DNA of 64,000 nucleotides from Nodosilinea sp. LEGE 07298 (GTDB lineage Bacteria; Cyanobacteriota; Cyanobacteriia; Phormidesmidales; Phormidesmidaceae). The notes beneath the pieces are model-generated. The model did not search any database. It had not been told where the DNA came from and worked only from the letters and a program-made list of their open reading frames with translations. The translations under genes and the position numbers were made by a program. This document shows, one piece after another, positions 1-64,000 of the stretch. The stretch is taken from the NCBI RefSeq assembly GCF_015207265.1, contig NZ_JADEXE010000002.1, forward strand, positions 1 through 64,000, given 5' to 3'. Position 1 is the stretch's first letter. Each line of letters opens with the position of its first letter.

Positions 1-1570
1 GGGGTGGGGAAGGTGCGGAAGGTGCGGAAGGTAGGGAAGTTGGAGTTGGAATCTGGAACTTTGCATTGCGAGAACGCACATTACTACTACCTGCTATTTC
101 TCTAACTTCTCCATCTCCCCCATCTCCCCTACTCCCACTTGGCAGCAGCGGATCAACCGGATTCTGGAGTACGTCGTCAAGGCGATCAAGGGTGCCGCCG
201 AGTTCTTGGAAGTCGCCTGCGAGCTTGAGCAACTGGTTGACGGGCTGCATGAATTGCTGAATGAGCGACTGAAAGGCGACGAGCATACCGATGCTGAGGG
301 CACCGTCGATGACGCGGAAGCCGCCGATGGTGAGCAGCAGCATGGCGCTGAGACCGGAGAGAAAAGCGGGGAGCATACCGAGGCGCTGGTTGATGCGATC
401 CATCTCCTGGCGGGCGTTGAGAGATTTGGCGTAGTACCCGGCCCAGCGGTTGAAGAAGTCGGACTCTAGGCCCGAGGCTTTGAGGGTTTCAATGCTTTGC
501 AGACCAGCGATCGCAACCCCGCTGACCTTACCCTGCTCCTGCATCAGGCGCATATTCGTGTCCGACCGCTGGCGGGCGACCCAGCGCAGAGCAATCAGGT
601 TCACCGCCACTGAGCCAATGCCAATTAGGGTGAGCACCCAGTCGTACTGCCACATCACCAGGCCATAGAAAACCACCATTACGCAGGAAATGGCGGTGGT
701 GGCCAGTTCACCGGAGAGCAGGCTGGCGAGGCGATCGTTGAGCTTGATGCGGTTGCTGATTTCCCCGGCAAACCGCTGGTCGTAGAAGCTCACCGGCAGG
801 TGCAGAATGTGCCACAAGAAGCCGCTCGACATACCCATGGCCAGCTTAATTCGCAGCCGCCGCAGGATTTGCAGCTGGAGCCGTGTTAATAATCCGGTGA
901 GGACGGACGTGATAAGCATCCCCAGCAGCAGCGGTCGCAGCCAGCTACTGCGGCCCTGGATCAACACCTGATCGACAAAGACCTGAGAAAAAGCGGGCAT
1001 GGCTAGACCCGGCAGCACCAGCAGCAGCCCCGCCAGTAGACAAAAGGCCAAGGCGCGGAAGGAGCCGCGCAGGCGAAAACGGAGCGATCGCACCAAATCC
1101 CGCTTTTGCCCGCCAGTTTGAAACTCAGCATCCGGAGTAAAGGTCAGCACCACCCCAGTAAACCCCTCGCTAAATTCGTCGAGGGAAACCGTGCGGGGGC
1201 CAGTGGCCGGGTCATTCAGGTACACCTTTTGGCGATGGAATCCTTCTACTACTAAGAAGTGGTTGAAATTCCAAAACACGATGTAGGGCCGCTCTAGCTG
1301 CTGCACAGCCTCCAGAGAAACCTTAAAGCCTTTGCCGTTGAGGTCGTACAGCCGCGCCGCATTCAGCACGTTCGATGCTTTGCTGCCATCGCGCGAAACG
1401 CCGCAGGCCTGCCGCAGGTCAGCCAGCGAGACAATCCGCCCGTGGTAGCCCAGGATAATCCCCAGGGAGGCAGCACCGCATTCCACCGCTTCCATTTGCA
1501 GCAGGGTGGGTGTGCGTCGCAGGTCGGGGCGGCGGAAGCGGTCTTTGAGCTTGGCAATCAGATGTTTCAT
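1..1570 (-). CDS. NHLM-type bacteriocin export ABC transporter, peptidase C39/permease part (partial, runs off left edge)
   Basis: The reading frame is open from the ATG at 1570 to the window edge, about 523 codons. It begins with a C39 peptidase domain (residues about 20-150): the QMEAVECG motif carries the catalytic Cys31, and NHFLVV (His104) and NDPATG (Asp120) complete the triad. A multi-span ABC permease domain follows (about 165-450). The ATPase domain must lie beyond the edge. Such exporters cleave double-glycine leaders and export the core peptide, and two such peptides lie upstream in the same orientation. The ATG overlaps the stop of the HlyD-like gene by 4 nt (ATGA), so they are translationally coupled. 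After residue about 460 the frame enters a Gly/Ser/Pro-rich low-complexity stretch encoded by tandem purine-rich repeats, unusual at the permease-ATPase junction. Confidence 0.9.
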   Translation of the reverse strand, partial: MKHLIAKLKDRFRRPDLRRTPTLLQMEAVECGAASLGIILGYHGRIVSLADLRQACGVSRDGSKASNVLNAARLYDLNGKGFKVSLEAVQQLERPYIVFWNFNHFLVVEGFHRQKVYLNDPATGPRTVSLDEFSEGFTGVVLTFTPDAEFQTGGQKRDLVRSLRFRLRGSFRALAFCLLAGLLLVLPGLAMPAFSQVFVDQVLIQGRSSWLRPLLLGMLITSVLTGLLTRLQLQILRRLRIKLAMGMSSGFLWHILHLPVSFYDQRFAGEISNRIKLNDRLASLLSGELATTAISCVMVVFYGLVMWQYDWVLTLIGIGSVAVNLIALRWVARQRSDTNMRLMQEQGKVSGVAIAGLQSIETLKASGLESDFFNRWAGYYAKSLNARQEMDRINQRLGMLPAFLSGLSAMLLLTIGGFRVIDGALSIGMLVAFQSLIQQFMQPVNQLLKLAGDFQELGGTLDRLDDVLQNPVDPLLPSGSRGDGGDGEVREIAGSSNVRSRNAKFQIPTPTSLPSAPSAPSPP

Positions 1571-3045
1571 GACTCTCCTCCTTTTACGGCTTCATCCCCA
1601 AACCCGGCCCACTGCTTGAGAATTGGTAGCACATAGGAAATGGGGCGGCGCTTTTCGACAGTGATGCGCACGGTGGTGGTCATGCCGGGGGTCATAGGTT
1701 GGTTGGGACCCTGGGGCGAGGCCGACCAGCGCAGTTGGCTGGGGTTGTTGGGGTTGTAGTCGGGTTGCAGAGTGGCGAAGACGGCGATGTGCGGCCCGTC
1801 GCCTATGATGCCGGGCAGAATGTCGGGGTGGCCGACCAGGCGGGCGGCTCCGGCCTGGGTGACGGGAAAGCTCGATACTTCGTCAACGGTGCCTAGGATG
1901 CCGCCGTACTCTTCGCGTTTGACGGTGGTGGGGGTGGCTTGAAGGGTCATGCCGACGCTGATTTTTTTGCCTTCGCTGACGGGTAGAAAGGCCACGCTGG
2001 TGAGGGGGGTGTCGTCATCCTGGGCGGCGATCATCGCTACAGGCATGCCAGGGTCAAGGCGCTGACCGGGCTGGGCCATGACCTCAATCACCTGGCCGTC
2101 GTGGTCGCTGGTGATGGTCTGGTTGCGGCTGAGCTGTTCGGTGAGTTGGGCAATAGTGCGTTCGGTATCTTTGATCTCTTTTTGGCGCTGGGCCGTGGTA
2201 GTGCTGTCTTGCTCGGCTTGGGCGGCGGCGCGGGCGTCAAGATCTTGGAGTTGGGCCTGGAGGTCGGTGATGCGGCTGAGGTTGTCGAGGTAGTCGCGCT
2301 GGGCTTCGGTGTCGCGCAGATCTAGGGTTTCGAGCTGGGTTTCAACATCGTTGACTTCGTTCTGTAGCTCCTGGTATTCCAGCTGTACGCTCAGCACTTC
2401 TTCTTGGGACATGGCTCCCTCGTCGGCCAAACGCTGCCAATTTTCCCAACGGGTTTGATAGATGGGCAGGCGAGATTGCAGAGTTGTAAGCCGCTGCTGA
2501 AGGGCTCGGCGCTCCTGGCGCAGCGATTCTTCGGCGCGGGCTTGCAGGGTGGGGGTGAGGGACTGCTGCGATCGCAAATCTTGCGCCAAGGCTCGCCGCT
2601 GCTGGGCGATCGCCCCCTCGTCTAGACTGCTGCGATCGCTGTTCAACCGCTGGGCTGTCTGGTCTTGAATTTGTAGCTGAGTCAGCTTCTCCTGGGCCAG
2701 CCGCAGCTGAGTCTCTAGCTCTGACTGGTCTAAAACCGCTAGAATATCGCCTGCCTTCACCCAGTCCCCCGGCTTCACCTCGATCGAGCGCAGGGGGCCA
2801 GCACCGGGGGATTGGGCCGTCACTACATCGCTGGGGTAGACCAGCACCCCCTGCCCAGTAACGGTTAAGGGAATTTGGCCCAACAGGCTCCAGGCGGCCC
2901 CAGCACTGACTAACAGACCCAGGGCCGTCAGCGCCAGCCAGCGCTTGGGGCTAACTACCTGCACCAGCTGATCGAGCTGTTCGGGAGAGGCGCTGCGCTC
3001 CAGCGCCTGGGGGCGAAATAGGTTGCTATGTTTTACCGGTACCAT
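1567..3045 (-). CDS. HlyD-family NHLM bacteriocin secretion adaptor
   Basis: A 492-aa membrane-fusion protein: short cytoplasmic N-terminus, one transmembrane helix (about residues 35-60 of the chosen product), a biotinyl-lipoyl-like half (VKPGDWVKAGDILAVLD), a long coiled coil rich in Gln/Glu/Leu (about 110-300), then the second lipoyl half and a beta-barrel region ending in TTVRITVEKRRPISYV. It should bridge the ABC exporter to the outer membrane. I chose the ATG at 3045 because GGAG lies 8 nt upstream and it sits 2 nt after the preceding stop. A longer frame from 3093 would overlap the upstream gene by 46 nt. Its C-terminal stop overlaps the start of the peptidase-ABC transporter, as expected for one transcript. 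Confidence 0.88.
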   Translation of the reverse strand: MVPVKHSNLFRPQALERSASPEQLDQLVQVVSPKRWLALTALGLLVSAGAAWSLLGQIPLTVTGQGVLVYPSDVVTAQSPGAGPLRSIEVKPGDWVKAGDILAVLDQSELETQLRLAQEKLTQLQIQDQTAQRLNSDRSSLDEGAIAQQRRALAQDLRSQQSLTPTLQARAEESLRQERRALQQRLTTLQSRLPIYQTRWENWQRLADEGAMSQEEVLSVQLEYQELQNEVNDVETQLETLDLRDTEAQRDYLDNLSRITDLQAQLQDLDARAAAQAEQDSTTTAQRQKEIKDTERTIAQLTEQLSRNQTITSDHDGQVIEVMAQPGQRLDPGMPVAMIAAQDDDTPLTSVAFLPVSEGKKISVGMTLQATPTTVKREEYGGILGTVDEVSSFPVTQAGAARLVGHPDILPGIIGDGPHIAVFATLQPDYNPNNPSQLRWSASPQGPNQPMTPGMTTTVRITVEKRRPISYVLPILKQWAGFGDEAVKGGES

Positions 3046-3047
3046 GG

Positions 3048-4082
3048 TCAAACTCCGGGGGTAGATTGAGCCTGCAAACGCTGCACCAGCCACTCAAAGC
3101 GAGCCTCAGCCAGGGTCACCCGCTCCAAAAGTTGGCTATCAAGATCGGTATTAGGAGCTAAAACACCCAGCTTTTGCAGAATGAGCTGCTGTTTGCTGGC
3201 CAGCAGCAGTGCCAACAGTCGGTAGAGGCGGGCGGCAAAGGGGCGATCGTAGAGCAGCTTGGCCAGTAGCCGCCAGCGAGGGATGCTCAGCAGAGTAGAC
3301 TCGCGCAGGGCGATCGCCCCCACCGCCGCCGGAGCCGAATCCAATAGCAGGGTTTCACCGATCAAGTCACCCCGCGACAGCCGGGCAAATTCGGTCTCGG
3401 CTCTCTCTGGGTCTGGCATGAGGGCGGTCACGACCAGGTTGGGCGGCTGCTCAGCAGCGCTCAGGCCCACCGCCCCTTCTAGCAATAAATGCAGGGCATC
3501 GACCGGATAGCCGCAGCGCAATAAAGGCGTACCAGGCTTAACCGATTCGACCTGACCCACCGCCATCAGCCAGTCCAGATCGCTGTCGGCCAGTTCGGCA
3601 AACACCGTCGCCGCTTCTTTGAGCTGAAGCTGGCCGAGCAGAGCTACGCTGTAGCCCATCTGCGCCGCCCACTGGGTGAGCTGGTGCCGCAGGGTCAGGG
3701 CTACCACCCGGTAGAACGGGGCGGCGAAGTCGGCATCGTCTGCTAGTTTTTGGCTGAGAACAGCTAGGGGAAGCGCCAGAACGGTGGCATCGGTGAGGGC
3801 AAATAGGGTGGATTGAGAGAGGTAGGTCGTTACGGTAGGCAGTGCGCCAGTCAGCTCCCCACTGGGTAATCGCAGGATTTCTTTGGGGGTAGCTTTGCCA
3901 GTCTCATCTGATGGGGTCTCTAACACCACTGATAGCTGACCATTGACCACAATCCACAGGTGGTTAAGAGGCTGATGAGAGGTGTGGAGGCGATCGCCTG
4001 CCTGAAGCGATCGCAGCGTGCCGGTCTGCACCAGCCAATCCACATCTTGCTGGTTAAATTCTCGAAGTAGGGGCGTTGTCAT
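3048..4082 (-). CDS. Tandem cyclic-nucleotide-binding-domain protein of the export cluster
   Basis: A 344-aa soluble protein with two CAP_ED-like beta-barrel domains (about residues 15-120 and 160-270). Each has the pattern of a cNMP-binding fold, for example LSRGDLIGETLLLDSAPAAVGAIALRE in the second, which resembles the phosphate-binding cassette but lacks a clear Arg after the Glu. No DNA-binding HTH is seen, so it is probably not a CRP-type regulator. cNMP-domain proteins are known companions of NHLM bacteriocin exporters, where they are thought to gate export. It lies immediately upstream of the adaptor gene with only 2 nt between stop and start. Confidence 0.75.
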   Translation of the reverse strand: MTTPLLREFNQQDVDWLVQTGTLRSLQAGDRLHTSHQPLNHLWIVVNGQLSVVLETPSDETGKATPKEILRLPSGELTGALPTVTTYLSQSTLFALTDATVLALPLAVLSQKLADDADFAAPFYRVVALTLRHQLTQWAAQMGYSVALLGQLQLKEAATVFAELADSDLDWLMAVGQVESVKPGTPLLRCGYPVDALHLLLEGAVGLSAAEQPPNLVVTALMPDPERAETEFARLSRGDLIGETLLLDSAPAAVGAIALRESTLLSIPRWRLLAKLLYDRPFAARLYRLLALLLASKQQLILQKLGVLAPNTDLDSQLLERVTLAEARFEWLVQRLQAQSTPGV

Positions 4083-4117
4083 CGCAATATCCTGATTCGT
4101 TAATGACTCAAAACCTG

Positions 4118-4393
4118 CTATCGCCCAAACAGGCGCGACAGCCCGGCAAACACAGCAAAAATTTGATCCACCGACTCAAAGCCCAGCCCGGCAAATTGGA
4201 AAGTGCCTGAGGAAGTATTAGACGTTTGCGCCAGCGTAGATCCTGGGCAACCACAGCCTCCGGTCTGGCCCAAAAGGCTTTCGCTTTGATCGAACATCGA
4301 ACCCGAAATAAAAATATCTAGTCCGCCAGAAACCTCGTCTAATTCTGTCAGGGTTAGCTCAACAGGGGCGAGATCTAAATCATGCTCTTTCAT
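4118..4393 (-). CDS. Double-glycine leader peptide precursor 2 (GGCGC core)
   Basis: A 91-aa precursor-like peptide. The leader ends ELTLTELDEVSGG (cleavage predicted after Gly24), a typical recognition sequence for C39 peptidase exporters. The 67-residue core is rich in Gly, Ser and Phe and contains one Cys pair in GGCGCPG (Cys47, Cys49). No modification enzyme (LanM, YcaO, radical SAM) is seen in the window, so it may be exported unmodified or modified by a distant enzyme. It is downstream of precursor 1 and separated from it by two hairpins, so its expression is probably lower. It lies 35 nt upstream of the cNMP-domain gene. Confidence 0.75.
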   Translation of the reverse strand: MKEHDLDLAPVELTLTELDEVSGGLDIFISGSMFDQSESLLGQTGGCGCPGSTLAQTSNTSSGTFQFAGLGFESVDQIFAVFAGLSRLFGR

Positions 4394-4458
4394 GGCTTAA
4401 AAATCCTGTATCTAAGGCAAAAAATGGATCGAACTTGGCTCATTAAAACTTAGGAGAC

Positions 4459-4491
4459 ATGCAGAGACATGGTAAGGCCACATCTCTGCAT
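4459..4491 (-). promoter_or_regulatory. Stem-loop between the two precursor genes (downstream one)
   Basis: ATGCAGAGA and TCTCTGCAT form a 9-bp stem; a 2x2 internal loop and TGG/CCA extend it, with a 5-nt apical loop. There is no following T-run on the minus strand, so it looks more like an RNA processing or stabilising element than an intrinsic terminator. Confidence 0.6.
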
Positions 4492-4514
4492 AGAAGCCCC
4501 GTTCGATAGTTGGG

Positions 4515-4552
4515 CGAGTGGTTTTAGCGGATTAAATGCTTAAACCACTCGT
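4515..4552 (-). terminator. Stem-loop just after precursor 1 (attenuator or partial terminator)
   Basis: CGAGTGGTTT and AAACCACTCG pair in a perfect 10-bp stem 17 nt after the stop of precursor 1 on the minus strand. It probably makes a stable 3' end for the abundant precursor-1 mRNA with partial read-through into precursor 2. This is inferred from position and structure only. Confidence 0.55.
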
Positions 4553-4568
4553 TTGAACTTGGGCTTGA

Positions 4569-4856
4569 TTACAGCCCGAAGCCAATCACATCGGAGTTAC
4601 CAGAGGCGGTATCAAAGCCAGTGAGAGAGCTAATGCTGCCAGCACCGTTAGGGCCAGCAAAGCTCACCTGATCCATCTTGATACCCGACTGCTCGAAGAA
4701 GCTGCTCGCTCCTTTAAACAGGCTGCTGATATCGCCTAGGCCGCTGACGCCCCCACTGCAATCGTCGAGTTCGCCTTCGGTGAGTTCAGAAATGGCCAGG
4801 TTAGCGGCCTCTTCGGCTTCGGTGATGATGTCGTTGAGCTTGATCATGTCAGACAT
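4569..4856 (-). CDS. Double-glycine leader peptide precursor 1
   Basis: A 95-aa precursor-like peptide. The leader contains AISELTEGELDDCSGG, with a double-Gly cleavage site at residues 35-36. The 59-residue core is Gly/Ser/Phe-rich, carries no Cys, and ends VIGFGL. The start is supported by AAGGAG 8 nt upstream of the ATG. It is the first gene after promoter motif 1 (4926-4957), giving a leader mRNA of about 60 nt, and is followed by a stem-loop. The leader resembles CTB/NHLM-type RiPP precursors of cyanobacteria, but I cannot place it in a named family. Most likely substrate of the C39 exporter at the window's left edge. Confidence 0.78.
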   Translation of the reverse strand: MSDMIKLNDIITEAEEAANLAISELTEGELDDCSGGVSGLGDISSLFKGASSFFEQSGIKMDQVSFAGPNGAGSISSLTGFDTASGNSDVIGFGL

Positions 4857-4925
4857 GGAAGTTTCTCCTTTTGAGAAGTTAGTTTTTTCGAGTTAGGAAG
4901 GTAGGTTTGTTTGCCTTCCTGTTCT

Positions 4926-4957
4926 TACCTATGTCTCGCGGAGGTAAGCTTATTCAC
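4926..4957 (-). promoter_or_regulatory. Regulon promoter motif, copy 1 (precursor peptides)
   Basis: On the minus strand: GTGAATAAG, 15 nt, CATAGGTA. It lies directly after the TPR-gene stop and 69 nt before the precursor-1 ATG. Confidence 0.8.
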
Positions 4958-4958
4958 T

Positions 4959-5882
4959 TTAGTAATAACCTTCGCCTGGGAACTGTGAGGGCATTGAAGT
5001 AGGGGCAATATTTTCGCTGACTTTGGGCTTTGCAGCCTGCTGCAACTGTCGCGCCTGCTGGTGATAACGCAGTGCCGTTTTGTTTTGCTGTAAACCTTCG
5101 TGCAGGCTGGCGAGATCGGCTAAAATCTCGGCGGCCAGGGCGCGATCGCACTTCTGGCAGAGCATCAGAGCAGCTTCAAAATGAGCGATCGCTAAATCCG
5201 TATGACCCGCACATTTAGCTAATTGGGCAATGCGCCTGCGAATCATGATTTCGTAGCTGTTGCCTTCGAGCAGAGTCTGGTGCTGGCGATAGCCGTCGAG
5301 GGCCGACTCGTAACAGGCCAAGGCGCACCAGTGATCGCCTCGCACCGCATAGACACGCCCCATGCAGCCCAGGGTAATGGCTTCGCCCAGTTTGTCGCCC
5401 AGTTCGTAGCGCAGGGCGAGGGCTTTTTCGAGGGTTTTAAGGGCTAGGCGATAGCGGCGACGGTAGTAGTAGCCCATGCCCAGGGTGTGGAGGGCGGCAG
5501 CATAGCCCGCGTCGTCTGCGGTGTTGTGCAGCTGCTGTACGGCCTGGGCAGCATAGTCGTAGGCCCAGCGGTACTGCTGGCGTTGGGCAAACACCACGCT
5601 GAGGTGAGTGAGGGTGTGGCCCAGAGCTACGGCATCCTCGGCGTGGCTAAAGGCATTGAGCGATCGCAAATAGGCCCCGGCGGCCCTGTCCCATTCGCCC
5701 AGTTGGCAGTAGAGGTGGCCCAGGGCACTCTGGGTTTTGCCGGTTTCGAGCCAGGCGGGCACAGACCGCAGCCAAGAGAGGTGATAGCGCTGTTCGATGG
5801 TCTGTACTGCGGGGAGCATTTGCATCAAAACTACCGGGCAGCTCTGCGCCAGGTAATCGATCAAAAAGCGGGGGCTGATCAT
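4959..5882 (-). CDS. TPR-repeat protein
   Basis: A 307-aa protein made of about six degenerate TPR units (LGHLYCQLGEWDRAAGAYLRS, LGMGYYYRRRYRLALKTLEKAL and similar, residues about 50-285). No signal peptide or membrane segment is evident. It probably acts as a cytoplasmic scaffold or regulator, but no catalytic motif gives its function. It has its own copy of the promoter motif 29 nt upstream of the ATG, and the peptide-precursor promoter begins right after its stop, so it belongs to the same regulon as its neighbours without being in one obligate operon. Confidence 0.8.
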   Translation of the reverse strand: MISPRFLIDYLAQSCPVVLMQMLPAVQTIEQRYHLSWLRSVPAWLETGKTQSALGHLYCQLGEWDRAAGAYLRSLNAFSHAEDAVALGHTLTHLSVVFAQRQQYRWAYDYAAQAVQQLHNTADDAGYAAALHTLGMGYYYRRRYRLALKTLEKALALRYELGDKLGEAITLGCMGRVYAVRGDHWCALACYESALDGYRQHQTLLEGNSYEIMIRRRIAQLAKCAGHTDLAIAHFEAALMLCQKCDRALAAEILADLASLHEGLQQNKTALRYHQQARQLQQAAKPKVSENIAPTSMPSQFPGEGYY

Positions 5883-5911
5883 GGTAGGTAGGGTTGAACT
5901 CGTCTACCTTT

Positions 5912-5943
5912 TACCTATGTCTGGAGGGGCCAAACCTATTCAG
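5912..5943 (-). promoter_or_regulatory. Regulon promoter motif, copy 2 (TPR protein)
   Basis: On the minus strand: CTGAATAGG, 15 nt, CATAGGTA. It lies 29 nt before the ATG at 5882. Confidence 0.75.
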
Positions 5944-6046
5944 GGTCTAGTGTTTGGCGATTCTGGTACGGATACTCGTTCCGAGTCGAAGCCCGTTTCT
6001 AAGATGCCGTAGGCTTTACACTACGCGGATCGTCCCCGCCGAGCGC

Positions 6047-8326
6047 TCAGTTTTCTACCACCTGAATTAGGGTAGACAGAGCCGCTAGTTGGGTAGTGTC
6101 TACCCCGCGCACACCACCGCGCACGGTGATCTCGCCGCGAGTAGTGCGATCAATATCACCCAGTAGGGTGTCTATCACATTGACGGGATCATTATCTTGC
6201 AGGCCAATGGGTTCACCGCTGCGGGTGTTGTTGGCAGCGGCAATTTGCCGAAGACCGCGCAGGGCATCGCGCAGGGGGCTGGTGCTCACCAGGGTCAAAA
6301 TTTCGGCATAGCCCGAGCTGCTCAGACATAGGTGAAAGGCTTCGCTGGGATTAGCACAATAGTCACGGTTAGAGTCGCGCCCTAGCTCCTGATGGGGAAT
6401 GGTGAGCTGCTGCCCTGGCTCTAGCAGTGGTTCACTTTCTGGCGAATCCCAATCGGTGGGGTGTAGCACCGCCATGCTCCCTGAGCTGCCAATGGCCAAA
6501 ATGGCGACGTAGAGGTTGCGAGGTTCGCCATTAGCGACCGTCACCACGATTTCACTGCCCGATTGCAGCATTTGGACGGCATCATCTAGCCTTTGGGTCA
6601 CCACGCCCCCTTGACTACCTCGGCTAACACTGCGACCTACGGCCAGATCGCTATCCACCGGCTGTACTACCACCGCGACATTGAGGTTAGAGGTGTCGCT
6701 GTTGAGCACCGATCGCAGCACCTGCCCAGCTAGCAGCAGCTTGAGCGTAGGGTTAAGTCGCTGGATGGCGGCGGCAATAGGTTCCCCAGGCTCGCCAAAG
6801 CTGGCACGAATGGCCACTAACCCTGGTGTAAACAGGCCAATGCTGCCCACCTCGCCCACGTCACGCACGGCGTCGGCGGTGGCGATCGCCAGCCCCTGCT
6901 CTGTCATGCGCCCCAGCAGATAGTGGGGGCTTTGGCTGCCATCCACCGCGACGGGCTGAATGCGGTTAAAGGTAGCTAGCTGCGGTCGCGCCGTCTCCAC
7001 ATCTGCCCCCAAAGAAGCATCCAGACCCACTCGCAGAGTCAAATCGGTTGGCACTCCCCGCACCCGTTCACGCAGCAGTTGCCCCGCTGCGATCTGCTCC
7101 CGAGTGCTATCCGCCAGAGTACCGTAGCCCTCTAGCCCCACCCGCCGGGTTTGCTCAACCTGACCGATTTCATGGCCATTGCCATCCACGACCGAGAAAA
7201 TAGCCCCGCTCTCAAAAGCCGCCAAACTCTGGGACGATACGCCCCCCAGCCAAAACTTGACCTCGCCACTAGCCTCAGTGCCCACAACCACGGCCTCTGC
7301 TGCCGGGGACTGGGGACGGCTAAAAAAGAGCGGTTCTTGACCAAAGTTGCGCCCTGGCTCCACCTCGTAGATGGGCGATTGCACAATGCGAGCGCTGTTG
7401 GCTACATCCCGCGTGCTGCGGGCCAGGTCGACAAATACGCGATCGAGCGGCGGGTTGCCGGGCTGCTGCCACAGGTAGCGGGTCAGCGCATAGGTAAACG
7501 CCCCAGCATAAAACTGTCCTGCACCCTCACCAAAGGAGGCATCTGCCGCCAGTTGGTTGGCCTGGGCCGACCCCAGCGCCACCCCCTTAGCAATGCCCCG
7601 GCTACGCTGGGCCTTTAGCTCCGCAGGCGACCAGCCTAGCTCCGCCAGCCAGCGCTCTTGCACCGCCAGTTCGGCATTGCTAGGTTCTGCATCGCCCAGG
7701 GCTACCTGTGACTCAACAGCCCGCATGATCAGATCGCCTCGAGTACCGCCGCCGGAGTGGCAGCTGTCGAGCATGACCGTCACCTGGTCGGTTTTGAGGT
7801 TTGCCATCAGCAAAAACAGGGTTTTGCCCATGATGTCGTTGACCTGGTTGTCGGTCACATTCAACCGAGCATCGTAAGGCAGCAGGCTGCCGTTGTAGCC
7901 CTCGACCCCGTTGGCGATCGCGATCGGGTCGGGGTCGCGTACCAGAGAACCGTGGCCTGAGAAGTGAAACACCACCACATCCCCCGGTTGGGCCTGGTCA
8001 ATTAAGTGAGTCTCAAAGGCGTCTAGCAGGTTTTGGCGGGTAGCGGCCTGGTTTTCTAGGGTGAGAATATTGGCTGGATCAAAGCCAAAGCGGTGCACCA
8101 GCAGCTCTTTTTGCATGCGTACATCGGTGAGGCAGCCCCGCAGGGGAGTGACCCCAGCGGGGTACTGATTAACGCCGACTAGCAGGGCCAGTTTGCGGCT
8201 AGTCGGCTGAGCCAGGGCGTGGGCGTAGCGATCGCCCTGCCGCCGCACATTCATCTGGCTCAGACCGATCGCCGCCAGGGTAGAACCAGCAGCTTGCAGA
8301 AAGTGTCGGCGTTTGAGGTTTGCCAT
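6047..8326 (-). CDS. Tat-exported caspase-like (C14) protein with C-terminal DUF4384-like domain
   Basis: A 759-aa protein. A twin-arginine signal (KRRHFLQAAG, residues 5-14) predicts folded export. The caspase-like p20 domain (about 45-320) has the catalytic dyad intact: His125 in FHFSGHGS and Cys189 in LDSCHSGG. The C-terminal part (about 590-690) resembles DUF4384 (LYVAILAIGSSGSMAVLHP), found with prokaryotic caspase homologues and kinases. Orthocaspases usually cleave after Arg or Lys; the specificity of this one is unknown. It follows the 1052-aa TPR-CHAT gene by 50 nt in the same direction with no motif copy of its own, so it is probably co-transcribed with it. Pairing a caspase-like and a CHAT (caspase-clan) protein suggests sequential activation. 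Confidence 0.88.
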   Translation of the reverse strand: MANLKRRHFLQAAGSTLAAIGLSQMNVRRQGDRYAHALAQPTSRKLALLVGVNQYPAGVTPLRGCLTDVRMQKELLVHRFGFDPANILTLENQAATRQNLLDAFETHLIDQAQPGDVVVFHFSGHGSLVRDPDPIAIANGVEGYNGSLLPYDARLNVTDNQVNDIMGKTLFLLMANLKTDQVTVMLDSCHSGGGTRGDLIMRAVESQVALGDAEPSNAELAVQERWLAELGWSPAELKAQRSRGIAKGVALGSAQANQLAADASFGEGAGQFYAGAFTYALTRYLWQQPGNPPLDRVFVDLARSTRDVANSARIVQSPIYEVEPGRNFGQEPLFFSRPQSPAAEAVVVGTEASGEVKFWLGGVSSQSLAAFESGAIFSVVDGNGHEIGQVEQTRRVGLEGYGTLADSTREQIAAGQLLRERVRGVPTDLTLRVGLDASLGADVETARPQLATFNRIQPVAVDGSQSPHYLLGRMTEQGLAIATADAVRDVGEVGSIGLFTPGLVAIRASFGEPGEPIAAAIQRLNPTLKLLLAGQVLRSVLNSDTSNLNVAVVVQPVDSDLAVGRSVSRGSQGGVVTQRLDDAVQMLQSGSEIVVTVANGEPRNLYVAILAIGSSGSMAVLHPTDWDSPESEPLLEPGQQLTIPHQELGRDSNRDYCANPSEAFHLCLSSSGYAEILTLVSTSPLRDALRGLRQIAAANNTRSGEPIGLQDNDPVNVIDTLLGDIDRTTRGEITVRGGVRGVDTTQLAALSTLIQVVEN

Positions 8327-8376
8327 GGGAAAAGAATGAATAAAGAACGAACGCAGTTGGCTTTAGGGTTGGGGGT

Positions 8377-11300
8377 CTACAACGCCTCAATGGGTTGCCA
8401 ATCACCCGAGAAGAGGAAGGCCGCCCAGTAGTAGGGATGAGCATAGGCAGGGTCTGCTAGCAGCGCGAGCTGGACCTGGCGCAGGGCAACGCTGCGACCT
8501 TCGCCCTGGAGTAGGTGCTGGTAGTAGCGCTCCATCAGATCGGCAGTAGCCTGGTCATCAACTTTCCATAGGCTCATCAGCTGGCTTTCGGCCCCGGCCA
8601 TGACAAAGGCACGGCGCAGGCCATAAACGCCTTCACCGTTCGCAACATCTCCCACACCAGTTTCGCAGGCGCTGAGCACCACCAGGCGAGTGCCGCGCAG
8701 GTCCAAACTCGCGGCTTCTAACGCGGTAAAAACACCGTCTTCACCGACACTGTCTCGGGTATTGAACCCGGCCAGGGCCAGCCCCGATCGCAGCAGCGGA
8801 TTCTCGCGGCTGGTGGGGCGATTGGCAGCGGGCAAAGGGCTACTGCTGAGCGGCGATGCAGAGACGATATTAATCTCGCCGCGACTGTCAACCGGGGGTA
8901 TAAACTCAACATCCTCAAGAAAGAAGCCGTGGGTGGCCAAGTGCAGGATGCTCGGCCCCTGCACCTGCTTGAGGGCACTTTCGCTAGCCTCGGTCTCGGT
9001 GAGCATGATGGGGTTGGATAGCAGGGGGGCAATGGCGTTGACCTCGCGCTCGGTACCGGGCAGGGGGCCAAAGCGCAGGTCGGCGATGTCGGTGGAGCGC
9101 TGGTCGGTGGCCCTCGTCCCCGACCCCTCTGCCTGGGGGCGAGGGGAGGCAGAGGTACCCGCCGCTAAAGTGGCACCCTCCGCAGCGGCGGTGTCGTAGT
9201 TGGGGTTGGCCAAGATGACCGGAGGCTGGCGGCTAGCGATAGGGATTTGCAGCCGCCGCAGGTCGCGGCCTGTGGTCAGGTGGGTGAGGGTGTAGGTCTC
9301 GGCCAGGTAGCGGTCTTGCTCATCCACCAGGGCCGCAAAGGGCACCAGGTTGAGCTGACCATCGGGGGAGAGCAGCAGGTGGGTGGCATTGCCCAGCAGG
9401 GGTCGAATGGGGGCCATGAGCTGCTCATCGAGGGCGCGAGCCTGAGTGAGAGAAGTGGGCGTGCGGGTGGCGTTGAGAAAGGCAACGGCGACCTCGTCAA
9501 TGGTGGCGGCTTCGCCCAGCTCGACCCATTGGGGGTCGCCTGTGGAATGAAGAATGTAGGCGGCGTAGCTGGGGCTGCCCCAGCTTCCCGCTCCAGTCGG
9601 GTCAAAGGGGAAATAGCGCACCAGTTCGACCAACGCCGCATCGGCGGGAATGAGAGCCTGGATGGCCTCAATTTCGACCGGCTCGGTGGCCGTGCGGAAT
9701 TCGGCACTGCGGCGCGAAAGATCGGTTTCTAAGGCGTCAACCTGCTGGCGCAGGGCATCGATTTCGACTCGATAGGCAGCGGGCTCTTGATTGCCCAGGC
9801 CGCCATAGAGGCGGGTGGCCAGCTGGCTTTGGGCGGCTGTGTAGCGATCGAGCAGGGGAGCTAGCTCAGGGCTGAGGTTTTGCCGCAGCAACTGCTGGGT
9901 ATCGGTGACGGCATCGAGAATGCGCCCCTTGCGCCGCAGCACCGTGGTCAGAGCCAGACGCCCTGCCGCGAGGTTTTGCGGCGCACCCTGAAGATGCAGG
10001 GAGAGTGCTCTGTTAGTGGTGCCGGATAGGGTAGCGATGTAGGCTTGCTTGCGCGCCTCAGAGCCAATGGCCAGGTTGAGGGCCAGGTTGGTTTCTTCAA
10101 TGGCAACGCCACGATTTAGAACCGCAATGCTTTGAGATGTATTGCCCTGGGTAGAGTAGAGGATTGCCAAATTATTCAAGCTAGTGGCGACATAGGGATG
10201 AGTTTTGCCTAAGGCTGTTTCAAAAATCGAGAGCGATCGCTCAAAGAGCAGTTCTGCGGCATTGTAGTTGCCCTGATCTTGGTAAATACTGGCTAAATTG
10301 TTGAGGCTGGTGGCGACATTAGGATGGCTCTCACCTAAGGCCGTTTCATAGATCGAGAGCGATCGCTCAAAGAGCAGTACTGCGGCACTGTAGCTACCCT
10401 GATCTTGGTAGAGGAGTGCCAAGTTATTGAGGCTAGTGGCGACATTAGGATGGCTCTCGCCTAAAGCTGTTTCTTGAATCGAGAGCGATCGCTCAAAAAG
10501 CGGTTCTGCGGCACTGTAGTTGCCCTGGGATTGGTAGAGGGTTGCCAAGCCATTGAGGCTATCGGCAACATCGGGATGGGTCTCGCCTAAGACCGTTTCC
10601 GAAATCGAAAGCGATCGCTCAAAGAGCGATGCTGCAGCACTGTAGTTGCCCTGGGATTGGTAGAGGGTTGCCAAGCCATTGAGGCTATCGGCAACATCGG
10701 GATGGGTCTCGCCTAAGGCCGTTTCCGAAATCGAAAGCGATCGCTCAAAGAGCTGTTCTGCGGCACTGTAGTTGCCCTGAGCTTGGTAGAGTTCTGCTAA
10801 ATTATTCAGGCTGGTGGCGACAGCAGGGTGGCTCTCACCTAAGGCCGTTTCATTAATGTTGAGGGCGCGCAGTAAGAGGGGTTCTGCGGCACTGTAGTTG
10901 CCCTGGTCATAGTAGAAGAGTGCCAAATTATTTAAGCTTTGGGCGACATCGGGATGGCTCTCGCCTAAGGCCGTTTCTCGAATCGAGAGCGATCGCTCAT
11001 AGAGCGGTGCTGCCGCACTGTAGTTGCCCTGGGCTCGGTAAAGTTCTGCCAAATTGTTCAAGCTATCGGCAACAAAAGGATGGCTCTCGCCTAAAGCTGT
11101 TTCAAAAATCGAGAGCGATCGCTCATAGAACGGTGCTGCGGCACTGTAGTTGCCCTGGGCTTTGTAGAAGAATGCCAAATTGTTGAGGCTAGCAGCAACA
11201 GCGGGATGGGTCTTGCCTAAGGCCGTTTCTAGAAGTTGTAAAACTTGTTCTGCTAAAGGAATTGCTTCGGCGTATCGCCCCTGTTGATACAGCTCAACAA

Positions 11301-11535
11301 TCTGTTGATTGAGTGCATCGGCTTCAGCCAGGGGCTCTGCTGGAGCCTGAGCCAGCCCGATAGATGGCTGAGCGGGGAGCTTATGCGCCTTCGCATCCAA
11401 CTCTCTAGCCACGACCGCCTGCCCCACCCCGGCAGTCCCAGCCAGCCCGGCCATCACCAGACCGCTAACAGCCAGTCGAGCCAGAGGTTGTAGCCCGAAC
11501 CCGGCCTGAACCTGGTGCTGTCGTCGCTGGTTCAT
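8377..11535 (-). CDS. Secreted TPR-CHAT protease-like protein (1052 aa)
   Basis: The N-terminus has a hydrophobic signal-like segment (about residues 18-44, ending GQAVVA). Nine 42-residue TPR repeats of the kinesin-light-chain type follow (SLNNLAxLYxxQGNYSAAxxL plus ERSLSIxETALGExHPxVA, about 95-480), some nearly identical. The CHAT domain is C-terminal (about 680-1052), with catalytic His869 in HLATHGFF and Cys957 in LSACETG. CHAT is a caspase-clan peptidase fold. It is preceded by promoter motif copy 3 (26 nt before the ATG) and followed by the caspase-like gene. Each repeat carries a HIP1 octamer in the ERSLSI codons, which makes the DNA prone to repeat-number change. Confidence 0.9.
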   Translation of the reverse strand: MNQRRQHQVQAGFGLQPLARLAVSGLVMAGLAGTAGVGQAVVARELDAKAHKLPAQPSIGLAQAPAEPLAEADALNQQIVELYQQGRYAEAIPLAEQVLQLLETALGKTHPAVAASLNNLAFFYKAQGNYSAAAPFYERSLSIFETALGESHPFVADSLNNLAELYRAQGNYSAAAPLYERSLSIRETALGESHPDVAQSLNNLALFYYDQGNYSAAEPLLLRALNINETALGESHPAVATSLNNLAELYQAQGNYSAAEQLFERSLSISETALGETHPDVADSLNGLATLYQSQGNYSAAASLFERSLSISETVLGETHPDVADSLNGLATLYQSQGNYSAAEPLFERSLSIQETALGESHPNVATSLNNLALLYQDQGSYSAAVLLFERSLSIYETALGESHPNVATSLNNLASIYQDQGNYNAAELLFERSLSIFETALGKTHPYVATSLNNLAILYSTQGNTSQSIAVLNRGVAIEETNLALNLAIGSEARKQAYIATLSGTTNRALSLHLQGAPQNLAAGRLALTTVLRRKGRILDAVTDTQQLLRQNLSPELAPLLDRYTAAQSQLATRLYGGLGNQEPAAYRVEIDALRQQVDALETDLSRRSAEFRTATEPVEIEAIQALIPADAALVELVRYFPFDPTGAGSWGSPSYAAYILHSTGDPQWVELGEAATIDEVAVAFLNATRTPTSLTQARALDEQLMAPIRPLLGNATHLLLSPDGQLNLVPFAALVDEQDRYLAETYTLTHLTTGRDLRRLQIPIASRQPPVILANPNYDTAAAEGATLAAGTSASPRPQAEGSGTRATDQRSTDIADLRFGPLPGTEREVNAIAPLLSNPIMLTETEASESALKQVQGPSILHLATHGFFLEDVEFIPPVDSRGEINIVSASPLSSSPLPAANRPTSRENPLLRSGLALAGFNTRDSVGEDGVFTALEAASLDLRGTRLVVLSACETGVGDVANGEGVYGLRRAFVMAGAESQLMSLWKVDDQATADLMERYYQHLLQGEGRSVALRQVQLALLADPAYAHPYYWAAFLFSGDWQPIEAL
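10100..11250 (-). repeat. Nine tandem 126-bp coding repeats (TPR units)
   Basis: Direct DNA repeats encode the 42-aa TPR units. The pair around 10,500-10,780 is nearly identical. Seven of the units keep a GCGATCGC palindrome at the same position. Confidence 0.85.
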
Positions 11536-11561
11536 AAAAATTACCTTTTACGTGCTAACAG

Positions 11562-11593
11562 CCTATATCGCTGCCGGACGTGAACTGATTCAC
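11562..11593 (-). promoter_or_regulatory. Regulon promoter motif, copy 3 (TPR-CHAT/caspase operon)
   Basis: On the minus strand: GTGAATCAG, 15 nt, GATATAGG. It lies 26 nt before the ATG at 11535. Confidence 0.7.
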
Positions 11594-11651
11594 CTCGACA
11601 AATCAACGCTAGCGGCGTTGAAGTCACCGCTTAATCGCCCATCGCCCTGAG

Positions 11652-12575
11652 CTAGTTGAGAATGCGTGGAACCTTCACCGCGACGTTCACCAGTCCCTCT
11701 CCGGTCTCTGAGTTGGTCACTTCGCCAGAGTTCAGCGCCACAATGCGAATTTCGTCATTCATCAGGGTCAAAATTGGCCCGCCCGACGAGCCGCCATAGG
11801 TATCGCAGAGGTGCAGCACCACCTCTTGCTCTTCACCCACAATGCTGCATCCCACGTGGGCGCTGGCTGTTTCGCCAGGGTTATAGACTGGGAAATCGCC
11901 AGAGTAGCCCATCATGACCAGGTTTTCGGCAAAGGGCTGCTCGGCCAGGGCCTCAGTAGAGAGGGGGGCCATCCCCAGAGTGCCGTACTTTTGCCCCAAG
12001 GGCTGGTCGAGGGTGACCAAGGCCCAGTCGTCCGGGTTGGGTTTGCGCCCGTCAGCAAAGTCGGTACCTAGCAACAGAGGTTCTACATTGGCGATATCGT
12101 CTGGGCTCGCCACCTGACCATCAATCAGGTTGGGCTTAAATTGAATATTGCGAGCTAGCTCTCCAGTCTCTGAATCAATGATGCAGTGGGCGCTGGTGAG
12201 CACAATGTCTTCGGCCACCAGAGAGCCGGTGCAAATATAAGCGCTGCCATCGGCGGCGAGGCCAGAAATTCGCCCCACCGCCGACCAGGGGTAAGCCTGA
12301 CTAGTCACCGGTACCCGCTTGTCTTCACCAATCACAGCGCGGCTGCCCTCGGCAGGGTTGCTGGAGATAGTCAGCCCTGCGGGAATGATCGGCTCGCTGA
12401 CCTCTAGATCGAGCCCCAGCTCTGAGGGCGCGCTGCCCGCATCCGCTAGAATCGGGCCTACAGTTAGCTCTCTGGCCACCAGAGACGACGATGGGCGTAG
12501 TGCCTCGGGTAGGTAGCTGGTCAAGCCCAGTACCAGGCCGAAGGCGGCAGTACCGAAAGAGAAAAAGAGGTGCAT
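11652..12575 (-). CDS. Secreted trypsin-like (S1/V8-type) serine protease
   Basis: A 307-aa exported protease. The N-terminal MHLFFSFGTAAFGLVLGL is a signal peptide, followed by a propeptide-like region to about residue 90. The triad is visible (numbered from the chosen ATG): His130 in LTSAHC, Asp183 in DDWALV, and Ser264 in GGSSGGP. The fold and spacing resemble glutamyl-endopeptidase/V8-like secreted proteases. I chose the ATG at 12575, with TTGGAG 8-9 nt upstream, over a TTG at 12590. Motif copy 4 lies 40 nt upstream, and the divergent motif copy 5 serves the neighbouring TPR-CHAT gene. Likely an extracellular or periplasmic effector or activator in the locus. Confidence 0.88.
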   Translation of the reverse strand: MHLFFSFGTAAFGLVLGLTSYLPEALRPSSSLVARELTVGPILADAGSAPSELGLDLEVSEPIIPAGLTISSNPAEGSRAVIGEDKRVPVTSQAYPWSAVGRISGLAADGSAYICTGSLVAEDIVLTSAHCIIDSETGELARNIQFKPNLIDGQVASPDDIANVEPLLLGTDFADGRKPNPDDWALVTLDQPLGQKYGTLGMAPLSTEALAEQPFAENLVMMGYSGDFPVYNPGETASAHVGCSIVGEEQEVVLHLCDTYGGSSGGPILTLMNDEIRIVALNSGEVTNSETGEGLVNVAVKVPRILN

Positions 12576-12615
12576 GGGGGTCAACTCCAAAAGAGGCGAA
12601 TTAGGTTCCTAGACG

Positions 12616-12647
12616 TATCTATGTCTGGAGGTACCGCACTGATTCAC
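12616..12647 (-). promoter_or_regulatory. Regulon promoter motif, copy 4 (trypsin-like protease)
   Basis: On the minus strand: GTGAATCAG, 15 nt, CATAGATA. It lies 40 nt before the ATG at 12575. Confidence 0.78.
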
Positions 12648-12699
12648 TTGGCGGCCCTAAAGTTGCCGATACTGCTGAAGGCCTTACTGAACTGGCTAA

Positions 12700-12731
12700 C
12701 TGGATAAGTTCACTTCACTCAGCCATATATG
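12700..12731 (+). promoter_or_regulatory. Regulon promoter motif, copy 5 (934-aa TPR-CHAT)
   Basis: CTGGATAAG, 15 nt, CATATATG. It lies 29 nt before the ATG at 12761 and 52 bp from the divergent copy 4, so the two genes share a control region. Confidence 0.7.
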
Positions 12732-12760
12732 CTGGTGTCGTTCCCGTCAGAGGGTTGCTT

Positions 12761-15565
12761 ATGCGTCATTCCGCAATGTGGGTTTGGTTGTTCGCGGCGG
12801 CGGTGCTGGCTGCTGGGCAAAGGCCTGGTCTATCGGTAGAGGTGCAAAATCTACACCCGGCTGAGGCAGAGGCCACGGTAGCTCAGGCTGGGGCAACTGA
12901 AGACCGCAAAGCCGAAGCCGATGCGCTATTCCAACAGGGCGTTCACCAGGTTGAGCAAAGCCAGTTTCGAGATGCATTGCAGTCCTGGGAAGCTGCACTA
13001 GCCCTCTATCAAGACATCGAAGACATTCAGGGGCAAGCCGATGCATTGACGGGTTTGGGGTTTATCCACTTGTCACTAAGCGACAACCGGGAGGCGATCG
13101 CCTACTACGAGCAAGCCCTACCGCTGTTCCAAGCCCTTGAAGACCTACAGGGGCAAGTCAGTGTGCTAACGAATCTGGGTTTTGCCCACTGGTCATTGAG
13201 CGATTATCGAGGGGCGATCGCCTACTACGAGCAAGCCCTGCCGCTGTTCCAAACTATAGAGAACCATGAGGGACCAGCTAGTGTTGTGCTAATGAATTTG
13301 GGGGCTGCCTACCAATCATTGAGTGATTACCGGAAGGCGATCGCTTACTACGAGCAAGCCCTGCCGGTGTTCCAAGCTCTCGAAGACCTGCAGGGGCAAG
13401 CCAGTGTGCTGATGAATTTGGGAGTTGCCTACCAATCATTGAGTGATTACTGGAAGGCGATCGCCTACTACGAGCAAGCCCTACCGCTGTTCCAAGCTCT
13501 CGAAAACCGTTACGGGCAAGCCAATGTACTGACTAATTTGGGGATTGCCTACAGGTCGTTGAGCGACTATCGAGGGGCGATCGCCTACTATGAGCAAGCC
13601 CTGCCGCTTTACCAAGCGATTGAAGACCAGCGGGGTCAAGCCAAGGTGCTGAATAATTTAGGGAATACCTACGGATCGTTGAACGACTATCGAGGGGCGA
13701 TCGCCTACTATGAGCGAGCCCTGCCGCTGTTCCAATCCCTCGAAGACCGGCAAGGGCAAGCCAAGGTGCTAGCCAATCTAGGTATTGCCTACGGAGCATT
13801 AAGCGACCATCGAGGAGCGATCGACTATCTTGAACAAGCCCTACCGTTATACCAAGCCATCGAAGACCGACAGGGGCAGGCCAATGCACTGACGGGTGTG
13901 GGGCTTGCCTACTGGTTTTTGAGTGACCACCGAGGGGCGATCGCCTACTACGAGCAAGCCCTACCGCTGTACCAAGCGATTGAAGATCGTTCCGGACAGA
14001 GCGCTTTACTGAGATACTTTGGAGCATTGCTAGCCGCACAAGAACAGCCTGAGCTGGCGATCGCATTCTACAAAGCCTCCGTCAACCTCCGCGAAAGCAT
14101 TCGTGCGGATCTCCAAGAGCTACCAGAAGACCTCCAATCGTCATACACAGAGTCTATTTCAGAGAGTTACCGAGAACTGGTGCGCTTGCTGCTAGAGCAA
14201 GATCGCGTGCTAGAAGCCCAGCAGGTTTTAGAACTGCTGCGGGTGCAAGAAATTGACGAGTACCTGCGCGATATGCGAGGCAATGCCCAGACTGCCGAGG
14301 GGCTTGACCTGTGGGAGGCCGAACAGCAGCTTTTGGCTATTTATATGGAGATGGTAGAAGCCGGGCAGGGCTTTGATGCTTTTCTTAATCGTCCTGAGGT
14401 GCAAGCCTTTACCCAGCAGCTCCAGCGCAACGCGCGCGGGCAAAACCTCAACCCTGAAACTTTGGTGCGGCTCCAAAATGACCTCAAGCAGTTAGACAAT
14501 GCCGTTCTGCTATACCCGCTCATTTTGGGAGACCGCCTAGAGCTGGTGCTGGTCACCCCCGAAGGCTTGACGCGCGAAACGGTTGCCATCGATCGCGTGC
14601 AGCTCAATCAATTGATTGCCACCTTTCGCACCGATATCACTGGCCGGAAGCCAGAAGTAGAACAGTCGGCCCAGCAGCTTTACGACTTGCTGATTCGGCC
14701 TTTAGCCCCCTACTTGGGTGAGACCCAAACCATTCTCTATGCCGCCGATGGTCAGCTGCGCTACTTTCCCCTGGCGGCGCTGCACGACGGCGAACAGTGG
14801 TTGGCGCAGCGGTTTAACGTCAACCTGATTACGGCGGCTTCGTTGACCGACTGGGGGCGATCGCAATCGGCTGACCTCTCGGTACTGGCCGGAGCATTTT
14901 CAGAAGGGAACCACCAAGTCAAAGTGGGCGACAAACTTTTGGACTATAACGGCTTGCCCCATGCGGGCATAGAGGTCGAGCGCATCGCCACCGACATTCC
15001 CGCTACCAAGGCCTATTTCAACCAAGACTTCAGCAGAGTCGCCGTCGAATCTCAACTGGAGAATCACTCCATTGTTCACTTCGCGACCCATGCCGAGTTT
15101 GTGGTGGGCAGTCCCCATGAGTCGTTTATTTTGTTTGGCAATGGCGATCGCGTTAACCTGCAAGAAATTGCCAATTGGTCGCTACCCGGTGTTGACCTGG
15201 TAGTGCTCAGCGCCTGTCAGACAGCAGTCAGCGGCGAACTGGGGCAGGGCGAAGAAATTTTGGGCTTTGGCTATCAGATCCAGCGCACGGGGGCCAGGGC
15301 GGCGATTGCATCGCTCTGGTACGTCAACGATGGCAGTACTCAGGTGTTAATGAATGCGTTTTACACCGCTTTGCAAAACGGCTACAGCCCAACGGAAGCG
15401 CTACGCCGTGCCCAGCAGGCTTTAATTGAAGGCGACCTGGCTCTCCTAGGTGAAGACATCCGCGCCGACTTTGAGCTGATTACCGCCGGTTCAGAACCAT
15501 CCAACAGCACCCTTAACCATCCCTACTACTGGGCACCCTTTATTTTGATCGGCAATGGGCTGTAG
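12761..15565 (+). CDS. Secreted TPR-CHAT protease-like protein (934 aa)
   Basis: A signal peptide (WVWLFAAAVLAAG) is followed by about nine to ten 40-residue TPRs of the LSDYRGAIAYYEQALPLFQ type (about 50-440), a helical linker, and a C-terminal CHAT domain (about 640-934). The catalytic pair is His777 (HFATHAEF) and Cys819 (LSACQTA), and the end is HPYYWAPFILIGNGL. This CHAT subtype is shared with the 1675-aa protein at 23,680, which has the same C-terminal residues, and is distinct from the 1052-aa protein. I chose the ATG at 12761, with AGAGGG 6 nt upstream, over a TTG at 12755. Confidence 0.9.
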   Translation: MRHSAMWVWLFAAAVLAAGQRPGLSVEVQNLHPAEAEATVAQAGATEDRKAEADALFQQGVHQVEQSQFRDALQSWEAALALYQDIEDIQGQADALTGLGFIHLSLSDNREAIAYYEQALPLFQALEDLQGQVSVLTNLGFAHWSLSDYRGAIAYYEQALPLFQTIENHEGPASVVLMNLGAAYQSLSDYRKAIAYYEQALPVFQALEDLQGQASVLMNLGVAYQSLSDYWKAIAYYEQALPLFQALENRYGQANVLTNLGIAYRSLSDYRGAIAYYEQALPLYQAIEDQRGQAKVLNNLGNTYGSLNDYRGAIAYYERALPLFQSLEDRQGQAKVLANLGIAYGALSDHRGAIDYLEQALPLYQAIEDRQGQANALTGVGLAYWFLSDHRGAIAYYEQALPLYQAIEDRSGQSALLRYFGALLAAQEQPELAIAFYKASVNLRESIRADLQELPEDLQSSYTESISESYRELVRLLLEQDRVLEAQQVLELLRVQEIDEYLRDMRGNAQTAEGLDLWEAEQQLLAIYMEMVEAGQGFDAFLNRPEVQAFTQQLQRNARGQNLNPETLVRLQNDLKQLDNAVLLYPLILGDRLELVLVTPEGLTRETVAIDRVQLNQLIATFRTDITGRKPEVEQSAQQLYDLLIRPLAPYLGETQTILYAADGQLRYFPLAALHDGEQWLAQRFNVNLITAASLTDWGRSQSADLSVLAGAFSEGNHQVKVGDKLLDYNGLPHAGIEVERIATDIPATKAYFNQDFSRVAVESQLENHSIVHFATHAEFVVGSPHESFILFGNGDRVNLQEIANWSLPGVDLVVLSACQTAVSGELGQGEEILGFGYQIQRTGARAAIASLWYVNDGSTQVLMNAFYTALQNGYSPTEALRRAQQALIEGDLALLGEDIRADFELITAGSEPSNSTLNHPYYWAPFILIGNGL

Positions 15566-15586
15566 CCAGCAGCTACAACCCATTGC
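15552..15586. terminator. Hairpin overlapping the TPR-CHAT stop codon
   Basis: GCAATGGG/CCCATTGC and TGTAGC/GCTACA form a 14-bp stem with one mismatch and a 5-nt loop. It lies between two convergent genes and has no T-run. Confidence 0.55.
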
Positions 15587-15640
15587 TCAGTAACGTGTGA
15601 CAGATCAACAATGGCTTTTCTCAGCTCTGAGCCCTTGCTT

Positions 15641-16222
15641 CTAAAACTCATCTTCGCTTAGGGCTTCTGTCTGGGCTTTGCCCTCTGGGACTGGGTGCAG
15701 GGTGACTTCGAGGGTGCTCCAGTACTCTATATCGTCTTCGATCGTAATGGCGAACTCGGCGGGGTCGCTAAAGGCGGAGAGGGCCATGCTGCGGCGAAAC
15801 TGCTGTTGCTCAACATCCCAGTCAATGCCGGTAGCGAAGCGCAGATCGCAGGTGCAGGTCCCTAAATCATCGACTGTGAGATTGTCGTTGGCCTGCACGT
15901 ACATAAATCGCAGGGTCTGACCCGAGTTGACATCCACGAGCTTGAAAACCGCATCGACAGGGTTGCCGTTTTTGACCGTGAGCTGGCTGTAGCCACTACC
16001 GATGGGCGGCGTGACATGGGTGCCAGTGGGTAAGGAGACCGGCAACCGCAGTGTGGGTAGCGTGGCGATGCCGTCAAGAGAGGCAGCGATTGGGGGAAAA
16101 CTGATGCGTTGAGGATTGGGCGTTAGAGAGGGCACCGCCGCCGCTAAACTGCACAGCCCAATCAAGGCCGCGATCCGTCGCAGACGCTGGGTTGGTCGAA
16201 GCGCAGTGGATATAACAGTCAT
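15641..16222 (-). CDS. Small secreted protein of the regulon, unknown function
   Basis: A 193-aa protein with an N-terminal signal segment (RRIAALIGLCSLAAAVPS). The mature part has a beta-rich domain, with LTVKNGNPVDAVFKLVDVNSGQ at its start, DLGTCTCDLRFATGIDWD in the middle and a conserved STLEVTLHPVPEGKA end. From memory this domain also occurs as a C-terminal extension of cyanobacterial TPR and kinase proteins; I know no assigned function. I chose the ATG at 16222, with GAGGA 8 nt upstream, over a TTG at 16249. Motif copy 6 lies 52 nt upstream. Confidence 0.75.
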   Translation of the reverse strand: MTVISTALRPTQRLRRIAALIGLCSLAAAVPSLTPNPQRISFPPIAASLDGIATLPTLRLPVSLPTGTHVTPPIGSGYSQLTVKNGNPVDAVFKLVDVNSGQTLRFMYVQANDNLTVDDLGTCTCDLRFATGIDWDVEQQQFRRSMALSAFSDPAEFAITIEDDIEYWSTLEVTLHPVPEGKAQTEALSEDEF

Positions 16223-16274
16223 GGTGAAAGTCCTCTGAGGTAATGGCAAAGAGGCCCTTGGGTCTCTCTGACCT

Positions 16275-16306
16275 TACCTATGGCTCAGTCTCAGAAACTT
16301 ATTCAC
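16275..16306 (-). promoter_or_regulatory. Regulon promoter motif, copy 6 (193-aa secreted protein)
   Basis: On the minus strand: GTGAATAAG, 15 nt, CATAGGTA. It lies 52 nt before the ATG at 16222. Confidence 0.8.
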
Positions 16307-16433
16307 TGGTTCAAAGATTCAGCGCCTGCCTATGCCAGCGTTAGCCTTAGGCGTCACAGCTCAATGTCGTCAGGGTCAACGCCTAACTCTCGCAAACCGG
16401 GTGGAGGGTAATTCTAATTTATCGCCCTCTCCC

Positions 16434-16465
16434 GTGAATAAGCTCTCTGACGCCAGACATAGCTA
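16434..16465 (+). promoter_or_regulatory. Regulon promoter motif, copy 7 (RTX protein)
   Basis: GTGAATAAG, 15 nt, CATAGCTA. It lies 50 nt before the ATG at 16516, divergent from copy 6. Confidence 0.8.
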
Positions 16466-16515
16466 TGAGTAACGCGCCGCAATTGGGCCGTTATTTGTAG
16501 CTAGGAGTTTTCACT

Positions 16516-17388
16516 ATGACTGTTATTTTTGGCAGCGACTTTGGCGATACAATCTTCGTTTCTCCAGACAACAGCAACGTTTATGCTGGAGCCGGAGACG
16601 ACTATATTTTTGGCAGCACTGGATTTGACACTATCGATGGCGGTGCTGGCTTTGATGTTGTGGACTACAGCTCGTTAAACACGCCGATTTCCTTAGAAGC
16701 AACTGGAGTCGTCAACAAAGGTTTGGCTGGCACTGATCAGATGTCTTCTATTGAAGCGATCGTCGCGCCTGCGGATCAATTTAATCTCATTGATGCCTCA
16801 ACACCGCTTAATTCTCCCGTATCCGTTGTGGTGGATTTGGCCCTCAATAGCTTGACCATTAACGGCATTCCTGGCGTTGATAGCCTTTCTAGAACTGTTG
16901 TCAACTTTACTGATGTGATTGGCACTAGCCAGGCCGATGTGATTTTTGGCGATGGTCAAGACAATATTCTCGCTGGCGCTGGCGGTGATGATTTCATCTT
17001 TGGCGATAGTGGAAATGATCTGCTGTTTGGCGGGTCGGGTAGCGATACCTTAATTGGCGGATTGGGTAATGATCTCCTAAGTGGTTATGGCTTTACCAGC
17101 GACGAGGTCGATATTTTGGTTGGCGGTGAAGGTAGTGATCTCTTCGTACTAGGAGATGCTCTTGGCTCCTATTATTTAGAGTCAGGCTACGCCATTATTG
17201 ATGACTTCAACCCTTTTGAGGGCGATCTAATTCAGGTTTTTGGTAGCGCTAGCAATTACTCGTTGTCATTTCAGCCGTTTACCTCTACCAATACTCTAGA
17301 CACGCTAATTTTCGCAGGCAGCGATCTGATTGGTGTGGTGGCTGGTACGACTAACGTAGTTCCAGCTCTAGATTTTGTGGCCGCCTAA
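16516..17388 (+). CDS. RTX-type calcium-binding protein
   Basis: A 290-aa acidic protein with no N-terminal signal peptide. It holds several RTX nonapeptides (GxGxDxIFG/LxGGxGxD) in two blocks: residues about 20-45 and 145-190, for example GAGGDDFIFGDSGNDLLFGG. RTX repeats fold into a beta-roll on Ca2+ binding, usually after type I secretion with a C-terminal signal. The hydrophobic C-terminus fits that pattern. AGGAG lies about 10 nt before the ATG. The nearest exporter parts in the window are the HlyD/ABC genes, but they are C39-type, so a different type I system may export it. It could be a surface matrix protein or a Ca2+-dependent cofactor of the proteases. Confidence 0.85.
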   Translation: MTVIFGSDFGDTIFVSPDNSNVYAGAGDDYIFGSTGFDTIDGGAGFDVVDYSSLNTPISLEATGVVNKGLAGTDQMSSIEAIVAPADQFNLIDASTPLNSPVSVVVDLALNSLTINGIPGVDSLSRTVVNFTDVIGTSQADVIFGDGQDNILAGAGGDDFIFGDSGNDLLFGGSGSDTLIGGLGNDLLSGYGFTSDEVDILVGGEGSDLFVLGDALGSYYLESGYAIIDDFNPFEGDLIQVFGSASNYSLSFQPFTSTNTLDTLIFAGSDLIGVVAGTTNVVPALDFVAA

Positions 17389-17489
17389 TTGACCCCAAAG
17401 ATTTACGCTAGTGGCGCATGGATAGGCTAAGGCTTTGGCTAACACTGTGCGCCCGCTCGCCCCTTACTTACCTATCGGGAGAACTCACG

Positions 17490-17732
17490 ATGAGACAGCC
17501 CCACGCTAACCACTGCATGCTGGCGCTCTATGGCCACCTGCTGAAGTACTTTTTGCTGAGTGTCGCTAGCGGCACGGTGACCTGTTTAGTGGCCTCTGTG
17601 TTGGGCGTGGGCTTTCTCGTGGAGGCCATTGCGGCGATTGTGCCCGCTCTGCTCTGGCGGGGGGTAGCGCTAATGCTCTGTTTGGGAGCGATGACGGTGA
17701 TCGTTGAGTCGCTGCTAGCCGGAGATGAATAA
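17490..17732 (+). CDS. Small membrane protein, two transmembrane helices
   Basis: An 80-aa protein. I chose the ATG at 17490 (GGGAGA 7 nt upstream); an in-frame ATG at 17418 has no good ribosome-binding site. Two hydrophobic helices (about residues 15-45 and 50-73) predict a hairpin in the membrane. No family recognised. It follows the RTX gene by 100 nt and may be read from the same promoter. Its stop codon lies inside promoter motif copy 8, so transcription of the next operon starts right at its end. Confidence 0.55.
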   Translation: MRQPHANHCMLALYGHLLKYFLLSVASGTVTCLVASVLGVGFLVEAIAAIVPALLWRGVALMLCLGAMTVIVESLLAGDE

Positions 17733-17756
17733 GTTCCTCTGGCCCAGCCATAGGTA
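17725..17756 (+). promoter_or_regulatory. Regulon promoter motif, copy 8 (sigma-like/DUF1822/CHASE2 operon)
   Basis: ATGAATAAG, 15 nt, CATAGGTA. It lies 64 nt before the ATG at 17821. If the downstream sigma-like protein reads this motif, the operon is autoregulated. Confidence 0.78.
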
Positions 17757-17820
17757 AAGACAGCGCGTTGGATCTTTGGTTGTTCAATGCAAAACTAGTC
17801 GCAACCCAGCCCCCGGAATT

Positions 17821-19143
17821 ATGACAATATTTCGATACTGGCAACTCATTCGCATCACCAGTTCAGGTGAGTATCAGGCGCACCTGCTTACCCAGGTACA
17901 GGAGTGGCTTCAGCAGGCGTTTGCCGACTCGGTGAACCGCGCCGATACGCAAATGACCGATTTTCAGAAAGCTTTGCTCGATCGCTGGCATTCAAAGGCC
18001 GCCCAGGCCGATCTGGCGTTGCTCAGTCTGCGCTGCTTTGTCAGCCACCAAATTCGAGATGCCTGCGATCGCCTGGCGCAACAGTTTGGCCAAACCTATG
18101 GCTTCACCACCGCCGAGCTGCTAGCGCTGGTGCTCGATGACGACGGGCGATCGCCCTCGACCTATCGCCCCTTTACCCAGCAAATTTTAGAAAGCTACGA
18201 TCCGGCCAAAGCTGCCCTGAGCACCTGGAGCAATCAGCTGACCTGCAACCACCCGGAGCTAAACCAGCTGCTGCTCGAAAAAGGGCTTTACCGGGCCAGC
18301 CCCTGGGCCATTTTGAACGACACCAGCCTGGAGCAAGTGGAGAAAATCTTGCGCACTTTTCATCTGTGCAGTGAGTACGAGGTGAAGGCCGCGGTAGACC
18401 TATTAGAGCGCTATCAACGGGTGTACTGTCGCGATCGCATTCGTCAGCGCCAGGCCGGTAGCCCCCGCCGTTGCCACCCTCCTACGCCCGAGCAGCTGCG
18501 GGAAATGAACGCGACCCTTGAGCAGCTCAAACAGTTGGCCGAACAGCTGCGCCAGTACCGCATCCATGTGCGAGGTGGCTCAGGTGGCCCCTACCAGGCC
18601 GAAGTTCCCGACTGGGATCAAGTGCCCGACTCGACCCCCGTGCCGGATGAGCAAGAGGAATTTTTAGAAGCGTTTCGTCAGGCGGTTAAGCAGGGTTTAG
18701 AAGGGGCGATCGCCCAGGTCATCGCCGCCAATATTCACCGGCTCAGCCAGAAGAAAACCCCTCAAGATGACGTCTACGTTAAGGGGTTAAATCGCTATTA
18801 CTGTCTGGGGCAAACCATTGGCGCTCTGGCGACTGAGCTGGGCCTGGGCAACTTTGCCCGTGCCCGACGGCTGCTAGACCTCCAGCGCCTGCGCGCCGAT
18901 GTGCGCCATCGGCTGCTCCCTACCCTGTATGAACAGGTGCGGCAGGAGGCCTTTGATTACAGCTCACCCGAGCAGCTCCATCAGCTCGATCACACCCTAG
19001 AGGCTATTTTGGCTGAGCATATCGACGGCCTACTGGCCGAAGACGCCGCCGCTGCCCAAAGCCCTAACCGCTCTGGCCCCACCAGTCTATTTGCCCAGCA
19101 GCTCTGCGCCACCATTCATCAATTCATGCCCGATTCGGAGTAA
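17821..19143 (+). CDS. Divergent sigma-70-like protein (candidate regulator of the locus)
   Basis: A 440-aa soluble protein. Compared from memory with the cyanobacterial sigma-70-family proteins that neighbour DUF1822 genes, it keeps the overall layout: a region-2-like segment (about residues 105-175, including ILESYDPAKAALSTWSNQL) and a C-terminal region-4-like helix-turn-helix (about 320-370: IGALATELGLGNFARARRLLDLQR). A charged 'HVRGGSGG' linker separates them. The match is weak and rests on pattern, not a search. It heads an operon with DUF1822 and CHASE2-CHAT. The ATG at 17821 follows motif copy 8; a TTG at 17776 would leave almost no 5' leader. If it is a sigma factor, the ten motif copies are its obvious targets. 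Confidence 0.6.
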   Translation: MTIFRYWQLIRITSSGEYQAHLLTQVQEWLQQAFADSVNRADTQMTDFQKALLDRWHSKAAQADLALLSLRCFVSHQIRDACDRLAQQFGQTYGFTTAELLALVLDDDGRSPSTYRPFTQQILESYDPAKAALSTWSNQLTCNHPELNQLLLEKGLYRASPWAILNDTSLEQVEKILRTFHLCSEYEVKAAVDLLERYQRVYCRDRIRQRQAGSPRRCHPPTPEQLREMNATLEQLKQLAEQLRQYRIHVRGGSGGPYQAEVPDWDQVPDSTPVPDEQEEFLEAFRQAVKQGLEGAIAQVIAANIHRLSQKKTPQDDVYVKGLNRYYCLGQTIGALATELGLGNFARARRLLDLQRLRADVRHRLLPTLYEQVRQEAFDYSSPEQLHQLDHTLEAILAEHIDGLLAEDAAAAQSPNRSGPTSLFAQQLCATIHQFMPDSE

Positions 19144-19147
19144 GACC

Positions 19148-20341
19148 ATGACTTTCCCCACCTTCCATTCACCCGCTAACCTAAACGCCATGAGTGATTC
19201 CCCAGACCCCATCGATTTTGAGTTTGACCCGCTGCGGGCCACCACCATCACGCTCTCGACCGAGGCCGTAAGCTGGGCGGCGCAAGTGGGCCAACAGGTG
19301 CCTGATGGGGCACAGCAGTGGTCAACGTTTTTGCGAGCCATGGCGCTTCAGGGATTGCGGCAGTGGCTAGAGGCCGGTGCCCTAGATTTGGCCCTTTACT
19401 ACGATCGCCACCAGCCCCCTACCCCCGGCATCAACGGTCGAGTGGGCGACTATCGTCTCTGCCTGGTGGCCCAGGGCAGCCTCAGCGACGACGAGGTAGC
19501 TATTCCAGCCGCTACGGTGCAGGACGAGACTGACTTTGCCCACCTCTATATTTTGGCCGAGGTGCAGGAAGAAGTTGACCAAGTGACCATTTTGGCCGGG
19601 CTGCGGCGCGATCGCCTGCTCGCCCTCCAGCAACAGGGAATGCTAATCGCTCGAAACAACGGCACCTACCGCTTACCCGTTACCGCCTTCGACAGCACTC
19701 CCAACGATATTTTGCTGTACCTCACCTGCCTCAACCCGGTGCAGTTGAGCCAGGCTGCGATCGCACCCGTTTCCTCCCGCGTCCAACCGGTTTCCCAGCG
19801 CGCTTCCATCAACGTCGGTCGCTGGCTACAAAATCAGCTCAATGCCGCAATCGATGGATTGACCTGGATGCTGCTACCGCCCCTGGATCTGGCCAGTGCC
19901 ATTCGCTCCGGTCGCGTTGCAAACCTCAGAGAACCGGCTGAGCAACTGGAAGATATTCTGCGGGAGTTGCAGCCCGCAGGGGTCACAATTCCTCCCACAG
20001 CGCGAGGGGCCTACACCGACCTGCAAAGCACCGGATTCCCCTTCCGCCTTTACGCACTGACCTGGACAATGCCAACCGCCCAGCCGCCAGAGTGGACGCT
20101 CTTTCTGTTTCTGGGCCCGGTACCCGGCGAAACCCTGCCTCCCGGCACGCGGTTGACTGTGCGCGATGCCACCACCGTTCTGGCGGAGCAAACCCTGGCT
20201 CAGGGTAACGAAAACGGCTTTCTCTACGCTCAGGCGATCGGTACCTGGAATGAAGCCTTTACCGCCACCGTCGAGCTGCCCAACGGTAACACTCTCAACT
20301 GGCCTCCGTTTGTGTTTCAGCCTGAGATGTCCCAATCATGA
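19148..20341 (+). CDS. DUF1822 family protein
   Basis: A 397-aa soluble protein of the cyanobacterial DUF1822 family: N-terminal helical part with EAVSWAAQVGQQ, then VGDYRLCLVAQGSLSDDEVAIPAA, and a beta-rich C-terminus (WTLFLFLGPVPGETLPPGTRL). Function unknown. In cyanobacteria these genes commonly lie between sigma-70-like and CHASE2/CHAT genes, as here. The ATG at 19148 has GGAG 8 nt upstream and lies 4 nt after the previous stop; its own stop overlaps the next start (ATGA). A role as an anti-sigma or adaptor protein between the membrane CHAT protein and the sigma-like protein is possible, but only inferred from order. Confidence 0.8.
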   Translation: MTFPTFHSPANLNAMSDSPDPIDFEFDPLRATTITLSTEAVSWAAQVGQQVPDGAQQWSTFLRAMALQGLRQWLEAGALDLALYYDRHQPPTPGINGRVGDYRLCLVAQGSLSDDEVAIPAATVQDETDFAHLYILAEVQEEVDQVTILAGLRRDRLLALQQQGMLIARNNGTYRLPVTAFDSTPNDILLYLTCLNPVQLSQAAIAPVSSRVQPVSQRASINVGRWLQNQLNAAIDGLTWMLLPPLDLASAIRSGRVANLREPAEQLEDILRELQPAGVTIPPTARGAYTDLQSTGFPFRLYALTWTMPTAQPPEWTLFLFLGPVPGETLPPGTRLTVRDATTVLAEQTLAQGNENGFLYAQAIGTWNEAFTATVELPNGNTLNWPPFVFQPEMSQS

Positions 20342-22707
20342 CTTACCGACTCACGATTCACAAAATCGACCAGAGCTGCCTGTTTGAGCTGGCCTGGGGC
20401 AAGGGGCAGCGGTTGACTGCCAGCCTGACGTTTCCAGCTCAGCTGTCGGGGCTGTACGAGGCCTGGCGACGGGCCTACCTGGGCTACTACAAGCAGTCGC
20501 TGCGGGGGCGGCCTGGGGCCGTGGGGCAGGTGGCGGCCCTGGCGGTAGATTGGCACAGTCAGCTAGTGCAGGCCGAGGCGCGGCTGCTGTCGGAGTTTCA
20601 CACCTGGCTCAAGCACAGCGATCTCTATGACCTGCGGGAAGAGCTGCGGCGCATGGCCCAGGTGCCTGCAGAAAACCGAGAGCTGTTCTTGACCTGCACC
20701 CCCCTGGAGCTGGCCCGTCTCCCCTGGGAAACATGGGAGTTTGGCCCCCAGGTACAAATGGTGCGATCGCCCGCCACCATCCAATCTGCCACCGTCGATC
20801 GTAAAGGGTTCCGGCGGGGCAAAGCCAGGGTGCTAGCCATTTTGGGCGATGACACGGGCCTCGATTTTTCGGATGAGCGACGTGCCCTCAGTAGTCAAAA
20901 GTTGCTTCTAGACGTTCATTACGTCGGCTGGCAGCCGGGGGAAAATGCTGCTGCCCTAAAGCAGCGCATCTGTGAGGCGATCGCCGCTCCTCAAGGCTGG
21001 GACGTGCTGTTTTTTGCTGGCCACAGCAACGAGGCCGCGCTGCTGGATGGGCAGATTTCCATTGCGCCACACACTGCCATTGCCATCAAAGAACTCAGCC
21101 CCTACCTCCGCCAGGCCCAGCAGCGGGGGCTGCAATTTGCCCTGTTTAATTCGTGCAGCGGCCTCGACATTGCCCAGGGGCTAATCAGCCTAGGCCTGAG
21201 CCAGGTGGCGGTGATGCGTGAGCCAATCCACAACGAGGTGGCCCAGGTGTTTTTGGTGCAGCTGGTGCAGCGGCTGGCTCGTTACCAAACGGTGCAGGAG
21301 GCTCTGCAAGGCACCTGCCAGTTCCTCAAGCTAGAGCAAAACCTCACCCACCCCTCGGCTTACCTGGTACCCTCGCTGTTTCGCCATCCTGAGTCGGTGC
21401 CCTACCAGCTTCAGCCTGCGGGATGGCGCAAAACCCTACGGCGCTGGCGACCCACCCCCTGGGAAATGGCCGCAGTGGGGGCGCTAGCGGTGGTGAGCCT
21501 GCTGCCCCCGGTGCAAGACTGGCTGCTCAGCCAGCGGGTGCTGGCCCAGGCGGTTTACCGCGATGTCACGGCCCAACTCGGCCCCAGCCCCAGCCCCATT
21601 GTGCTGGTGCGGATCGACGATCGCACCCTGCAAGAGCGGCGAATTCTCAGACCTTCGCCTATTGATCGCACCCTACTGGCCGATCTGGTCACTCAGCTGG
21701 GCGACTTAGACGCCGAGGTGGTGGGCATCGACTATCTGCTCGATCGCCCCACTGAAAACGATGCTTTGCTCCGGCAGGCCCTAGAGCAGGGGGTTGAGCA
21801 AGACCAGCAGTGGTTTGCCTTAGCAACCAAGCGCAACGATCCGGGAGAATGGCTGACGGTGCATCCCGAGGTGGCCGTCAACAACTGGAGCCTGGAGGGC
21901 GATATTCGCGTGCCCTGGTGGCATGTGCAGCTGCGGGGATGGTCGGAGCGGCCTTTGCCCTTTAGCTACCAGCTGGCGATCGCCCACCACCTCAGCCAAA
22001 ACCCAGCCCCAAATCTGCCCTATCCCGATTTGCAGAGCCAAAAGCCGCTTCAGTCTTTGGTCGAAAGTCATTGGGAAGCGGCCTACGGAGGCGAGCCACC
22101 GATCTCCCCTCGGGCCAACCTTAGCATTGTGACCAATCTCTCCCGCTGGTTTTATCAGCGCTGGCTGCACCCCATCCTCGATTTTTCGATTCCTCCAGCC
22201 CAGGTGTATCAAACCATTCCCGCCTGGCAACTGTTGCAAAACCCTGATCAGGCGCTGCAAGCGCTAGATTTACCCAGCCTGCAAGGGCAGGTGGTGATCA
22301 TTATGGCCGGTGGCTATGACGAGGTAGAAGAGGATAGCTGGGCCTTGCCTGCAGCGGTAGCCTACTGGCGTGGGGATGGCGTCGGCATTCTCAGCGGCGG
22401 GGAAGCCCACGCCTATATGGCCCACCATTTTTTGACCGGGCACCTGGTAATGCCGGTACCTGATCTATGGATGGTGCTGGTGGCAGCTGTGGGGGGCAAG
22501 GCGATCGCTCTGGGGTTAGGGCATCGTATGGGACGCTACCCGGTGCGATCGCTGGGCATTTTTGTCGGGGCTACGGCAGGCTACGGGCTGCTGTGCCTGC
22601 AGCTCTACGTTAGCGGTTTAATCCTGCTGCCCTGGTTCCTGCCGTCTATCACGACCGGTTTGTATCTTTTACCCGTTTTAAGGAGACACCATGGTCAGTC
22701 TGCATAA
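20338..22707 (+). CDS. Membrane CHAT-CHASE2 sensor protein
   Basis: A 789-aa protein. The cytoplasmic N-terminal half carries a CHAT domain (about 110-365) with His229 (FFAGHSNEA) and Cys273 (LFNSCSGLDIA). A transmembrane helix (about 378-400) leads to a CHASE2 extracytoplasmic sensor domain (about 400-690), and two or three C-terminal helices end the protein. CHASE2 domains sense unknown external cues, so this protein could turn an outside signal into cytoplasmic CHAT proteolysis. It is the only CHAT protein here without a signal peptide. The start overlaps the DUF1822 stop by 4 nt. Confidence 0.87.
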   Translation: MTYRLTIHKIDQSCLFELAWGKGQRLTASLTFPAQLSGLYEAWRRAYLGYYKQSLRGRPGAVGQVAALAVDWHSQLVQAEARLLSEFHTWLKHSDLYDLREELRRMAQVPAENRELFLTCTPLELARLPWETWEFGPQVQMVRSPATIQSATVDRKGFRRGKARVLAILGDDTGLDFSDERRALSSQKLLLDVHYVGWQPGENAAALKQRICEAIAAPQGWDVLFFAGHSNEAALLDGQISIAPHTAIAIKELSPYLRQAQQRGLQFALFNSCSGLDIAQGLISLGLSQVAVMREPIHNEVAQVFLVQLVQRLARYQTVQEALQGTCQFLKLEQNLTHPSAYLVPSLFRHPESVPYQLQPAGWRKTLRRWRPTPWEMAAVGALAVVSLLPPVQDWLLSQRVLAQAVYRDVTAQLGPSPSPIVLVRIDDRTLQERRILRPSPIDRTLLADLVTQLGDLDAEVVGIDYLLDRPTENDALLRQALEQGVEQDQQWFALATKRNDPGEWLTVHPEVAVNNWSLEGDIRVPWWHVQLRGWSERPLPFSYQLAIAHHLSQNPAPNLPYPDLQSQKPLQSLVESHWEAAYGGEPPISPRANLSIVTNLSRWFYQRWLHPILDFSIPPAQVYQTIPAWQLLQNPDQALQALDLPSLQGQVVIIMAGGYDEVEEDSWALPAAVAYWRGDGVGILSGGEAHAYMAHHFLTGHLVMPVPDLWMVLVAAVGGKAIALGLGHRMGRYPVRSLGIFVGATAGYGLLCLQLYVSGLILLPWFLPSITTGLYLLPVLRRHHGQSA

Positions 22708-23389
22708 ACTCTCTCGGTTCGGCTTGGCAGTAGTTGGGTTAGTGGCGATCGGCAGCGTCAGTCTAGCCAGGGCTGGGTTAGCCCAAGCCCAAACCCCTGA
22801 CCCGCCGGGTTTGGCATCAATGTGGGACTTTTTTCGCCGCGAAGCCGAAGACCGCCGCGCTGGGGATAATGGTGGCCCCAGGGTGCCCGGTCAGTGCGAA
22901 ATCACCATCGCCGATCATCAACTCGTCTGGAACCGCAACCCGGCTTTTGTCTGGACAGGGCTGAAAACTATTGCCCTGCGACAACCTGCCCAAGCGCCCT
23001 TTTGGGAAGAAACGGTAGAAGCAGCCGCACCGGACGGGGTACATCGCGTCCTTTATTCAGAAGCACCGCTGGCCCCTGGCTCCTATGAGCTGGCCTTTTC
23101 TAGCCCGTTGTTGGCCACTGGGATTTTTACGCCTTTTGAAGTGATGGACGATGACACCTATGCCCAAATTGCTACCGAGCTAGAAACCCTGGAGGATTCT
23201 CTAGCGGCTGAGAATGCCGATGTTGAAACTAGCGCCTTGGCCCGAGCCAATTTCTTCGCCGATCGGGGGCTAGCCTCTGATGCGCTGCAAGCATTGTTTG
23301 CGGTGGCTGAGCCTTCGCCCGAGATGCAACAGCGGCAGGTTGAGGTGGTCGAGATGTTTTGTTCCGATGAACAGCCTGAGGCCCCTTGA
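22691..23389 (+). CDS. Secreted protein, loosely DUF928-like
   Basis: A 232-aa exported protein. The signal peptide ends near LAQAQ (about residue 33). The mature part has an Ig/beta-like region (CEITIADHQLVWNRNPAFVWTG, then APLAPGSYELAFSSPLL) and a helical tail. The layout recalls DUF928 proteins that accompany CHASE2/CHAT operons, but the similarity is loose. AAGGAG precedes the ATG, which overlaps the CHASE2 gene by 17 nt, so it is the last gene of that operon. Confidence 0.65.
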   Translation: MVSLHKLSRFGLAVVGLVAIGSVSLARAGLAQAQTPDPPGLASMWDFFRREAEDRRAGDNGGPRVPGQCEITIADHQLVWNRNPAFVWTGLKTIALRQPAQAPFWEETVEAAAPDGVHRVLYSEAPLAPGSYELAFSSPLLATGIFTPFEVMDDDTYAQIATELETLEDSLAAENADVETSALARANFFADRGLASDALQALFAVAEPSPEMQQRQVEVVEMFCSDEQPEAP

Positions 23390-23499
23390 GGCAGAGAGGT
23401 TGTGATGGCTATTCGTCGGTGGCCTGAGGCACTTTAAGCTTTGTCCCTGCACCTTGAACGGATTGTAAAGATATCGTGGGGCAAACCCCTACCAGCCGT

Positions 23500-23565
23500 G
23501 ACGGCCTCCACTACGCCTTCTACGGTCAGCGCATGCCACTGGTGCAACGGCGCAAGGGGATCTAG
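23500..23565 (+). pseudogene. Remnant of a second subtilisin-like gene N-terminus
   Basis: The frame reads DGLHYAFYGQRMPLVQRRKGI then TAG. The intact S8 protease at 28,879 has DDLYYTFYGQRIPLVQRRDRI at residues 30-50. Fifteen of 21 residues are identical, so this is a short leftover of a duplicated copy. Confidence 0.75.
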
Positions 23566-23613
23566 AGTTACTGCCGCTCAGGCAGCGAGAGTCCGCTAAA
23601 AATTTGCCCCAAA

Positions 23614-23645
23614 GTGAATCAGTCTCTTCTAGCCAGAGATATATG
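23614..23645 (+). promoter_or_regulatory. Regulon promoter motif, copy 9 (1675-aa TPR-CHAT)
   Basis: GTGAATCAG, 15 nt, GATATATG. It lies 34 nt before the ATG at 23680. Confidence 0.75.
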
Positions 23646-23679
23646 CTGATGACACCTTAACTATCTCCAACTGCTCACA

Positions 23680-26600
23680 ATGCGATATTCAACAAAGTGG
23701 CTTGGTCTAGTGGTACTGACGGCATTGATGGTGCCAATCACGTCGGCAGCGGGATTTTCAGAAGAACTTCCCCCTCAAGCGCCAGGCCAGATCAGGGCTA
23801 ACTTGCTGTCTGCCAGCCAGAATATTGAACCGGGTCGGCTGCTTCAAGAGGGGCAGGCTTTGTACTATCGAGGCAAATTTGCCGAGGCTCTGGAGGTGCT
23901 TCAGGTGGCTCTGGCTGAGTACCGGGCGCTAGGGGATAGGCCGGAGCGTTACCGGGGTGAGGTGGCAAGTCTGACCGCGATCGCAGAAGTCTACCTCTGG
24001 CAGAATCGCCATGACGAAGCTTTAGACCTGGCTCAACAAGCCCTGGAGATCGCCCGTACTCACCAAAACGATTGGGGAGAAGTCTGGGCCTTAAATATTG
24101 CGGGAGTGGCCCAACGCAACCTAGGCCAACTAGAGGAAGCTGAGGCTAGCTATCAGCAAGCCCTGGAGCTGGGTTCAACTTTAGAGGATAAGTTTCCCTT
24201 GAACGTGAGTCGGCTCAATCTGGGTGCAGTCTATATGGCGCAGGGCAACATCGCCGCCGCCCGAGAGCAGTTTCAACAGGCGCTGGCCTACCTGGAGCAG
24301 CCCTCATCTTCACCAGAACTGGATCTAAGGCGAAAGTACTACCAGGCCCTGACGCTGCAATGGGCGGGGCTGGGAGCTTTAAGAGCCGAGGAATTCGATC
24401 AAGCCCTGAGCTTTTTTGAGCAATCGCTTACCCTTGGCCGCGCCATTAGCAATTTGGCAGTGGAAGCGGGAACGTTATTGTCCAAAGGGCAGTTGTATCA
24501 GCAGCGATCAAAGGAGGCACTAGCCCTAGAAGCCTATCAGCAGGCATTGTCGCTATACCAGACCCTAGGACAGCCTTTGAGGATTGGTTCCACGTCCTTT
24601 AGAATCGGCAGGCTTTATACCGAACAAGACCAGGACGCACAGGCCGTAGAAGCCTATCAACAGTCGGCCAACGCCTTTGAGCAGGCGGAAGATTACGACC
24701 AGCAAGCTCACAGTTTGCACTGGCTGGGCATTACCTATCAGAGTCTTGAGCAATATCCCCAGGCGCTGGCGGCCTATCAGCAGGCGCTAGAGTTATACCG
24801 CTCAGAAGAGAATCGTTGGTACGAGGCCGATGTGCTGAATAGCATGGGGCAAGTCTATTACTTTCAGGAAAAAACCGTTGAAGCAGAGGCCGCCTATCGG
24901 CAGGGGTTGACCATTGCCCAGCAGATTTCCGACCGCCTCAAGGAAGCTCATGCTCTGTTTGGCCTAGGCCATACCCTCATCCAACAGGGAAATGCTTTAC
25001 GGGATACCGAAGCCTATGAGGAAAGTCGGTTAGTTTACCAACAAAGTATTGAACTGTTTCAAGCAGCCCGAATCATTGCATTAGAACTGGAAGATATTCA
25101 GCAAGAGCAGAATGCAATCGAGGGCATCATCGGTAGCTACTTGAATCTAGCTTGGAGTTATGGCTATCAGAATAACTATGTCGAAGAAGTAGTGGCTTCT
25201 CAACGAACATTAGACCTCTTAGAGACCTATCGAGAGCGTTTGCCAGAAACAGCGTTTTTAGAACGTAAGATGGTGGCTCTAAATAATTTAGGAATAGCTC
25301 ATTCCAATGCTGCTCAATCTACAGAATCTATTCAGGCCTCTGGAACCAGTGCGGCCATTGCAGAACAACTTGGAAATTTCGATTTTCAAGTACGACAACT
25401 ACTTTCAGTTGCTCAGGAATACGCACGTCTGGATCAATATGAACAGGCGCTATTAATAGGGCAGCAGGCCCTGAAAATTGCCCACGATAAACTCCCTCAG
25501 GCTGAAGAATTGGAACTTTCCCTGCTGCTGGCCATAGGCAAAATTTATGATGATACTCGACAGTATGATGTGGCATTGGAGTATTACCAGCAGGCTGGGT
25601 TGCTGGCTCAGGAATTGGACAACCCCAGTATAGGAAATGTCGTCTTCAACAATATTGGTGCAATCCATGCTACTCGGGGTCAATATTTGCAGGCCCTGGA
25701 GCCGTTACAACAAGCTTGGGAGATTGACCAATCGGCGATTCAGCAGTTGCAAGCTGAGGGGCTAGAAGCGGTTGAACGCCTGTGTGGGGAAAGTGCAGCC
25801 AGCTTGGGGGTACGGGGGCAGCAAAATTGCCTGAGTATTTTCCAGCATCGCAATTCAGTCACTCTGAACAATCTGGCGCTGGTCTACCACGGGCTGGGTC
25901 GTTATTCCGAGGCCATCGAAGTCTATCAGCAGGTTTTGGAGTTTCATCGAGGCATTAGCGATCGCCACAATGAGATGACAGCCTTAAACAATTTGGGAAC
26001 AGTTTATGCCAGTATCGGAGAGTACACCCAAGCAATCGAGGTCTATCAGCAATCTTTGCAGACTGCTAGAGACATTAATAGCCGTTCCCAAGAAGCCACG
26101 GCATTGAACAACTTAGGCATGGTTTATGAACAGCAGGGGCGCTATCCCGAGGCGCTGGAACTGTTTCAAACAGGCTTAGCGATCACTCAAGATATTGGCG
26201 ATCCCTCTACAGAAGCATCTCTGCTAGCTCACATTGGCGGTGTTTATAAAGATCAAGGCAAGCTGACAGAAGCCTTAGACCTTTATCAAACGTCGTTGGA
26301 TATTCGCCAGCAACTGGGCGAAGCGGACAACACAAACCTGAACAACATGGCTCTGATTCACCATGAGCAGGGCCATAATGAAAAAGCTCTAGAGTACCTC
26401 TATCAGGCTCTAGATATTACCAGAACCACGGGCGATCGCACTGCCGAAGCCTCTGCTTTAGGCAACATTGCGGCTCTCTATGCCACTCAAGCAGACTACG
26501 CTAAAGCTCTAGAAGTACAACAGCATGCGGCCAGCATTCGTCAGGAGTTGGGAGGTGGCCCTAACCAGGTTTCTGCCTTGGCAGGTTTGGGGCAAATCTA

Positions 26601-28707
26601 TGTTCAATTAGGGCAGTATGACCAGGCCCTGACTTACTATCAGGAGGCTCTCCAGATCAGCCAGGAAGTTGGAGAAAAAGCCGCAGAAATGTCTGCCCTG
26701 AGCTGGCTAGGTAAGATTTACCAGGCTCAAAGCCAGTATGAACTGGCCTTAGAACACTTGCAAAAGGCCCTGCGACTAGCTCAAGACATGGGGGATGTCG
26801 CTAACGAAGCTCGGGGGTTGGTCGCGATTGGCCGACTTCACCAGCTGAATGGGCGATTTGACGACACAATTGAGCTGCTGGAGCAAGCGTTGAAGACCCA
26901 GCGCCAAATCGGAGTTCGCTTCGATAAGGGCAATACCCTGACCCATCTGGGTCTGGCCTATGGCAGCCGGGGAGAAATCTCGAAAGCCGTGGAAATTTTG
27001 CAGCAGGCCATGGCGATTCACCAGGAAACCGGGGAACTGGCCAAAGAGGCGGAGACCCTGGCTAACCTAGGGCAGGTGTTGAAAGCAACTCAGCCCGAAT
27101 TGGCCATCGTGTTTTATAAACAAGCCGTCAACCTGCGGGAGGGCATTCGCGGTAGTTTGCGGGAGTTGTCCCGTGATTTGCAGCAGTCCTACACCGACAG
27201 TGTTGCTGACACCTACCGCGACCTGGCCGACCTGCTGCTGGAACAGGGACGTATTCCTGAAGCCCAGCAGGTGCTCGACTTGTTAAAACTGGAAGAACTG
27301 CGGGAGTTTACCCATACTACCCGTGCCACTTGGACGGGTAGCAAACTGGCTTATACCAACTTAGAGGAACCTGTCATTGAGGCCCACTTCAGCCTGATCG
27401 CCTTTGGCCAGAGACTTTATGAATGCCAGCAGACTAACTGCAATCAGCTCGGTGGTCTATTGGATCAGCAGGATCAGCTGATCCAGGCCTATAACCAACA
27501 GGTGAGAGCCTTTGAAGCCACCGTGCGGGACAACCGCTATGACGACCCACTGTTCCAAGATCCTGACAACCTCAGTGGAGCGGCTCAAGATTTACTGGCC
27601 GCTAACCCCAACTCGGTGCTGATTTATCCCTTCATCACCGAAGACAAACTGTGGCTGCTGTGGGCTGCTGGCAGCGCCGTCGGTACCGTCCAGGTCGAGG
27701 TTTCACAGGGGGAACTGGCCAGGACTGTGCAGCGCTTTGGTGAGTTGCTCACCTCTGGGGGAAACTTGGCCGAGCTGCAGGCTGCCAGCCAGCAACTCTA
27801 CGGTTGGATCGTGGAACCCCTGGAAGCCGAACTACAGAGGAACAACATCCAAAAGCTGATTTTCGTCAATGACCGCATCACTCGCTACATTCCTATGGCG
27901 GCCCTGTTCGATGGGGAGCAGTTTCTAATTGAACGCTACACCCTTTCCACCGTCATCTCACCAGCACTCACCGACACTGAAGACCGCCTTACCGGCCTTG
28001 ACGAGTCCCATGTGCTGGGGTTAGGGCTGAGCCAGCCTATCTCTGGCTTCACCCCTCTACCTGCAGTTGAGCCTGAGCTGGATAACATCATCCTCAGCGA
28101 TGCCACCGACACCATCGGCATTTATCCCGGTCAAATATATCTAAATGAAGCCTTTACCCTAGATCAGTTGAAAGATAACGTGCTGAACCATCGCGTCCTG
28201 CACATTGCCAGCCATGCCGCCTTTGTGCCCGGTCGTAAAGAGGACTCGTTTATTCTCCTGGGGGATGGGCAAAAACTACGGGTGACCGACATTGACGATA
28301 TGAGCGGACGCCTGAGCAACCTGCACATGGTGGTGCTCTCCGCCTGCCAAACCGCTTTAGGTGCCGAAGCCGGAGACGGCACCGAAATTGCCGGAATTAG
28401 CTCCTACTTCCTCAAAACAGGCCGGGCCAAAACCGTCATCGCTTCCCTCTGGGCCGTTAACGACAGCAGCACCAGCCTGCTGATGCAGCGCTTCTACGAA
28501 CTGCTGGCCTCTGGCGAACTGACCAAAGCGGAAGCCCTACGCCAGGCCCAACTCAGTTTGCTCTACGACGAAGATAGCGAAACTCGCCTTGCTGCTAGCC
28601 GCGCCACCATCGAATTGGAATCGCGGCCCAGTCAACCCATCTCAGACACCGGGTTTCAGCATCCCTATCACTGGGCACCCTTCATCTTGATTGGCAATGG
28701 CTTATAG
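23680..28707 (+). CDS. Giant secreted TPR-CHAT protein (1675 aa)
   Basis: A signal peptide (WLGLVVLTALMVPITSAAG) is followed by some two dozen TPR units (LNNLGxVYxxxGxYxQAIEVYQQSL and variants, about residues 45-1160), a helical linker, and a C-terminal CHAT domain (about 1360-1675). Catalytic residues are His1512 (LHIASHAAF) and Cys1556 (LSACQTA). The last residues, HPYHWAPFILIGNGL, nearly equal those of the 934-aa protein, so the two are paralogues with different repeat numbers. The TPR superhelix probably selects a protein partner for the CHAT peptidase outside the cytoplasm. Confidence 0.9.
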   Translation: MRYSTKWLGLVVLTALMVPITSAAGFSEELPPQAPGQIRANLLSASQNIEPGRLLQEGQALYYRGKFAEALEVLQVALAEYRALGDRPERYRGEVASLTAIAEVYLWQNRHDEALDLAQQALEIARTHQNDWGEVWALNIAGVAQRNLGQLEEAEASYQQALELGSTLEDKFPLNVSRLNLGAVYMAQGNIAAAREQFQQALAYLEQPSSSPELDLRRKYYQALTLQWAGLGALRAEEFDQALSFFEQSLTLGRAISNLAVEAGTLLSKGQLYQQRSKEALALEAYQQALSLYQTLGQPLRIGSTSFRIGRLYTEQDQDAQAVEAYQQSANAFEQAEDYDQQAHSLHWLGITYQSLEQYPQALAAYQQALELYRSEENRWYEADVLNSMGQVYYFQEKTVEAEAAYRQGLTIAQQISDRLKEAHALFGLGHTLIQQGNALRDTEAYEESRLVYQQSIELFQAARIIALELEDIQQEQNAIEGIIGSYLNLAWSYGYQNNYVEEVVASQRTLDLLETYRERLPETAFLERKMVALNNLGIAHSNAAQSTESIQASGTSAAIAEQLGNFDFQVRQLLSVAQEYARLDQYEQALLIGQQALKIAHDKLPQAEELELSLLLAIGKIYDDTRQYDVALEYYQQAGLLAQELDNPSIGNVVFNNIGAIHATRGQYLQALEPLQQAWEIDQSAIQQLQAEGLEAVERLCGESAASLGVRGQQNCLSIFQHRNSVTLNNLALVYHGLGRYSEAIEVYQQVLEFHRGISDRHNEMTALNNLGTVYASIGEYTQAIEVYQQSLQTARDINSRSQEATALNNLGMVYEQQGRYPEALELFQTGLAITQDIGDPSTEASLLAHIGGVYKDQGKLTEALDLYQTSLDIRQQLGEADNTNLNNMALIHHEQGHNEKALEYLYQALDITRTTGDRTAEASALGNIAALYATQADYAKALEVQQHAASIRQELGGGPNQVSALAGLGQIYVQLGQYDQALTYYQEALQISQEVGEKAAEMSALSWLGKIYQAQSQYELALEHLQKALRLAQDMGDVANEARGLVAIGRLHQLNGRFDDTIELLEQALKTQRQIGVRFDKGNTLTHLGLAYGSRGEISKAVEILQQAMAIHQETGELAKEAETLANLGQVLKATQPELAIVFYKQAVNLREGIRGSLRELSRDLQQSYTDSVADTYRDLADLLLEQGRIPEAQQVLDLLKLEELREFTHTTRATWTGSKLAYTNLEEPVIEAHFSLIAFGQRLYECQQTNCNQLGGLLDQQDQLIQAYNQQVRAFEATVRDNRYDDPLFQDPDNLSGAAQDLLAANPNSVLIYPFITEDKLWLLWAAGSAVGTVQVEVSQGELARTVQRFGELLTSGGNLAELQAASQQLYGWIVEPLEAELQRNNIQKLIFVNDRITRYIPMAALFDGEQFLIERYTLSTVISPALTDTEDRLTGLDESHVLGLGLSQPISGFTPLPAVEPELDNIILSDATDTIGIYPGQIYLNEAFTLDQLKDNVLNHRVLHIASHAAFVPGRKEDSFILLGDGQKLRVTDIDDMSGRLSNLHMVVLSACQTALGAEAGDGTEIAGISSYFLKTGRAKTVIASLWAVNDSSTSLLMQRFYELLASGELTKAEALRQAQLSLLYDEDSETRLAASRATIELESRPSQPISDTGFQHPYHWAPFILIGNGL

Positions 28708-28816
28708 ACCGGGCCTTGGTAGAGCCAGATAAACCCCTAGCCAAAGTATGGCACTCTGGGCCTCATTCTTGTTCTCGGGCAACTGGCACCCCATGCCCGA
28801 CGAATGGGCTCGGTGA

Positions 28817-28848
28817 GTGAATAAGCTCATCGTCGCTAGAGATAGGTC
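28817..28848 (+). promoter_or_regulatory. Regulon promoter motif, copy 10 (subtilisin-like protease)
   Basis: GTGAATAAG, 15 nt, GATAGGTC. It lies 30 nt before the ATG at 28879. Confidence 0.75.
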
Positions 28849-28878
28849 TGGCTAGACCCATCCTATGAGCGAACCTCC

Positions 28879-31014
28879 ATGAAAAAACTGTTGTGCCTTT
28901 TTCTCGCTGGCCTGCTGCTGGGGCTTTCCCCATTGCTGGCCCCAGCCTTGGCCCAGCCCAGCGGCGACGACCTCTACTACACCTTCTATGGCCAGCGCAT
29001 TCCATTAGTGCAACGGCGCGATCGCATCGCCGTCCTACTCACCCCCCAACCCAGCGGTACTCGCAGTGTCACTACTCCGTACCAGCAATTGCAGCAAGCC
29101 CTGCTGGGGAAGCCCAGCGGCACCCGCAACCTAGAACCTGCACCTGCCTTAGAGGTTTCGGTACGTCCCTTAGGCAGTCGCTACGCTGTCATTGAGCTAC
29201 CCAATCTGGAAGCCGAGCTAGTAGCCGCCGTTGAAGAAAGGCTACAGCAGCCCTACATCGAAGCCACCGTGCCCGTGCTCAGTCGCGCCAACCAAGACGA
29301 CACCATTCTGCTGCCCAACCAAATCATTGTCAGCTTTGAGCCGGGCACCCCCCAGAGCCAGGTGCAGCTCACCCTCAACCGCCAGGGGCTGGAGATTATT
29401 CGTCCCCTGCGCTTTAGCTCAAACCGCTACCTGGTCAGCGCCCGCCAAGGCGATGGGCTACGGGTGTTGAACCTAGCCAACCAACTCAACGGCGTAGCCG
29501 GGGTGCAGTCAGCCACGCCCAACTTTGTGCAAACGGCATCCTACCGCAGCGTGCCCCAATCCCTCGATACCATGGCCGCATCCTCAGGTGCTGCGACCCG
29601 CGTGGATGACTGGCTGGCGCGACTGCCCGGCCCCAAAGACTGGCCTGTAGCCACTGACCTGTTTCCCCTCCACTGGCACCTCGACAGCACTGCCTTTCGC
29701 GGCCCCCACCAGGTCCGTACCGATTTACAGGTGCCCCAGGCGTGGCAGGAAGGCACCCAGGGCGAAGGCGTAGTGGTAGCCGTCATCGATAGCCTGATCC
29801 AGTGGGATCACCCTGACTTGCAGCAGAGCCTCTACACCGTGCCCGATACCCAGCCCAACCGCCTACCCAACGAAATTCACGGTTGGGATTTCTCTAGCCA
29901 GGACGTGGTGTGCGACGCTGACGCCTGCATCCAGGGCGACCCCGATACCCGCATCAGCCCGGCAGAACTAGATCTGCTGCGAGAGGATTTGCAGAACACC
30001 TTCTTACTGGGCGATCGCGCCCTGCTTCAGCACTACAGCGATCTGACCCACTTCATCCAACAAGCCAGGCCTGAGTTTTTGCCCCGACAGGTGGCCACCA
30101 TCATTCGCCAGTGGATTCAGGGTGACACTATGGCCGAGTTTCACGGCACCTGGTCGAGCGGGGTGGTCGCCGCTAACCCCGGTACAGAGCGGGGCATTAT
30201 CGGCGTTGCGCCCCAGGCTCAGATTTTGCCAGTGCGAGTGTTTGGTCTGGGGGGCGAAATCACCATCGCATCGCTGGTCGAAGCCATTGGGTACGCCGCC
30301 GATCGCGGCGCGAATGTAATCAACCTCAGCCTGGGTGGGTTGTTGCCTGACCGCGAGCTGACCGACCAGATCATGGCGGTGCTCGACGCCAACCCCGATC
30401 TCGTGATCATTGCCTCTGCGGGTAACGAGAGCTTGGATGGCGTCAGCTTCCCGGCGGCTGTCCCCGGCGTGATCGCTGTGGGGGCCACGACAATTAACGG
30501 CGATCGCACCCCCTACAGCAGCTACGGCGGCGGGCTCACGGTGGTGGCCCCCGGTGGCGACACAAGCCAAGTAGCCATGCACGGCATCTTAACCACAGGC
30601 GGCACCTGGGTGCCCGGCTTTTGGCAGGGGATAGAACAACCGAAGCACCCCTGGGGCATGGGTGTCGATGAACTGGGTCGCTTTGTGCAGGTGCAGGGCA
30701 CCTCGTTTTCTGCCCCGGCAACCTCCGGGGTCGTAGCACTGATGCTAGCCGCCAACCCTAGGCTAAGTCGCACTCAGGTCACCGAAGTTCTGGGCACAAC
30801 AGCCAGCTATGACGGGTTGAAGCTCACCCAATCTGAGGCCAATCAGTATCGGCTCCAGGCTCAAGTCGGCTTTGGTACCGTGCTCGATAGCCAAGTGTTG
30901 CGGCCCACAGGGATTTTCAACTTCCCAGACCCCGTCTCGCCCGATCAGTATTATTTTGGCAGGGGGTTAGTAAACGCCGCTGCGGCTGTAAGACAAGCGA
31001 AGGCAAGGCGATGA
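28879..31014 (+). CDS. Secreted subtilisin-like (S8) serine protease
   Basis: A 711-aa exported protease. Signal peptide to about residue 25, a long prodomain (about 26-280), then the S8 domain with Asp304 (VVVAVIDSLIQWDHPDL), His422 (EFHGTWSSGVVAA), oxyanion Asn515 (SAGN) and Ser609 (GTSFSAPATSG). The stretch between Asp and His is unusually long (about 118 residues), with an acidic insert that contains two Cys (CDADAC) and could be a regulatory or calcium-binding loop. It is a likely effector or maturation protease of the secreted system and has its own motif copy 10. Confidence 0.92.
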   Translation: MKKLLCLFLAGLLLGLSPLLAPALAQPSGDDLYYTFYGQRIPLVQRRDRIAVLLTPQPSGTRSVTTPYQQLQQALLGKPSGTRNLEPAPALEVSVRPLGSRYAVIELPNLEAELVAAVEERLQQPYIEATVPVLSRANQDDTILLPNQIIVSFEPGTPQSQVQLTLNRQGLEIIRPLRFSSNRYLVSARQGDGLRVLNLANQLNGVAGVQSATPNFVQTASYRSVPQSLDTMAASSGAATRVDDWLARLPGPKDWPVATDLFPLHWHLDSTAFRGPHQVRTDLQVPQAWQEGTQGEGVVVAVIDSLIQWDHPDLQQSLYTVPDTQPNRLPNEIHGWDFSSQDVVCDADACIQGDPDTRISPAELDLLREDLQNTFLLGDRALLQHYSDLTHFIQQARPEFLPRQVATIIRQWIQGDTMAEFHGTWSSGVVAANPGTERGIIGVAPQAQILPVRVFGLGGEITIASLVEAIGYAADRGANVINLSLGGLLPDRELTDQIMAVLDANPDLVIIASAGNESLDGVSFPAAVPGVIAVGATTINGDRTPYSSYGGGLTVVAPGGDTSQVAMHGILTTGGTWVPGFWQGIEQPKHPWGMGVDELGRFVQVQGTSFSAPATSGVVALMLAANPRLSRTQVTEVLGTTASYDGLKLTQSEANQYRLQAQVGFGTVLDSQVLRPTGIFNFPDPVSPDQYYFGRGLVNAAAAVRQAKARR

Positions 31015-31092
31015 ACTTCTGAAGTCTGCCTTGACAGACAACTTCTTCAAAGGCAAGGCAATCACCATAGCCCCAAAGGGTAGCCAACCTAT

Positions 31093-31122
31093 AGATGCGC
31101 CAGCAATTATGCTGGCGCATCT
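31093..31122 (+). terminator. Hairpin after the S8 protease gene
   Basis: A perfect 12-bp stem (AGATGCGCCAGC with GCTGGCGCATCT, loop AATTAT) lies 78 nt after the stop. There is no strong T-run. It marks the right end of the regulon locus. Confidence 0.6.
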
Positions 31123-31250
31123 ACTCTCTTCCGATCTCCTGAGTAGATCTGTTCTCGCTGCTAATGAATTTGGCGGTGGGGTTTGGAAGTGCTCTATGCC
31201 GCTAGGCTCTCTATTTTGACCTACAGTCGAGCGCAGGGCGCGCATCCTAG

Positions 31251-31661
31251 CTAGCCATAAATCTGGTATAAGATTGGTATAGGCCTGAAAACCTTTGCCT
31301 GAAAGCCTTGTATATCAAGGAAATATATCAGCTTCCCAAGCTGACGTTCTATGTCACGCTTTTGTAGCTCTTTCCATTTGATCAAGGGTGATACCACGAC
31401 ATCCTCACCACACCACTGTGTTTGATCCATCTCTACCCAGCACCTGCTTACTCCCAAGATCAATGGAGAGATGTTCGTTTGAAAGCGATGGGAGTGTCGC
31501 TCTTGCATCACAGCTGAGTAATCGCTGATGGGATAACCCGTTTCACGTTGGTGAAGGCTGAGGACGGTACTGGCGCTAGAACCGACACCAGAGTCGAATC
31601 GTAAGCGGCAACCTCTCATTGCTGCCGTTGGAAGGACGATTGAAAATATACCTTCACACAT
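31251..31661 (-). CDS. Hypothetical protein, uncertain
   Basis: A 136-aa open frame with no recognised domain, signal or membrane helix. The second half (KWKELQKRDIERQLGKLIYFLDIQGFQAKVF) looks protein-like; the N-terminal third does not. It may be a remnant or a chance frame between two loci. Confidence 0.25.
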   Translation of the reverse strand: MCEGIFSIVLPTAAMRGCRLRFDSGVGSSASTVLSLHQRETGYPISDYSAVMQERHSHRFQTNISPLILGVSRCWVEMDQTQWCGEDVVVSPLIKWKELQKRDIERQLGKLIYFLDIQGFQAKVFRPIPILYQIYG

Positions 31662-31854
31662 CGATTGAGCTTTGGCTAAGCAGAGCTAATTTGGGAGAAG
31701 CCTTTTAAATTTTGGCTACCATAGCCATTGGCAGCCGGGTTAGGACGTACTGTCGGGTCGTCTAAGGGTGATGGCTATACGCGGTTTGCTGCCCCAGTGT
31801 TGGCCACTGGCGCTCAGGGAAATCCGGCCTTTAGTGAAACGGCGTTTCTAAATT

Positions 31855-33090
31855 TTGACCTTTGAGCAGCAATCAACCGCGATCGCCCGGTTAGCCCTAC
31901 ACCAGTCCCAGCGGTGCCAGGCCATCCCGACGCTGTCTGTTCTGCGGGGAAAAGTCATTGCCGCTCGTCAGTTGTGGCTCCTGTGGTCAGATCAGACCCA
32001 TCGCCAGACGGGTGTGGGAGTTTACACTTCAATTGCTGCCCTCCTAGAAACCTGGCTCACCGCAATTGCCCAACACGACAACCTGCGATCGCGGATTCTG
32101 CAAAGCCTTGCCGCTCTGACCCATCGCCCCGAAGCGGAACTAACCGCCTTCTTAGCCAGTACCAGCGACTACCAGCGTCAGCTGTTTTGGCAGCAGCTAG
32201 CGCCCCTTTCAGAGGATGCCGACCAGCTCCGAGCCATCCTCACCTGGCTCCCTGACTCCCCAGGCCTAGAGCCACAAACCAAGCATTTGGCGTCTGAGGA
32301 CTCGTCTACGGTGTTGGCAAGCTTTGCTGCTGTATCGCGGCTATTTCCGCAGTCTGTGGTGCCGGGGCTATTGGTGCTGCTGCCCGAGGATAACTGGGGC
32401 GAGGCTGCCCTCACCGCCCTTGCCCAGTTGGTAGAGGCGGTGCCACAGATTCCGGTGGCTCTGGCGCTAACCGCAGATCAGGGTCAAGGCTTACTGAATG
32501 AGCTGCCCGAATCGAGAGCTAAGGCAATGTTGCGCGGTGGCCTGATCGATGTCCCCTCTCCCGAACCGGGCAACATTAGGCAGTGGTTGAGCACTCACGG
32601 CCTAGACGACGAGCAGCTTCAGCCCCTGCTTCACCTAGCCGAAACCCACGGCACTACGCCAGAAGCCTTGGATGCCGCACTGACTCTCCTTAATCAGGCT
32701 CACCAGCCCGCGACAGCAGAGGCAGCAGAGGTTTATCGCAGTCAGGCGGAGTGGTTTTTGTTTCAGTATCTAGAGGCCAAACCGACGACCATGGGGCGAT
32801 TTCAGGTGAATGCGCGGTTAGATATAGACTTTGGCGGTCGCCCTATGGAGGTGGACTTTCTCGATGCAGCGGCCAAAATTGTGATCGAATTAGATGGCCA
32901 CTATCACTTCCAGTCCCTCGATAACTACCGCCGCGATCGCCGCAAAGATCGGCTTTTGCAGCAGCAGGGGTTTCTGGTGCTGCGCTTCCTCTCAGAAGAC
33001 GTGGTCAGTGACCTCGAAGGCATTCTCGATGCCATTGACCAGGCCATCGCCACTCACTCCCCCCTAAACCCCCACCCTTCGGAGGCATGA
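31855..33090 (+). CDS. DUF559-type PD-(D/E)XK nuclease with helical N-terminus
   Basis: A 411-aa protein. Residues about 1-290 are helical, with a P-loop-less ATPase-like stretch (VPGLLVLLPEDNWGEAALTALAQ). The C-terminal 120 residues match the DUF559/Vsr-like nuclease core: MEVDFLD, IVIELDGHYHF and QGFLVLRFLSEDV, giving Glu and Asp metal ligands. No ATG is available; the frame opens right after a TAA and starts with TTG at 31855, so the N-terminus may be wrong or truncated. The stop at 33090 overlaps the next gene. First gene of a three-gene cassette with a double-ATPase, in which it is the probable nuclease effector. Confidence 0.7.
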   Translation: MTFEQQSTAIARLALHQSQRCQAIPTLSVLRGKVIAARQLWLLWSDQTHRQTGVGVYTSIAALLETWLTAIAQHDNLRSRILQSLAALTHRPEAELTAFLASTSDYQRQLFWQQLAPLSEDADQLRAILTWLPDSPGLEPQTKHLASEDSSTVLASFAAVSRLFPQSVVPGLLVLLPEDNWGEAALTALAQLVEAVPQIPVALALTADQGQGLLNELPESRAKAMLRGGLIDVPSPEPGNIRQWLSTHGLDDEQLQPLLHLAETHGTTPEALDAALTLLNQAHQPATAEAAEVYRSQAEWFLFQYLEAKPTTMGRFQVNARLDIDFGGRPMEVDFLDAAAKIVIELDGHYHFQSLDNYRRDRRKDRLLQQQGFLVLRFLSEDVVSDLEGILDAIDQAIATHSPLNPHPSEA

Positions 33091-34145
33091 TGCTTTCACT
33101 GCGACCCATTCCCCTATCAGACTTGCTCTTGAGCCGCCTACTTTTCGCCGATACCAACGGTATGACCATCAGCGAGTTGAAAGTTGCCCTCAAGGCGATC
33201 GCTGGCAGCGAGCTATCGAACACCGCCTATACAGAGCAAATCGAAACCACCCTCACCAACCTCAGCGAGCAAGACTACACCCAGCCTGTCAGCTCGTCCC
33301 GCCACCAACTGAGCGGTCGCGGGCGTCAGCACATCCTTAACGGCCTCAGACTCAAGACCCTGCCCCCCAGACTCCAGTGGAAAACCCTGAAGAACACCGA
33401 CTGGATTGCCCACGCCCTCAACCTCCCCGCCCTTTCAACCGAGACCCGTAGACGGCTAGCGGAGGCAGATGGACTGCGAGCGGCCATCCTCCAGCAGGGC
33501 TTTGACCTGTCCATTGCTCCCTTCAGCACCCTCACCCAGGCTCGCAATGCCCTACTGTGGCAGCACCTGTGTAACCCCAAAACTGCTGAAAAGCTCCAGA
33601 CCCAGCTCCCCGACCTGCAACAGCACGCATTTAACCAGGGCACTGTCATGGCCGCACTGCTGAATGATTTGCTTCAAGCCCCCAAACCCCTGCCCTGGGA
33701 CAAGGCGCTATCACAGCTGGTGGCCAGGGTCGCTCAAGCCAAGCGCACCACTCCTGATGAACTGCGCACCGCGATTTTGCGTCAAGCCCTGACCAGCACA
33801 GAGCCGGTACCCCAAAAACCTGATACCTCTAACAAGAATGACCTGGCCACCTTATCGGATGAGGAGTTTGCTGAGCTTACCCTCAATGCGGCTAAAGCAA
33901 CTCAAGATGGCCGGTTAGGAGACTCCAAAGTATTTATCTCGCGGGTCTGGGCAACCTTACAGCAACAGCACCCAGACCTAAAGCTCAGTCTAGAAGGCTT
34001 CAAACAGCGTTTGGTAAACGCTAATCAGCAGCGAAGACTCGATCTAAGTCGGGCTGACCTAGCCTATGCCTTGGATGCCAAAGATGTATCGGCCTCTGAA
34101 ATTAATCACCTAAACAGTACGTTCCATTTTATTCGTCTTGACTAA
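33087..34145 (+). CDS. Conserved cassette protein of unknown function (352 aa)
   Basis: No family recognised with confidence. The N-terminus (about 5-75) looks like a winged-helix (LLLSRLLFADTNGMTISELKVALKAI). The C-terminal 90 residues form a second compact domain (GDSKVFISRVWATLQ...FKQRLVNANQQRRLDLSRADL...ATFHFIRLD-like end) that I recall from proteins encoded next to large ATPases in defence loci. It overlaps the nuclease gene by 4 nt and ends 11 nt before the ATPase gene, so the three are one operon. Possible adaptor or DNA-binding subunit. Confidence 0.6.
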   Translation: MMLSLRPIPLSDLLLSRLLFADTNGMTISELKVALKAIAGSELSNTAYTEQIETTLTNLSEQDYTQPVSSSRHQLSGRGRQHILNGLRLKTLPPRLQWKTLKNTDWIAHALNLPALSTETRRRLAEADGLRAAILQQGFDLSIAPFSTLTQARNALLWQHLCNPKTAEKLQTQLPDLQQHAFNQGTVMAALLNDLLQAPKPLPWDKALSQLVARVAQAKRTTPDELRTAILRQALTSTEPVPQKPDTSNKNDLATLSDEEFAELTLNAAKATQDGRLGDSKVFISRVWATLQQQHPDLKLSLEGFKQRLVNANQQRRLDLSRADLAYALDAKDVSASEINHLNSTFHFIRLD

Positions 34146-34156
34146 AGCCAATATCT

Positions 34157-37100
34157 ATGACTACTGATCCGAGATTTGACGCCTTTTGTTCTCACCAGGG
34201 GCTTGATGTTTTTCATGCCGTCACCCACCAGCACCAAATCTGGCAGCCCGACCTATACGACGTTGACACCATTCATCCAGAAGCTCGCTTAGCCTACGAA
34301 CGGTTGCTGAATCGAGCCGATAGTTCTGCCGCTAGCGATTCAGGCCGCATCCTATTGCTGTTGGGAGAGTCGGGGGCGGGTAAAACTCATTTGATGCGGT
34401 TTTTTCGCAATCAAACCCACGAACAACAGAAGGGCTTCTTTAGCTACATGCAGATGACCTCTGCGGTGTCGAACTATGCTCGGTATGTGCTGAGAAACAC
34501 CATCGATTCTTTCGATAAGCCCTACTACGAACCCTTTGGGCCAAAAACTGGACTGATTGAGTTTTCTAATGCCCTAGCCGAAAGCTCAGGCGTCGTTACG
34601 CCTAATGAACTTACTCTCCTGAAAGAAGACGATCTATCCCAGGAAGAGCTAATCGATTTAATCTACCCAATCGCAGATCGTGTGATTGCCCTGCCACAGT
34701 TCAATGGGGTTGATATCGACGTTATTCGGGCGCTGCTATACCTGCAACCCGGCCAGCCTGCTATCAGCGCTAAAGTCCTTAAACTATTACGGTGCGAACC
34801 CTTAACCCCCTACGACAGTAGAGTTTTAGGTGGGGTAGTTGGCCGCGATCACGATGATGATCCCCTGCGGATGCTACGGTCTTTTGCCTTGTTGATTCAG
34901 GCGGTTACCGGCGGGGCCTTTGTGGTTTGCCTAGACCAGCTTGAAGATATTCACAGTATGGATGAAGCTGGGCAGCGTTTCCGGCGAGCTGTTCAGACTA
35001 TCGTTACGCTAGCTGAGATTCCCAACGTCATCGTCGTGCTCTCCTGCCTAGAGAGCTTTTACGATCTGTTGAAACAACACCTGCCAAAATCCCATCTTGA
35101 TCGCCTAGAGCTAGATCCAACCCCCGTAAGCCTTAGTGCCCGGCGTTCAGAAGATGAAGTCAGGCAAATTCTCTCGCGGCGACTGCAAAATCTTTACGAA
35201 TTGGCAGAAATATCGGTCAACAGTGACGAAGCGTTATATCCCTTCCCTGACTCTATCGCTGAGACGCTAGCGGGTCAGACAACTCGCGATGTCTTGGAAT
35301 GGTGTCGCCGCCAGCGAGAAAAAAGCATCACCACAGGACAATTACCCGACATAGATATTACTGAGCCACCACCCAAAATTGATCCGCCGCCTTCGCCAGA
35401 CTATGAGCTGAGTCAACATTGGAATGATCACCTGGCGGGGAGCTTTGAGCCTCCCGACGATGATCGCGACCTACTTCACCTCATTGGCAACAGCATCGAG
35501 CGCTGTGGGCAAGAACTAAGCCATGGTTGCCACTTCACTACCCAGATCGATGGGGAGTACATGACCGCAGATCTGCACCTGGAGCCAAATAACTCTAGGG
35601 AATCTTTACGGCTGGGTTTATGTCAGAAGTCTTCAAAGGGTGGTGCTCTAGCCAAACAAATTCGGGAGCTTCAGCAAAACGCTGGCGATCGTATCCCCGT
35701 CGCCCTACGCACCACTGAATTCCCTAGCAATCCTCGAACAAAAATCGCCCAGCAGATTGGTGAGTTTCTCAGTCAGGGAGGTCGTCGCGCCCAGGTGGCC
35801 GATTCTGACTGGCGCACCATGCTGGCGATTCAGAGCTTCGAGCAGCAGTACGGCGATCGCCCCGAGTACCCCGCCTGGCTCCAGGTCGAACAGCCCCTGT
35901 CTCAGCTGCCCTCGCTCCAGCGCATCTTGAATTTGGCCAACCTGAAAATTGCCGCCGGTTCCGCATCCAGCGGCCAGCCTCAGCCAACCCAACCAACGCC
36001 CCAGCCAACCGCCACAAAGCTTGGGGATAATGCTCCTGAAGACGCGCCAAAACCAATTCCCGACCTTGAGGCTGAACCGACTTTACCTGAGCCAGCCTCA
36101 GCCATCCCCCTGGGCCAAACTCGCTCCGCAGTGCCGACTCTGGTGGATCTACCTCGGGAAGCGCTAGTGCGCCACGCCGCATTTCTGGGGGGCTCGGGCA
36201 GCGGCAAAACCACCCTGGCCCTGACCTTGATCGAACAACTGCTGCTACGGGGCGTGCCCGCCATTCTGCTTGATCGCAAAGGCGATCTGTGCAGCTACGC
36301 CAACCCCGAGGCTTGGGAACAGCCCACCGACAATCCTCGGCTGATGGCCTACCGGCAACTGCTGCGCGACCACATTGATGTTGCGGTCTACACCCCTGGC
36401 ACCCTGGGCGACGCCGGGCGACCGCTGAGCATTGCCATTACCCCGCCGGGTCTGGGGCAACTTCCCAGCGCTGAGCGGCAGCAAATTGCCAACTACTGCG
36501 CCGCCGCCCTGGGCGGCATTATGGGCTATAAAGCGGCGGGGCTGGATAAAACCCGGATGGCGGTTTTGGGGCAGGCGATCGCCGTGCTCAGCACCCTCCA
36601 AACCGATAACCCTCTGAGCATCGACCGGCTAATTGCCTTCATTGCCGAGCAGGATCCATTGTTGGTGAATGCGATCGGGGTGCTAGACCCGAAGCACTGC
36701 AAGAAGCTGGCGGAAGACCTCCAGACCCTCAGCCTGATGGCCGGGCAACTCTTCAATCCTCAGTGTGAACAACTCTCCACCGAGCAGCTGTTGGCCCCGT
36801 CTCACCCCCAGAAGACCCGGCTATCGGTAATCAATCTGGGCAGCCTAGGCGACAACGCCAGCATTCTGTTTTGGGTATCGCAGTTTTTGCTCAACCTCAA
36901 CCGCTATGCCCAGCGGCATCCCTCGGGCCAGCTTCAGGCGGTGGTGTTGTTTGATGAGGCCGATCTGTACCTGCCCGCCCAGGGCAAACCCTCCACCAAA
37001 GAGCCGATGGAAAGCCTGCTCAAGCGAGCCCGCTCCGCCGGGCTGGGTATTTTGCTTGCTACCCAAAGCCCCGGCGACCTGGACTACAAGTGTAGAGATC

Positions 37101-37342
37101 AAATCTCGTCCTGGTTTGTCGGCAAGGTGAAGGAAAACACCGCCCTCAACAAGCTGAAGCCTATGCTCAGCGAGGCCAAGACAGATGTGACCAGCAAGCT
37201 GGCCAACCAACAGGTCGGCGAGTTCTTCGCGATCCGTGCTGGGGAGGTCACCAGCTTGAAGGCTAACCTGTCATTGGTTCGGGCTGAACAGGTACCGCTG
37301 GAAATGGTGCAAGCCCTAGCGGCTAGTTCTGTAAATCAGTAG
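34157..37342 (+). CDS. Double P-loop ATPase: STAND-like N-terminus, nuclease-like middle, HerA/FtsK-like C-terminus
   Basis: A 1061-aa protein. The N-terminal ATPase (about 40-400) has Walker A GESGAGKT (70-77) and Walker B-like FVVCLDQLED. A middle segment (about 435-560, DRDLLHLIGNSIERCGQELS... GEYMTADLHLE) looks like a degenerate restriction-nuclease fold. A Pro/Gln-rich linker (about 600-650) leads to a HerA/VirB4-type ATPase (about 660-1050) with Walker A GGSGSGKTTL near 677 and Walker B VVLFDEADLYLP near 930. HerA-like motors with nucleases are common in anti-phage systems. The fusion of two ATPases in one chain is unusual. A strong hairpin follows the gene. Confidence 0.75.
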   Translation: MTTDPRFDAFCSHQGLDVFHAVTHQHQIWQPDLYDVDTIHPEARLAYERLLNRADSSAASDSGRILLLLGESGAGKTHLMRFFRNQTHEQQKGFFSYMQMTSAVSNYARYVLRNTIDSFDKPYYEPFGPKTGLIEFSNALAESSGVVTPNELTLLKEDDLSQEELIDLIYPIADRVIALPQFNGVDIDVIRALLYLQPGQPAISAKVLKLLRCEPLTPYDSRVLGGVVGRDHDDDPLRMLRSFALLIQAVTGGAFVVCLDQLEDIHSMDEAGQRFRRAVQTIVTLAEIPNVIVVLSCLESFYDLLKQHLPKSHLDRLELDPTPVSLSARRSEDEVRQILSRRLQNLYELAEISVNSDEALYPFPDSIAETLAGQTTRDVLEWCRRQREKSITTGQLPDIDITEPPPKIDPPPSPDYELSQHWNDHLAGSFEPPDDDRDLLHLIGNSIERCGQELSHGCHFTTQIDGEYMTADLHLEPNNSRESLRLGLCQKSSKGGALAKQIRELQQNAGDRIPVALRTTEFPSNPRTKIAQQIGEFLSQGGRRAQVADSDWRTMLAIQSFEQQYGDRPEYPAWLQVEQPLSQLPSLQRILNLANLKIAAGSASSGQPQPTQPTPQPTATKLGDNAPEDAPKPIPDLEAEPTLPEPASAIPLGQTRSAVPTLVDLPREALVRHAAFLGGSGSGKTTLALTLIEQLLLRGVPAILLDRKGDLCSYANPEAWEQPTDNPRLMAYRQLLRDHIDVAVYTPGTLGDAGRPLSIAITPPGLGQLPSAERQQIANYCAAALGGIMGYKAAGLDKTRMAVLGQAIAVLSTLQTDNPLSIDRLIAFIAEQDPLLVNAIGVLDPKHCKKLAEDLQTLSLMAGQLFNPQCEQLSTEQLLAPSHPQKTRLSVINLGSLGDNASILFWVSQFLLNLNRYAQRHPSGQLQAVVLFDEADLYLPAQGKPSTKEPMESLLKRARSAGLGILLATQSPGDLDYKCRDQISSWFVGKVKENTALNKLKPMLSEAKTDVTSKLANQQVGEFFAIRAGEVTSLKANLSLVRAEQVPLEMVQALAASSVNQ

Positions 37343-37371
37343 AGCGCTAACCGACACGCGCTGCGATCCTA

Positions 37372-37407
37372 GAACCAGCTTTCGGGAGCAATCCCGAAAG
37401 CTGGTTC
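37372..37407 (+). terminator. 16-bp perfect hairpin after the ATPase gene
   Basis: GAACCAGCTTTCGGGA pairs with TCCCGAAAGCTGGTTC around a GCAA loop. It lies 30 nt after the stop and has no clear T-run. Confidence 0.65.
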
Positions 37408-37515
37408 ATCCCCATTGTCGAGCAAACCTTTGAGCAGATTGCGGTAGGAAATTGGTAGGACGGTTTATTGAGAACCGCTATAATCAAGGGGCAGAAAGGG
37501 TTAGAAGATTTTCTG

Positions 37516-37564
37516 AACTTCGTTCGGGACGAAGGGGCCGTGGGTTCGAATCCCGCCATCCCGA
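37516..37564 (+). pseudogene. 3' half of a tRNA-Pro(CGG) gene
   Basis: From the anticodon arm onward the sequence is a clean tRNA-Pro(CGG): anticodon stem CTTCG/CGAAG around loop TTCGGGA (anticodon CGG), variable loop, T-arm GTGGG-TTCGAAT-CCCGC, acceptor strand CATCCCG and discriminator A. The D-arm and 5' acceptor strand (expected CGGGATG) are absent and replaced by unrelated sequence. This is the pattern left by integration at a tRNA gene. It also contains the target matched by the nearby delocalised CRISPR spacer. Confidence 0.8.
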
Positions 37565-37599
37565 TTCTTCTAAAACCTACTGCGGAAGCGCCTTGTAGC

Positions 37600-37662
37600 T
37601 GCACGTTCCGGAATTATTTGTCATCGTTCCGGAATTAGTGTCGGCGTTCCGGAATTAGTGTC
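37600..37662. mobile_element. Type V-K CAST transposon end (CRISPR-proximal end) with three TnsB-type repeats
   Basis: Starting at a possible TGCAC terminus there are three direct repeats, GTTCCGGAATTATTTGTC at 37605-37622 and GTTCCGGAATTAGTGTC at 37626-37642 and 37646-37662, with a period of 20-21 bp. Size, spacing and the xATTAxTGTC tail resemble the TnsB-binding repeats of ShCAST ends. The end lies 35 bp after the tRNA fragment. Confidence 0.75.
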
Positions 37663-37680
37663 TCTCAGCTGTGCTTTGCC

Positions 37681-37716
37681 TAATCGAGATGGCGGGATTC
37701 GTTTCAGTCCATGCTC
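37681..37716 (-). ncRNA. Delocalised homing crRNA (degenerate repeat plus tRNA-matching spacer)
   Basis: On the minus strand a truncated repeat (CATGGACTGAAAC, ending at 37701) is followed by spacer GAATCCCGCCATCTCGATTA. The tRNA-Pro fragment reads the same at 37547-37566 except one T/C change, and is preceded by GGTT, fitting the NGTN PAM of Cas12k. V-K CASTs are known to home to tRNA genes with such off-array spacers. Confidence 0.75.
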
Positions 37717-37810
37717 TTAAATGATAGTTTGGTTGAACCATTACGGTTATATGGTTTGTTTAGAGCTGTAGATATTACTGCCTCAGAATGGGCCAATGGG
37801 TTGGAACTTT

Positions 37811-38216
37811 GATTAAATCCTTATGGGCTGTGGAAGCCCAATGCGACGGCTCGGTTTCGCCTGGGTCGCCCTCGCGGCGGTAGTCGTTTCAATCCTCATG
37901 GGCTGTAGAAGCCCAGTGCGACTTTAACTAAAGTGTGTATAGCTCGCCGCGAGGGAATTGTTTCAATCCTCATGGGCTGTAGAAGCCCAGTGCGACTAAC
38001 CTCAGCGCCGCTCCACAGGCTAGGCCCAGCGAGGTTTCAATCCTCATGGGCTGTAGAAGCCCAGTGCGACCCTACATCCCGCTACCTCAGCTAGGGGGCA
38101 AGACCAAGTTTCAATCCTCATGGGCTGTAGAAGCCCAGTGCGACAGAGGTTGCTGGCTTGATCTTTACTCCTGCTGGTTGTTTCAATCCTCATGGGCTGT
38201 AGAAGCCCAGTGCGAC
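37811..38216 (-). CRISPR. CRISPR array, six repeats and five spacers
   Basis: The 37-nt repeats on the minus strand begin GTCGCACTGGGC, contain a 6-bp hairpin (TGGGCT/AGCCCA) and end GAGGATTGAAAC. They sit at 37811-37847 (degenerate, five mismatches, the last repeat in the transcription sense), 37886-37922, 37960-37996, 38034-38070, 38108-38144 and 38180-38216. Spacers are 38, 37, 37, 37 and 35 nt. The direction is set by the ATTGAAAC 3' end, the degenerate terminal repeat and the upstream tracrRNA and cas12k on the same strand. Confidence 0.93.
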
Positions 38217-38400
38217 AGCACCCACTCAAAACTCTTGGTTCGCGGGCCATTTGGCCCTTTCGATCGCGAACCTGCCTTTTTACGACCTGATTAACTGGCC
38301 AGACCACGGCGTACAGCATCGAAATGCCAGCGGGTAAGGCCTTCAGGCTGCGCGAACCTGCCAGGAAAAAGTCCTGCGCTTGGGGTTCGCGGAGGCTAAG
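38217..38400 (-). promoter_or_regulatory. CRISPR leader with GGTTCGCG repeats
   Basis: Upstream of the first repeat on the minus strand the motif GGTTCGCG (or its complement CGCGAACC) occurs four times, around 38237, 38267, 38353 and 38384. This style of leader is one I associate with cyanobacterial type I/III arrays. Confidence 0.5.
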
Positions 38401-38410
38401 ATATCGATAT

Positions 38411-38756
38411 GGGTGCATGGATTACTCCTCGGTCGGAGTTGTTTTGGCAGCCAACACTACAGTAAGTCCGTCCTCTCTTGCTGGGTGCGCCCCTATCCTG
38501 TTGCACGGTGCCCGATTCCAGACGTTCACTTACAACAGCAGCATCGGAGTGGTCAGTAGCCAGCACTGGTCTCTAAAAATATGATCCTTGATTTCTCGCT
38601 GTCCAAAACCCTTGGGCAGCAAGCGTTCTAACAAGCATCTTACTTTAGCAGTCCAGTGCCAGCCTGCCAGGGCCAGAAAGTAAGGCTGCTATCTCGCAGT
38701 CAAACAAGCCCTCATTTTTCACAGAACAGAGACTTTCGCATGTCCTGCGGCGCTTT
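38411..38756 (-). ncRNA. Cas12k tracrRNA
   Basis: The minus strand carries, in order, the blocks I remember from ShCAST tracrRNA: AGCGCCGCA at the 5' end, AAATGAGGG, GTTTGACTG, CTTTCTGGCCCTGG, GATGCTGCTG, CAGGATAGGGGCGC, CCCAGCAA, TACTGTAGTG and a final hairpin ACTCC/GGAGT followed by the anti-repeat AATCCATG. AATCC pairs with GGATT in the array repeat. Two insertions relative to ShCAST lengthen it: about 100 nt (38546-38663) and about 27 nt before CAGGATAGG. It lies between cas12k and the array, as in other V-K systems. Confidence 0.85.
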
Positions 38757-39115
38757 TAATACAAGTATCCTACTCTACGAATAAGTTCTTGTACAGTAGG
38801 GCTTGATAGGCATGGCAAACGCATACTTTTTTGAAGAGCCTCAACCCCTTTTCCAATAGGGCCTACAGTGTTTGCGTTGAAATCAACTATTGATTCCATT
38901 CTTAATAAACAGTCGCTGTAAACCAGGAAACTCGTTCTGGCCATACACTACCCAAGTCTTTGATAGCAAAGTGCCAGAAGCTCAAAGCCTTATCAGTCAG
39001 TAGATTGAGAGTTTTCATTTAATATGCGTTTGCCCTGGCTTGATAGGGGTTTTCGCTAGGAATTTCAGGACGGCGACACTAACTTAGCTAGCACATCAGG
39101 CTATAGATACTGGGG
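38757..39115. other. Gap between tracrRNA and cas12k
   Basis: No gene or structure recognised. The tracrRNA promoter should lie at its left side on the minus strand. Confidence 0.5.
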
Positions 39116-40972
39116 CTAAGTAGAAAGTGCTAAACGCTTTTCATAAGCTAGCAGGCCAAGGTCTTTGGCTTTTTCTTGGGGCGAACCAGAACATCCTTGC
39201 CGAGCCGTTTCGACGGTGATCCGGCACTGTCCAGCCTTAGAGGCGATGGCGTCTTGCAGACGACCGTAGCTCCACTGGTGAACTTGAGTGCGGTAGGCTT
39301 TGGCGTACTGTCTTTGGCCATCTACAAAATCGGGCACCTTCTCTGCCGCTCGTTGTTTGACCTCTGCTTCAACAATTTCGCGAATGTGGGCAAGGTCTGG
39401 TAGGACAATGCTGCCTGCTTGATAGGCTTGGGCAAGTTCAACGATTGCCTTAGCCAGCAGCCGATCAACATGCTTACCTAGGTCAGACTCTGGGGACATG
39501 CGCTTGCCGCCTTTGCGGCGCTGCCGGTGCCCCTGGTGAACTACTTTTACCCGTTCAGATCGGGCACGCTGTAGGAGCGGATAGTGCTCGCCCAGCAACT
39601 GTTTGGTAGATCGGTAGACCAGCACCTCTTGGGTTATGGCATTGATGACAGCAACGGTGGCAGGCTTCTCTGGCCCCATGCTGACCCCAACCAGAATGTC
39701 TGATCTAGGTTGGTAAAGGGGACGGCTGGGGCGAGGGTAAGGGGTTGGTAGCCGCTCAATGGTGGATTCTAGCCGTCCCACGTAGACCTGTTGGGTTTTA
39801 GATAGCGATTCTTTAGTCTGCATGGATGCCAGTTTTGTGGCGGTTTTAGCGGCTTTCTCGGCCATCACAAGTTGGGTGCCTTCTTGAGTCCACAGGGCGG
39901 TGTCTACGGTGCAAGACAGGTTGAGGTGGTAGCGGTTCCATGGCTCAGTCTCATCTTGATGCTTTTTGGACGGAATCCAAGACAGCCGAGCTGATCGCAG
40001 GGTAAACAAGCCCGCTGAATGGCGATCTCCTCCTGCACTTTTAGTTTCTTGATCTGCCAAAAACCGCTCGAACCAGTGCAGGTGAGGTTTGTCGCAGTAC
40101 ACCTTAAACCAATGCTGACTTGTGCCCTGGCCCTGAAAGCTGACCAGCAAACGGCCTTGCTCATCTCGCGACCAGACAAGCGTTTTGCCGGTTTCGTAAA
40201 TAATGGGGAAAGGAAAAGTGGCGGGTTCTCTGGTGAGGGATTGGTGCCAGGTGCTGTAGCTCTCATCATCTAGAGGGGGCGTGTGGATACTCTGGATGAG
40301 TGCTTCCGTCTGGATATGGCCAGTCAAATCGCGTCCTTTCGGAAGGCTGGCCTGAAGCTGAGTTTCTAGCCTCTGAATAGAAATTTCGGCTTTGCGGTAG
40401 CGCTTGGCCAGTGTGTCTAGGTTTTCGATTGCAGGGTCGAGCTTGGCACCGCGCTTGAGCAAATAGGCCAAGGCATTTTGACGAAGTGCTTTTTTGGCCT
40501 GCCCATACTCCTTAAATAGGTGCTTGAAGGGGTCAGTCGCTTCGACAGTTTTAAGGATGCGGATTGCCGTGTTCTGCAATTTCTCAAGGCTGCATCCGGC
40601 TTGTTCAGCCAGGGTAGAGTCGGGTTGTAGAATGCCGAGCCAGCGGCGTTTGCCTTCTAGCCGCCACTGCTTACGACGTTGCAGGCTGAGCCAGCTTTTG
40701 AAGGTGTAAGTGACCTGCTTTTGCGCTGAGATGTAGAACCAGACAGGCTGATTACTAAATCTAGGATCAGTTTTTAGTCCATTAACCAGTTTTATAACGA
40801 CTTCATTAGGCAACTTGCCTCGCTGCTGCCACCTTACAAAATCAGGATATCCTGGCACTCGGTGAAGAACTTCATTGACCAAGGGGGTATTACGTTCGGC
40901 CATTAACGTCCAAATGGCTTGCCGAGCCTCAGCTGAAGCGATCAAGCGGCACCGGACAGTTTTATATGCCAT
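39116..40972 (-). CDS. cas12k: Cas12k, RNA-guided targeting effector of type V-K CAST
   Basis: A 618-aa protein matching Cas12k along its length: N-terminal LMAERNTPLVNEVL and FVRWQQRGKLP, central FERFLADQETK and HSAGLFTLRSARL, and the C-terminal RuvC-like part with LVGVSMGPEKPATVAVI, LGKHVDRLLAKAIVELAQAYQAGSIVLPDL and WSYGRLQDAIASKA. Cas12k has a catalytically inactive RuvC and, with tracrRNA and crRNA, directs TnsC/TnsB transposition without cutting. Length fits the family (about 620-650 aa) and no frameshift is seen, so targeting may still function. It is divergent from cvkR with a CvkR operator in between. Confidence 0.95.
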   Translation of the reverse strand: MAYKTVRCRLIASAEARQAIWTLMAERNTPLVNEVLHRVPGYPDFVRWQQRGKLPNEVVIKLVNGLKTDPRFSNQPVWFYISAQKQVTYTFKSWLSLQRRKQWRLEGKRRWLGILQPDSTLAEQAGCSLEKLQNTAIRILKTVEATDPFKHLFKEYGQAKKALRQNALAYLLKRGAKLDPAIENLDTLAKRYRKAEISIQRLETQLQASLPKGRDLTGHIQTEALIQSIHTPPLDDESYSTWHQSLTREPATFPFPIIYETGKTLVWSRDEQGRLLVSFQGQGTSQHWFKVYCDKPHLHWFERFLADQETKSAGGDRHSAGLFTLRSARLSWIPSKKHQDETEPWNRYHLNLSCTVDTALWTQEGTQLVMAEKAAKTATKLASMQTKESLSKTQQVYVGRLESTIERLPTPYPRPSRPLYQPRSDILVGVSMGPEKPATVAVINAITQEVLVYRSTKQLLGEHYPLLQRARSERVKVVHQGHRQRRKGGKRMSPESDLGKHVDRLLAKAIVELAQAYQAGSIVLPDLAHIREIVEAEVKQRAAEKVPDFVDGQRQYAKAYRTQVHQWSYGRLQDAIASKAGQCRITVETARQGCSGSPQEKAKDLGLLAYEKRLALST

Positions 40973-40981
40973 AGCTCTATA

Positions 40982-40996
40982 AAAACATCATGTCAT
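40982..40996. promoter_or_regulatory. CvkR operator
   Basis: AAAACATCATGTCAT fits the published CvkR dyad AnnACATnATGTnnT (recalled) at every fixed position. It lies 10 nt upstream of the cas12k start, where a repressor would block transcription. Confidence 0.8.
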
Positions 40997-41039
40997 TATA
41001 GAGTAACTTCAGTTTTTGTCTTTCCGGTAGGATGTGTCT

Positions 41040-41678
41040 ATGGATTCATCTTTGATAGACCAACGCTTTTTTACCAGTGCCGAGGCAGCTCAGATCACGC
41101 GCTGCACTGCTCGGCAGCTTCAGTATTGGCGGCAAAAAGATGTAGTGGTGCCTACCATCAACGCCACCGGCACCGGACGCACGGTGTACTACTCTTTGTC
41201 AGATCTATTGCAACTGACCACGATGGAGTATTTGATGTCTCTAGGTTTGACTTATGAGGTCTGCCGTCAATACCTAGCGACTCTCAAAGCGTCAGATCCA
41301 AACGTTTTCAAGCATCCTGAGCAGTACAGTGTTACCAAGCGCTTCATGCTTTTGCAGAGAGAAGCCCAGGGGAGCTTGGAACTCTGCCCCTTCGCAAAGC
41401 AAGAGGCAGTTGATGCAGTTGCCAATGGAAGGGCGGTGATTCCCGTTTGGCCAGAAATTTTGCTCAAGCGGCTTGAGGATAGACTGCTGGTATTTGGGAT
41501 CAAGGTCTCTTTGCTAAAACCTGATGTGCAGCCAAAACCCATCCAGGAAAAGCCAGCCACGTCGCGGCCTCATAGCTATGCCGACGCTGCGGTAGGCAAA
41601 GAGCATCTATTCCTCGGAGAGACAGCTCTCATGATTGAGCCAGGCAAGTCTACAGAGGTAGAAGACAACAGCCAGTAG
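41040..41678 (+). CDS. cvkR: MerR-type repressor CvkR of the V-K CAST
   Basis: A 212-aa protein with an N-terminal MerR winged helix (FFTSAEAAQITRCTARQLQYWRQKDVVVPTI, then GRTVYYSLSDLLQLTTMEYLMSLG). It lacks the Cys pattern of metal-sensing MerR proteins and has a family-specific C-terminus. In Anabaena, CvkR encoded divergently from cas12k represses it, and the arrangement here is the same. ATG at 41040 with AGGA 7 nt upstream; a GTG at 41034 is also in frame. Confidence 0.88.
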   Translation: MDSSLIDQRFFTSAEAAQITRCTARQLQYWRQKDVVVPTINATGTGRTVYYSLSDLLQLTTMEYLMSLGLTYEVCRQYLATLKASDPNVFKHPEQYSVTKRFMLLQREAQGSLELCPFAKQEAVDAVANGRAVIPVWPEILLKRLEDRLLVFGIKVSLLKPDVQPKPIQEKPATSRPHSYADAAVGKEHLFLGETALMIEPGKSTEVEDNSQ

Positions 41679-41994
41679 TAGCCAGCCTCAAAGTTTGGAG
41701 CATTCTCAGATTTCCTCGTTATAAGCGGCGCTAGCTTCTTCCATCCACCCCAATGCTAAAGAGGTGGTTTTACTCAAAAAGCTGGATACAGTTTTTGAGC
41801 AAGACGTTGAATATCCACTAGGCGCTTATTTTTGTCTCAGTTTGGATCCATCTACTATGGATTTTGGATGGTGCCCCTTTTTGGCCTCACTTTCTTGATG
41901 CAGAGTATTGCTTATACTCTGCATCAGCAGGAACATGTAGGGATAAACACTATACGACTACATATATTTATCAATGCTTTCAGTAGATTATTAA
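41679..41994. other. Gap right of cvkR
   Basis: No gene recognised. In other V-K CASTs cargo genes and tniQ, tnsC and tnsB follow on this side. Confidence 0.5.
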
Positions 41995-42417
41995 TTAGCT
42001 TTCGGCTAACGCAGCAAGCGCCGCTTGGGCGACTGTTTCGGCCCGTTGCGATGTCACCTTTTGGTAGCGCAAGGTTGTCTGAATGTTCTGGTGCCCCATT
42101 AGCGCCCTCAATTCTTCGATGCCCATCAGTCCTACTCGCTCAGTGGCAAAGGTGTGCCGTAGGTCATGCATCCGAATGCCCTCTAGTTCTGGGCTTTGGG
42201 CGATTAAATCCGTCCAATCCTGGTGAGCTGTGCGATAGCTCATCCGGCTTACTTCCCCTGTGAAGGGCTGCTGGGCCGTAAATAAGGCCGAACAACCCGA
42301 GTGGCGCTCGTATTTTAGGTATCGCTCCAGAACCCGAGCCGCGTCGTCACTGTAAAAACACCACCGCCGTTTGTTGCCCTTGCCTACCACCTGAAACTTT
42401 CGCTGATCTAAGTTCAT
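41995..42417 (-). pseudogene. Tyrosine recombinase, C-terminal fragment
   Basis: About 140 residues of the catalytic domain: KGNKRRWCFYSD, HDLRHTFATERVG (second Arg), LMGHQNIQTTLRYQKV (His and nucleophile Tyr). The N-terminal domain and the first catalytic Arg are missing; an in-frame TGA lies seven codons upstream. It could be the decayed integrase of the element that once used the tRNA-Pro site at 37,516. Confidence 0.8.
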
Positions 42418-42535
42418 CTGGACAGTGCGAAGTTCTCAGGCCGTGGGGAAGGTGAAGAAAAACGGACACGCCTGCGCCCCGGAGGGCCGTCATGTCCGAG
42501 ACTGGCTGAAGTGATTATCAACAGCCAGACTTATT

Positions 42536-43757
42536 ATGGAGCTCTATCAACGCCTAGAGCAAATCTTGGGGGCCTTGCGCCCGGCCTTTAGTCGTGACGC
42601 CACGTTTCGATTTTCGATGGTTTGTCCTGTTAGTGTGGGGCGTGCTGTTGAACACGCAGCCGCCAGCGGTGACCAGTTACTTGAATGCGATAGGCCTGGG
42701 AGAAGGGTACTACGGCCAAGCGTTGCACTGGTTTGAGTCCAGTGCTTTTAGCGCGGAGGGGCTGTGTAGGCGATGGGGGGGATGGCTGAGCGAGCAGGCT
42801 CATGTCCATCGCATCCAGGGACAACGGGTCTATGTGGGCGACGGGATTAAAGTGGCCAAAGAAGGCCGCAAAATGCCTGGAGTCAAAGGGCTCCATCAAG
42901 AATCAGAGGACGTCAGCAAGCCAGAGTGGATTCGAGGTCATTACTTCAATGCCTTGAGCATCCTACTAGGGGCGGGCTCAGCTTACTTTGCCGTCCCGAT
43001 AATCCTGAAGGTTCACGAGGGCCTGACCGCCGCTGCCCCCGAGGCCACTGATACTGAGACTAAGCCGAAGACCACCTTGGTGACAAAGATGGCCGACCTG
43101 TGTACCGCCTACGCCCAAGCCGGGAGCTATATCGTCTTAGATGCTTACTTTGCCTGCGAACCCGTGATGACGCGGTTTCGCCGTCATCAGGTGCATCTGA
43201 TTAGCCGAGTGCGGAGCTCTACCGTCGCCCATGCTCAGTTTTCGGCGGTGCCGACGGTGAAAGGTCCTGGACGGCCTCGGCAATGGGGCAGCAAGGTGAA
43301 ACTCCAGACCCTGTTCGCCCCCATTGAGCACTGCCAGCAGGCTAAGGTGTGGCTCTATGGTCAGTTCGTCACCGTCTATTACCAGTGCTTTGAGTTGCAT
43401 TGGGATAGTCCTGAGACCACGGTGCGCTTTGTGCTCACCCAACTCGCCAATGGTCGGCAATTCATTCTGCTCTCCACCGATGGGGCGTTGAGTGGACCAG
43501 AGATAATTGCGGCCTATGGCTTGCGCTTTAAGATCGAACTCACCTTCCGCACCCTGATTCACCTGCTCGGGGGCTTTGCCTATCGCTTTTGGCTTAAAGC
43601 CATGACCACCGCTCCGAGTTGGCCTAAGAATCTCAATCTGGCTGATTATCCTGAATCCGTTCAAGGTCAAATCCTGGCTAAAGTGGACGCGATGGAACGC
43701 TTTGTCAATCTCAATGCCGTTGCCCTAGGAATCCTTCAGGTGTTAGCCCGATTCTTG
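42536..43757 (+). pseudogene. DDE transposase gene, frameshifted and truncated
   Basis: The start MELYQRLEQILGALRPAFSR (ATG 42536) is one frame away from the rest, which begins near 42594 (TPRFDFRWFVLLVWGVLL). The remainder reads as a DDE transposase (VYVGDGIKVAKEGRKMPGVKG, YIVLDAYFACEPV, GLRFKIELTFR). The C-terminus ends where the IS4-type element inserts. Family uncertain (IS4-like superfamily). Confidence 0.75.
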
Positions 43758-45215
43758 TCTAGGTGTTAAATCTGTGGGGTAGAAAAATAAAGGCGCTAGG
43801 GTTGAGGTGTCCTGGTTAGTAGCGGGAGGTAACCCGATGCTAGGAGAAGTCTTTACCGCCTTTGTCGAGCAAAGTCCTGTCAGTGTGATGATGCGCGCCT
43901 TGATGGAACGCATCTTTCGTCCTGAACGGCTCGATGAGATTTTCGAAACCCATGCGAAGGTGCAGTACACCCGTGAACTGTTGTTTTCCACGCTGGTCAA
44001 CTTGATGAGCTTGGTCGTGTGCGGCATCCAGCCCTCCGTGAATGCGGCGTACAAGGCCAAAGCGGCGGAGATAAATGTAAATCGCAGTGCGGTGTACCAA
44101 AAACTCAACGGAGTTGAGACCCAGGTGAGCGCGGCCCTGCTTCGGGAAACCGCCGCCGAGCTCGGGCAGTTGATTCAACAGATGGGAGGCAGTTCCCCGC
44201 CGTTGTTAGCGGGATACGAGACCCAAGTGTTGGATGGCAATGCCTTAGCAGCGACCGAGCATCGATTAAAAGTCCTCCAGACAGTGTCTGCCGCCCCGTT
44301 ACCGGGTAAATCCTTAGTCGTGCTCGACCCAGTCTCACGGTTGGCGGTCGATATTTTCCCGTGTGAGGATGGTCATGCCCAGGAGCGACGACTCTTTTCG
44401 CAGGTCATCGACACCGTCGAAGCCGGTCAACTCTGGATCGCCGACCGCAACATGTGTACTCTGGCGTTTCTCATGGGCATCGCTGGGCGGCAAGCAGCGT
44501 TCATTGTCCGTGAACATCAGAATTTGCCGTGGCAAGCCCTTGGGACACTGGAACGGGTGGGCCAACGGGAAGCCGGTGAGGTGTGGGAACAGCCCATCGA
44601 GATTCAGCAGGGGGAGGAAACGTTGACCCTGCGACGCACGGTTTTGCGCTTAGCTCGACCGACTCGACACGGGAACGATGAGATTGTCTGTTTGACCAAC
44701 TTACCCACCCCTGATGCCGGGGCCACCCTTGTGGTGCAACTCTACCGAGAACGATGGCAAGTCGAAGGGCTGTTTTTGTCGGTGACTCGAAACTTTGACG
44801 GGGAAATCAAAACCCTAGCTTATCCCCAAGCGGCGTTGTTCAGTTTTACGTTGGCCCTGATGGCGTATAACATTTTGGCCACCCTCAAAGCGGCGTTGGC
44901 CAGTGTGCACGGGGTGGGCAAAATTGAAGCGGCGTTGTCTGATTTCTACGTGGTCAATGAATTGCAAGGCACCTATCAGGGCATGATGATCGCCATTCCA
45001 CCTCACCTCTGGCAAGGCTTTGCCGGAATGCCGGTCGTTGAGTTAGCCGATTTCCTCCAGGTCTTAGCCGCCAAGGTCAAGCTCAAACGCTTTCTCAAAG
45101 CCCCTCCGCAAAAGAAGAAGAAAAAGAAAAAGAAGTCATCGCCCAAGTATGACCCGAAACACCCTCATGTCTCGACGGCTAAGCTTTTATCTGGCGACTA
45201 AATAACACCTAGACA
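43758..45215 (+). mobile_element. IS4-type insertion sequence
   Basis: Terminal inverted repeats TGTCTAGGTGTTA (from 43757) and TAACACCTAGACA (to 45215) bracket a single transposase gene. It interrupts an older transposase on the left and a DUF6399-like gene on the right, so no simple target duplication is left. Confidence 0.8.
43837..45201 (+). CDS. IS4-family transposase
   Basis: A 454-aa DDE transposase, apparently intact: VLDGNALAATEH (first Asp), LWIADRNMCT (second Asp) and the IS4 signature YRERWQVEGLFLSVTRNF (Glu). The C-terminus carries a long Lys run (KKKKKKKK) for DNA contact. GGGAGG lies 7 nt before the ATG at 43837. The 1.46-kb element has clear ends and may still be mobile. Confidence 0.88.
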   Translation: MLGEVFTAFVEQSPVSVMMRALMERIFRPERLDEIFETHAKVQYTRELLFSTLVNLMSLVVCGIQPSVNAAYKAKAAEINVNRSAVYQKLNGVETQVSAALLRETAAELGQLIQQMGGSSPPLLAGYETQVLDGNALAATEHRLKVLQTVSAAPLPGKSLVVLDPVSRLAVDIFPCEDGHAQERRLFSQVIDTVEAGQLWIADRNMCTLAFLMGIAGRQAAFIVREHQNLPWQALGTLERVGQREAGEVWEQPIEIQQGEETLTLRRTVLRLARPTRHGNDEIVCLTNLPTPDAGATLVVQLYRERWQVEGLFLSVTRNFDGEIKTLAYPQAALFSFTLALMAYNILATLKAALASVHGVGKIEAALSDFYVVNELQGTYQGMMIAIPPHLWQGFAGMPVVELADFLQVLAAKVKLKRFLKAPPQKKKKKKKKSSPKYDPKHPHVSTAKLLSGD

Positions 45216-46074
45216 GAAATCGCTTGAGAGACCCAATGCCACCAGGCGTGAACGCCTTGGGCTAACGCTGGGATCTGGTGTTCAAAGGCCGCCACCGCTG
45301 CCACCGCTGCTGCTCCTCCATAGTCTGCGGCTAGGGCGTTGAGGGTAGGCAGTAGGGCGCTCAGTCGCGCCCTAAGGTCTGTGGCCAGTTGCCATTGGCC
45401 GGTCTCCAAGTCGAATGGAATACATCCGCCACGCTGACCGTGCCTAAACCGGTCGTAGCCAATTTAATCAGCGCCCGGGCCTCGTCACCGACCAAGGCAT
45501 GACACCTCCACCCGGCAGATTCCCATCCCGGCGGTAACGGCGCTTTCCAGGTGCTGTAGGTGCGATCTTCGGTTTCAACTTCGCTGAAAATAAACCCGCT
45601 GGCTAACTCCATCAGCACCAGAGTGGGCAACCCAAAGAAGGTCTCATCGGCCCCCAGCCAAACCCCCTGGCCCTCAGTTGGTTGGCATCGCTCGGCTTGG
45701 GTGCTGCCATAGGCCACAATAGCGGCCTCCACCCAATGCTTCAATTGTCGCAGCGCTGTGGGCGAACAACCAAGATGAGTATCGACATGAATCGCTTTGA
45801 AAAACGCCGGTAGGCTCTCGGCACCACCCCCCTGCTTAATCCCAAAGTGATACACCACCGCAATCACTAGGCGCACCAACCACAGGTATCCCACTGCACT
45901 GTCCCACCCCTTCAACTCCGGGTGTTGCTCAGCACGGTCTATTGATTGCTGATGGCGATGGACACTGCTGCGGCTCAGCCCCGTCGCTTCAGCTATCACG
46001 CGCAGGGCCACTCGCCCCTGCGCTTTTAGATAGTCGGCTACCTGGTGTCGTCGCCCTCGTATAGTAGAAGTCAT
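45216..46074 (-). pseudogene. DUF6399-like transposase-related gene, frameshifted and truncated
   Basis: The N-terminal 237 residues (an HTH, VALRVIAEATGLSRSSVHRHQQS, then WLGADETFFGL and VSVADVFHSTWR) continue after a frameshift near 45,405 in another frame (ETGQWQLATDLRARLSALLP) and stop at the IS4-type end. The pattern resembles cyanobacterial DUF6399 proteins. Not functional as it stands. Confidence 0.65.
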
Positions 46075-46106
46075 CGTTACCGATTTGAATTCGTACCGGT
46101 AACGAT
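46073..46106. promoter_or_regulatory. Inverted repeat at the start of the DUF6399-like gene
   Basis: ATCGTTACCG and CGGTAACGAT, 10 bp each, lie 14 nt apart and overlap the start codon. Either an autoregulatory operator or an element end. Confidence 0.5.
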
Positions 46107-46339
46107 ACCGGGCTCTGGGCGTTGCTGCAGAGCCTTTTATCTCTTCTATATAGCGTGCTTATTGATACGCCGCACTAAACATCCCTTTGTCCCACCTTAC
46201 ATTGATACCCATTTTGAGAAAAATGAAATCTTTGAATAAAGTCTAAAATTCTCTACAAAAAAGCTCTTTCTGTCCTGCTCTCAAAGACAGAAAGAGCTTG
46301 TCAATAGTCAGATTTTCGGTTTGGGATTAACAATTAACC

Positions 46340-46534
46340 TTAGCTACCAGCACAAGGATCGGCACCAGCGCAGGGGTCAGCTCCAGCGCAAGGATTGGCA
46401 GAGGCGCAGGGATCAGCTCCGGCACAGGGGTCAACCTGTTCTGTGCTGCCAGCGCAAGGGTTAGCACCACAGGCAGCGGTGCCTACGGTGATTAAGCCCG
46501 CGATCGCCAAGGCACCCAGGTATTGAACACGCAT
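46340..46534 (-). CDS. Small exported Cys-rich repeat protein
   Basis: A 64-aa protein. The signal region AIAGLITVGTAAC ends in a possible lipobox Cys. The mature part is almost only the repeat NPCAG/DPCAGA, with eight evenly spaced Cys (counting the one at the lipobox). GGGAG precedes the ATG at 46534; a longer frame from 46558 has no ribosome-binding site. The regular Cys spacing suggests metal binding or a cross-linked surface peptide; function not known. Confidence 0.6.
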   Translation of the reverse strand: MRVQYLGALAIAGLITVGTAACGANPCAGSTEQVDPCAGADPCASANPCAGADPCAGADPCAGS

Positions 46535-46860
46535 AATTTTTCTCCCGTAACGGTTCACTTAGCGGTATATAAACCCAATCCAGGCTGGACTGGGGGTAAC
46601 CGTAATCATGCTCACAACGGCAGGCTGCAACCTGAGAACAGACTGAGAGTTTCTGGGGTAGCGCCTGAGAATTAGTTCATCACCGAGCGAAAGCCAAACA
46701 AATTATGGCGGGAAGCGATCGGGCGGGGGCAGGCGAAACGATCCACCGAGCTAGTAGCGGCTCTTTACTCATCAAATCCTCAGCAAAGCCTTAGAGAATA
46801 GTCAGATAAATCTGGCCCAACCAGTGATAACTAAACAGTATCCTCTCGCAGTGGTTTCTT
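46535..46860. other. Divergent promoter region
   Basis: No gene. It separates the divergent Cys-rich peptide and DUF547 genes and should hold both promoters. No regulon motif copy is present. Confidence 0.5.
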
Positions 46861-47703
46861 ATGGTTAGACCTCAGGTATGGATGGCGCTCGGTGCGATCG
46901 CACTACTGGCGGGCTGCGGTAGCGCCCCATCGCTCCCCCAAGCCGAGACCTCCGCTGCGGCAGTATCTGCGACGGGGGCCTTGGCCCCTCTTACCTACGA
47001 CGACTACAGCACCCTGCTGCAAACCTACGTCAATAGCAGCGGCCTGGTCGATTATGCCGCGCTCCAGGCCAATCCTGAGGGGTTAAAGACCGTCGTAGCC
47101 GAGCTGGCAGCGGTGTCGCCAGAGGCTTACGCCGCCTGGGATGAGCCCACCCAAATCGCCTTTTTAATCAACGCCTACAACATCTTGACGCTCCAGTCGA
47201 TCATCGACCAAAACCCGCTCAAGGACAGCATTCGCGACATCGTTGGCGTCTGGAATTTTAGAAAGCACACCGTCATGGGCCAGCCGCTCACCCTTGATGC
47301 GATCGAGCACGACATCCTGCGCAAAGATTTTGGCGAACCCCGTATCCATGCCGCTCTGGTCTGTGCCGCCCTCAGTTGCCCACCCCTGCGCCGAGAGCCC
47401 TACACCGGAGCCGCCCTCGATCAGCAGCTCGACGATCAGGTACAGCAGTGGCTCGATGGCCCCTACGGGCTAGCGATCGACCAGGCGGCCAATCAGGTGG
47501 CTATTTCCGCTATTTTTGACTGGTTTGGCGATGACTGGAAGCCCCAGTACGCCACCGACGACGGCTTTACCGGTAGCGACAAACAGCGGGCTACCCTCAA
47601 CTTCATCAGCCAATACCTCCCCCCCGACGACCAGGCCTACCTAAAGGCGGGTAGCTACCAGCTCACCTACCTCGACTACGACTGGTCTCTCAACCATCAG
47701 TAA
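46861..47703 (+). CDS. DUF547 lipoprotein
   Basis: A 280-aa protein with a lipoprotein signal (LGAIALLAGC, Cys19) and a DUF547 domain over most of the rest: IAFLINAYNILTLQSI, GVWNFRKHTVMGQPLTLDAIEHDILR, IHAALVCAALSCPPLR and ISAIFDWFGDDW. The papain-like core with Cys (SCPPLR) and His (RIHAALVC) fits the idea that DUF547 is related to transglutaminase-like folds, but its activity is unknown. Probably a membrane-anchored periplasmic protein. Confidence 0.85.
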   Translation: MVRPQVWMALGAIALLAGCGSAPSLPQAETSAAAVSATGALAPLTYDDYSTLLQTYVNSSGLVDYAALQANPEGLKTVVAELAAVSPEAYAAWDEPTQIAFLINAYNILTLQSIIDQNPLKDSIRDIVGVWNFRKHTVMGQPLTLDAIEHDILRKDFGEPRIHAALVCAALSCPPLRREPYTGAALDQQLDDQVQQWLDGPYGLAIDQAANQVAISAIFDWFGDDWKPQYATDDGFTGSDKQRATLNFISQYLPPDDQAYLKAGSYQLTYLDYDWSLNHQ

Positions 47704-47736
47704 TTGCTTCCCACTCTCCACCTCAGCACCCATCGG

Positions 47737-48149
47737 CTATCGTCGGCGCGATCGCACATCACCAAGCGGCTTTGGTATAGCTTGCCCGACACCCCAAAAG
47801 TAGTGCTGCCCCGCTGCGGTGGCGCAGAGGGCCTGCCGCAGGTCTGCCGGAATCTGGTCAAAGTTATCGAGCAAAAGATCCATCAGATGGCGCAGGTCAA
47901 TTGGAGTAGGGCGGCGATAGCTGCGACCTTTGCGCCACCGGCCCCGCACCGTCGAGACCGACCGGGGCAGATCGCGGCCATGTCTTCCTGGCTCATCTGC
48001 CACTTGGCGTAAAACCGCTGGGGCGTCATACCCAGTTGACAGTAGCTGTACCGGTCAATCAGATCTGCTCTCGGGAAGAAATTTGGGCGTTGCTGAATAG
48101 CGGGATGATTTTGCGAAATTCCGAACGAGATTTCAGAGCTTTCAGACAT
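47737..48149 (-). pseudogene. HTH-like gene broken by a frameshift and a MITE
   Basis: Two frames join near 47,960: MTPQRFYAKWQMSQEDMAAIC continues as SVSTVRGRWRKGRSYRRPTPIDLRHLMDLLLDNFDQIP. The first about 20 residues of the upstream frame (MSESSEISFGISQ) come from the MITE that inserted there, so the original start is lost. Confidence 0.6.
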
Positions 48150-48176
48150 CGGTTCATCTCCTGAATCAGCAACGCC
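48086..48176. mobile_element. MITE copy 1 (91 bp, IS5-like ends)
   Basis: GGCGTTGCTGA at the left and TCAGCAACGCC at the right form an 11-bp terminal inverted repeat. The body is about 95% identical to copy 2. Confidence 0.85.
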
Positions 48177-48634
48177 GAAATTTGCTACTTACTATCTTTT
48201 TGGGTCTGCCCCTAGACATAGCTACCAATATGTCGTTACATAGGAGCAGGTAAAAAGTATTAAGCAAATTTACTCACGAACTATGTCGCTCTTTCTCGGT
48301 CAGTCCCAAGGCAATCAGCTGGTAGGCAGTCCCCCCTAACTCGGGGAACCTATCGCTCTAAGCACTTCAACAGCCTTTGATGACCGCAGGCGGCGATCGC
48401 TCTTGTCAGTCCCAAGCGTAGATTTAGCCAAAACTTGAGATAGTCGGTTGCGATGGTCCCCGAGGACTGGTCTTTGACCATCGCGCAGGCCATCGCCCCA
48501 CGACACCATTGCAACTAACCCCCAATTGACCTGTGAGCTAATCCACAGTGCTTTGGGTTAGGGCTGGAAAAGTTAGGCAGATATTTTTCTGTCTAGCCCG
48601 ACTAAGTTTAATTTTCCAGGCTTCAGGAGACCCT
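48177..48634. other. Leader region of the SulP operon
   Basis: No gene. GCGATGGTC (48450-48458) and GACCATCGC (48476-48484) form a 9-bp inverted repeat that could be an operator or leader hairpin. GTCAGTCCCAAG occurs twice (about 48,300 and 48,406). Confidence 0.45.
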
Positions 48635-50149
48635 TTGAACAACTCCAATTTCAATCTTCCTTTAAACTTGCGCGCCCTGAAGCGAGATTGGTGGTCTAAC
48701 CCCAGAGCCGACCTGCTGGCCGGTGCGGTGGTGGGGCTGGCGCTGATTCCAGAGGCGATCGCGTTCTCTATCATCGCTGGGGTTGACCCCAAGGTCGGCC
48801 TCTATGCCTCCTTCATCATTGCTGTGGTCACCGCCTTTCTGGGGGGGCGACCCGCCTCAATTTCTGCCGCCACTGGGGCGATGGCCCTGCTAATGATCGA
48901 CCTAGTGCGCGACTACGGGCTGGAGTACCTGCTGGTGGCGACCCTGCTGTGCGGCGTATTCCAGGTGATCTTTGGCGTGCTGCGGCTGGGTCGCCAGATG
49001 CGCTACGTGCCCCGCGCCGTCATGGTGGGCTATATCAACGCCCTGGCGGTGCTGATTTTCTTAGCGCAGCTGCCCCAGCTGACGAATGTACCCTTGGCCG
49101 TATACGTGATGACGGCGCTGTCTCTGGCGATCATCTACATTCTGCCGCGCTTTACCAAGGTATTGCCTTCGCCCCTGGTGGCGCTATTTGTGATGACGGT
49201 GGCCGCGATCGCCCTCGGCATTGACGTGCCCACCGTCGGCGACATGGGCGAGCTGCCCACTGCCTTACCCATCTTCGCCCTGCCCCAGGTGCCCTGGACC
49301 ACAGAAACCCTGCTGATTGTGCTGCCGACCTCGCTGACCATGGCTGTGGTGGGGCTGCTGGCCTCATTCCTAACGGCATCGCTGGTGGACGAACTCACCG
49401 ACACCTCCAGCGACAAGAACCGCGAAGCCAAGGGTCAGGGTATTGCCAATATTGTTACCGGCTGCTTTGGCGGTATGGCCGGCTGCGGCATGATTGGTCA
49501 GTCGGTGATCAACGTGCAGTCGGGCGGACGGGGACGACTCTCAACCCTGGCCTCCGGCCTGTTTCTGCTGTTTGCCATTCTGGTGCTGAGCCGCTGGGTG
49601 CAGCAGATGCCTATGGCAGCCCTGGTGGCGGTGATGATCATGGTTTCCATCGGCACCTTCCGCTGGGCGTCGTTCCGCGATATGGCCAAACTTCCCCGCA
49701 CCGAAACGGCGGTAATGCTGACCACCATGCTGGTGACGATTTTCACCCGCAACTTTGCCCTCGGGGTGGCGACGGGCATCGTCATGAGCACGGTGTTTTT
49801 CTCCCGCAAAATTGCCCAGCTGGTGTTTGTGGACAAGGTGCTGGAAGACAACGGCAATCACCGCATCTACAGCGTGTCGGGCCAGATTTTCTTTGTTTCA
49901 AGGGATGAATTCTTCGAGGCCTTTGACTTCAACGAATTTGTCGATCGCATCACCATCGACCTCACCCATGCCCACCTGTGGGACCAGGGGGCCGTCGCGG
50001 CGCTCGACAAAGTTGTCAACAAGTTTCGCCGGGCTGGGGCCGAGGTAGAGGTGATTGGCCTCAATGAAGCCAGCGCCACCCTGGTCAATAAGCTGGCCGT
50101 TCACAGCCGTCCCGACGCCGTCCCTACTAAAGCCACCGTGCAGGACTAA
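48635..50149 (+). CDS. SulP/SLC26-family anion transporter
   Basis: A 504-aa membrane protein with the SulP core ([47 protein letters not shown], about ten or more helices) and a C-terminal STAS domain (about 400-500). TTG at 48635 is the likely start, with AGGAG 5 nt upstream; an in-frame GTG at 48548 has no ribosome-binding site. The substrate (sulfate, bicarbonate or other anion) cannot be told from sequence. First gene of an operon with a universal stress protein and a BicA-like transporter. Confidence 0.85.
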
Positions 50150-50156
50150 TCACACT

Positions 50157-51020
50157 ATGAAACGAATTTTACTTTGCACTGACGGCTCCGCCTTTGCCCA
50201 GAGCAGCTATCCCTACGCCGCCTGGTTTGCCCAGGGCATGGGGGCCAGTGTTGACGTGCTCTACGTCACCGACTCGCGGGGTCAGGCCACGGCCGAAGCC
50301 AGCGACCTCAGCGGCAGCATTGGCCTAGGGGCCGCCGAAAACCTGCTGAAAAAGCTGGTAGAAGTGGAGCACGAGCGGGCCAAGCTCAACCACCAGAAAG
50401 CCAAGCTGATTTTGGCTAATGCCGAAGCCGCGATCGCCGCCCACGGAGCCACCACCGTCAAGCTGATTCACAAGACCGGCTTTTTGGTCGACTGTTTGGA
50501 AAGTCTCGAAGCTGACGTAGACCTGATCGTCATGGGTAAGCGAGGTGAAGCCGCCGACTTTGCCTCTGGCCACCTGGGGGCCAACGTCGATCGCATCGTT
50601 CGCAGCGGCCACAAGCCCTGCCTAATTACCCCCAGCACCGTGGTGCCGATGGAGCGGCTGCTGGTGGCCTACGACGGTAGCCCTACCAGCCAAAAGCTAC
50701 TGCGGTTCGTCGCCGATGCTCCCAGTCTGCGAAATCTGGAGATTCATCTGCTTACCGTGGCCTCGTCAGACTCAGACGCTGAGAAAAAACGGTGCCTAGC
50801 CGAGGCCGAGGCGATGCTGCAAGGGGCGGGGCTAACACCGACAGCAAGTTTGCAAATAGGGGAGCCGGAGAAAGCGATCGCCCGCTACATCGACGACCAC
50901 GACATCAGCCTGCTGCTGCTGGGAGCCTACGGCCACCGCCGCATCCGCCACCTGGTGATCGGCAGCACCACGGTACAGCTACTCCGCAGCTGCCAAATTC
51001 CGGTGCTGCTCTACCGCTAG
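50157..51020 (+). CDS. Tandem universal stress protein
   Basis: A 287-aa protein with two UspA domains: ILLCTDGSAFAQSS (about 4-17) and LLVAYDGSPTSQK (about 170-182), each closing with an ATP-binding-type loop (GKRGEAADFASGHLGANVDRIVR; GAYGHRRIRHLVIGSTT). UspA pairs bind ATP/ADP and often regulate the transporter they are encoded with. It starts 8 nt after the SulP stop and lies between two SulP-type transporters, so it probably senses energy state for them. Confidence 0.88.
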   Translation: MKRILLCTDGSAFAQSSYPYAAWFAQGMGASVDVLYVTDSRGQATAEASDLSGSIGLGAAENLLKKLVEVEHERAKLNHQKAKLILANAEAAIAAHGATTVKLIHKTGFLVDCLESLEADVDLIVMGKRGEAADFASGHLGANVDRIVRSGHKPCLITPSTVVPMERLLVAYDGSPTSQKLLRFVADAPSLRNLEIHLLTVASSDSDAEKKRCLAEAEAMLQGAGLTPTASLQIGEPEKAIARYIDDHDISLLLLGAYGHRRIRHLVIGSTTVQLLRSCQIPVLLYR

Positions 51021-51081
51021 CATTGCTTTGCTCAAGTCTGGCCCGTTCAAGTTTTTTGACGCACAACAAGGATCACAGCCC

Positions 51082-52797
51082 ATGGCGATCGCAAATCGCA
51101 TCAACTTTCGCAATACCAGAGGGGATGTGCTGGGCGGCCTTACCGCCGCCGTAGTTGCCCTGCCCATGGCGCTGGCCTTTGGTATTGCCTCGGGTGCCGG
51201 AGCCTCGGCAGGGTTATGGGGAGCTATCTTGGTGGGTTTCTTTGCAGCTCTGTTTGGCGGCACCCCCAGCCTAATTTCTGAACCTACCGGTCCGATGACC
51301 GTCATTATCACCGCTGTGATTGCAGCCACCACCGCCACCGCCAGCGACCCGAAAACCGGGCTGGCGATGGCCTTTACGGTGGTGATGCTGGCGGGCTTGT
51401 TTCAGATTGGCTTTGGCCTGCTGAAGCTAGGGCGCTACATCACAATGCTGCCCTACAACGTCATTTCAGGCTTTATGACTGGCATTGGCGTCATTCTCAT
51501 CTTTATGCAGCTCGCACCCTTTTTAGGGCAAGAGACGCCAGCAGGCGGCGTCATTGGGGTGATTAGAAACCTGCCCAACCTGGTCGCCAGCGCCAGCCCC
51601 TGGGAAACAGGCCTGGGTCTACTCACGATCGCCATTCTGTTTCTGTATCCCAATTCGCTCAAAAAGCTGGTTCCACCCCAGCTAGGGGCGCTGCTAGCGG
51701 GCACCATCGTTTCGCTGACGCTTCTAAGCAATATTGATATTCGCACTATCGCCACCATTGGCGAGATTACCCCAGGCCTGCCTCAGCTCCAGATACCGAC
51801 CTTTACCACCGACAATCTACGGCTGATCTTTGTCAACGCGATAGTGCTAGCGACGGTGGGCTCTATTGACTGCCTGCTGACCTGTCTGGTCGCCGACAGT
51901 TTGACCCGCACCGAGCACAAGTCAAACAAGGAGCTGATTGGTCAGGGGGTCGCCAACCTGATCACCGGCCTGTTTGGCGGCATTGCTGGGTCGGGGGCAA
52001 CGACAGCGACGGTGGTCAATATTCAGGCTGGAGGCCGCACGGCACTCTCAGGCATTAGCCGGGCGCTGATTTTGCTGGTGGTGGTGCTGTGGGCCGCGCC
52101 CCTGACCTCGGGCATTCCCCTGGCGGTGCTGGCGGGCATTGTGCTGAAAGTGGGGGTCGATATTATTGACTGGGGCTTTTTGCGGCGAGCCCACAAGATC
52201 TCTTGGAAGGCGGCGGGCATTGTCTACAGTGTGGTGCTGCTAACGGTGTTTGTTGACCTGATGGTGGCGGTGGCCGTCGGCGTCTTTATTGCCAACATTC
52301 TGACCATCGCTCGTTTGGATGAGCTACAGTCGCAGTCGGTAAAGACCATCACCGATGCCGACGACCAGATTGTGCTGACGGCAGCAGAAAAAGCGGCCTT
52401 AGATGCGGCCAATGATCGGGTGCTGCTATTTCACCTCAGCGGGCCGATGATTTTTGGAGTCGCCAAGGCGATTTCGCGGGAGCACAATGCGATCGCCAAC
52501 TACGATGTACTGATTGTTGACCTCAGCGAAGTGCCGATTTTAGGCGTAACCTCAGCGCTGGCGATTGAAAATGCCATTGAAGAAGCCATCGAGGCGGGCC
52601 GAGAGGTGATGGTGATCGGGGCGAATAAAAAAGTTAAGAGCCGACTAGAAAAGCTGGGAATTGCCGGGATTATTCCTGAAGACCACTGGATGGACGATCG
52701 GCTGCTGGCCTTGAATAAAGGCCTGGCGATTTCGCAGCAAAAACTAGTTCCTACCACCGACCTCGTGGTTCCTCGCGATCTTGAGGTAGAGGTTTAA
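51082..52797 (+). CDS. bicA: BicA-like Na+-dependent bicarbonate transporter (SulP family)
   Basis: A 571-aa protein closely following cyanobacterial BicA: FRNTRGDVLGGLTAAVVALPMALAFGIASGAGA, LISEPTGPMTV, VADSLTRTEHKSNKELIGQG, and a C-terminal STAS domain (VLLFHLSGPMIFGVAKAISREHNAI). BicA takes up bicarbonate at the plasma membrane for the CO2-concentrating mechanism. The ATG at 51082 has AAGGA upstream and gives the usual MAIANRINFRN start. Last gene of the SulP-Usp-BicA operon. The substrate assignment rests on remembered similarity. Confidence 0.82.
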   Translation: MAIANRINFRNTRGDVLGGLTAAVVALPMALAFGIASGAGASAGLWGAILVGFFAALFGGTPSLISEPTGPMTVIITAVIAATTATASDPKTGLAMAFTVVMLAGLFQIGFGLLKLGRYITMLPYNVISGFMTGIGVILIFMQLAPFLGQETPAGGVIGVIRNLPNLVASASPWETGLGLLTIAILFLYPNSLKKLVPPQLGALLAGTIVSLTLLSNIDIRTIATIGEITPGLPQLQIPTFTTDNLRLIFVNAIVLATVGSIDCLLTCLVADSLTRTEHKSNKELIGQGVANLITGLFGGIAGSGATTATVVNIQAGGRTALSGISRALILLVVVLWAAPLTSGIPLAVLAGIVLKVGVDIIDWGFLRRAHKISWKAAGIVYSVVLLTVFVDLMVAVAVGVFIANILTIARLDELQSQSVKTITDADDQIVLTAAEKAALDAANDRVLLFHLSGPMIFGVAKAISREHNAIANYDVLIVDLSEVPILGVTSALAIENAIEEAIEAGREVMVIGANKKVKSRLEKLGIAGIIPEDHWMDDRLLALNKGLAISQQKLVPTTDLVVPRDLEVEV

Positions 52798-52857
52798 CCC
52801 CAGCGATCGCCGCATGCGCTACCTATCAAAATATGACCCATCAGGACAGACCCTACT

Positions 52858-53250
52858 GTGAGTCCTCAGCCAAAACCGATTCAGCACAGCCGTCTGATCG
52901 CGGCTTCTCCGATCTACTACGGCTGGGTGGTACTTGCTGCTGGCACCCTAGGTCAGCTAATGACCACCCCTGGGCAAACTATTGGGGTGTCGGTGTTTCT
53001 CGATCCGATCATGGCGGATCTGGGGCTGTCGCGATCGCTGGTGTCGCTGCTGTACCTGCTGGGCACCCTTAGCGGCTCGCTAATTTTGCCGTTTGTGGGG
53101 CGCTTTATCGACCAGCAAGGGCCACGGGTGGCGGTGGGGGCGATCGCGGCGCTCTTTGCCCTGGCCTGTCTGGGCATGAGCCAGCGCACCTACCCTCACC
53201 CTGGCGCTGCTGGCCCCGTTAACGGTAGGAATAGTGGCACTTTGGTCTGA
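52858..53250 (+). pseudogene. MFS transporter, truncated N-terminal remnant
   Basis: About 110 residues of an MFS protein (YYGWVVLAAGTLGQLMTTPGQTIGVSVFLDPI, LSGSLILPFVGRFIDQQGPR) cover the first three helices. A frameshift near 53,190 moves the frame (LTLALLAPLTVGIVALWSE continues in another) and the rest of the gene is missing before the MITE. Confidence 0.8.
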
Positions 53251-53300
53251 GCTGCGATCGCATTCCAGAAGCTAAACAATCTAGACGTAGGGAGAAACCC

Positions 53301-53391
53301 GGCGTTGCTGAATAGCGGGATGATTTTGCGAAATTCTGAACGAGATTTCAGAGCTTTCAGGCATCGGTTCATCCCCTGAATCAGCAACGCC
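53301..53391. mobile_element. MITE copy 2 (91 bp, IS5-like ends)
   Basis: Same 11-bp terminal inverted repeat as copy 1. It sits in the decayed 3' region of the MFS gene. Confidence 0.85.
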
Positions 53392-53459
53392 CCAAAGGTT
53401 ACCGGGTAAACTCTCAGAGATTGGCTAAGCTAAAGTCACATCTTTAGCCCTACTGCCCC

Positions 53460-55283
53460 ATGCCTAATCTGCAGCAAACCTGGGATAATAGCTGCTTCTA
53501 CACCGGTAGCGACGATCCTCAAATCGCTATCACTGTCGATCGCCTCAAAACTGAAATCAATACCCTTTCAGTCCTTTGTAGTTCCTTCGCTCAGCAGATT
53601 GAGGCGGCGGAACCGATCGCTCCAGATCAGTTCGAGGGCTGGCTGGCCCAGGTTAGATCTGCCCACCAGCAGCGCACCGCCACCGCCAAGCAATTGGGCA
53701 ACCTGCGCACCTTTATTTCCTCCATTCTCAGCGTTGACTCCCGCGATGCCAGCGCCAGCCGGTGGAAACCTACCCTTCAACAGCTTGGCGCTGAAATGAG
53801 CCAGGCGACCAAAGCTTTAGATATTTTTCTGCTACGGGTTAACGACGATTTTATTCAGGCTCTAGTCGCCGATCCGGTACTCGAAGAGCTGAGCTTCTCG
53901 CTGCAGCACCAGCGCCAGCTCAATGACCAACTGCTCAGCCTGGCTGAAGAAAAGCTGATTACCGGTCTGGCTGTGAATGGGCTACAGGGCTGGGGCAATC
54001 TCTACACCGAGCTATCGGGTACGCTGCACTGCTCCGTCGCTGGCGATTCTGTAGGGCTGGCTAAGGCCTTTAATTTACTCAGTTCCCCCGATCGCACCAC
54101 TCGCTCTGAGGCATGGCACGGTGTCAATGCCGCCTGGGAAAGTCGAGCTGACACGGTGGCAGCCATTCTTAACGCTATCAACGGCTGGCGGCTAGAAGAA
54201 ACCAAACAGCGATCGCACCACCGCACCCTGCACTACCTCGACAAAAGCTGCCACCAGAGCCGCATCGATCGCGCCACCCTCGATGCCATGATGGATACCA
54301 CCTACCAGCGGCGAGCCATTGGCCAACGAGCCTTAACGGCGATGGGCAATGTGCTCGACATTCAGCCCGCTCCGTGGGATTTGTTTGCCCCACCCCCAAC
54401 CGACAGTCAGAGCCAAGGGTTTACCTTTGCCGAGGCCGTTGATTTAGTGGCCAAAGCCTTTAGCCAGTTCAACCCGGCCATGGGCGACTTTGCGATCATG
54501 ATGGCTGAAAAAGGCTGGATTGACGCTCAGCCCACCCTTAATCGGGCTACTGGGGCCTACTGCGCCAGCTTTGCCGAACCAAAAGAGCCGCGCATTTTTA
54601 TGACCTTTGAGGGCAGCATGAACAACGTGCTGACCCTGGCCCATGAACTGGGCCATGCCTGGCACAACTGGGTGATGCAAGACTTGCCGCGCTACAAAAC
54701 CTTCTACCCCATGACCCTGGCCGAAACCGCCAGTATTTTTGGCGAAACCCTGGTGCGCGACGCCCTGTTTGAGCAGGCCAGCACGCCCGAGCAAAAGCTC
54801 AAAATTGCTTGGGAAGAAGGGGCGGCGGCCATCACATTTTTGCTTAATATTCCCGCTCGGTTTACCTTTGAGCAAAAACTAGTTGAAGCTCGCAAGCAGG
54901 GGTTCATTATTGCCGATACGCTTAAAACTATGATGCGCGACAGTTGGCAGTACTGGTACGAAGACAGCCTGATGAGCTACGACGAGATGTTTTGGGCCAG
55001 CAAGCTACACTTCTCGATCGCAGAACTCGGGTTTTACAACTACCCGTACCTGTTTGGCTACTTGTTTAGCCTGGGCATCTACGCTCAAAAAGAGCACTAT
55101 GGCAGTGCGTTTAACGACCTCTACACCACCCTGCTGCGCGACACCGGCAGCATGACGGCAGAGGAGGTAGTGCAGCGCCACCTCCAGCAAGATATTCGCC
55201 AACCCCAGTTTTGGCAGACCAGTTTGGATATTGTCGATCGCGCCGTCAGCCGGTTAGAAAGCCTGGCCCCATTGAACACTTAA
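53460..55283 (+). CDS. M3-family oligoendopeptidase (PepF-like)
   Basis: A 607-aa soluble metallopeptidase. The zinc motif HELGH is at residues 395-399 (LTLAHELGHAWHNW), with the third ligand expected in ETASIFGETL. The C-terminal helical domain (YLFGYLFSLGIYAQ) is typical of PepF/M3B. It cleaves short peptides in the cytoplasm and has no signal peptide. Its stop overlaps by 4 nt the stop of the convergent 451-aa gene. Confidence 0.92.
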   Translation: MPNLQQTWDNSCFYTGSDDPQIAITVDRLKTEINTLSVLCSSFAQQIEAAEPIAPDQFEGWLAQVRSAHQQRTATAKQLGNLRTFISSILSVDSRDASASRWKPTLQQLGAEMSQATKALDIFLLRVNDDFIQALVADPVLEELSFSLQHQRQLNDQLLSLAEEKLITGLAVNGLQGWGNLYTELSGTLHCSVAGDSVGLAKAFNLLSSPDRTTRSEAWHGVNAAWESRADTVAAILNAINGWRLEETKQRSHHRTLHYLDKSCHQSRIDRATLDAMMDTTYQRRAIGQRALTAMGNVLDIQPAPWDLFAPPPTDSQSQGFTFAEAVDLVAKAFSQFNPAMGDFAIMMAEKGWIDAQPTLNRATGAYCASFAEPKEPRIFMTFEGSMNNVLTLAHELGHAWHNWVMQDLPRYKTFYPMTLAETASIFGETLVRDALFEQASTPEQKLKIAWEEGAAAITFLLNIPARFTFEQKLVEARKQGFIIADTLKTMMRDSWQYWYEDSLMSYDEMFWASKLHFSIAELGFYNYPYLFGYLFSLGIYAQKEHYGSAFNDLYTTLLRDTGSMTAEEVVQRHLQQDIRQPQFWQTSLDIVDRAVSRLESLAPLNT

Positions 55284-56635
55284 ACGGCGAAACCTGTCTT
55301 TTGCTTGCGCTTGTTTTTTGACTTTTTCTTTGACGAACTTTGGTTCACCTCTTGCAGGGCTTCCTGGAAGAGATTGTGCAGGTGGATAGGCACACTGGCA
55401 ATCTCTGGCAGCTCTGGTTCCAGGGGCTTGTCAGCCTGAACCAAAACATCATCCAAATCGTTTGCCGTCAGATCTGAGCGGTCGAGAACTCGCTCTAGAG
55501 ACGCCATCAGTGGCGCTGGATTTTCTTTGGCCAGGCAGTGCCAGATGTAGGCATTGACGGCATCGTCTTTGAGATATTTTTGGATCATTTGATCCAGCTT
55601 GGCTGCCGATTCGTCATCGGTTGCCTCAAACAACTGGATAAGGCGACCGTAGTCTTTTAGAAATGTCTGTCCCCAGCGAGGGTGAACAAATACCGTCACG
55701 GCTTCCGCCCGACGCAGATCATCCGGCAGGTTAATAGACGGCATGGCCATCTTGACCGCCTTCTTATTCTTGAGCAGACGACTGACCTGGTCGCCGTCTG
55801 CCCCAAGCGACTCTACCGATTCCGCCAGCTCTTCCTCAGAAACGCCGGATTGAGCGGCTATCTCCTGTAGAGACTTAGAGCCATCCACACCGGCTTCTTC
55901 TAAGCGCCGCTGGGTGATGATGTCTTGGTATTCTTGCAGCTTTTTGTTTAACTCGTAGCCCGAAAGCGTGACGCGATCGCCGCCAAAAAAATCAACAAAA
56001 TCGTGGTGAAAGCGCTCTACAGAATCCCAAGCTTCTTCTAAAAGCTCTGGGGCATCGCCATAAAGGTAGCGAGGAAACCAATTTTTGAAGTTGCCAATGG
56101 CGACCGCTAGCTTAGGCTTGCCCAGCTTGCCCAGCAGCATGAGAGGACCTGAAAACGTCCAATCGGTGGCTGCAATTGGCAACAGGCGAGTAACAACAAT
56201 TTCTCCTGGGCTGAGCCGAGACAACTCTTCTGCCAACTGCGCCCCGTTGGGCTCTACCCAATAGCGCTTTTCAGTTAGCCAATTCATTAACTCGTAGCGT
56301 CCGGTTGCGCCCTCTTCTGGAACCTGGAGGACCTTGAACAGACCGTTGAAGGTGTTTTTCCAGCCCTTGACCAACGTCTGATCAGCCTGGGGCAAACTGG
56401 TCTTGTCTTGCAAAAAAATATCTAGAACCGATTGGTCACCAGCCCGACCCTCGGTTAAAAACATATCAATAGCTAGCTCTGAGCGACTGATTCCCTGTAG
56501 GTTGGTCGCTGACCAATGCTTGAGGCGATCGGCGCTGTAGCTTTCTAAAGCTGTCGCCAAAGCACCATCGGCATCGAGAACAAAATCATATAATTCTTGC
56601 TTTAAAATTTCAGATCGCTTGAGCTGATCGTTCAC
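55280..56635 (-). CDS. Conserved hypothetical protein (451 aa)
   Basis: No family recognised. A soluble, mostly helical protein with WVEPNGAQLAEELSRLSPGEIVVTRLLPI in the middle, a helix-rich region with SLQEIAAQSGVSEEELAE (HTH-like, about 265-282), FVHPRWGQTFLKDYGRLIQLFEAT, and a basic tail KKKSKNKRKQK. Convergent with the oligopeptidase gene. A tandem direct repeat lies about 110-160 nt upstream of its start. Confidence 0.7.
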   Translation of the reverse strand: MNDQLKRSEILKQELYDFVLDADGALATALESYSADRLKHWSATNLQGISRSELAIDMFLTEGRAGDQSVLDIFLQDKTSLPQADQTLVKGWKNTFNGLFKVLQVPEEGATGRYELMNWLTEKRYWVEPNGAQLAEELSRLSPGEIVVTRLLPIAATDWTFSGPLMLLGKLGKPKLAVAIGNFKNWFPRYLYGDAPELLEEAWDSVERFHHDFVDFFGGDRVTLSGYELNKKLQEYQDIITQRRLEEAGVDGSKSLQEIAAQSGVSEEELAESVESLGADGDQVSRLLKNKKAVKMAMPSINLPDDLRRAEAVTVFVHPRWGQTFLKDYGRLIQLFEATDDESAAKLDQMIQKYLKDDAVNAYIWHCLAKENPAPLMASLERVLDRSDLTANDLDDVLVQADKPLEPELPEIASVPIHLHNLFQEALQEVNQSSSKKKSKNKRKQKTGFAV

Positions 56636-56746
56636 AGAGAACCCTATTGATACAACAAAACCACTGGAAACTCTGCTTCCAAAAAAAAATTTAGGACAAC
56701 TGCTATTGAGTTGCCCTAATCATTGTAATCAGGTAAGCTCACCCGT

Positions 56747-56795
56747 GCAAGGCAAGTTACTAAACTATACTTGCAAGGCAAGTTACTAGACTGTA
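56747..56795. repeat. Tandem 23-bp direct repeat
   Basis: GCAAGGCAAGTTACTAaACTaTA occurs at 56747-56769 and, with two changes, at 56773-56795. A possible operator for the 451-aa gene. Confidence 0.6.
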
Positions 56796-56902
56796 TAGGA
56801 TGTCAACGTCTCACCGGAGGACACATTGGGCGATCGCCACAATGCGCTCCGAAGTTTAGATTATTTGCGCTCATCCAGTTTGGCTAGCAACAAGTGTCCT
56901 GA

Positions 56903-57172
56903 CTAGGCAGTCCGCTTGGTGGCTGCGTAGTAGATGAATAGGGCGATGATTGCACCTACGACAGAAAGAATAATGCCACCGATGCTAAACCCAGTCGCCG
57001 TAAGGGCTAATGTTCCTGTCGTCAGCAAAGTATAGATGCTACCTCCGACAAACGCGCCAATAACGCCTAAGATGAGTGTGCCCAAGATGTTGCCACTTTG
57101 ATGGCCAGGGTAGATGGCTTTAGCAATTGCACCAGCAATCAGACCCAATACGATCCAAGCTAGAATATTCAT
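56903..57172 (-). CDS. GlsB/YeaQ/YmgE-family stress membrane protein
   Basis: An 89-aa three-helix membrane protein with the family pattern ILAWIVLGLIAGAIAKAIYPG, GNILGTLILGVIGAFVGG and IILSVVGAIIALFIYY. Known members are induced by stress; the role is unknown. GGAG lies 7-8 nt before the ATG. Length is typical. Confidence 0.9.
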   Translation of the reverse strand: MNILAWIVLGLIAGAIAKAIYPGHQSGNILGTLILGVIGAFVGGSIYTLLTTGTLALTATGFSIGGIILSVVGAIIALFIYYAATKRTA

Positions 57173-57993
57173 AAATTAACTCCAGATATTCAAAAGGCAG
57201 TTAGAACAAAAGCAATCAAGAACTTTATGATGCCGGGCTGCTGCCTTTTTCTTTTCAACATTACTTTAGCGGAACAAGACTAGCTGGCGAGACCATCTAA
57301 AGGTACAGTTTTGCCTGTCTAAAGGTATATCCAGCTCTCATGGCCACTGGTTGTCAATAGCCAAAGACCGCGTTTGAAGCGGCCATCGCTGGTTTCAGCC
57401 GCCGAGCGGGTATGGCCCAAATCACTGCGACTCAAGCCTGTAAATAGCATTCATTGTCCTCAAGCAAGGCTTTAAGCCAGGCCAAAAGCTGGGAGAGGAG
57501 GATTCTGAGTAGCTTGGGTTCTACCAAAAGACAGAGCGGCATGGCTGAGGATTCTCTTTAAGCTAAAGAAGCGTTCAAACGTTCGCCTTGTAGAGAACAC
57601 GATTTTTTCGGGTTCTTAGCCAGTTTTAAGCGAGGGATGGCCTGCGCTGGACTAGGCTTCAGGGCAAAATCACCGGAGCTACATAGATAGATCGCATAGA
57701 CAAAACTCTCAGCCGCCCCCTCATTAGCCGATTTCTCGTTAGCCGATTTAGAGAGTAATGGCACCTAGTACTCGACGGCACAAACTGGGTGGTTATTGCC
57801 AATCTCGGGGGAGCTATGGAGCCAGCGGGCTGGAGGGTTAGGGTTTGCAATAGTTGGTTTATTTCAGCCATGCGGTACTAGAGACAATCCTCGTTCTGGG
57901 GTGCTATGAAGGGGCGCTGTGAAATGAAACGCGATCAGTTTGGACTAGAGGCTACCCACAAGCAAGACAGCCTGGAGCAAGTTGACTAACCTT
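57173..57993. other. 820-bp gap without a clear gene
   Basis: Only short frames without recognisable features. CTAAAGGTA occurs twice near 57,300. I see no RNA gene or mobile element. Confidence 0.5.
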
Positions 57994-59334
57994 ATGTTTG
58001 ATTACGATCTACTCGTCATCGGGGCCGGGTCGGCTGGCCTCTCTGCAGCAACAGCCGCCGCCCAGTATGGGGCACAGGTGGCGATCGCAGACCCTGGACC
58101 CCTGGGTGGAACCTGCGTCAATCGCGGCTGCATTCCCAAAAAATTTATGGTGTTTGCCGCCGATTTTGCTCGCCAGCAGTGTTTAGCCAAGAGCTATGGC
58201 TGGGTCAACCCCAGCGGTCGGTTCGACTGGCTGGCGCTACGCAGCGCGATCGATCAGGAACTCGCCGAACTGCGGCAGTCGTATCAGTCGAAGCTGACTA
58301 AAGCGGGCGTTGCCGTACTGAATGAGGCGGCCCGGTTTGTTGACCCCCACAAAGTCGAACTGGGCGATCGAACCATTACGGTCGATAAAGTTATCATCGC
58401 CACTGGCGCGAAGGCGGTAAAGCCCGATTTACCCGGTATTGACTATGGCCTCACCTCGCGTGATATGTTTCGTCTAGAGGCGCTGCCCGACCAGCTCACG
58501 ATTGTGGGGGGTGGCTACATTGGGGCAGAATTTAGCAATATTTTTGCGACTCTGGGCTGCCATGTCACTTTAATTGACAACAACGACTGGATTTTGCCCG
58601 GTTTTGACCAAGATATTCGTCAAACTCTGCACCATAGCCTGATGGATCAAGGCATTCGACTGTTGCCCAAGACAACCCTCGAAGCTGTGCGCACCGACCA
58701 GAGCGGTATGCATATTTCCCTGTCGGGCCAGCACGACGATACGCTGCTGGCCGATACGCTGCTGCTGGCGCTGGGGCGTAAACCCAACCTAGAGGGCCTC
58801 AACCTGGAGGCAGCGGGCGTTGAGGTCAAGGATGGGGCGATCGCAGTAGATGACTACAGCCGCACGGCCCAGCCGTCAATTTTTGCGATTGGCGACTGCA
58901 CCGATCGGGTGCCCCTAACCCCCGTAGCCAAAGCTGAAGGCTCTGCCGCCGCCCAAACCTTGTTTACCGATCGTCCCCAGGCCATGTCTTACCGCTGGGT
59001 ACCCTCTGCGGTGTTTTGCTCCCCCGAAGCGGCTACCGTGGGCTGGAGCGAAGCCGAGGCCAGATCCCATGACGACCTAGAGATTGAGGTGCACTGCTCC
59101 CGATTTACGCCGCTGCGCTACCTGCTGTCGCCCCAAAAACGAGAGTCGCTGATCAAGCTGGTAGTCAATGCCAAGTCTCAAGAAATACTGGGTCTGCATC
59201 TGGTGGGTGATGAAGCTTCTGAGATGATCCAGGGATTTGTGCCGGCGCTACAGCGTGGGCTAACGGTGGCAGAGTTGACCGAAACGATTGGTCTCCATCC
59301 CACCTCTGGAGAAGAAATTTTTGACTTAGATTAG
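57994..59334 (+). CDS. Glutathione-reductase-like pyridine nucleotide-disulfide oxidoreductase
   Basis: A 446-aa flavoenzyme. FAD motif VIGAGSAGLSAATAAA, redox-active GGTCVNRGCIPKK (Cys41, Cys46), NAD(P) motif VGGGYIGAEFSNIF, FAD-ribose motif FAIGDCTDRVPLTPVA and C-terminal HPTSGEE with the active-site His. It should use NADPH to reduce a disulfide such as glutathione; the substrate is inferred from the family. The ATG at 57994 gives the usual short N-terminus; a TTG at 57982 with GGAG upstream is also possible. Confidence 0.88.
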   Translation: MFDYDLLVIGAGSAGLSAATAAAQYGAQVAIADPGPLGGTCVNRGCIPKKFMVFAADFARQQCLAKSYGWVNPSGRFDWLALRSAIDQELAELRQSYQSKLTKAGVAVLNEAARFVDPHKVELGDRTITVDKVIIATGAKAVKPDLPGIDYGLTSRDMFRLEALPDQLTIVGGGYIGAEFSNIFATLGCHVTLIDNNDWILPGFDQDIRQTLHHSLMDQGIRLLPKTTLEAVRTDQSGMHISLSGQHDDTLLADTLLLALGRKPNLEGLNLEAAGVEVKDGAIAVDDYSRTAQPSIFAIGDCTDRVPLTPVAKAEGSAAAQTLFTDRPQAMSYRWVPSAVFCSPEAATVGWSEAEARSHDDLEIEVHCSRFTPLRYLLSPQKRESLIKLVVNAKSQEILGLHLVGDEASEMIQGFVPALQRGLTVAELTETIGLHPTSGEEIFDLD

Positions 59335-59439
59335 CCCAGCCTGCTCCGCAGCATTTTTGAAGCTGGAGAGTTACACGTTCTACCCTTTGACGCTACTCAG
59401 GCTTTGATTTTTTCTTTAGTTTGAGACGTAACCGTCCCC

Positions 59440-59492
59440 TGAGCGGAGTCGAAGGGGACATCTCGGGTGGGTTTTGGCTTCGACTTCGCTCA
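59440..59492. repeat. Inverted repeat of a cyanobacterial interspersed type
   Basis: TGAGCGGAGTCGAAG and CTTCGACTTCGCTCA pair over 15 bp with one mismatch. Similar units are scattered in many cyanobacterial genomes. Confidence 0.65.
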
Positions 59493-59563
59493 GCCAGCGT
59501 AGTTCTGGGCTCATTTGTGTTTGAGACCAGCGTTTAGTTATTGAAATTGGGAGAAAAGTGATT

Positions 59564-60145
59564 ATGACTAGCGATGTTTCATTGGATACTAACGACGTCA
59601 AGCAGGTGCGCGATCGCTCGCTGTGGACTGGCGTTGTACTCGCCATTTTTGGCCTGGTGGCCATTACGCTGCCTATTGTTTCTACCATTTTTGTTGAAAC
59701 TTGGGCTGCTCTTATTTTGGCCTCTGCCGGGGCGACCAAACTGTTTTATGCCTACCAAACCCGTGCCCAGGGCGGCACCCTCTGGAAAGTACTGCTCGGC
59801 GTTCTCTACATCGCTACAGGGGTGATGTTGTTTATCAACCCCCGTACCGGCATTTTGACGCTGACGCTTTTGCTGGGCAGCTTTTTGCTCACCGAGGGCG
59901 TGTTTGAGCTGATTCTGGCGTTTAAGCTGCGGCCTCAGCAAAACTGGACCTGGGCCTTGGGCAACGGCATCGTCACCCTAATTTTGGGTGCCATGATCTG
60001 GTTCCAGTTCCCCTCCGATGCGCCCTGGCTGCTGGGTACGCTGGTGGGGGCCAGCATTTTGTTTACGGGCATTTCTCGGATTGGGCTATCGTTCAAAGCC
60101 CGCGAAGTGCTCAAGAATGAGTCTGAGTCAGCCGCATCTGCCTGA
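59564..60145 (+). CDS. HdeD-family membrane protein (DUF308)
   Basis: A 193-aa protein with six predicted transmembrane helices in three DUF308 pairs (LWTGVVLAIFGLVAITLPIV, LYIATGVMLFINPRTGILTLTLLLGSF, NGIVTLILGAMIWFQFPS). HdeD is an acid-stress membrane protein in enterobacteria; the role in cyanobacteria is open. ATG at 59564 follows GGGAG by 10 nt. A terminator follows the gene. Confidence 0.88.
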   Translation: MTSDVSLDTNDVKQVRDRSLWTGVVLAIFGLVAITLPIVSTIFVETWAALILASAGATKLFYAYQTRAQGGTLWKVLLGVLYIATGVMLFINPRTGILTLTLLLGSFLLTEGVFELILAFKLRPQQNWTWALGNGIVTLILGAMIWFQFPSDAPWLLGTLVGASILFTGISRIGLSFKAREVLKNESESAASA

Positions 60146-60173
60146 GCCGTCACCCAGTTGCTGACAACCATGC

Positions 60174-60213
60174 TGCCCGGATGCTTCCTCTATGGAGCAT
60201 CCGGGCAATTTTG
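60174..60213 (+). terminator. Rho-independent terminator after the HdeD-like gene
   Basis: A 12-bp stem (TGCCCGGATGCT with AGCATCCGGGCA, 10-nt loop) followed by ATTTT. Confidence 0.85.
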
Positions 60214-60286
60214 GGTTTAAGGTCCGCCAGCGGTTTCTTCTACCAGCGATATAGTTGTAGAAACTGCGCCCACGGTCCTGAAAGCT

Positions 60287-62647
60287 ATGGTGTTAGACAT
60301 TCTTGCTGCGATCGGGTTGAAGGAAACAGGCAAGTACGTCGCCAAAGATGTGTTGCTGCCCCTGCTGCAAGGCAGCCTGGAAGACTACGCCAAGGATTTT
60401 TTTAAGGGCTGTGTTGCCGATGCAGCCGGTTTAGCCAGCCAAGCGCCTGTGCAAAAAGCGCTAGGCGAAGCGCTAAAGGCGTTTGTGGAACTGGTCGAAG
60501 CAGAGCTGGAGTTTCAGGGCTGCTCTGGGGCGGAGATTCGCGACTTTTACGAGATTCCCCTGCGGGAGTTTATGAAGGACAAGGATGTGAAGGCGACGCT
60601 GGGCCGAGCCTTTGAGCCAGACTGCCGCACCATTGATGCCGAGGTGCTGGCGCTGCGGTGGCAAGCGCTAGAGTTGCGCCCCTTACCTGAAAAATTTGAC
60701 TGGCCGCAGATTGGCAAGCAGTACGTGCGGGCCGTAAAGGGCATTTTGTGGAGTTCGGATGATCTGCGGGACTTGCTGAAATTGCACGATCAGGAAGCCA
60801 TGCGCCAGAGCGATATGCGCCGCGCCACTGTACAGGAGTTGGCGAGAGACCGGAAAGATGACCCCAAGACGTTGCTCTTTCTCAAAACCCGTGCCCAAGA
60901 GGACGAGAACTGGGTTGTGCGCCGCACCGCCGTGCAGGAGTTGGCCAAAGGCTGGAAAGACGACCCCGAGACATTGCCCTTTCTTAAAAACCGTGCTCAA
61001 GAGGACAATGCCAGCAATGTACGCTGTGCCGCTGTGCAGGAATTGGCCGAGGGTTGGAAAGACGACCCCAGCACTTTACCCTGGCTCAAAACCTTTGCCC
61101 AAAGTGATGACAAGTACGCTCCTGGTGCTCAACGTGCTGAAGATAATGCTGTGCGGATAGCGGCGATGAAGACGTTAGCTGAGGGTTGGAAAAACGACCC
61201 CGAGACGTTACGTTGGCTCAGGATCCGTGCCCGACGTGATAAAGATAAAGCTGTGCGGATAGCGGCGGTGCAGACGCTAGCCGAAGGTTGGAGAGACGAC
61301 CCCAATATGTTGCATTGGCTCAAGATCCGTGTCCGACGTGATGAAGATTTCGATGTGCAGGTGGCAGCAGTAGAAGCATTAGCCGAGGGTTGGAAGGACG
61401 ACCCCGAGATGTTGCCCTGGCTCAAAACCCTTGACCAAAGTGATAAGAACCTCTTTCTGCGGCAGGCAGCGGCGCAAGCGTTAGCCAAAGGTTGGCAAGA
61501 CGACCTCGAGATGTTGCCCTGGCTCAAAGACCGTTCCCAACGTGATGATGATGATGACGATGGGCGGATAGCGGCGGTAAAGGCGTTGGCTAATGGCTGG
61601 AAAGACGATCCCGAGACATTGCCCATTCTCAAAAGCCGTGCCCAAGAGGACAGGATCTGGGTTGTGCGCCAAGCCGCTGTGGAGGCACTAGCCAGGGGAT
61701 GGAAAAACGACCCCGAGATGTTGCCCTGGCTCAAAAATCTTGCCCAACGCGATGATCATAGCCGTGTACGGAGGGCAGCGGTGCAAGCCTTATCTGAGGG
61801 CTGGCAAGACGATCTTAGGACGTTCCCCATTCTCAAAAACTTTGCCCAACAGGATGATGATGAGGATGTGCAAGAGGCAGCTGTGGAGGCGTTAGCCAAG
61901 GGCTGGAAAGACGACCCGGAAACGTTACCCATCCTCAAAACCATTGCCCAACGTGATAAGTACAACGCTGTGCGGATAGCGGCGGTGAATGCGTTAGCTA
62001 AGGGCTGGCAATGCGACCTCGAGACGTTGTCCATTCTCAAAACCCTTGCCCAACATGATGATGATTACATTAGGCGGGCGATAGCAGTAAAGGCGTTAGC
62101 CAAGGGCTGGAGAGACGATCCTGATACCTTAGTATGGCTCAAGGACCGTGCCCAACGTGATAATAACGGCGTTGTGCGGAGGGCAGCGGTGGAAGCGTTA
62201 GCTAAGGGCTGGAAAAACGACCCCAATATCTTAACCTGGCTCAAAGACCGTGGACAATGTGATGGTGATTACTGTGTGCGGTTAGCAGTAGTGCGGGCGT
62301 TAGCCGAGGGCTGGAAAGACGACCCTGATACTTTACTGTGGCTCAAGAACCGTGCCCAACATGATGACAATTACGATGTGCGTAGGGAGGTAATGGAGGA
62401 ATTAGCTAAAGGCTGGAAAGAAGAGCCAATTCTGTTTGAAATTTGGTGTAATACTACTCTCAATGATCCCTTTGTGATGGATTTTGTTTGGCAAGACAAC
62501 CCTCGCCAAATTGCTCTCAACGTCCTGGTACAGCAATATCCTGACCATCCCAAAACTCTGGAACTGCTGCGCGATCGCGCCCAAAACGACAACGACGAGC
62601 AGCTTAGAAAATGGGCAGTGGAGCAGCTTGCCAAGCTTCAGGGTTAA
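60287..62647 (+). CDS. HEAT-repeat protein with NACHT-associated N-terminal domain
   Basis: A 786-aa protein. Residues about 1-165 resemble the N-terminal domain of cyanobacterial NACHT (STAND) proteins: LPLLQGSLEDYAKDFFKG, GEALKAFVELVEAELEFQG, IRDFYEIPLREFMKD. The NACHT ATPase is absent. About 16 HEAT-like repeats of 33-37 residues follow directly (VRxAAVxALAxGWKDDPETLPWLKxRAQxD). In NACHT proteins the repeats sense and the N-terminus executes, so this looks like a sensor-effector fusion without the switch, or a partner of another STAND protein. No catalytic residue seen. Confidence 0.78.
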   Translation: MVLDILAAIGLKETGKYVAKDVLLPLLQGSLEDYAKDFFKGCVADAAGLASQAPVQKALGEALKAFVELVEAELEFQGCSGAEIRDFYEIPLREFMKDKDVKATLGRAFEPDCRTIDAEVLALRWQALELRPLPEKFDWPQIGKQYVRAVKGILWSSDDLRDLLKLHDQEAMRQSDMRRATVQELARDRKDDPKTLLFLKTRAQEDENWVVRRTAVQELAKGWKDDPETLPFLKNRAQEDNASNVRCAAVQELAEGWKDDPSTLPWLKTFAQSDDKYAPGAQRAEDNAVRIAAMKTLAEGWKNDPETLRWLRIRARRDKDKAVRIAAVQTLAEGWRDDPNMLHWLKIRVRRDEDFDVQVAAVEALAEGWKDDPEMLPWLKTLDQSDKNLFLRQAAAQALAKGWQDDLEMLPWLKDRSQRDDDDDDGRIAAVKALANGWKDDPETLPILKSRAQEDRIWVVRQAAVEALARGWKNDPEMLPWLKNLAQRDDHSRVRRAAVQALSEGWQDDLRTFPILKNFAQQDDDEDVQEAAVEALAKGWKDDPETLPILKTIAQRDKYNAVRIAAVNALAKGWQCDLETLSILKTLAQHDDDYIRRAIAVKALAKGWRDDPDTLVWLKDRAQRDNNGVVRRAAVEALAKGWKNDPNILTWLKDRGQCDGDYCVRLAVVRALAEGWKDDPDTLLWLKNRAQHDDNYDVRREVMEELAKGWKEEPILFEIWCNTTLNDPFVMDFVWQDNPRQIALNVLVQQYPDHPKTLELLRDRAQNDNDEQLRKWAVEQLAKLQG

Positions 62648-62651
62648 TACC

Positions 62652-63032
62652 TTACTGCTTAAAGGGGTTAACCAAAATTAGCTCTTTGATTTGAGCAAAA
62701 TCGTCTTCATTGCGACTGACGAGCTGTAGCGAGTATTCCAAAGCCGTAGCCGCAATGATGGCATCAGGAACCTTAATTTTTAGGCTTTTTCGAATAGCAA
62801 TTGTTCGCTCAGCGATCTCGGAGCTAAGCGGTAACTCAACTAGTTGGCTCAGAAGTTGTTTGGCTTGGTTTTCGGCAGCCTCAGACTGTTTATATCCCAA
62901 TACTTCAATACGAGTAATGACAGAATAGGCACCCTCCCCTGCAATGCCTTCTCGCAAAAGGGCAGTGCCTGACTCAGGCAACTGGTTATTGAAATGGTAG
63001 ATAAAAATATTGGTGTCAAAGAGCAGCTTCAT
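62652..63032 (-). CDS. PIN-domain toxin (VapC-like)
   Basis: A 126-aa PIN-domain ribonuclease. Acidic residues are in MKLLFDTNIFIY (Asp6), ITRIEVLGY (Glu), VPDAIIAATAL (Asp) and SRNEDDF (Asp). The ATG at 63032 overlaps the antitoxin stop (TAATG). The toxin would cleave RNA when the antitoxin is lost. Confidence 0.9.
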   Translation of the reverse strand: MKLLFDTNIFIYHFNNQLPESGTALLREGIAGEGAYSVITRIEVLGYKQSEAAENQAKQLLSQLVELPLSSEIAERTIAIRKSLKIKVPDAIIAATALEYSLQLVSRNEDDFAQIKELILVNPFKQ

Positions 63033-63307
63033 TAGCCGACATCCTGAGGTTGCCAATCTAACTGTCGCTGTCGGTCGAGATTAGCATCAATTTCTTCAAT
63101 ACTTGAGTTTCCCCAACATCCCTGGGTGGCTTGCAGTATTGCATCGATATCGGCAGCATTCTTGCCAAGCAGTGTCTCAGATTGCGTTTGGTCGGCCCCT
63201 ACAACCTCAGGACGAAGCCGATTGACTAAGTAGCTCATTAGCTTCCACTGTTCTTCTAGGCTGAGCAATCTCAAATCACTCATCATGCGCTGTAGAATTG
63301 GGCTCAT
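63032..63307 (-). CDS. Antitoxin partner of the PIN-domain toxin
   Basis: A 91-aa protein with an amphipathic N-terminal half (LRLLSLEEQWKLMSYLVNRLRPE) and an acidic C-terminus (IEEIDANLDRQRQLDWQ), a layout common in cyanobacterial antitoxins paired with PIN toxins. No clear DNA-binding motif. It precedes the toxin with a 1-nt overlap. Confidence 0.78.
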   Translation of the reverse strand: MSPILQRMMSDLRLLSLEEQWKLMSYLVNRLRPEVVGADQTQSETLLGKNAADIDAILQATQGCWGNSSIEEIDANLDRQRQLDWQPQDVG

Positions 63308-63492
63308 ATTGCCGACCTACTTGCCAGTTATCTCTATATTGTAGTTACCATCCCCGTTGGCAATAGGCAAACAAGCATGGGAAAATGCTGCCTCTTCCAG
63401 CAGCTAGCCGAACTCAATGTTTTCGTAAAGGTCTGCCATAGGCACTTTGCAGTCAAGCGTATTGAACGTGAGCATGACGTACATTATGCGAG

Positions 63493-63529
63493 TAAGGGAC
63501 CGGGCGCTTTGAAGGTACCCGGTCCCTTA
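63493..63529 (-). terminator. 12-bp hairpin after the 95-aa gene
   Basis: TAAGGGACCGGG pairs with CCCGGTCCCTTA around a 13-nt loop, 4 nt after the stop at 63534. No T-run. Confidence 0.65.
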
Positions 63530-63533
63530 GCAA

Positions 63534-63821
63534 TTAGCTGAGCTGTCGCCAGCGCAGCAGGTAGCTAAACACCTCGCCCTGCTCTGGGGTAATCAAAATC
63601 CCTGATTCTGGGATTGTCACCAACTGGCTCCACTCCCGCTGTTCGGCGTAGCGGAGCAGGTGCAGGTGGTTGATCGCCCCTCGCACTCCGTCTGGGGAGC
63701 CGATTACCAGATGGCGCAATCGCTCTCGCCCCGGCTGAGGGTTGGGCGTTTCGAGGCGAAGCGAATTTAGATCCCTGGGTTCTTGCAGAACCCAGGGATC
63801 TTGACGGGTAAAACACAACAT
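63534..63821 (-). CDS. Small conserved hypothetical protein (95 aa)
   Basis: A soluble 95-aa protein (MLCFTRQDPWVLQEPRDLNS start, LVIGSPDGVRGAINHLHLLRYAE in the middle). No family recognised. I chose the ATG at 63821 because GGAGG lies 8 nt upstream; a longer frame from 63902 adds residues with no support. A hairpin follows. Confidence 0.65.
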   Translation of the reverse strand: MLCFTRQDPWVLQEPRDLNSLRLETPNPQPGRERLRHLVIGSPDGVRGAINHLHLLRYAEQREWSQLVTIPESGILITPEQGEVFSYLLRWRQLS

Positions 63822-64000
63822 GAGGGTTTCCTCCAAAGGAATGGATGGGTAGGAAACCAAAATTTGGCCGCTCCCAGACATCGTGCGGTTCGGAGCGGCC
63901 AAGAGTAAAATGCTACTCAGCCTCCGAGACTGCCTGTTTCAGCCTTGGGGGTCAGCCACTGGTTGGAGGGCCTAATCTCCTTCCAGTGGCGCTCGACCAA

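Follow-up and report, generated by a model that had tools for sequence, protein, structure and literature searches.

Our analysis identifies, with high confidence, a homing crRNA of a V-K CAST whose guide carries a wobble mismatch that predates the present insertion, whose element has decayed, and which is most likely a relic. The window, i.e., the whole 64,000-nucleotide stretch of Nodosilinea sp. LEGE 07298 DNA that was analyzed, is part of contig C293, which has 69,214 bases; the genome comprises 7.25 Mb in 617 contigs. Minus-strand positions 37682-37714 would constitute the homing crRNA gene, made up of a truncated repeat and a spacer of about 17 to 20 nt. Guided by this crRNA, Cas12k would have been led to tRNA-Pro(CGG), at its 3' end, and the left end of the transposon was then presumably inserted at a distance of 53 bp from the PAM. 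The one mismatch in the guide is probably an rU-dG wobble, tolerated and already present in the lineage when this insertion took place. The element itself appears to have decayed through loss of tnsB-tnsC-tniQ and of the right end and through entry of a mobile palindrome into the tracrRNA, and an integrase-type island may have separated it from the working tRNA gene. Because of this decay, the guide most likely no longer drives transposition from the present copy.

The homing guide, its target, and the transposon end

The relevant features of the window are as follows.

37518..37564, plus strand: 3' fragment of tRNA-Pro(CGG), from the anticodon stem to the 3' end, with the protospacer; identical to the intact tRNA-Pro on contig C299
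37543..37546, plus strand: PAM GGTT (NGTN), from sequence; the same PAM is found in the four closest relatives
37547..37566, plus strand: protospacer of the homing guide, matching the spacer at 19/20 positions
37600..37662, plus strand: V-K CAST left end with TGCACG terminus; the same end type is found in G008, G009, G022, G023, G031, and C226
37682..37701, minus strand: homing (anchor) spacer CGAATCCCGCCATCTCGATT, from sequence comparison
37702..37714, minus strand: truncated, delocalized repeat GCATGGACTGAAA, from comparison with the array repeat and with relatives
37813..38217, minus strand: CRISPR array of five 37-nt repeats and one degenerate terminal repeat
38218..38800, minus strand: tracrRNA region, strongly conserved in relatives except for an insert
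38557..38663, no strand assigned: palindromic mobile repeat of 107 bp, MITE-like, inside the tracrRNA, from comparison with relatives
39116..40972, minus strand: cas12k, 618 aa, intact (NF038191, 766 bits against a cut-off of 150; PDB Cas12k structures, E 6e-172)
41034..41678, plus strand: MerR-type regulator in the CvkR position (PF13411, MerR_1; position as in PMC9938897)
42594..45201, plus strand: two IS transposases, IS701-like and IS4-like, to the right of the regulator

Read in reverse complement, the segment 37682-37701 matches 37547-37566 at 19 of 20 bases, which bears out the preliminary description of a spacer matching the tRNA-Pro 3' end. When both strands of the whole 69-kb contig are scanned, the spacer itself (20/20) and the tRNA-Pro site (19/20) are the only segments to agree with the spacer at more than 14 of 20 positions, and in 576 trials with shuffled flanks no guide/PAM/target match of this quality arose. 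On the minus strand, the spacer CGAATCCCGCCATCTCGATT immediately follows the repeat GCATGGACTGAAA, which is shortened relative to the 37-nt array repeat GTCGCACTGGGCTTCTACAGCCCATGAGGATTGAAAC and stands away from the array. Because the C paired with 37701 is common to the repeat and the target, the guide is 19 or 20 nt long, depending on where the repeat ends; the 20-nt match extends two bases beyond the tRNA 3' end. The likely tracrRNA partner of the truncated repeat is AATCCATGC (38415-38423). Read from the sequences, the predicted pairing of GCATGGACTGAAA with AATCCATGC comprises 8 of 9 pairs in the window and 9 of 9 in the relative G009.

As had been proposed, GGTT at 37543-37546 fits the NGTN motif. 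The transposon end TGCACGTTCCGGAATTA starts at 37600, 53 bp from the PAM, and is followed by two further 20-bp repeats of the TnsB-site type; TnsB-type repeats GTTCCGGAATTAnTGTC stand at 37605, 37626, and 37646. An uninterrupted copy of the site on C299, in the same genome, is identical to 37518-37599 and diverges exactly at 37600, so that the left end is placed to the base. The earlier statement that the end lies at the usual distance past the PAM holds, and the end itself is supported by this break point and by a second copy on C226. That orphan copy of TGCACGTTCCGGAATTA (C226:9520-9582; L017) is a solo transposon end. Its GGTT PAM, 66 bp away, belongs to a tRNA-Arg(CCG) gene, and neither CRISPR nor cas12k follows in the approximately 900 bases that remain of the contig.

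Cas12k, an array of 37-nt repeats, a tracrRNA region between cas12k and the array, and a MerR-type gene reversed relative to cas12k and beside its start together place the element among the V-K CASTs. The Cas12k protein is homologous to ShCas12k over its whole length, and the order at the left end is the same as in ShCAST (Tn7747). The end ATTGAAAC of the array repeat resembles several type I and III repeats; an assignment of the array to one of these types, suggested by that resemblance, was dropped after the identification of Cas12k.

Homing crRNAs, or anchor spacers, of V-K elements go back to Saito et al. (2021), as cited in PMC9938897, and are a subject of the review PMC11406308. In the published cyanobacterial layout, a tRNA faces the left end, a truncated repeat (R*) precedes an anchor spacer of usually 17 nt, the PAM is GTN, the left end lies 46 to 82 nt from the PAM, and the regulator is reversed beside cas12k (PMC9938897). 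The arrangement in the window is thus already known, having been described in 2021 to 2023, and shares with the published elements the truncated repeat apart from the array, a spacer of about 17 nt, the PAM, the tRNA target facing the element, the end distance, and the regulator position. Unlike them, it is missing the transposase genes and the right end, it has an interrupted tracrRNA, its target is only a 3' fragment of a tRNA gene, and its guide carries a wobble mismatch at position 15.

Relatives and a survey of V-K loci

The closest Cas12k relatives all belong to the same genus: G009 (82%), G022 (77-86%), G023 (69%), and G008 (66%). Each has the same end type and the truncated repeat GCATGGA(C/T)TGAAA, and the spacer of each matches the T-loop/acceptor end of the adjacent tRNA, which is tRNA-Pro in G009 and G008 and tRNA-Arg in G022 and G023. 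Their left ends lie 44 bp (G009), 63 bp (G008), 54 bp (G022), and 65 bp (G023) past the PAM. The G009 spacer is identical to that of the window over 20 nt and the G008 spacer over its first 19. Unlike the element of the window, G022 and G023 keep the tnsB-tnsC-tniQ region, which G009 lacks on its contig. Between the window and G009, cas12k has a dN/dS of 0.083, a value that reflects past selection on cas12k and says nothing about whether that selection outlasted the loss of the transposase.

The survey comprised 149 loci downstream of cas12k, drawn from searches of 386 phylum genomes and 218 from one additional family, together with the relatives; a homing match was counted where a guide follows TGAAA and matches the flank beside an NGTN PAM. 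Such matches, mostly to tRNA genes, were present at 124 of the 149 V-K loci, 77 of them perfect over 17 nt, 39 with one mismatch, and 8 with two. The delocalized homing spacer of the preliminary description is conserved in the family, and the tRNA matches in related CASTs, on which that description had made its reading depend, do exist. Locus L153, where an automatic match follows a full-length repeat, was left out of the counts, and L154 and L162, seen only in a wider first scan, were rejected as likely chance matches.

The same genome carries a second V-K CAST (C33:13796-17037; L014), whose cas12k contains one in-frame TAG. Its 20-nt spacer matches the adjacent tRNA-His perfectly, and its end lies 59 bp past GGTT. 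An end of the same type as that of the C33 element occurs at C210:8623-11414 (L013), together with tnsB and a tnsC that is truncated close to where the contig stops. The two end types differ in sequence: the window has GTTCCGGAATTAnTGTC repeats and the terminus TG(C/T)ACG, whereas the second CAST and other V-K loci have TGTACAGTGACA. The TnsB that goes with the window's end type (from G023) is 45% identical to that of the other type.

Probable decay of the element beside a truncated tRNA-Pro gene

The preliminary description had missed the missing transposase genes, the missing right end, and the interruption of the tracrRNA. On the side of the IS elements, to the right of the regulator, one would look for cargo, tniQ-tnsC-tnsB, and the right end. 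What lies beyond the IS elements on C293 are sulfate permeases and other genes, and the contig is continuous from the left end through cas12k and for another 28 kb. Queries for TnsB, TnsC, and the TniQ region found no match on the 69-kb contig, while the same queries found the G022 operon (positive control); right-end motifs had no match on C293 either. The tnsB operon of G023 and G022 adjoins a right end that carries related repeats, at about 15 to 27 kb from cas12k. The sole TnsB of the genome is on C210 and adjoins the other end type, TGTACAGTGAC. The tRNA-Pro element of G009 likewise has no tnsB on its 170-kb contig. Because two defining features were looked for and found wanting, namely, tnsB/tnsC/tniQ and a right end on the contig to accompany the left one, we file the element as an incomplete member rather than as a complete V-K CAST.

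The 107-bp palindrome is missing from the tracrRNA of G009, G022, and G023 and folds strongly (z -6). Two further dispersed copies, 84% and 77% identical, stand in unrelated flanks elsewhere in the genome, and for this reason we regard it as a small mobile repeat. The copies (window 38557-38663, C186:5096-5193, and C286:6532-6632) have CACTGG/CCAGTG ends. Taken together, the homing guide is probably a leftover in a decayed V-K element.

The target, too, has a history. The identity to the C299 tRNA-Pro does not extend left of 37518, where the tRNA sequence breaks off on the 5' side of the anticodon stem. The gene is thus truncated, which is why ARAGORN detected no tRNA in the window; Rfam at gathering thresholds likewise gave no match there. 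The earlier claim that the guide is aimed at a tRNA-Pro 3' end holds as far as the match is concerned, but what stands there is only a 3' fragment, and the working gene is elsewhere. On C299, the intact tRNA-Pro(CGG) is followed about 140 bp on by a phage-type integrase (PF00589). Because the identity between the two sites ends exactly at the transposon end, the insertion site probably also continued like C299, and the original target would probably have had the integrase-side flank of an island. The break left of 37518 resembles an island's far attachment site. The simplest reading would be that an integrase-type island entered the tRNA-Pro gene and parted the CAST from the working copy; C299 and C293 are unjoined in the assembly.

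At the end of the putative island, positions 31855-37342 hold, in a row, a gene with a DUF559-type nuclease domain, a gene for a 352-aa unknown protein, and a gene for a 1,061-aa AAA/HerA-like protein. PADLOC reports mad8/HerA matches in this row, a possible defense operon.

The guide-target mismatch and alternative readings

The mismatch is at guide position 15 counted from the PAM, where the guide has T over a target C. The same T15 guide faces C15 of tRNA-Pro in the window, G009, and G008, whose insertion distances (53, 44, and 63 bp) and flanks differ; they are apparently three independent insertions made with a mismatched guide. Because all three share T15, the change would predate the insertion in the window and evidently did not stop insertion. 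A C-to-T change in the guide yields an rU-dG wobble on the target strand. We classed as wobble compatible the mismatches with guide U over target C or guide G over target A. Among the 124 V-K loci, collapsed by target group to 37 changes, transition mismatches were wobble compatible in a ratio of 20:5 (two-sided P 0.004), and T over C outnumbered A over G by 15:3 (P 0.009), where an AT mutation bias would predict equality. The last 20 loci to be retrieved had four transitions, three of them T over C and none A over G. Position 15 was the commonest mismatch position, found in 8 of 21 target groups (P 0.012, as a maximum over 17 positions), an excess that was not replicated in the 20-locus validation set, where no mismatch fell at position 15. 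The wobble and position-15 tests were made after looking at the data, on events that were not corrected for the tree, and we treat them as leads. As such, the wobble bias suggests tolerance rather than self-protection. More broadly, and tentatively, homing guides might tolerate, or even be selected to keep, wobble mismatches, preferably at position 15, with one guide serving the genes of differing hosts; we find this generalization doubtful at present.

Across all 149 V-K loci, no guide-target mismatch occurred at guide positions 1, 2, 5, and 8. At one tRNA target that contains HIP1, differing spacer changes all break GCGATCGC, in 12 elements (L116, L143, L236, L240, L248, L252, L146, L119, L221, L230, L161, and L165); another subgroup (validation loci L276, L277, L278, and L281) has it intact. 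A universal avoidance of HIP1 in guides, considered on the first 129 loci and one tRNA target, was given up in view of this subgroup.

Two other accounts of the mismatch deserve consideration. Weaker pairing at position 15 may have been selected, either tuning homing or stopping the guide from acting on its own attachment site. In its favor are the excess at position 15, with positions 16 and 17 mostly matching, and the retention of the mismatch in three insertions of the window's lineage. That retention also tells against the form given to the idea in the preliminary description, in which the mismatch prevents renewed targeting of the element's own site, since the mismatch did not arise after the insertion in the window. 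The proposal is, moreover, post hoc, position 15 is spared in the validation set, and a mismatch is dispensable, since 77 of 124 loci have none over their first 17 nt; we consider selection quite unlikely. Alternatively, the guide may record another host, in which the spacer was acquired from a tRNA-Pro ending in ATCTCGA, its U still reading the present C. The wobble bias of retained mismatches fits such a history, as a guide could outlive a C/T change in its target. Yet the T-variant tRNA, searched as GGTTCGAATCCCGCCATCTCGA, occurs in 0 of the 386 phylum genomes, and every tRNA-Pro end among the retrieved loci has CATCCCGAT, with C at the mismatch position. These counts likewise tell against the earlier suggestion that the mismatch reflects tRNA variation in the family, and they leave an origin in another host unlikely. 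A tolerated wobble, older than the present insertion, is the reading we prefer.

As for the state of the element, it might still be whole and mobile, its homing crRNA in use, with tnsB-tnsC-tniQ and the right end merely unassembled beside it. The cas12k frame is intact and conserved, with past purifying selection, as would also fit retained function; the tracrRNA is otherwise conserved, and the self-folding palindrome might be tolerated as an extra hairpin; and an assembly of 617 contigs leaves gaps that could hide tnsB or the right end. Against this stand the 28 unbroken kilobases beyond cas12k without TnsB, TnsC, TniQ, or a right end, the position of tnsB in G023 and G022, at about 15 to 27 kb from cas12k, the different end type beside the sole TnsB of the genome, and the interrupted tracrRNA. 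We therefore regard a whole element as highly improbable and hold to a decayed one. The reading of the site as an inverted repeat that arose by chance, close to an array belonging to some other CRISPR type and with no link to a CAST, can draw on the type I- and III-like end of the array repeat; set against Cas12k, the V-K end repeats, the conserved truncated repeat, the matching spacers of relatives, and the absence of comparable matches in 576 shuffles, it has practically no likelihood.

Taken alone, the window adds a further V-K homing spacer, and the element that holds it is broken. Its value is that of a case history: it joins decay beside a tRNA apparently taken over by a genomic island, a left end fixed to the base through an uninterrupted copy in the same genome, and a natural guide-target mismatch retained across several insertions. 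If the wobble bias is true, it would show which guide mismatches Cas12k accepts in real transposition and would bear on off-target prediction and on host change by V-K elements.

Elsewhere in the window, positions 6047-15565 and 20338-28707 hold a cluster in which the encoded proteins are caspase-like (Peptidase_C14) or of the CHAT-TPR kind; one of them has CHASE2. At 60287-62647, a 786-aa protein combines a NACHT N-terminal helical domain (NNH2), with no Pfam match to the NACHT ATPase, and HEAT repeats.
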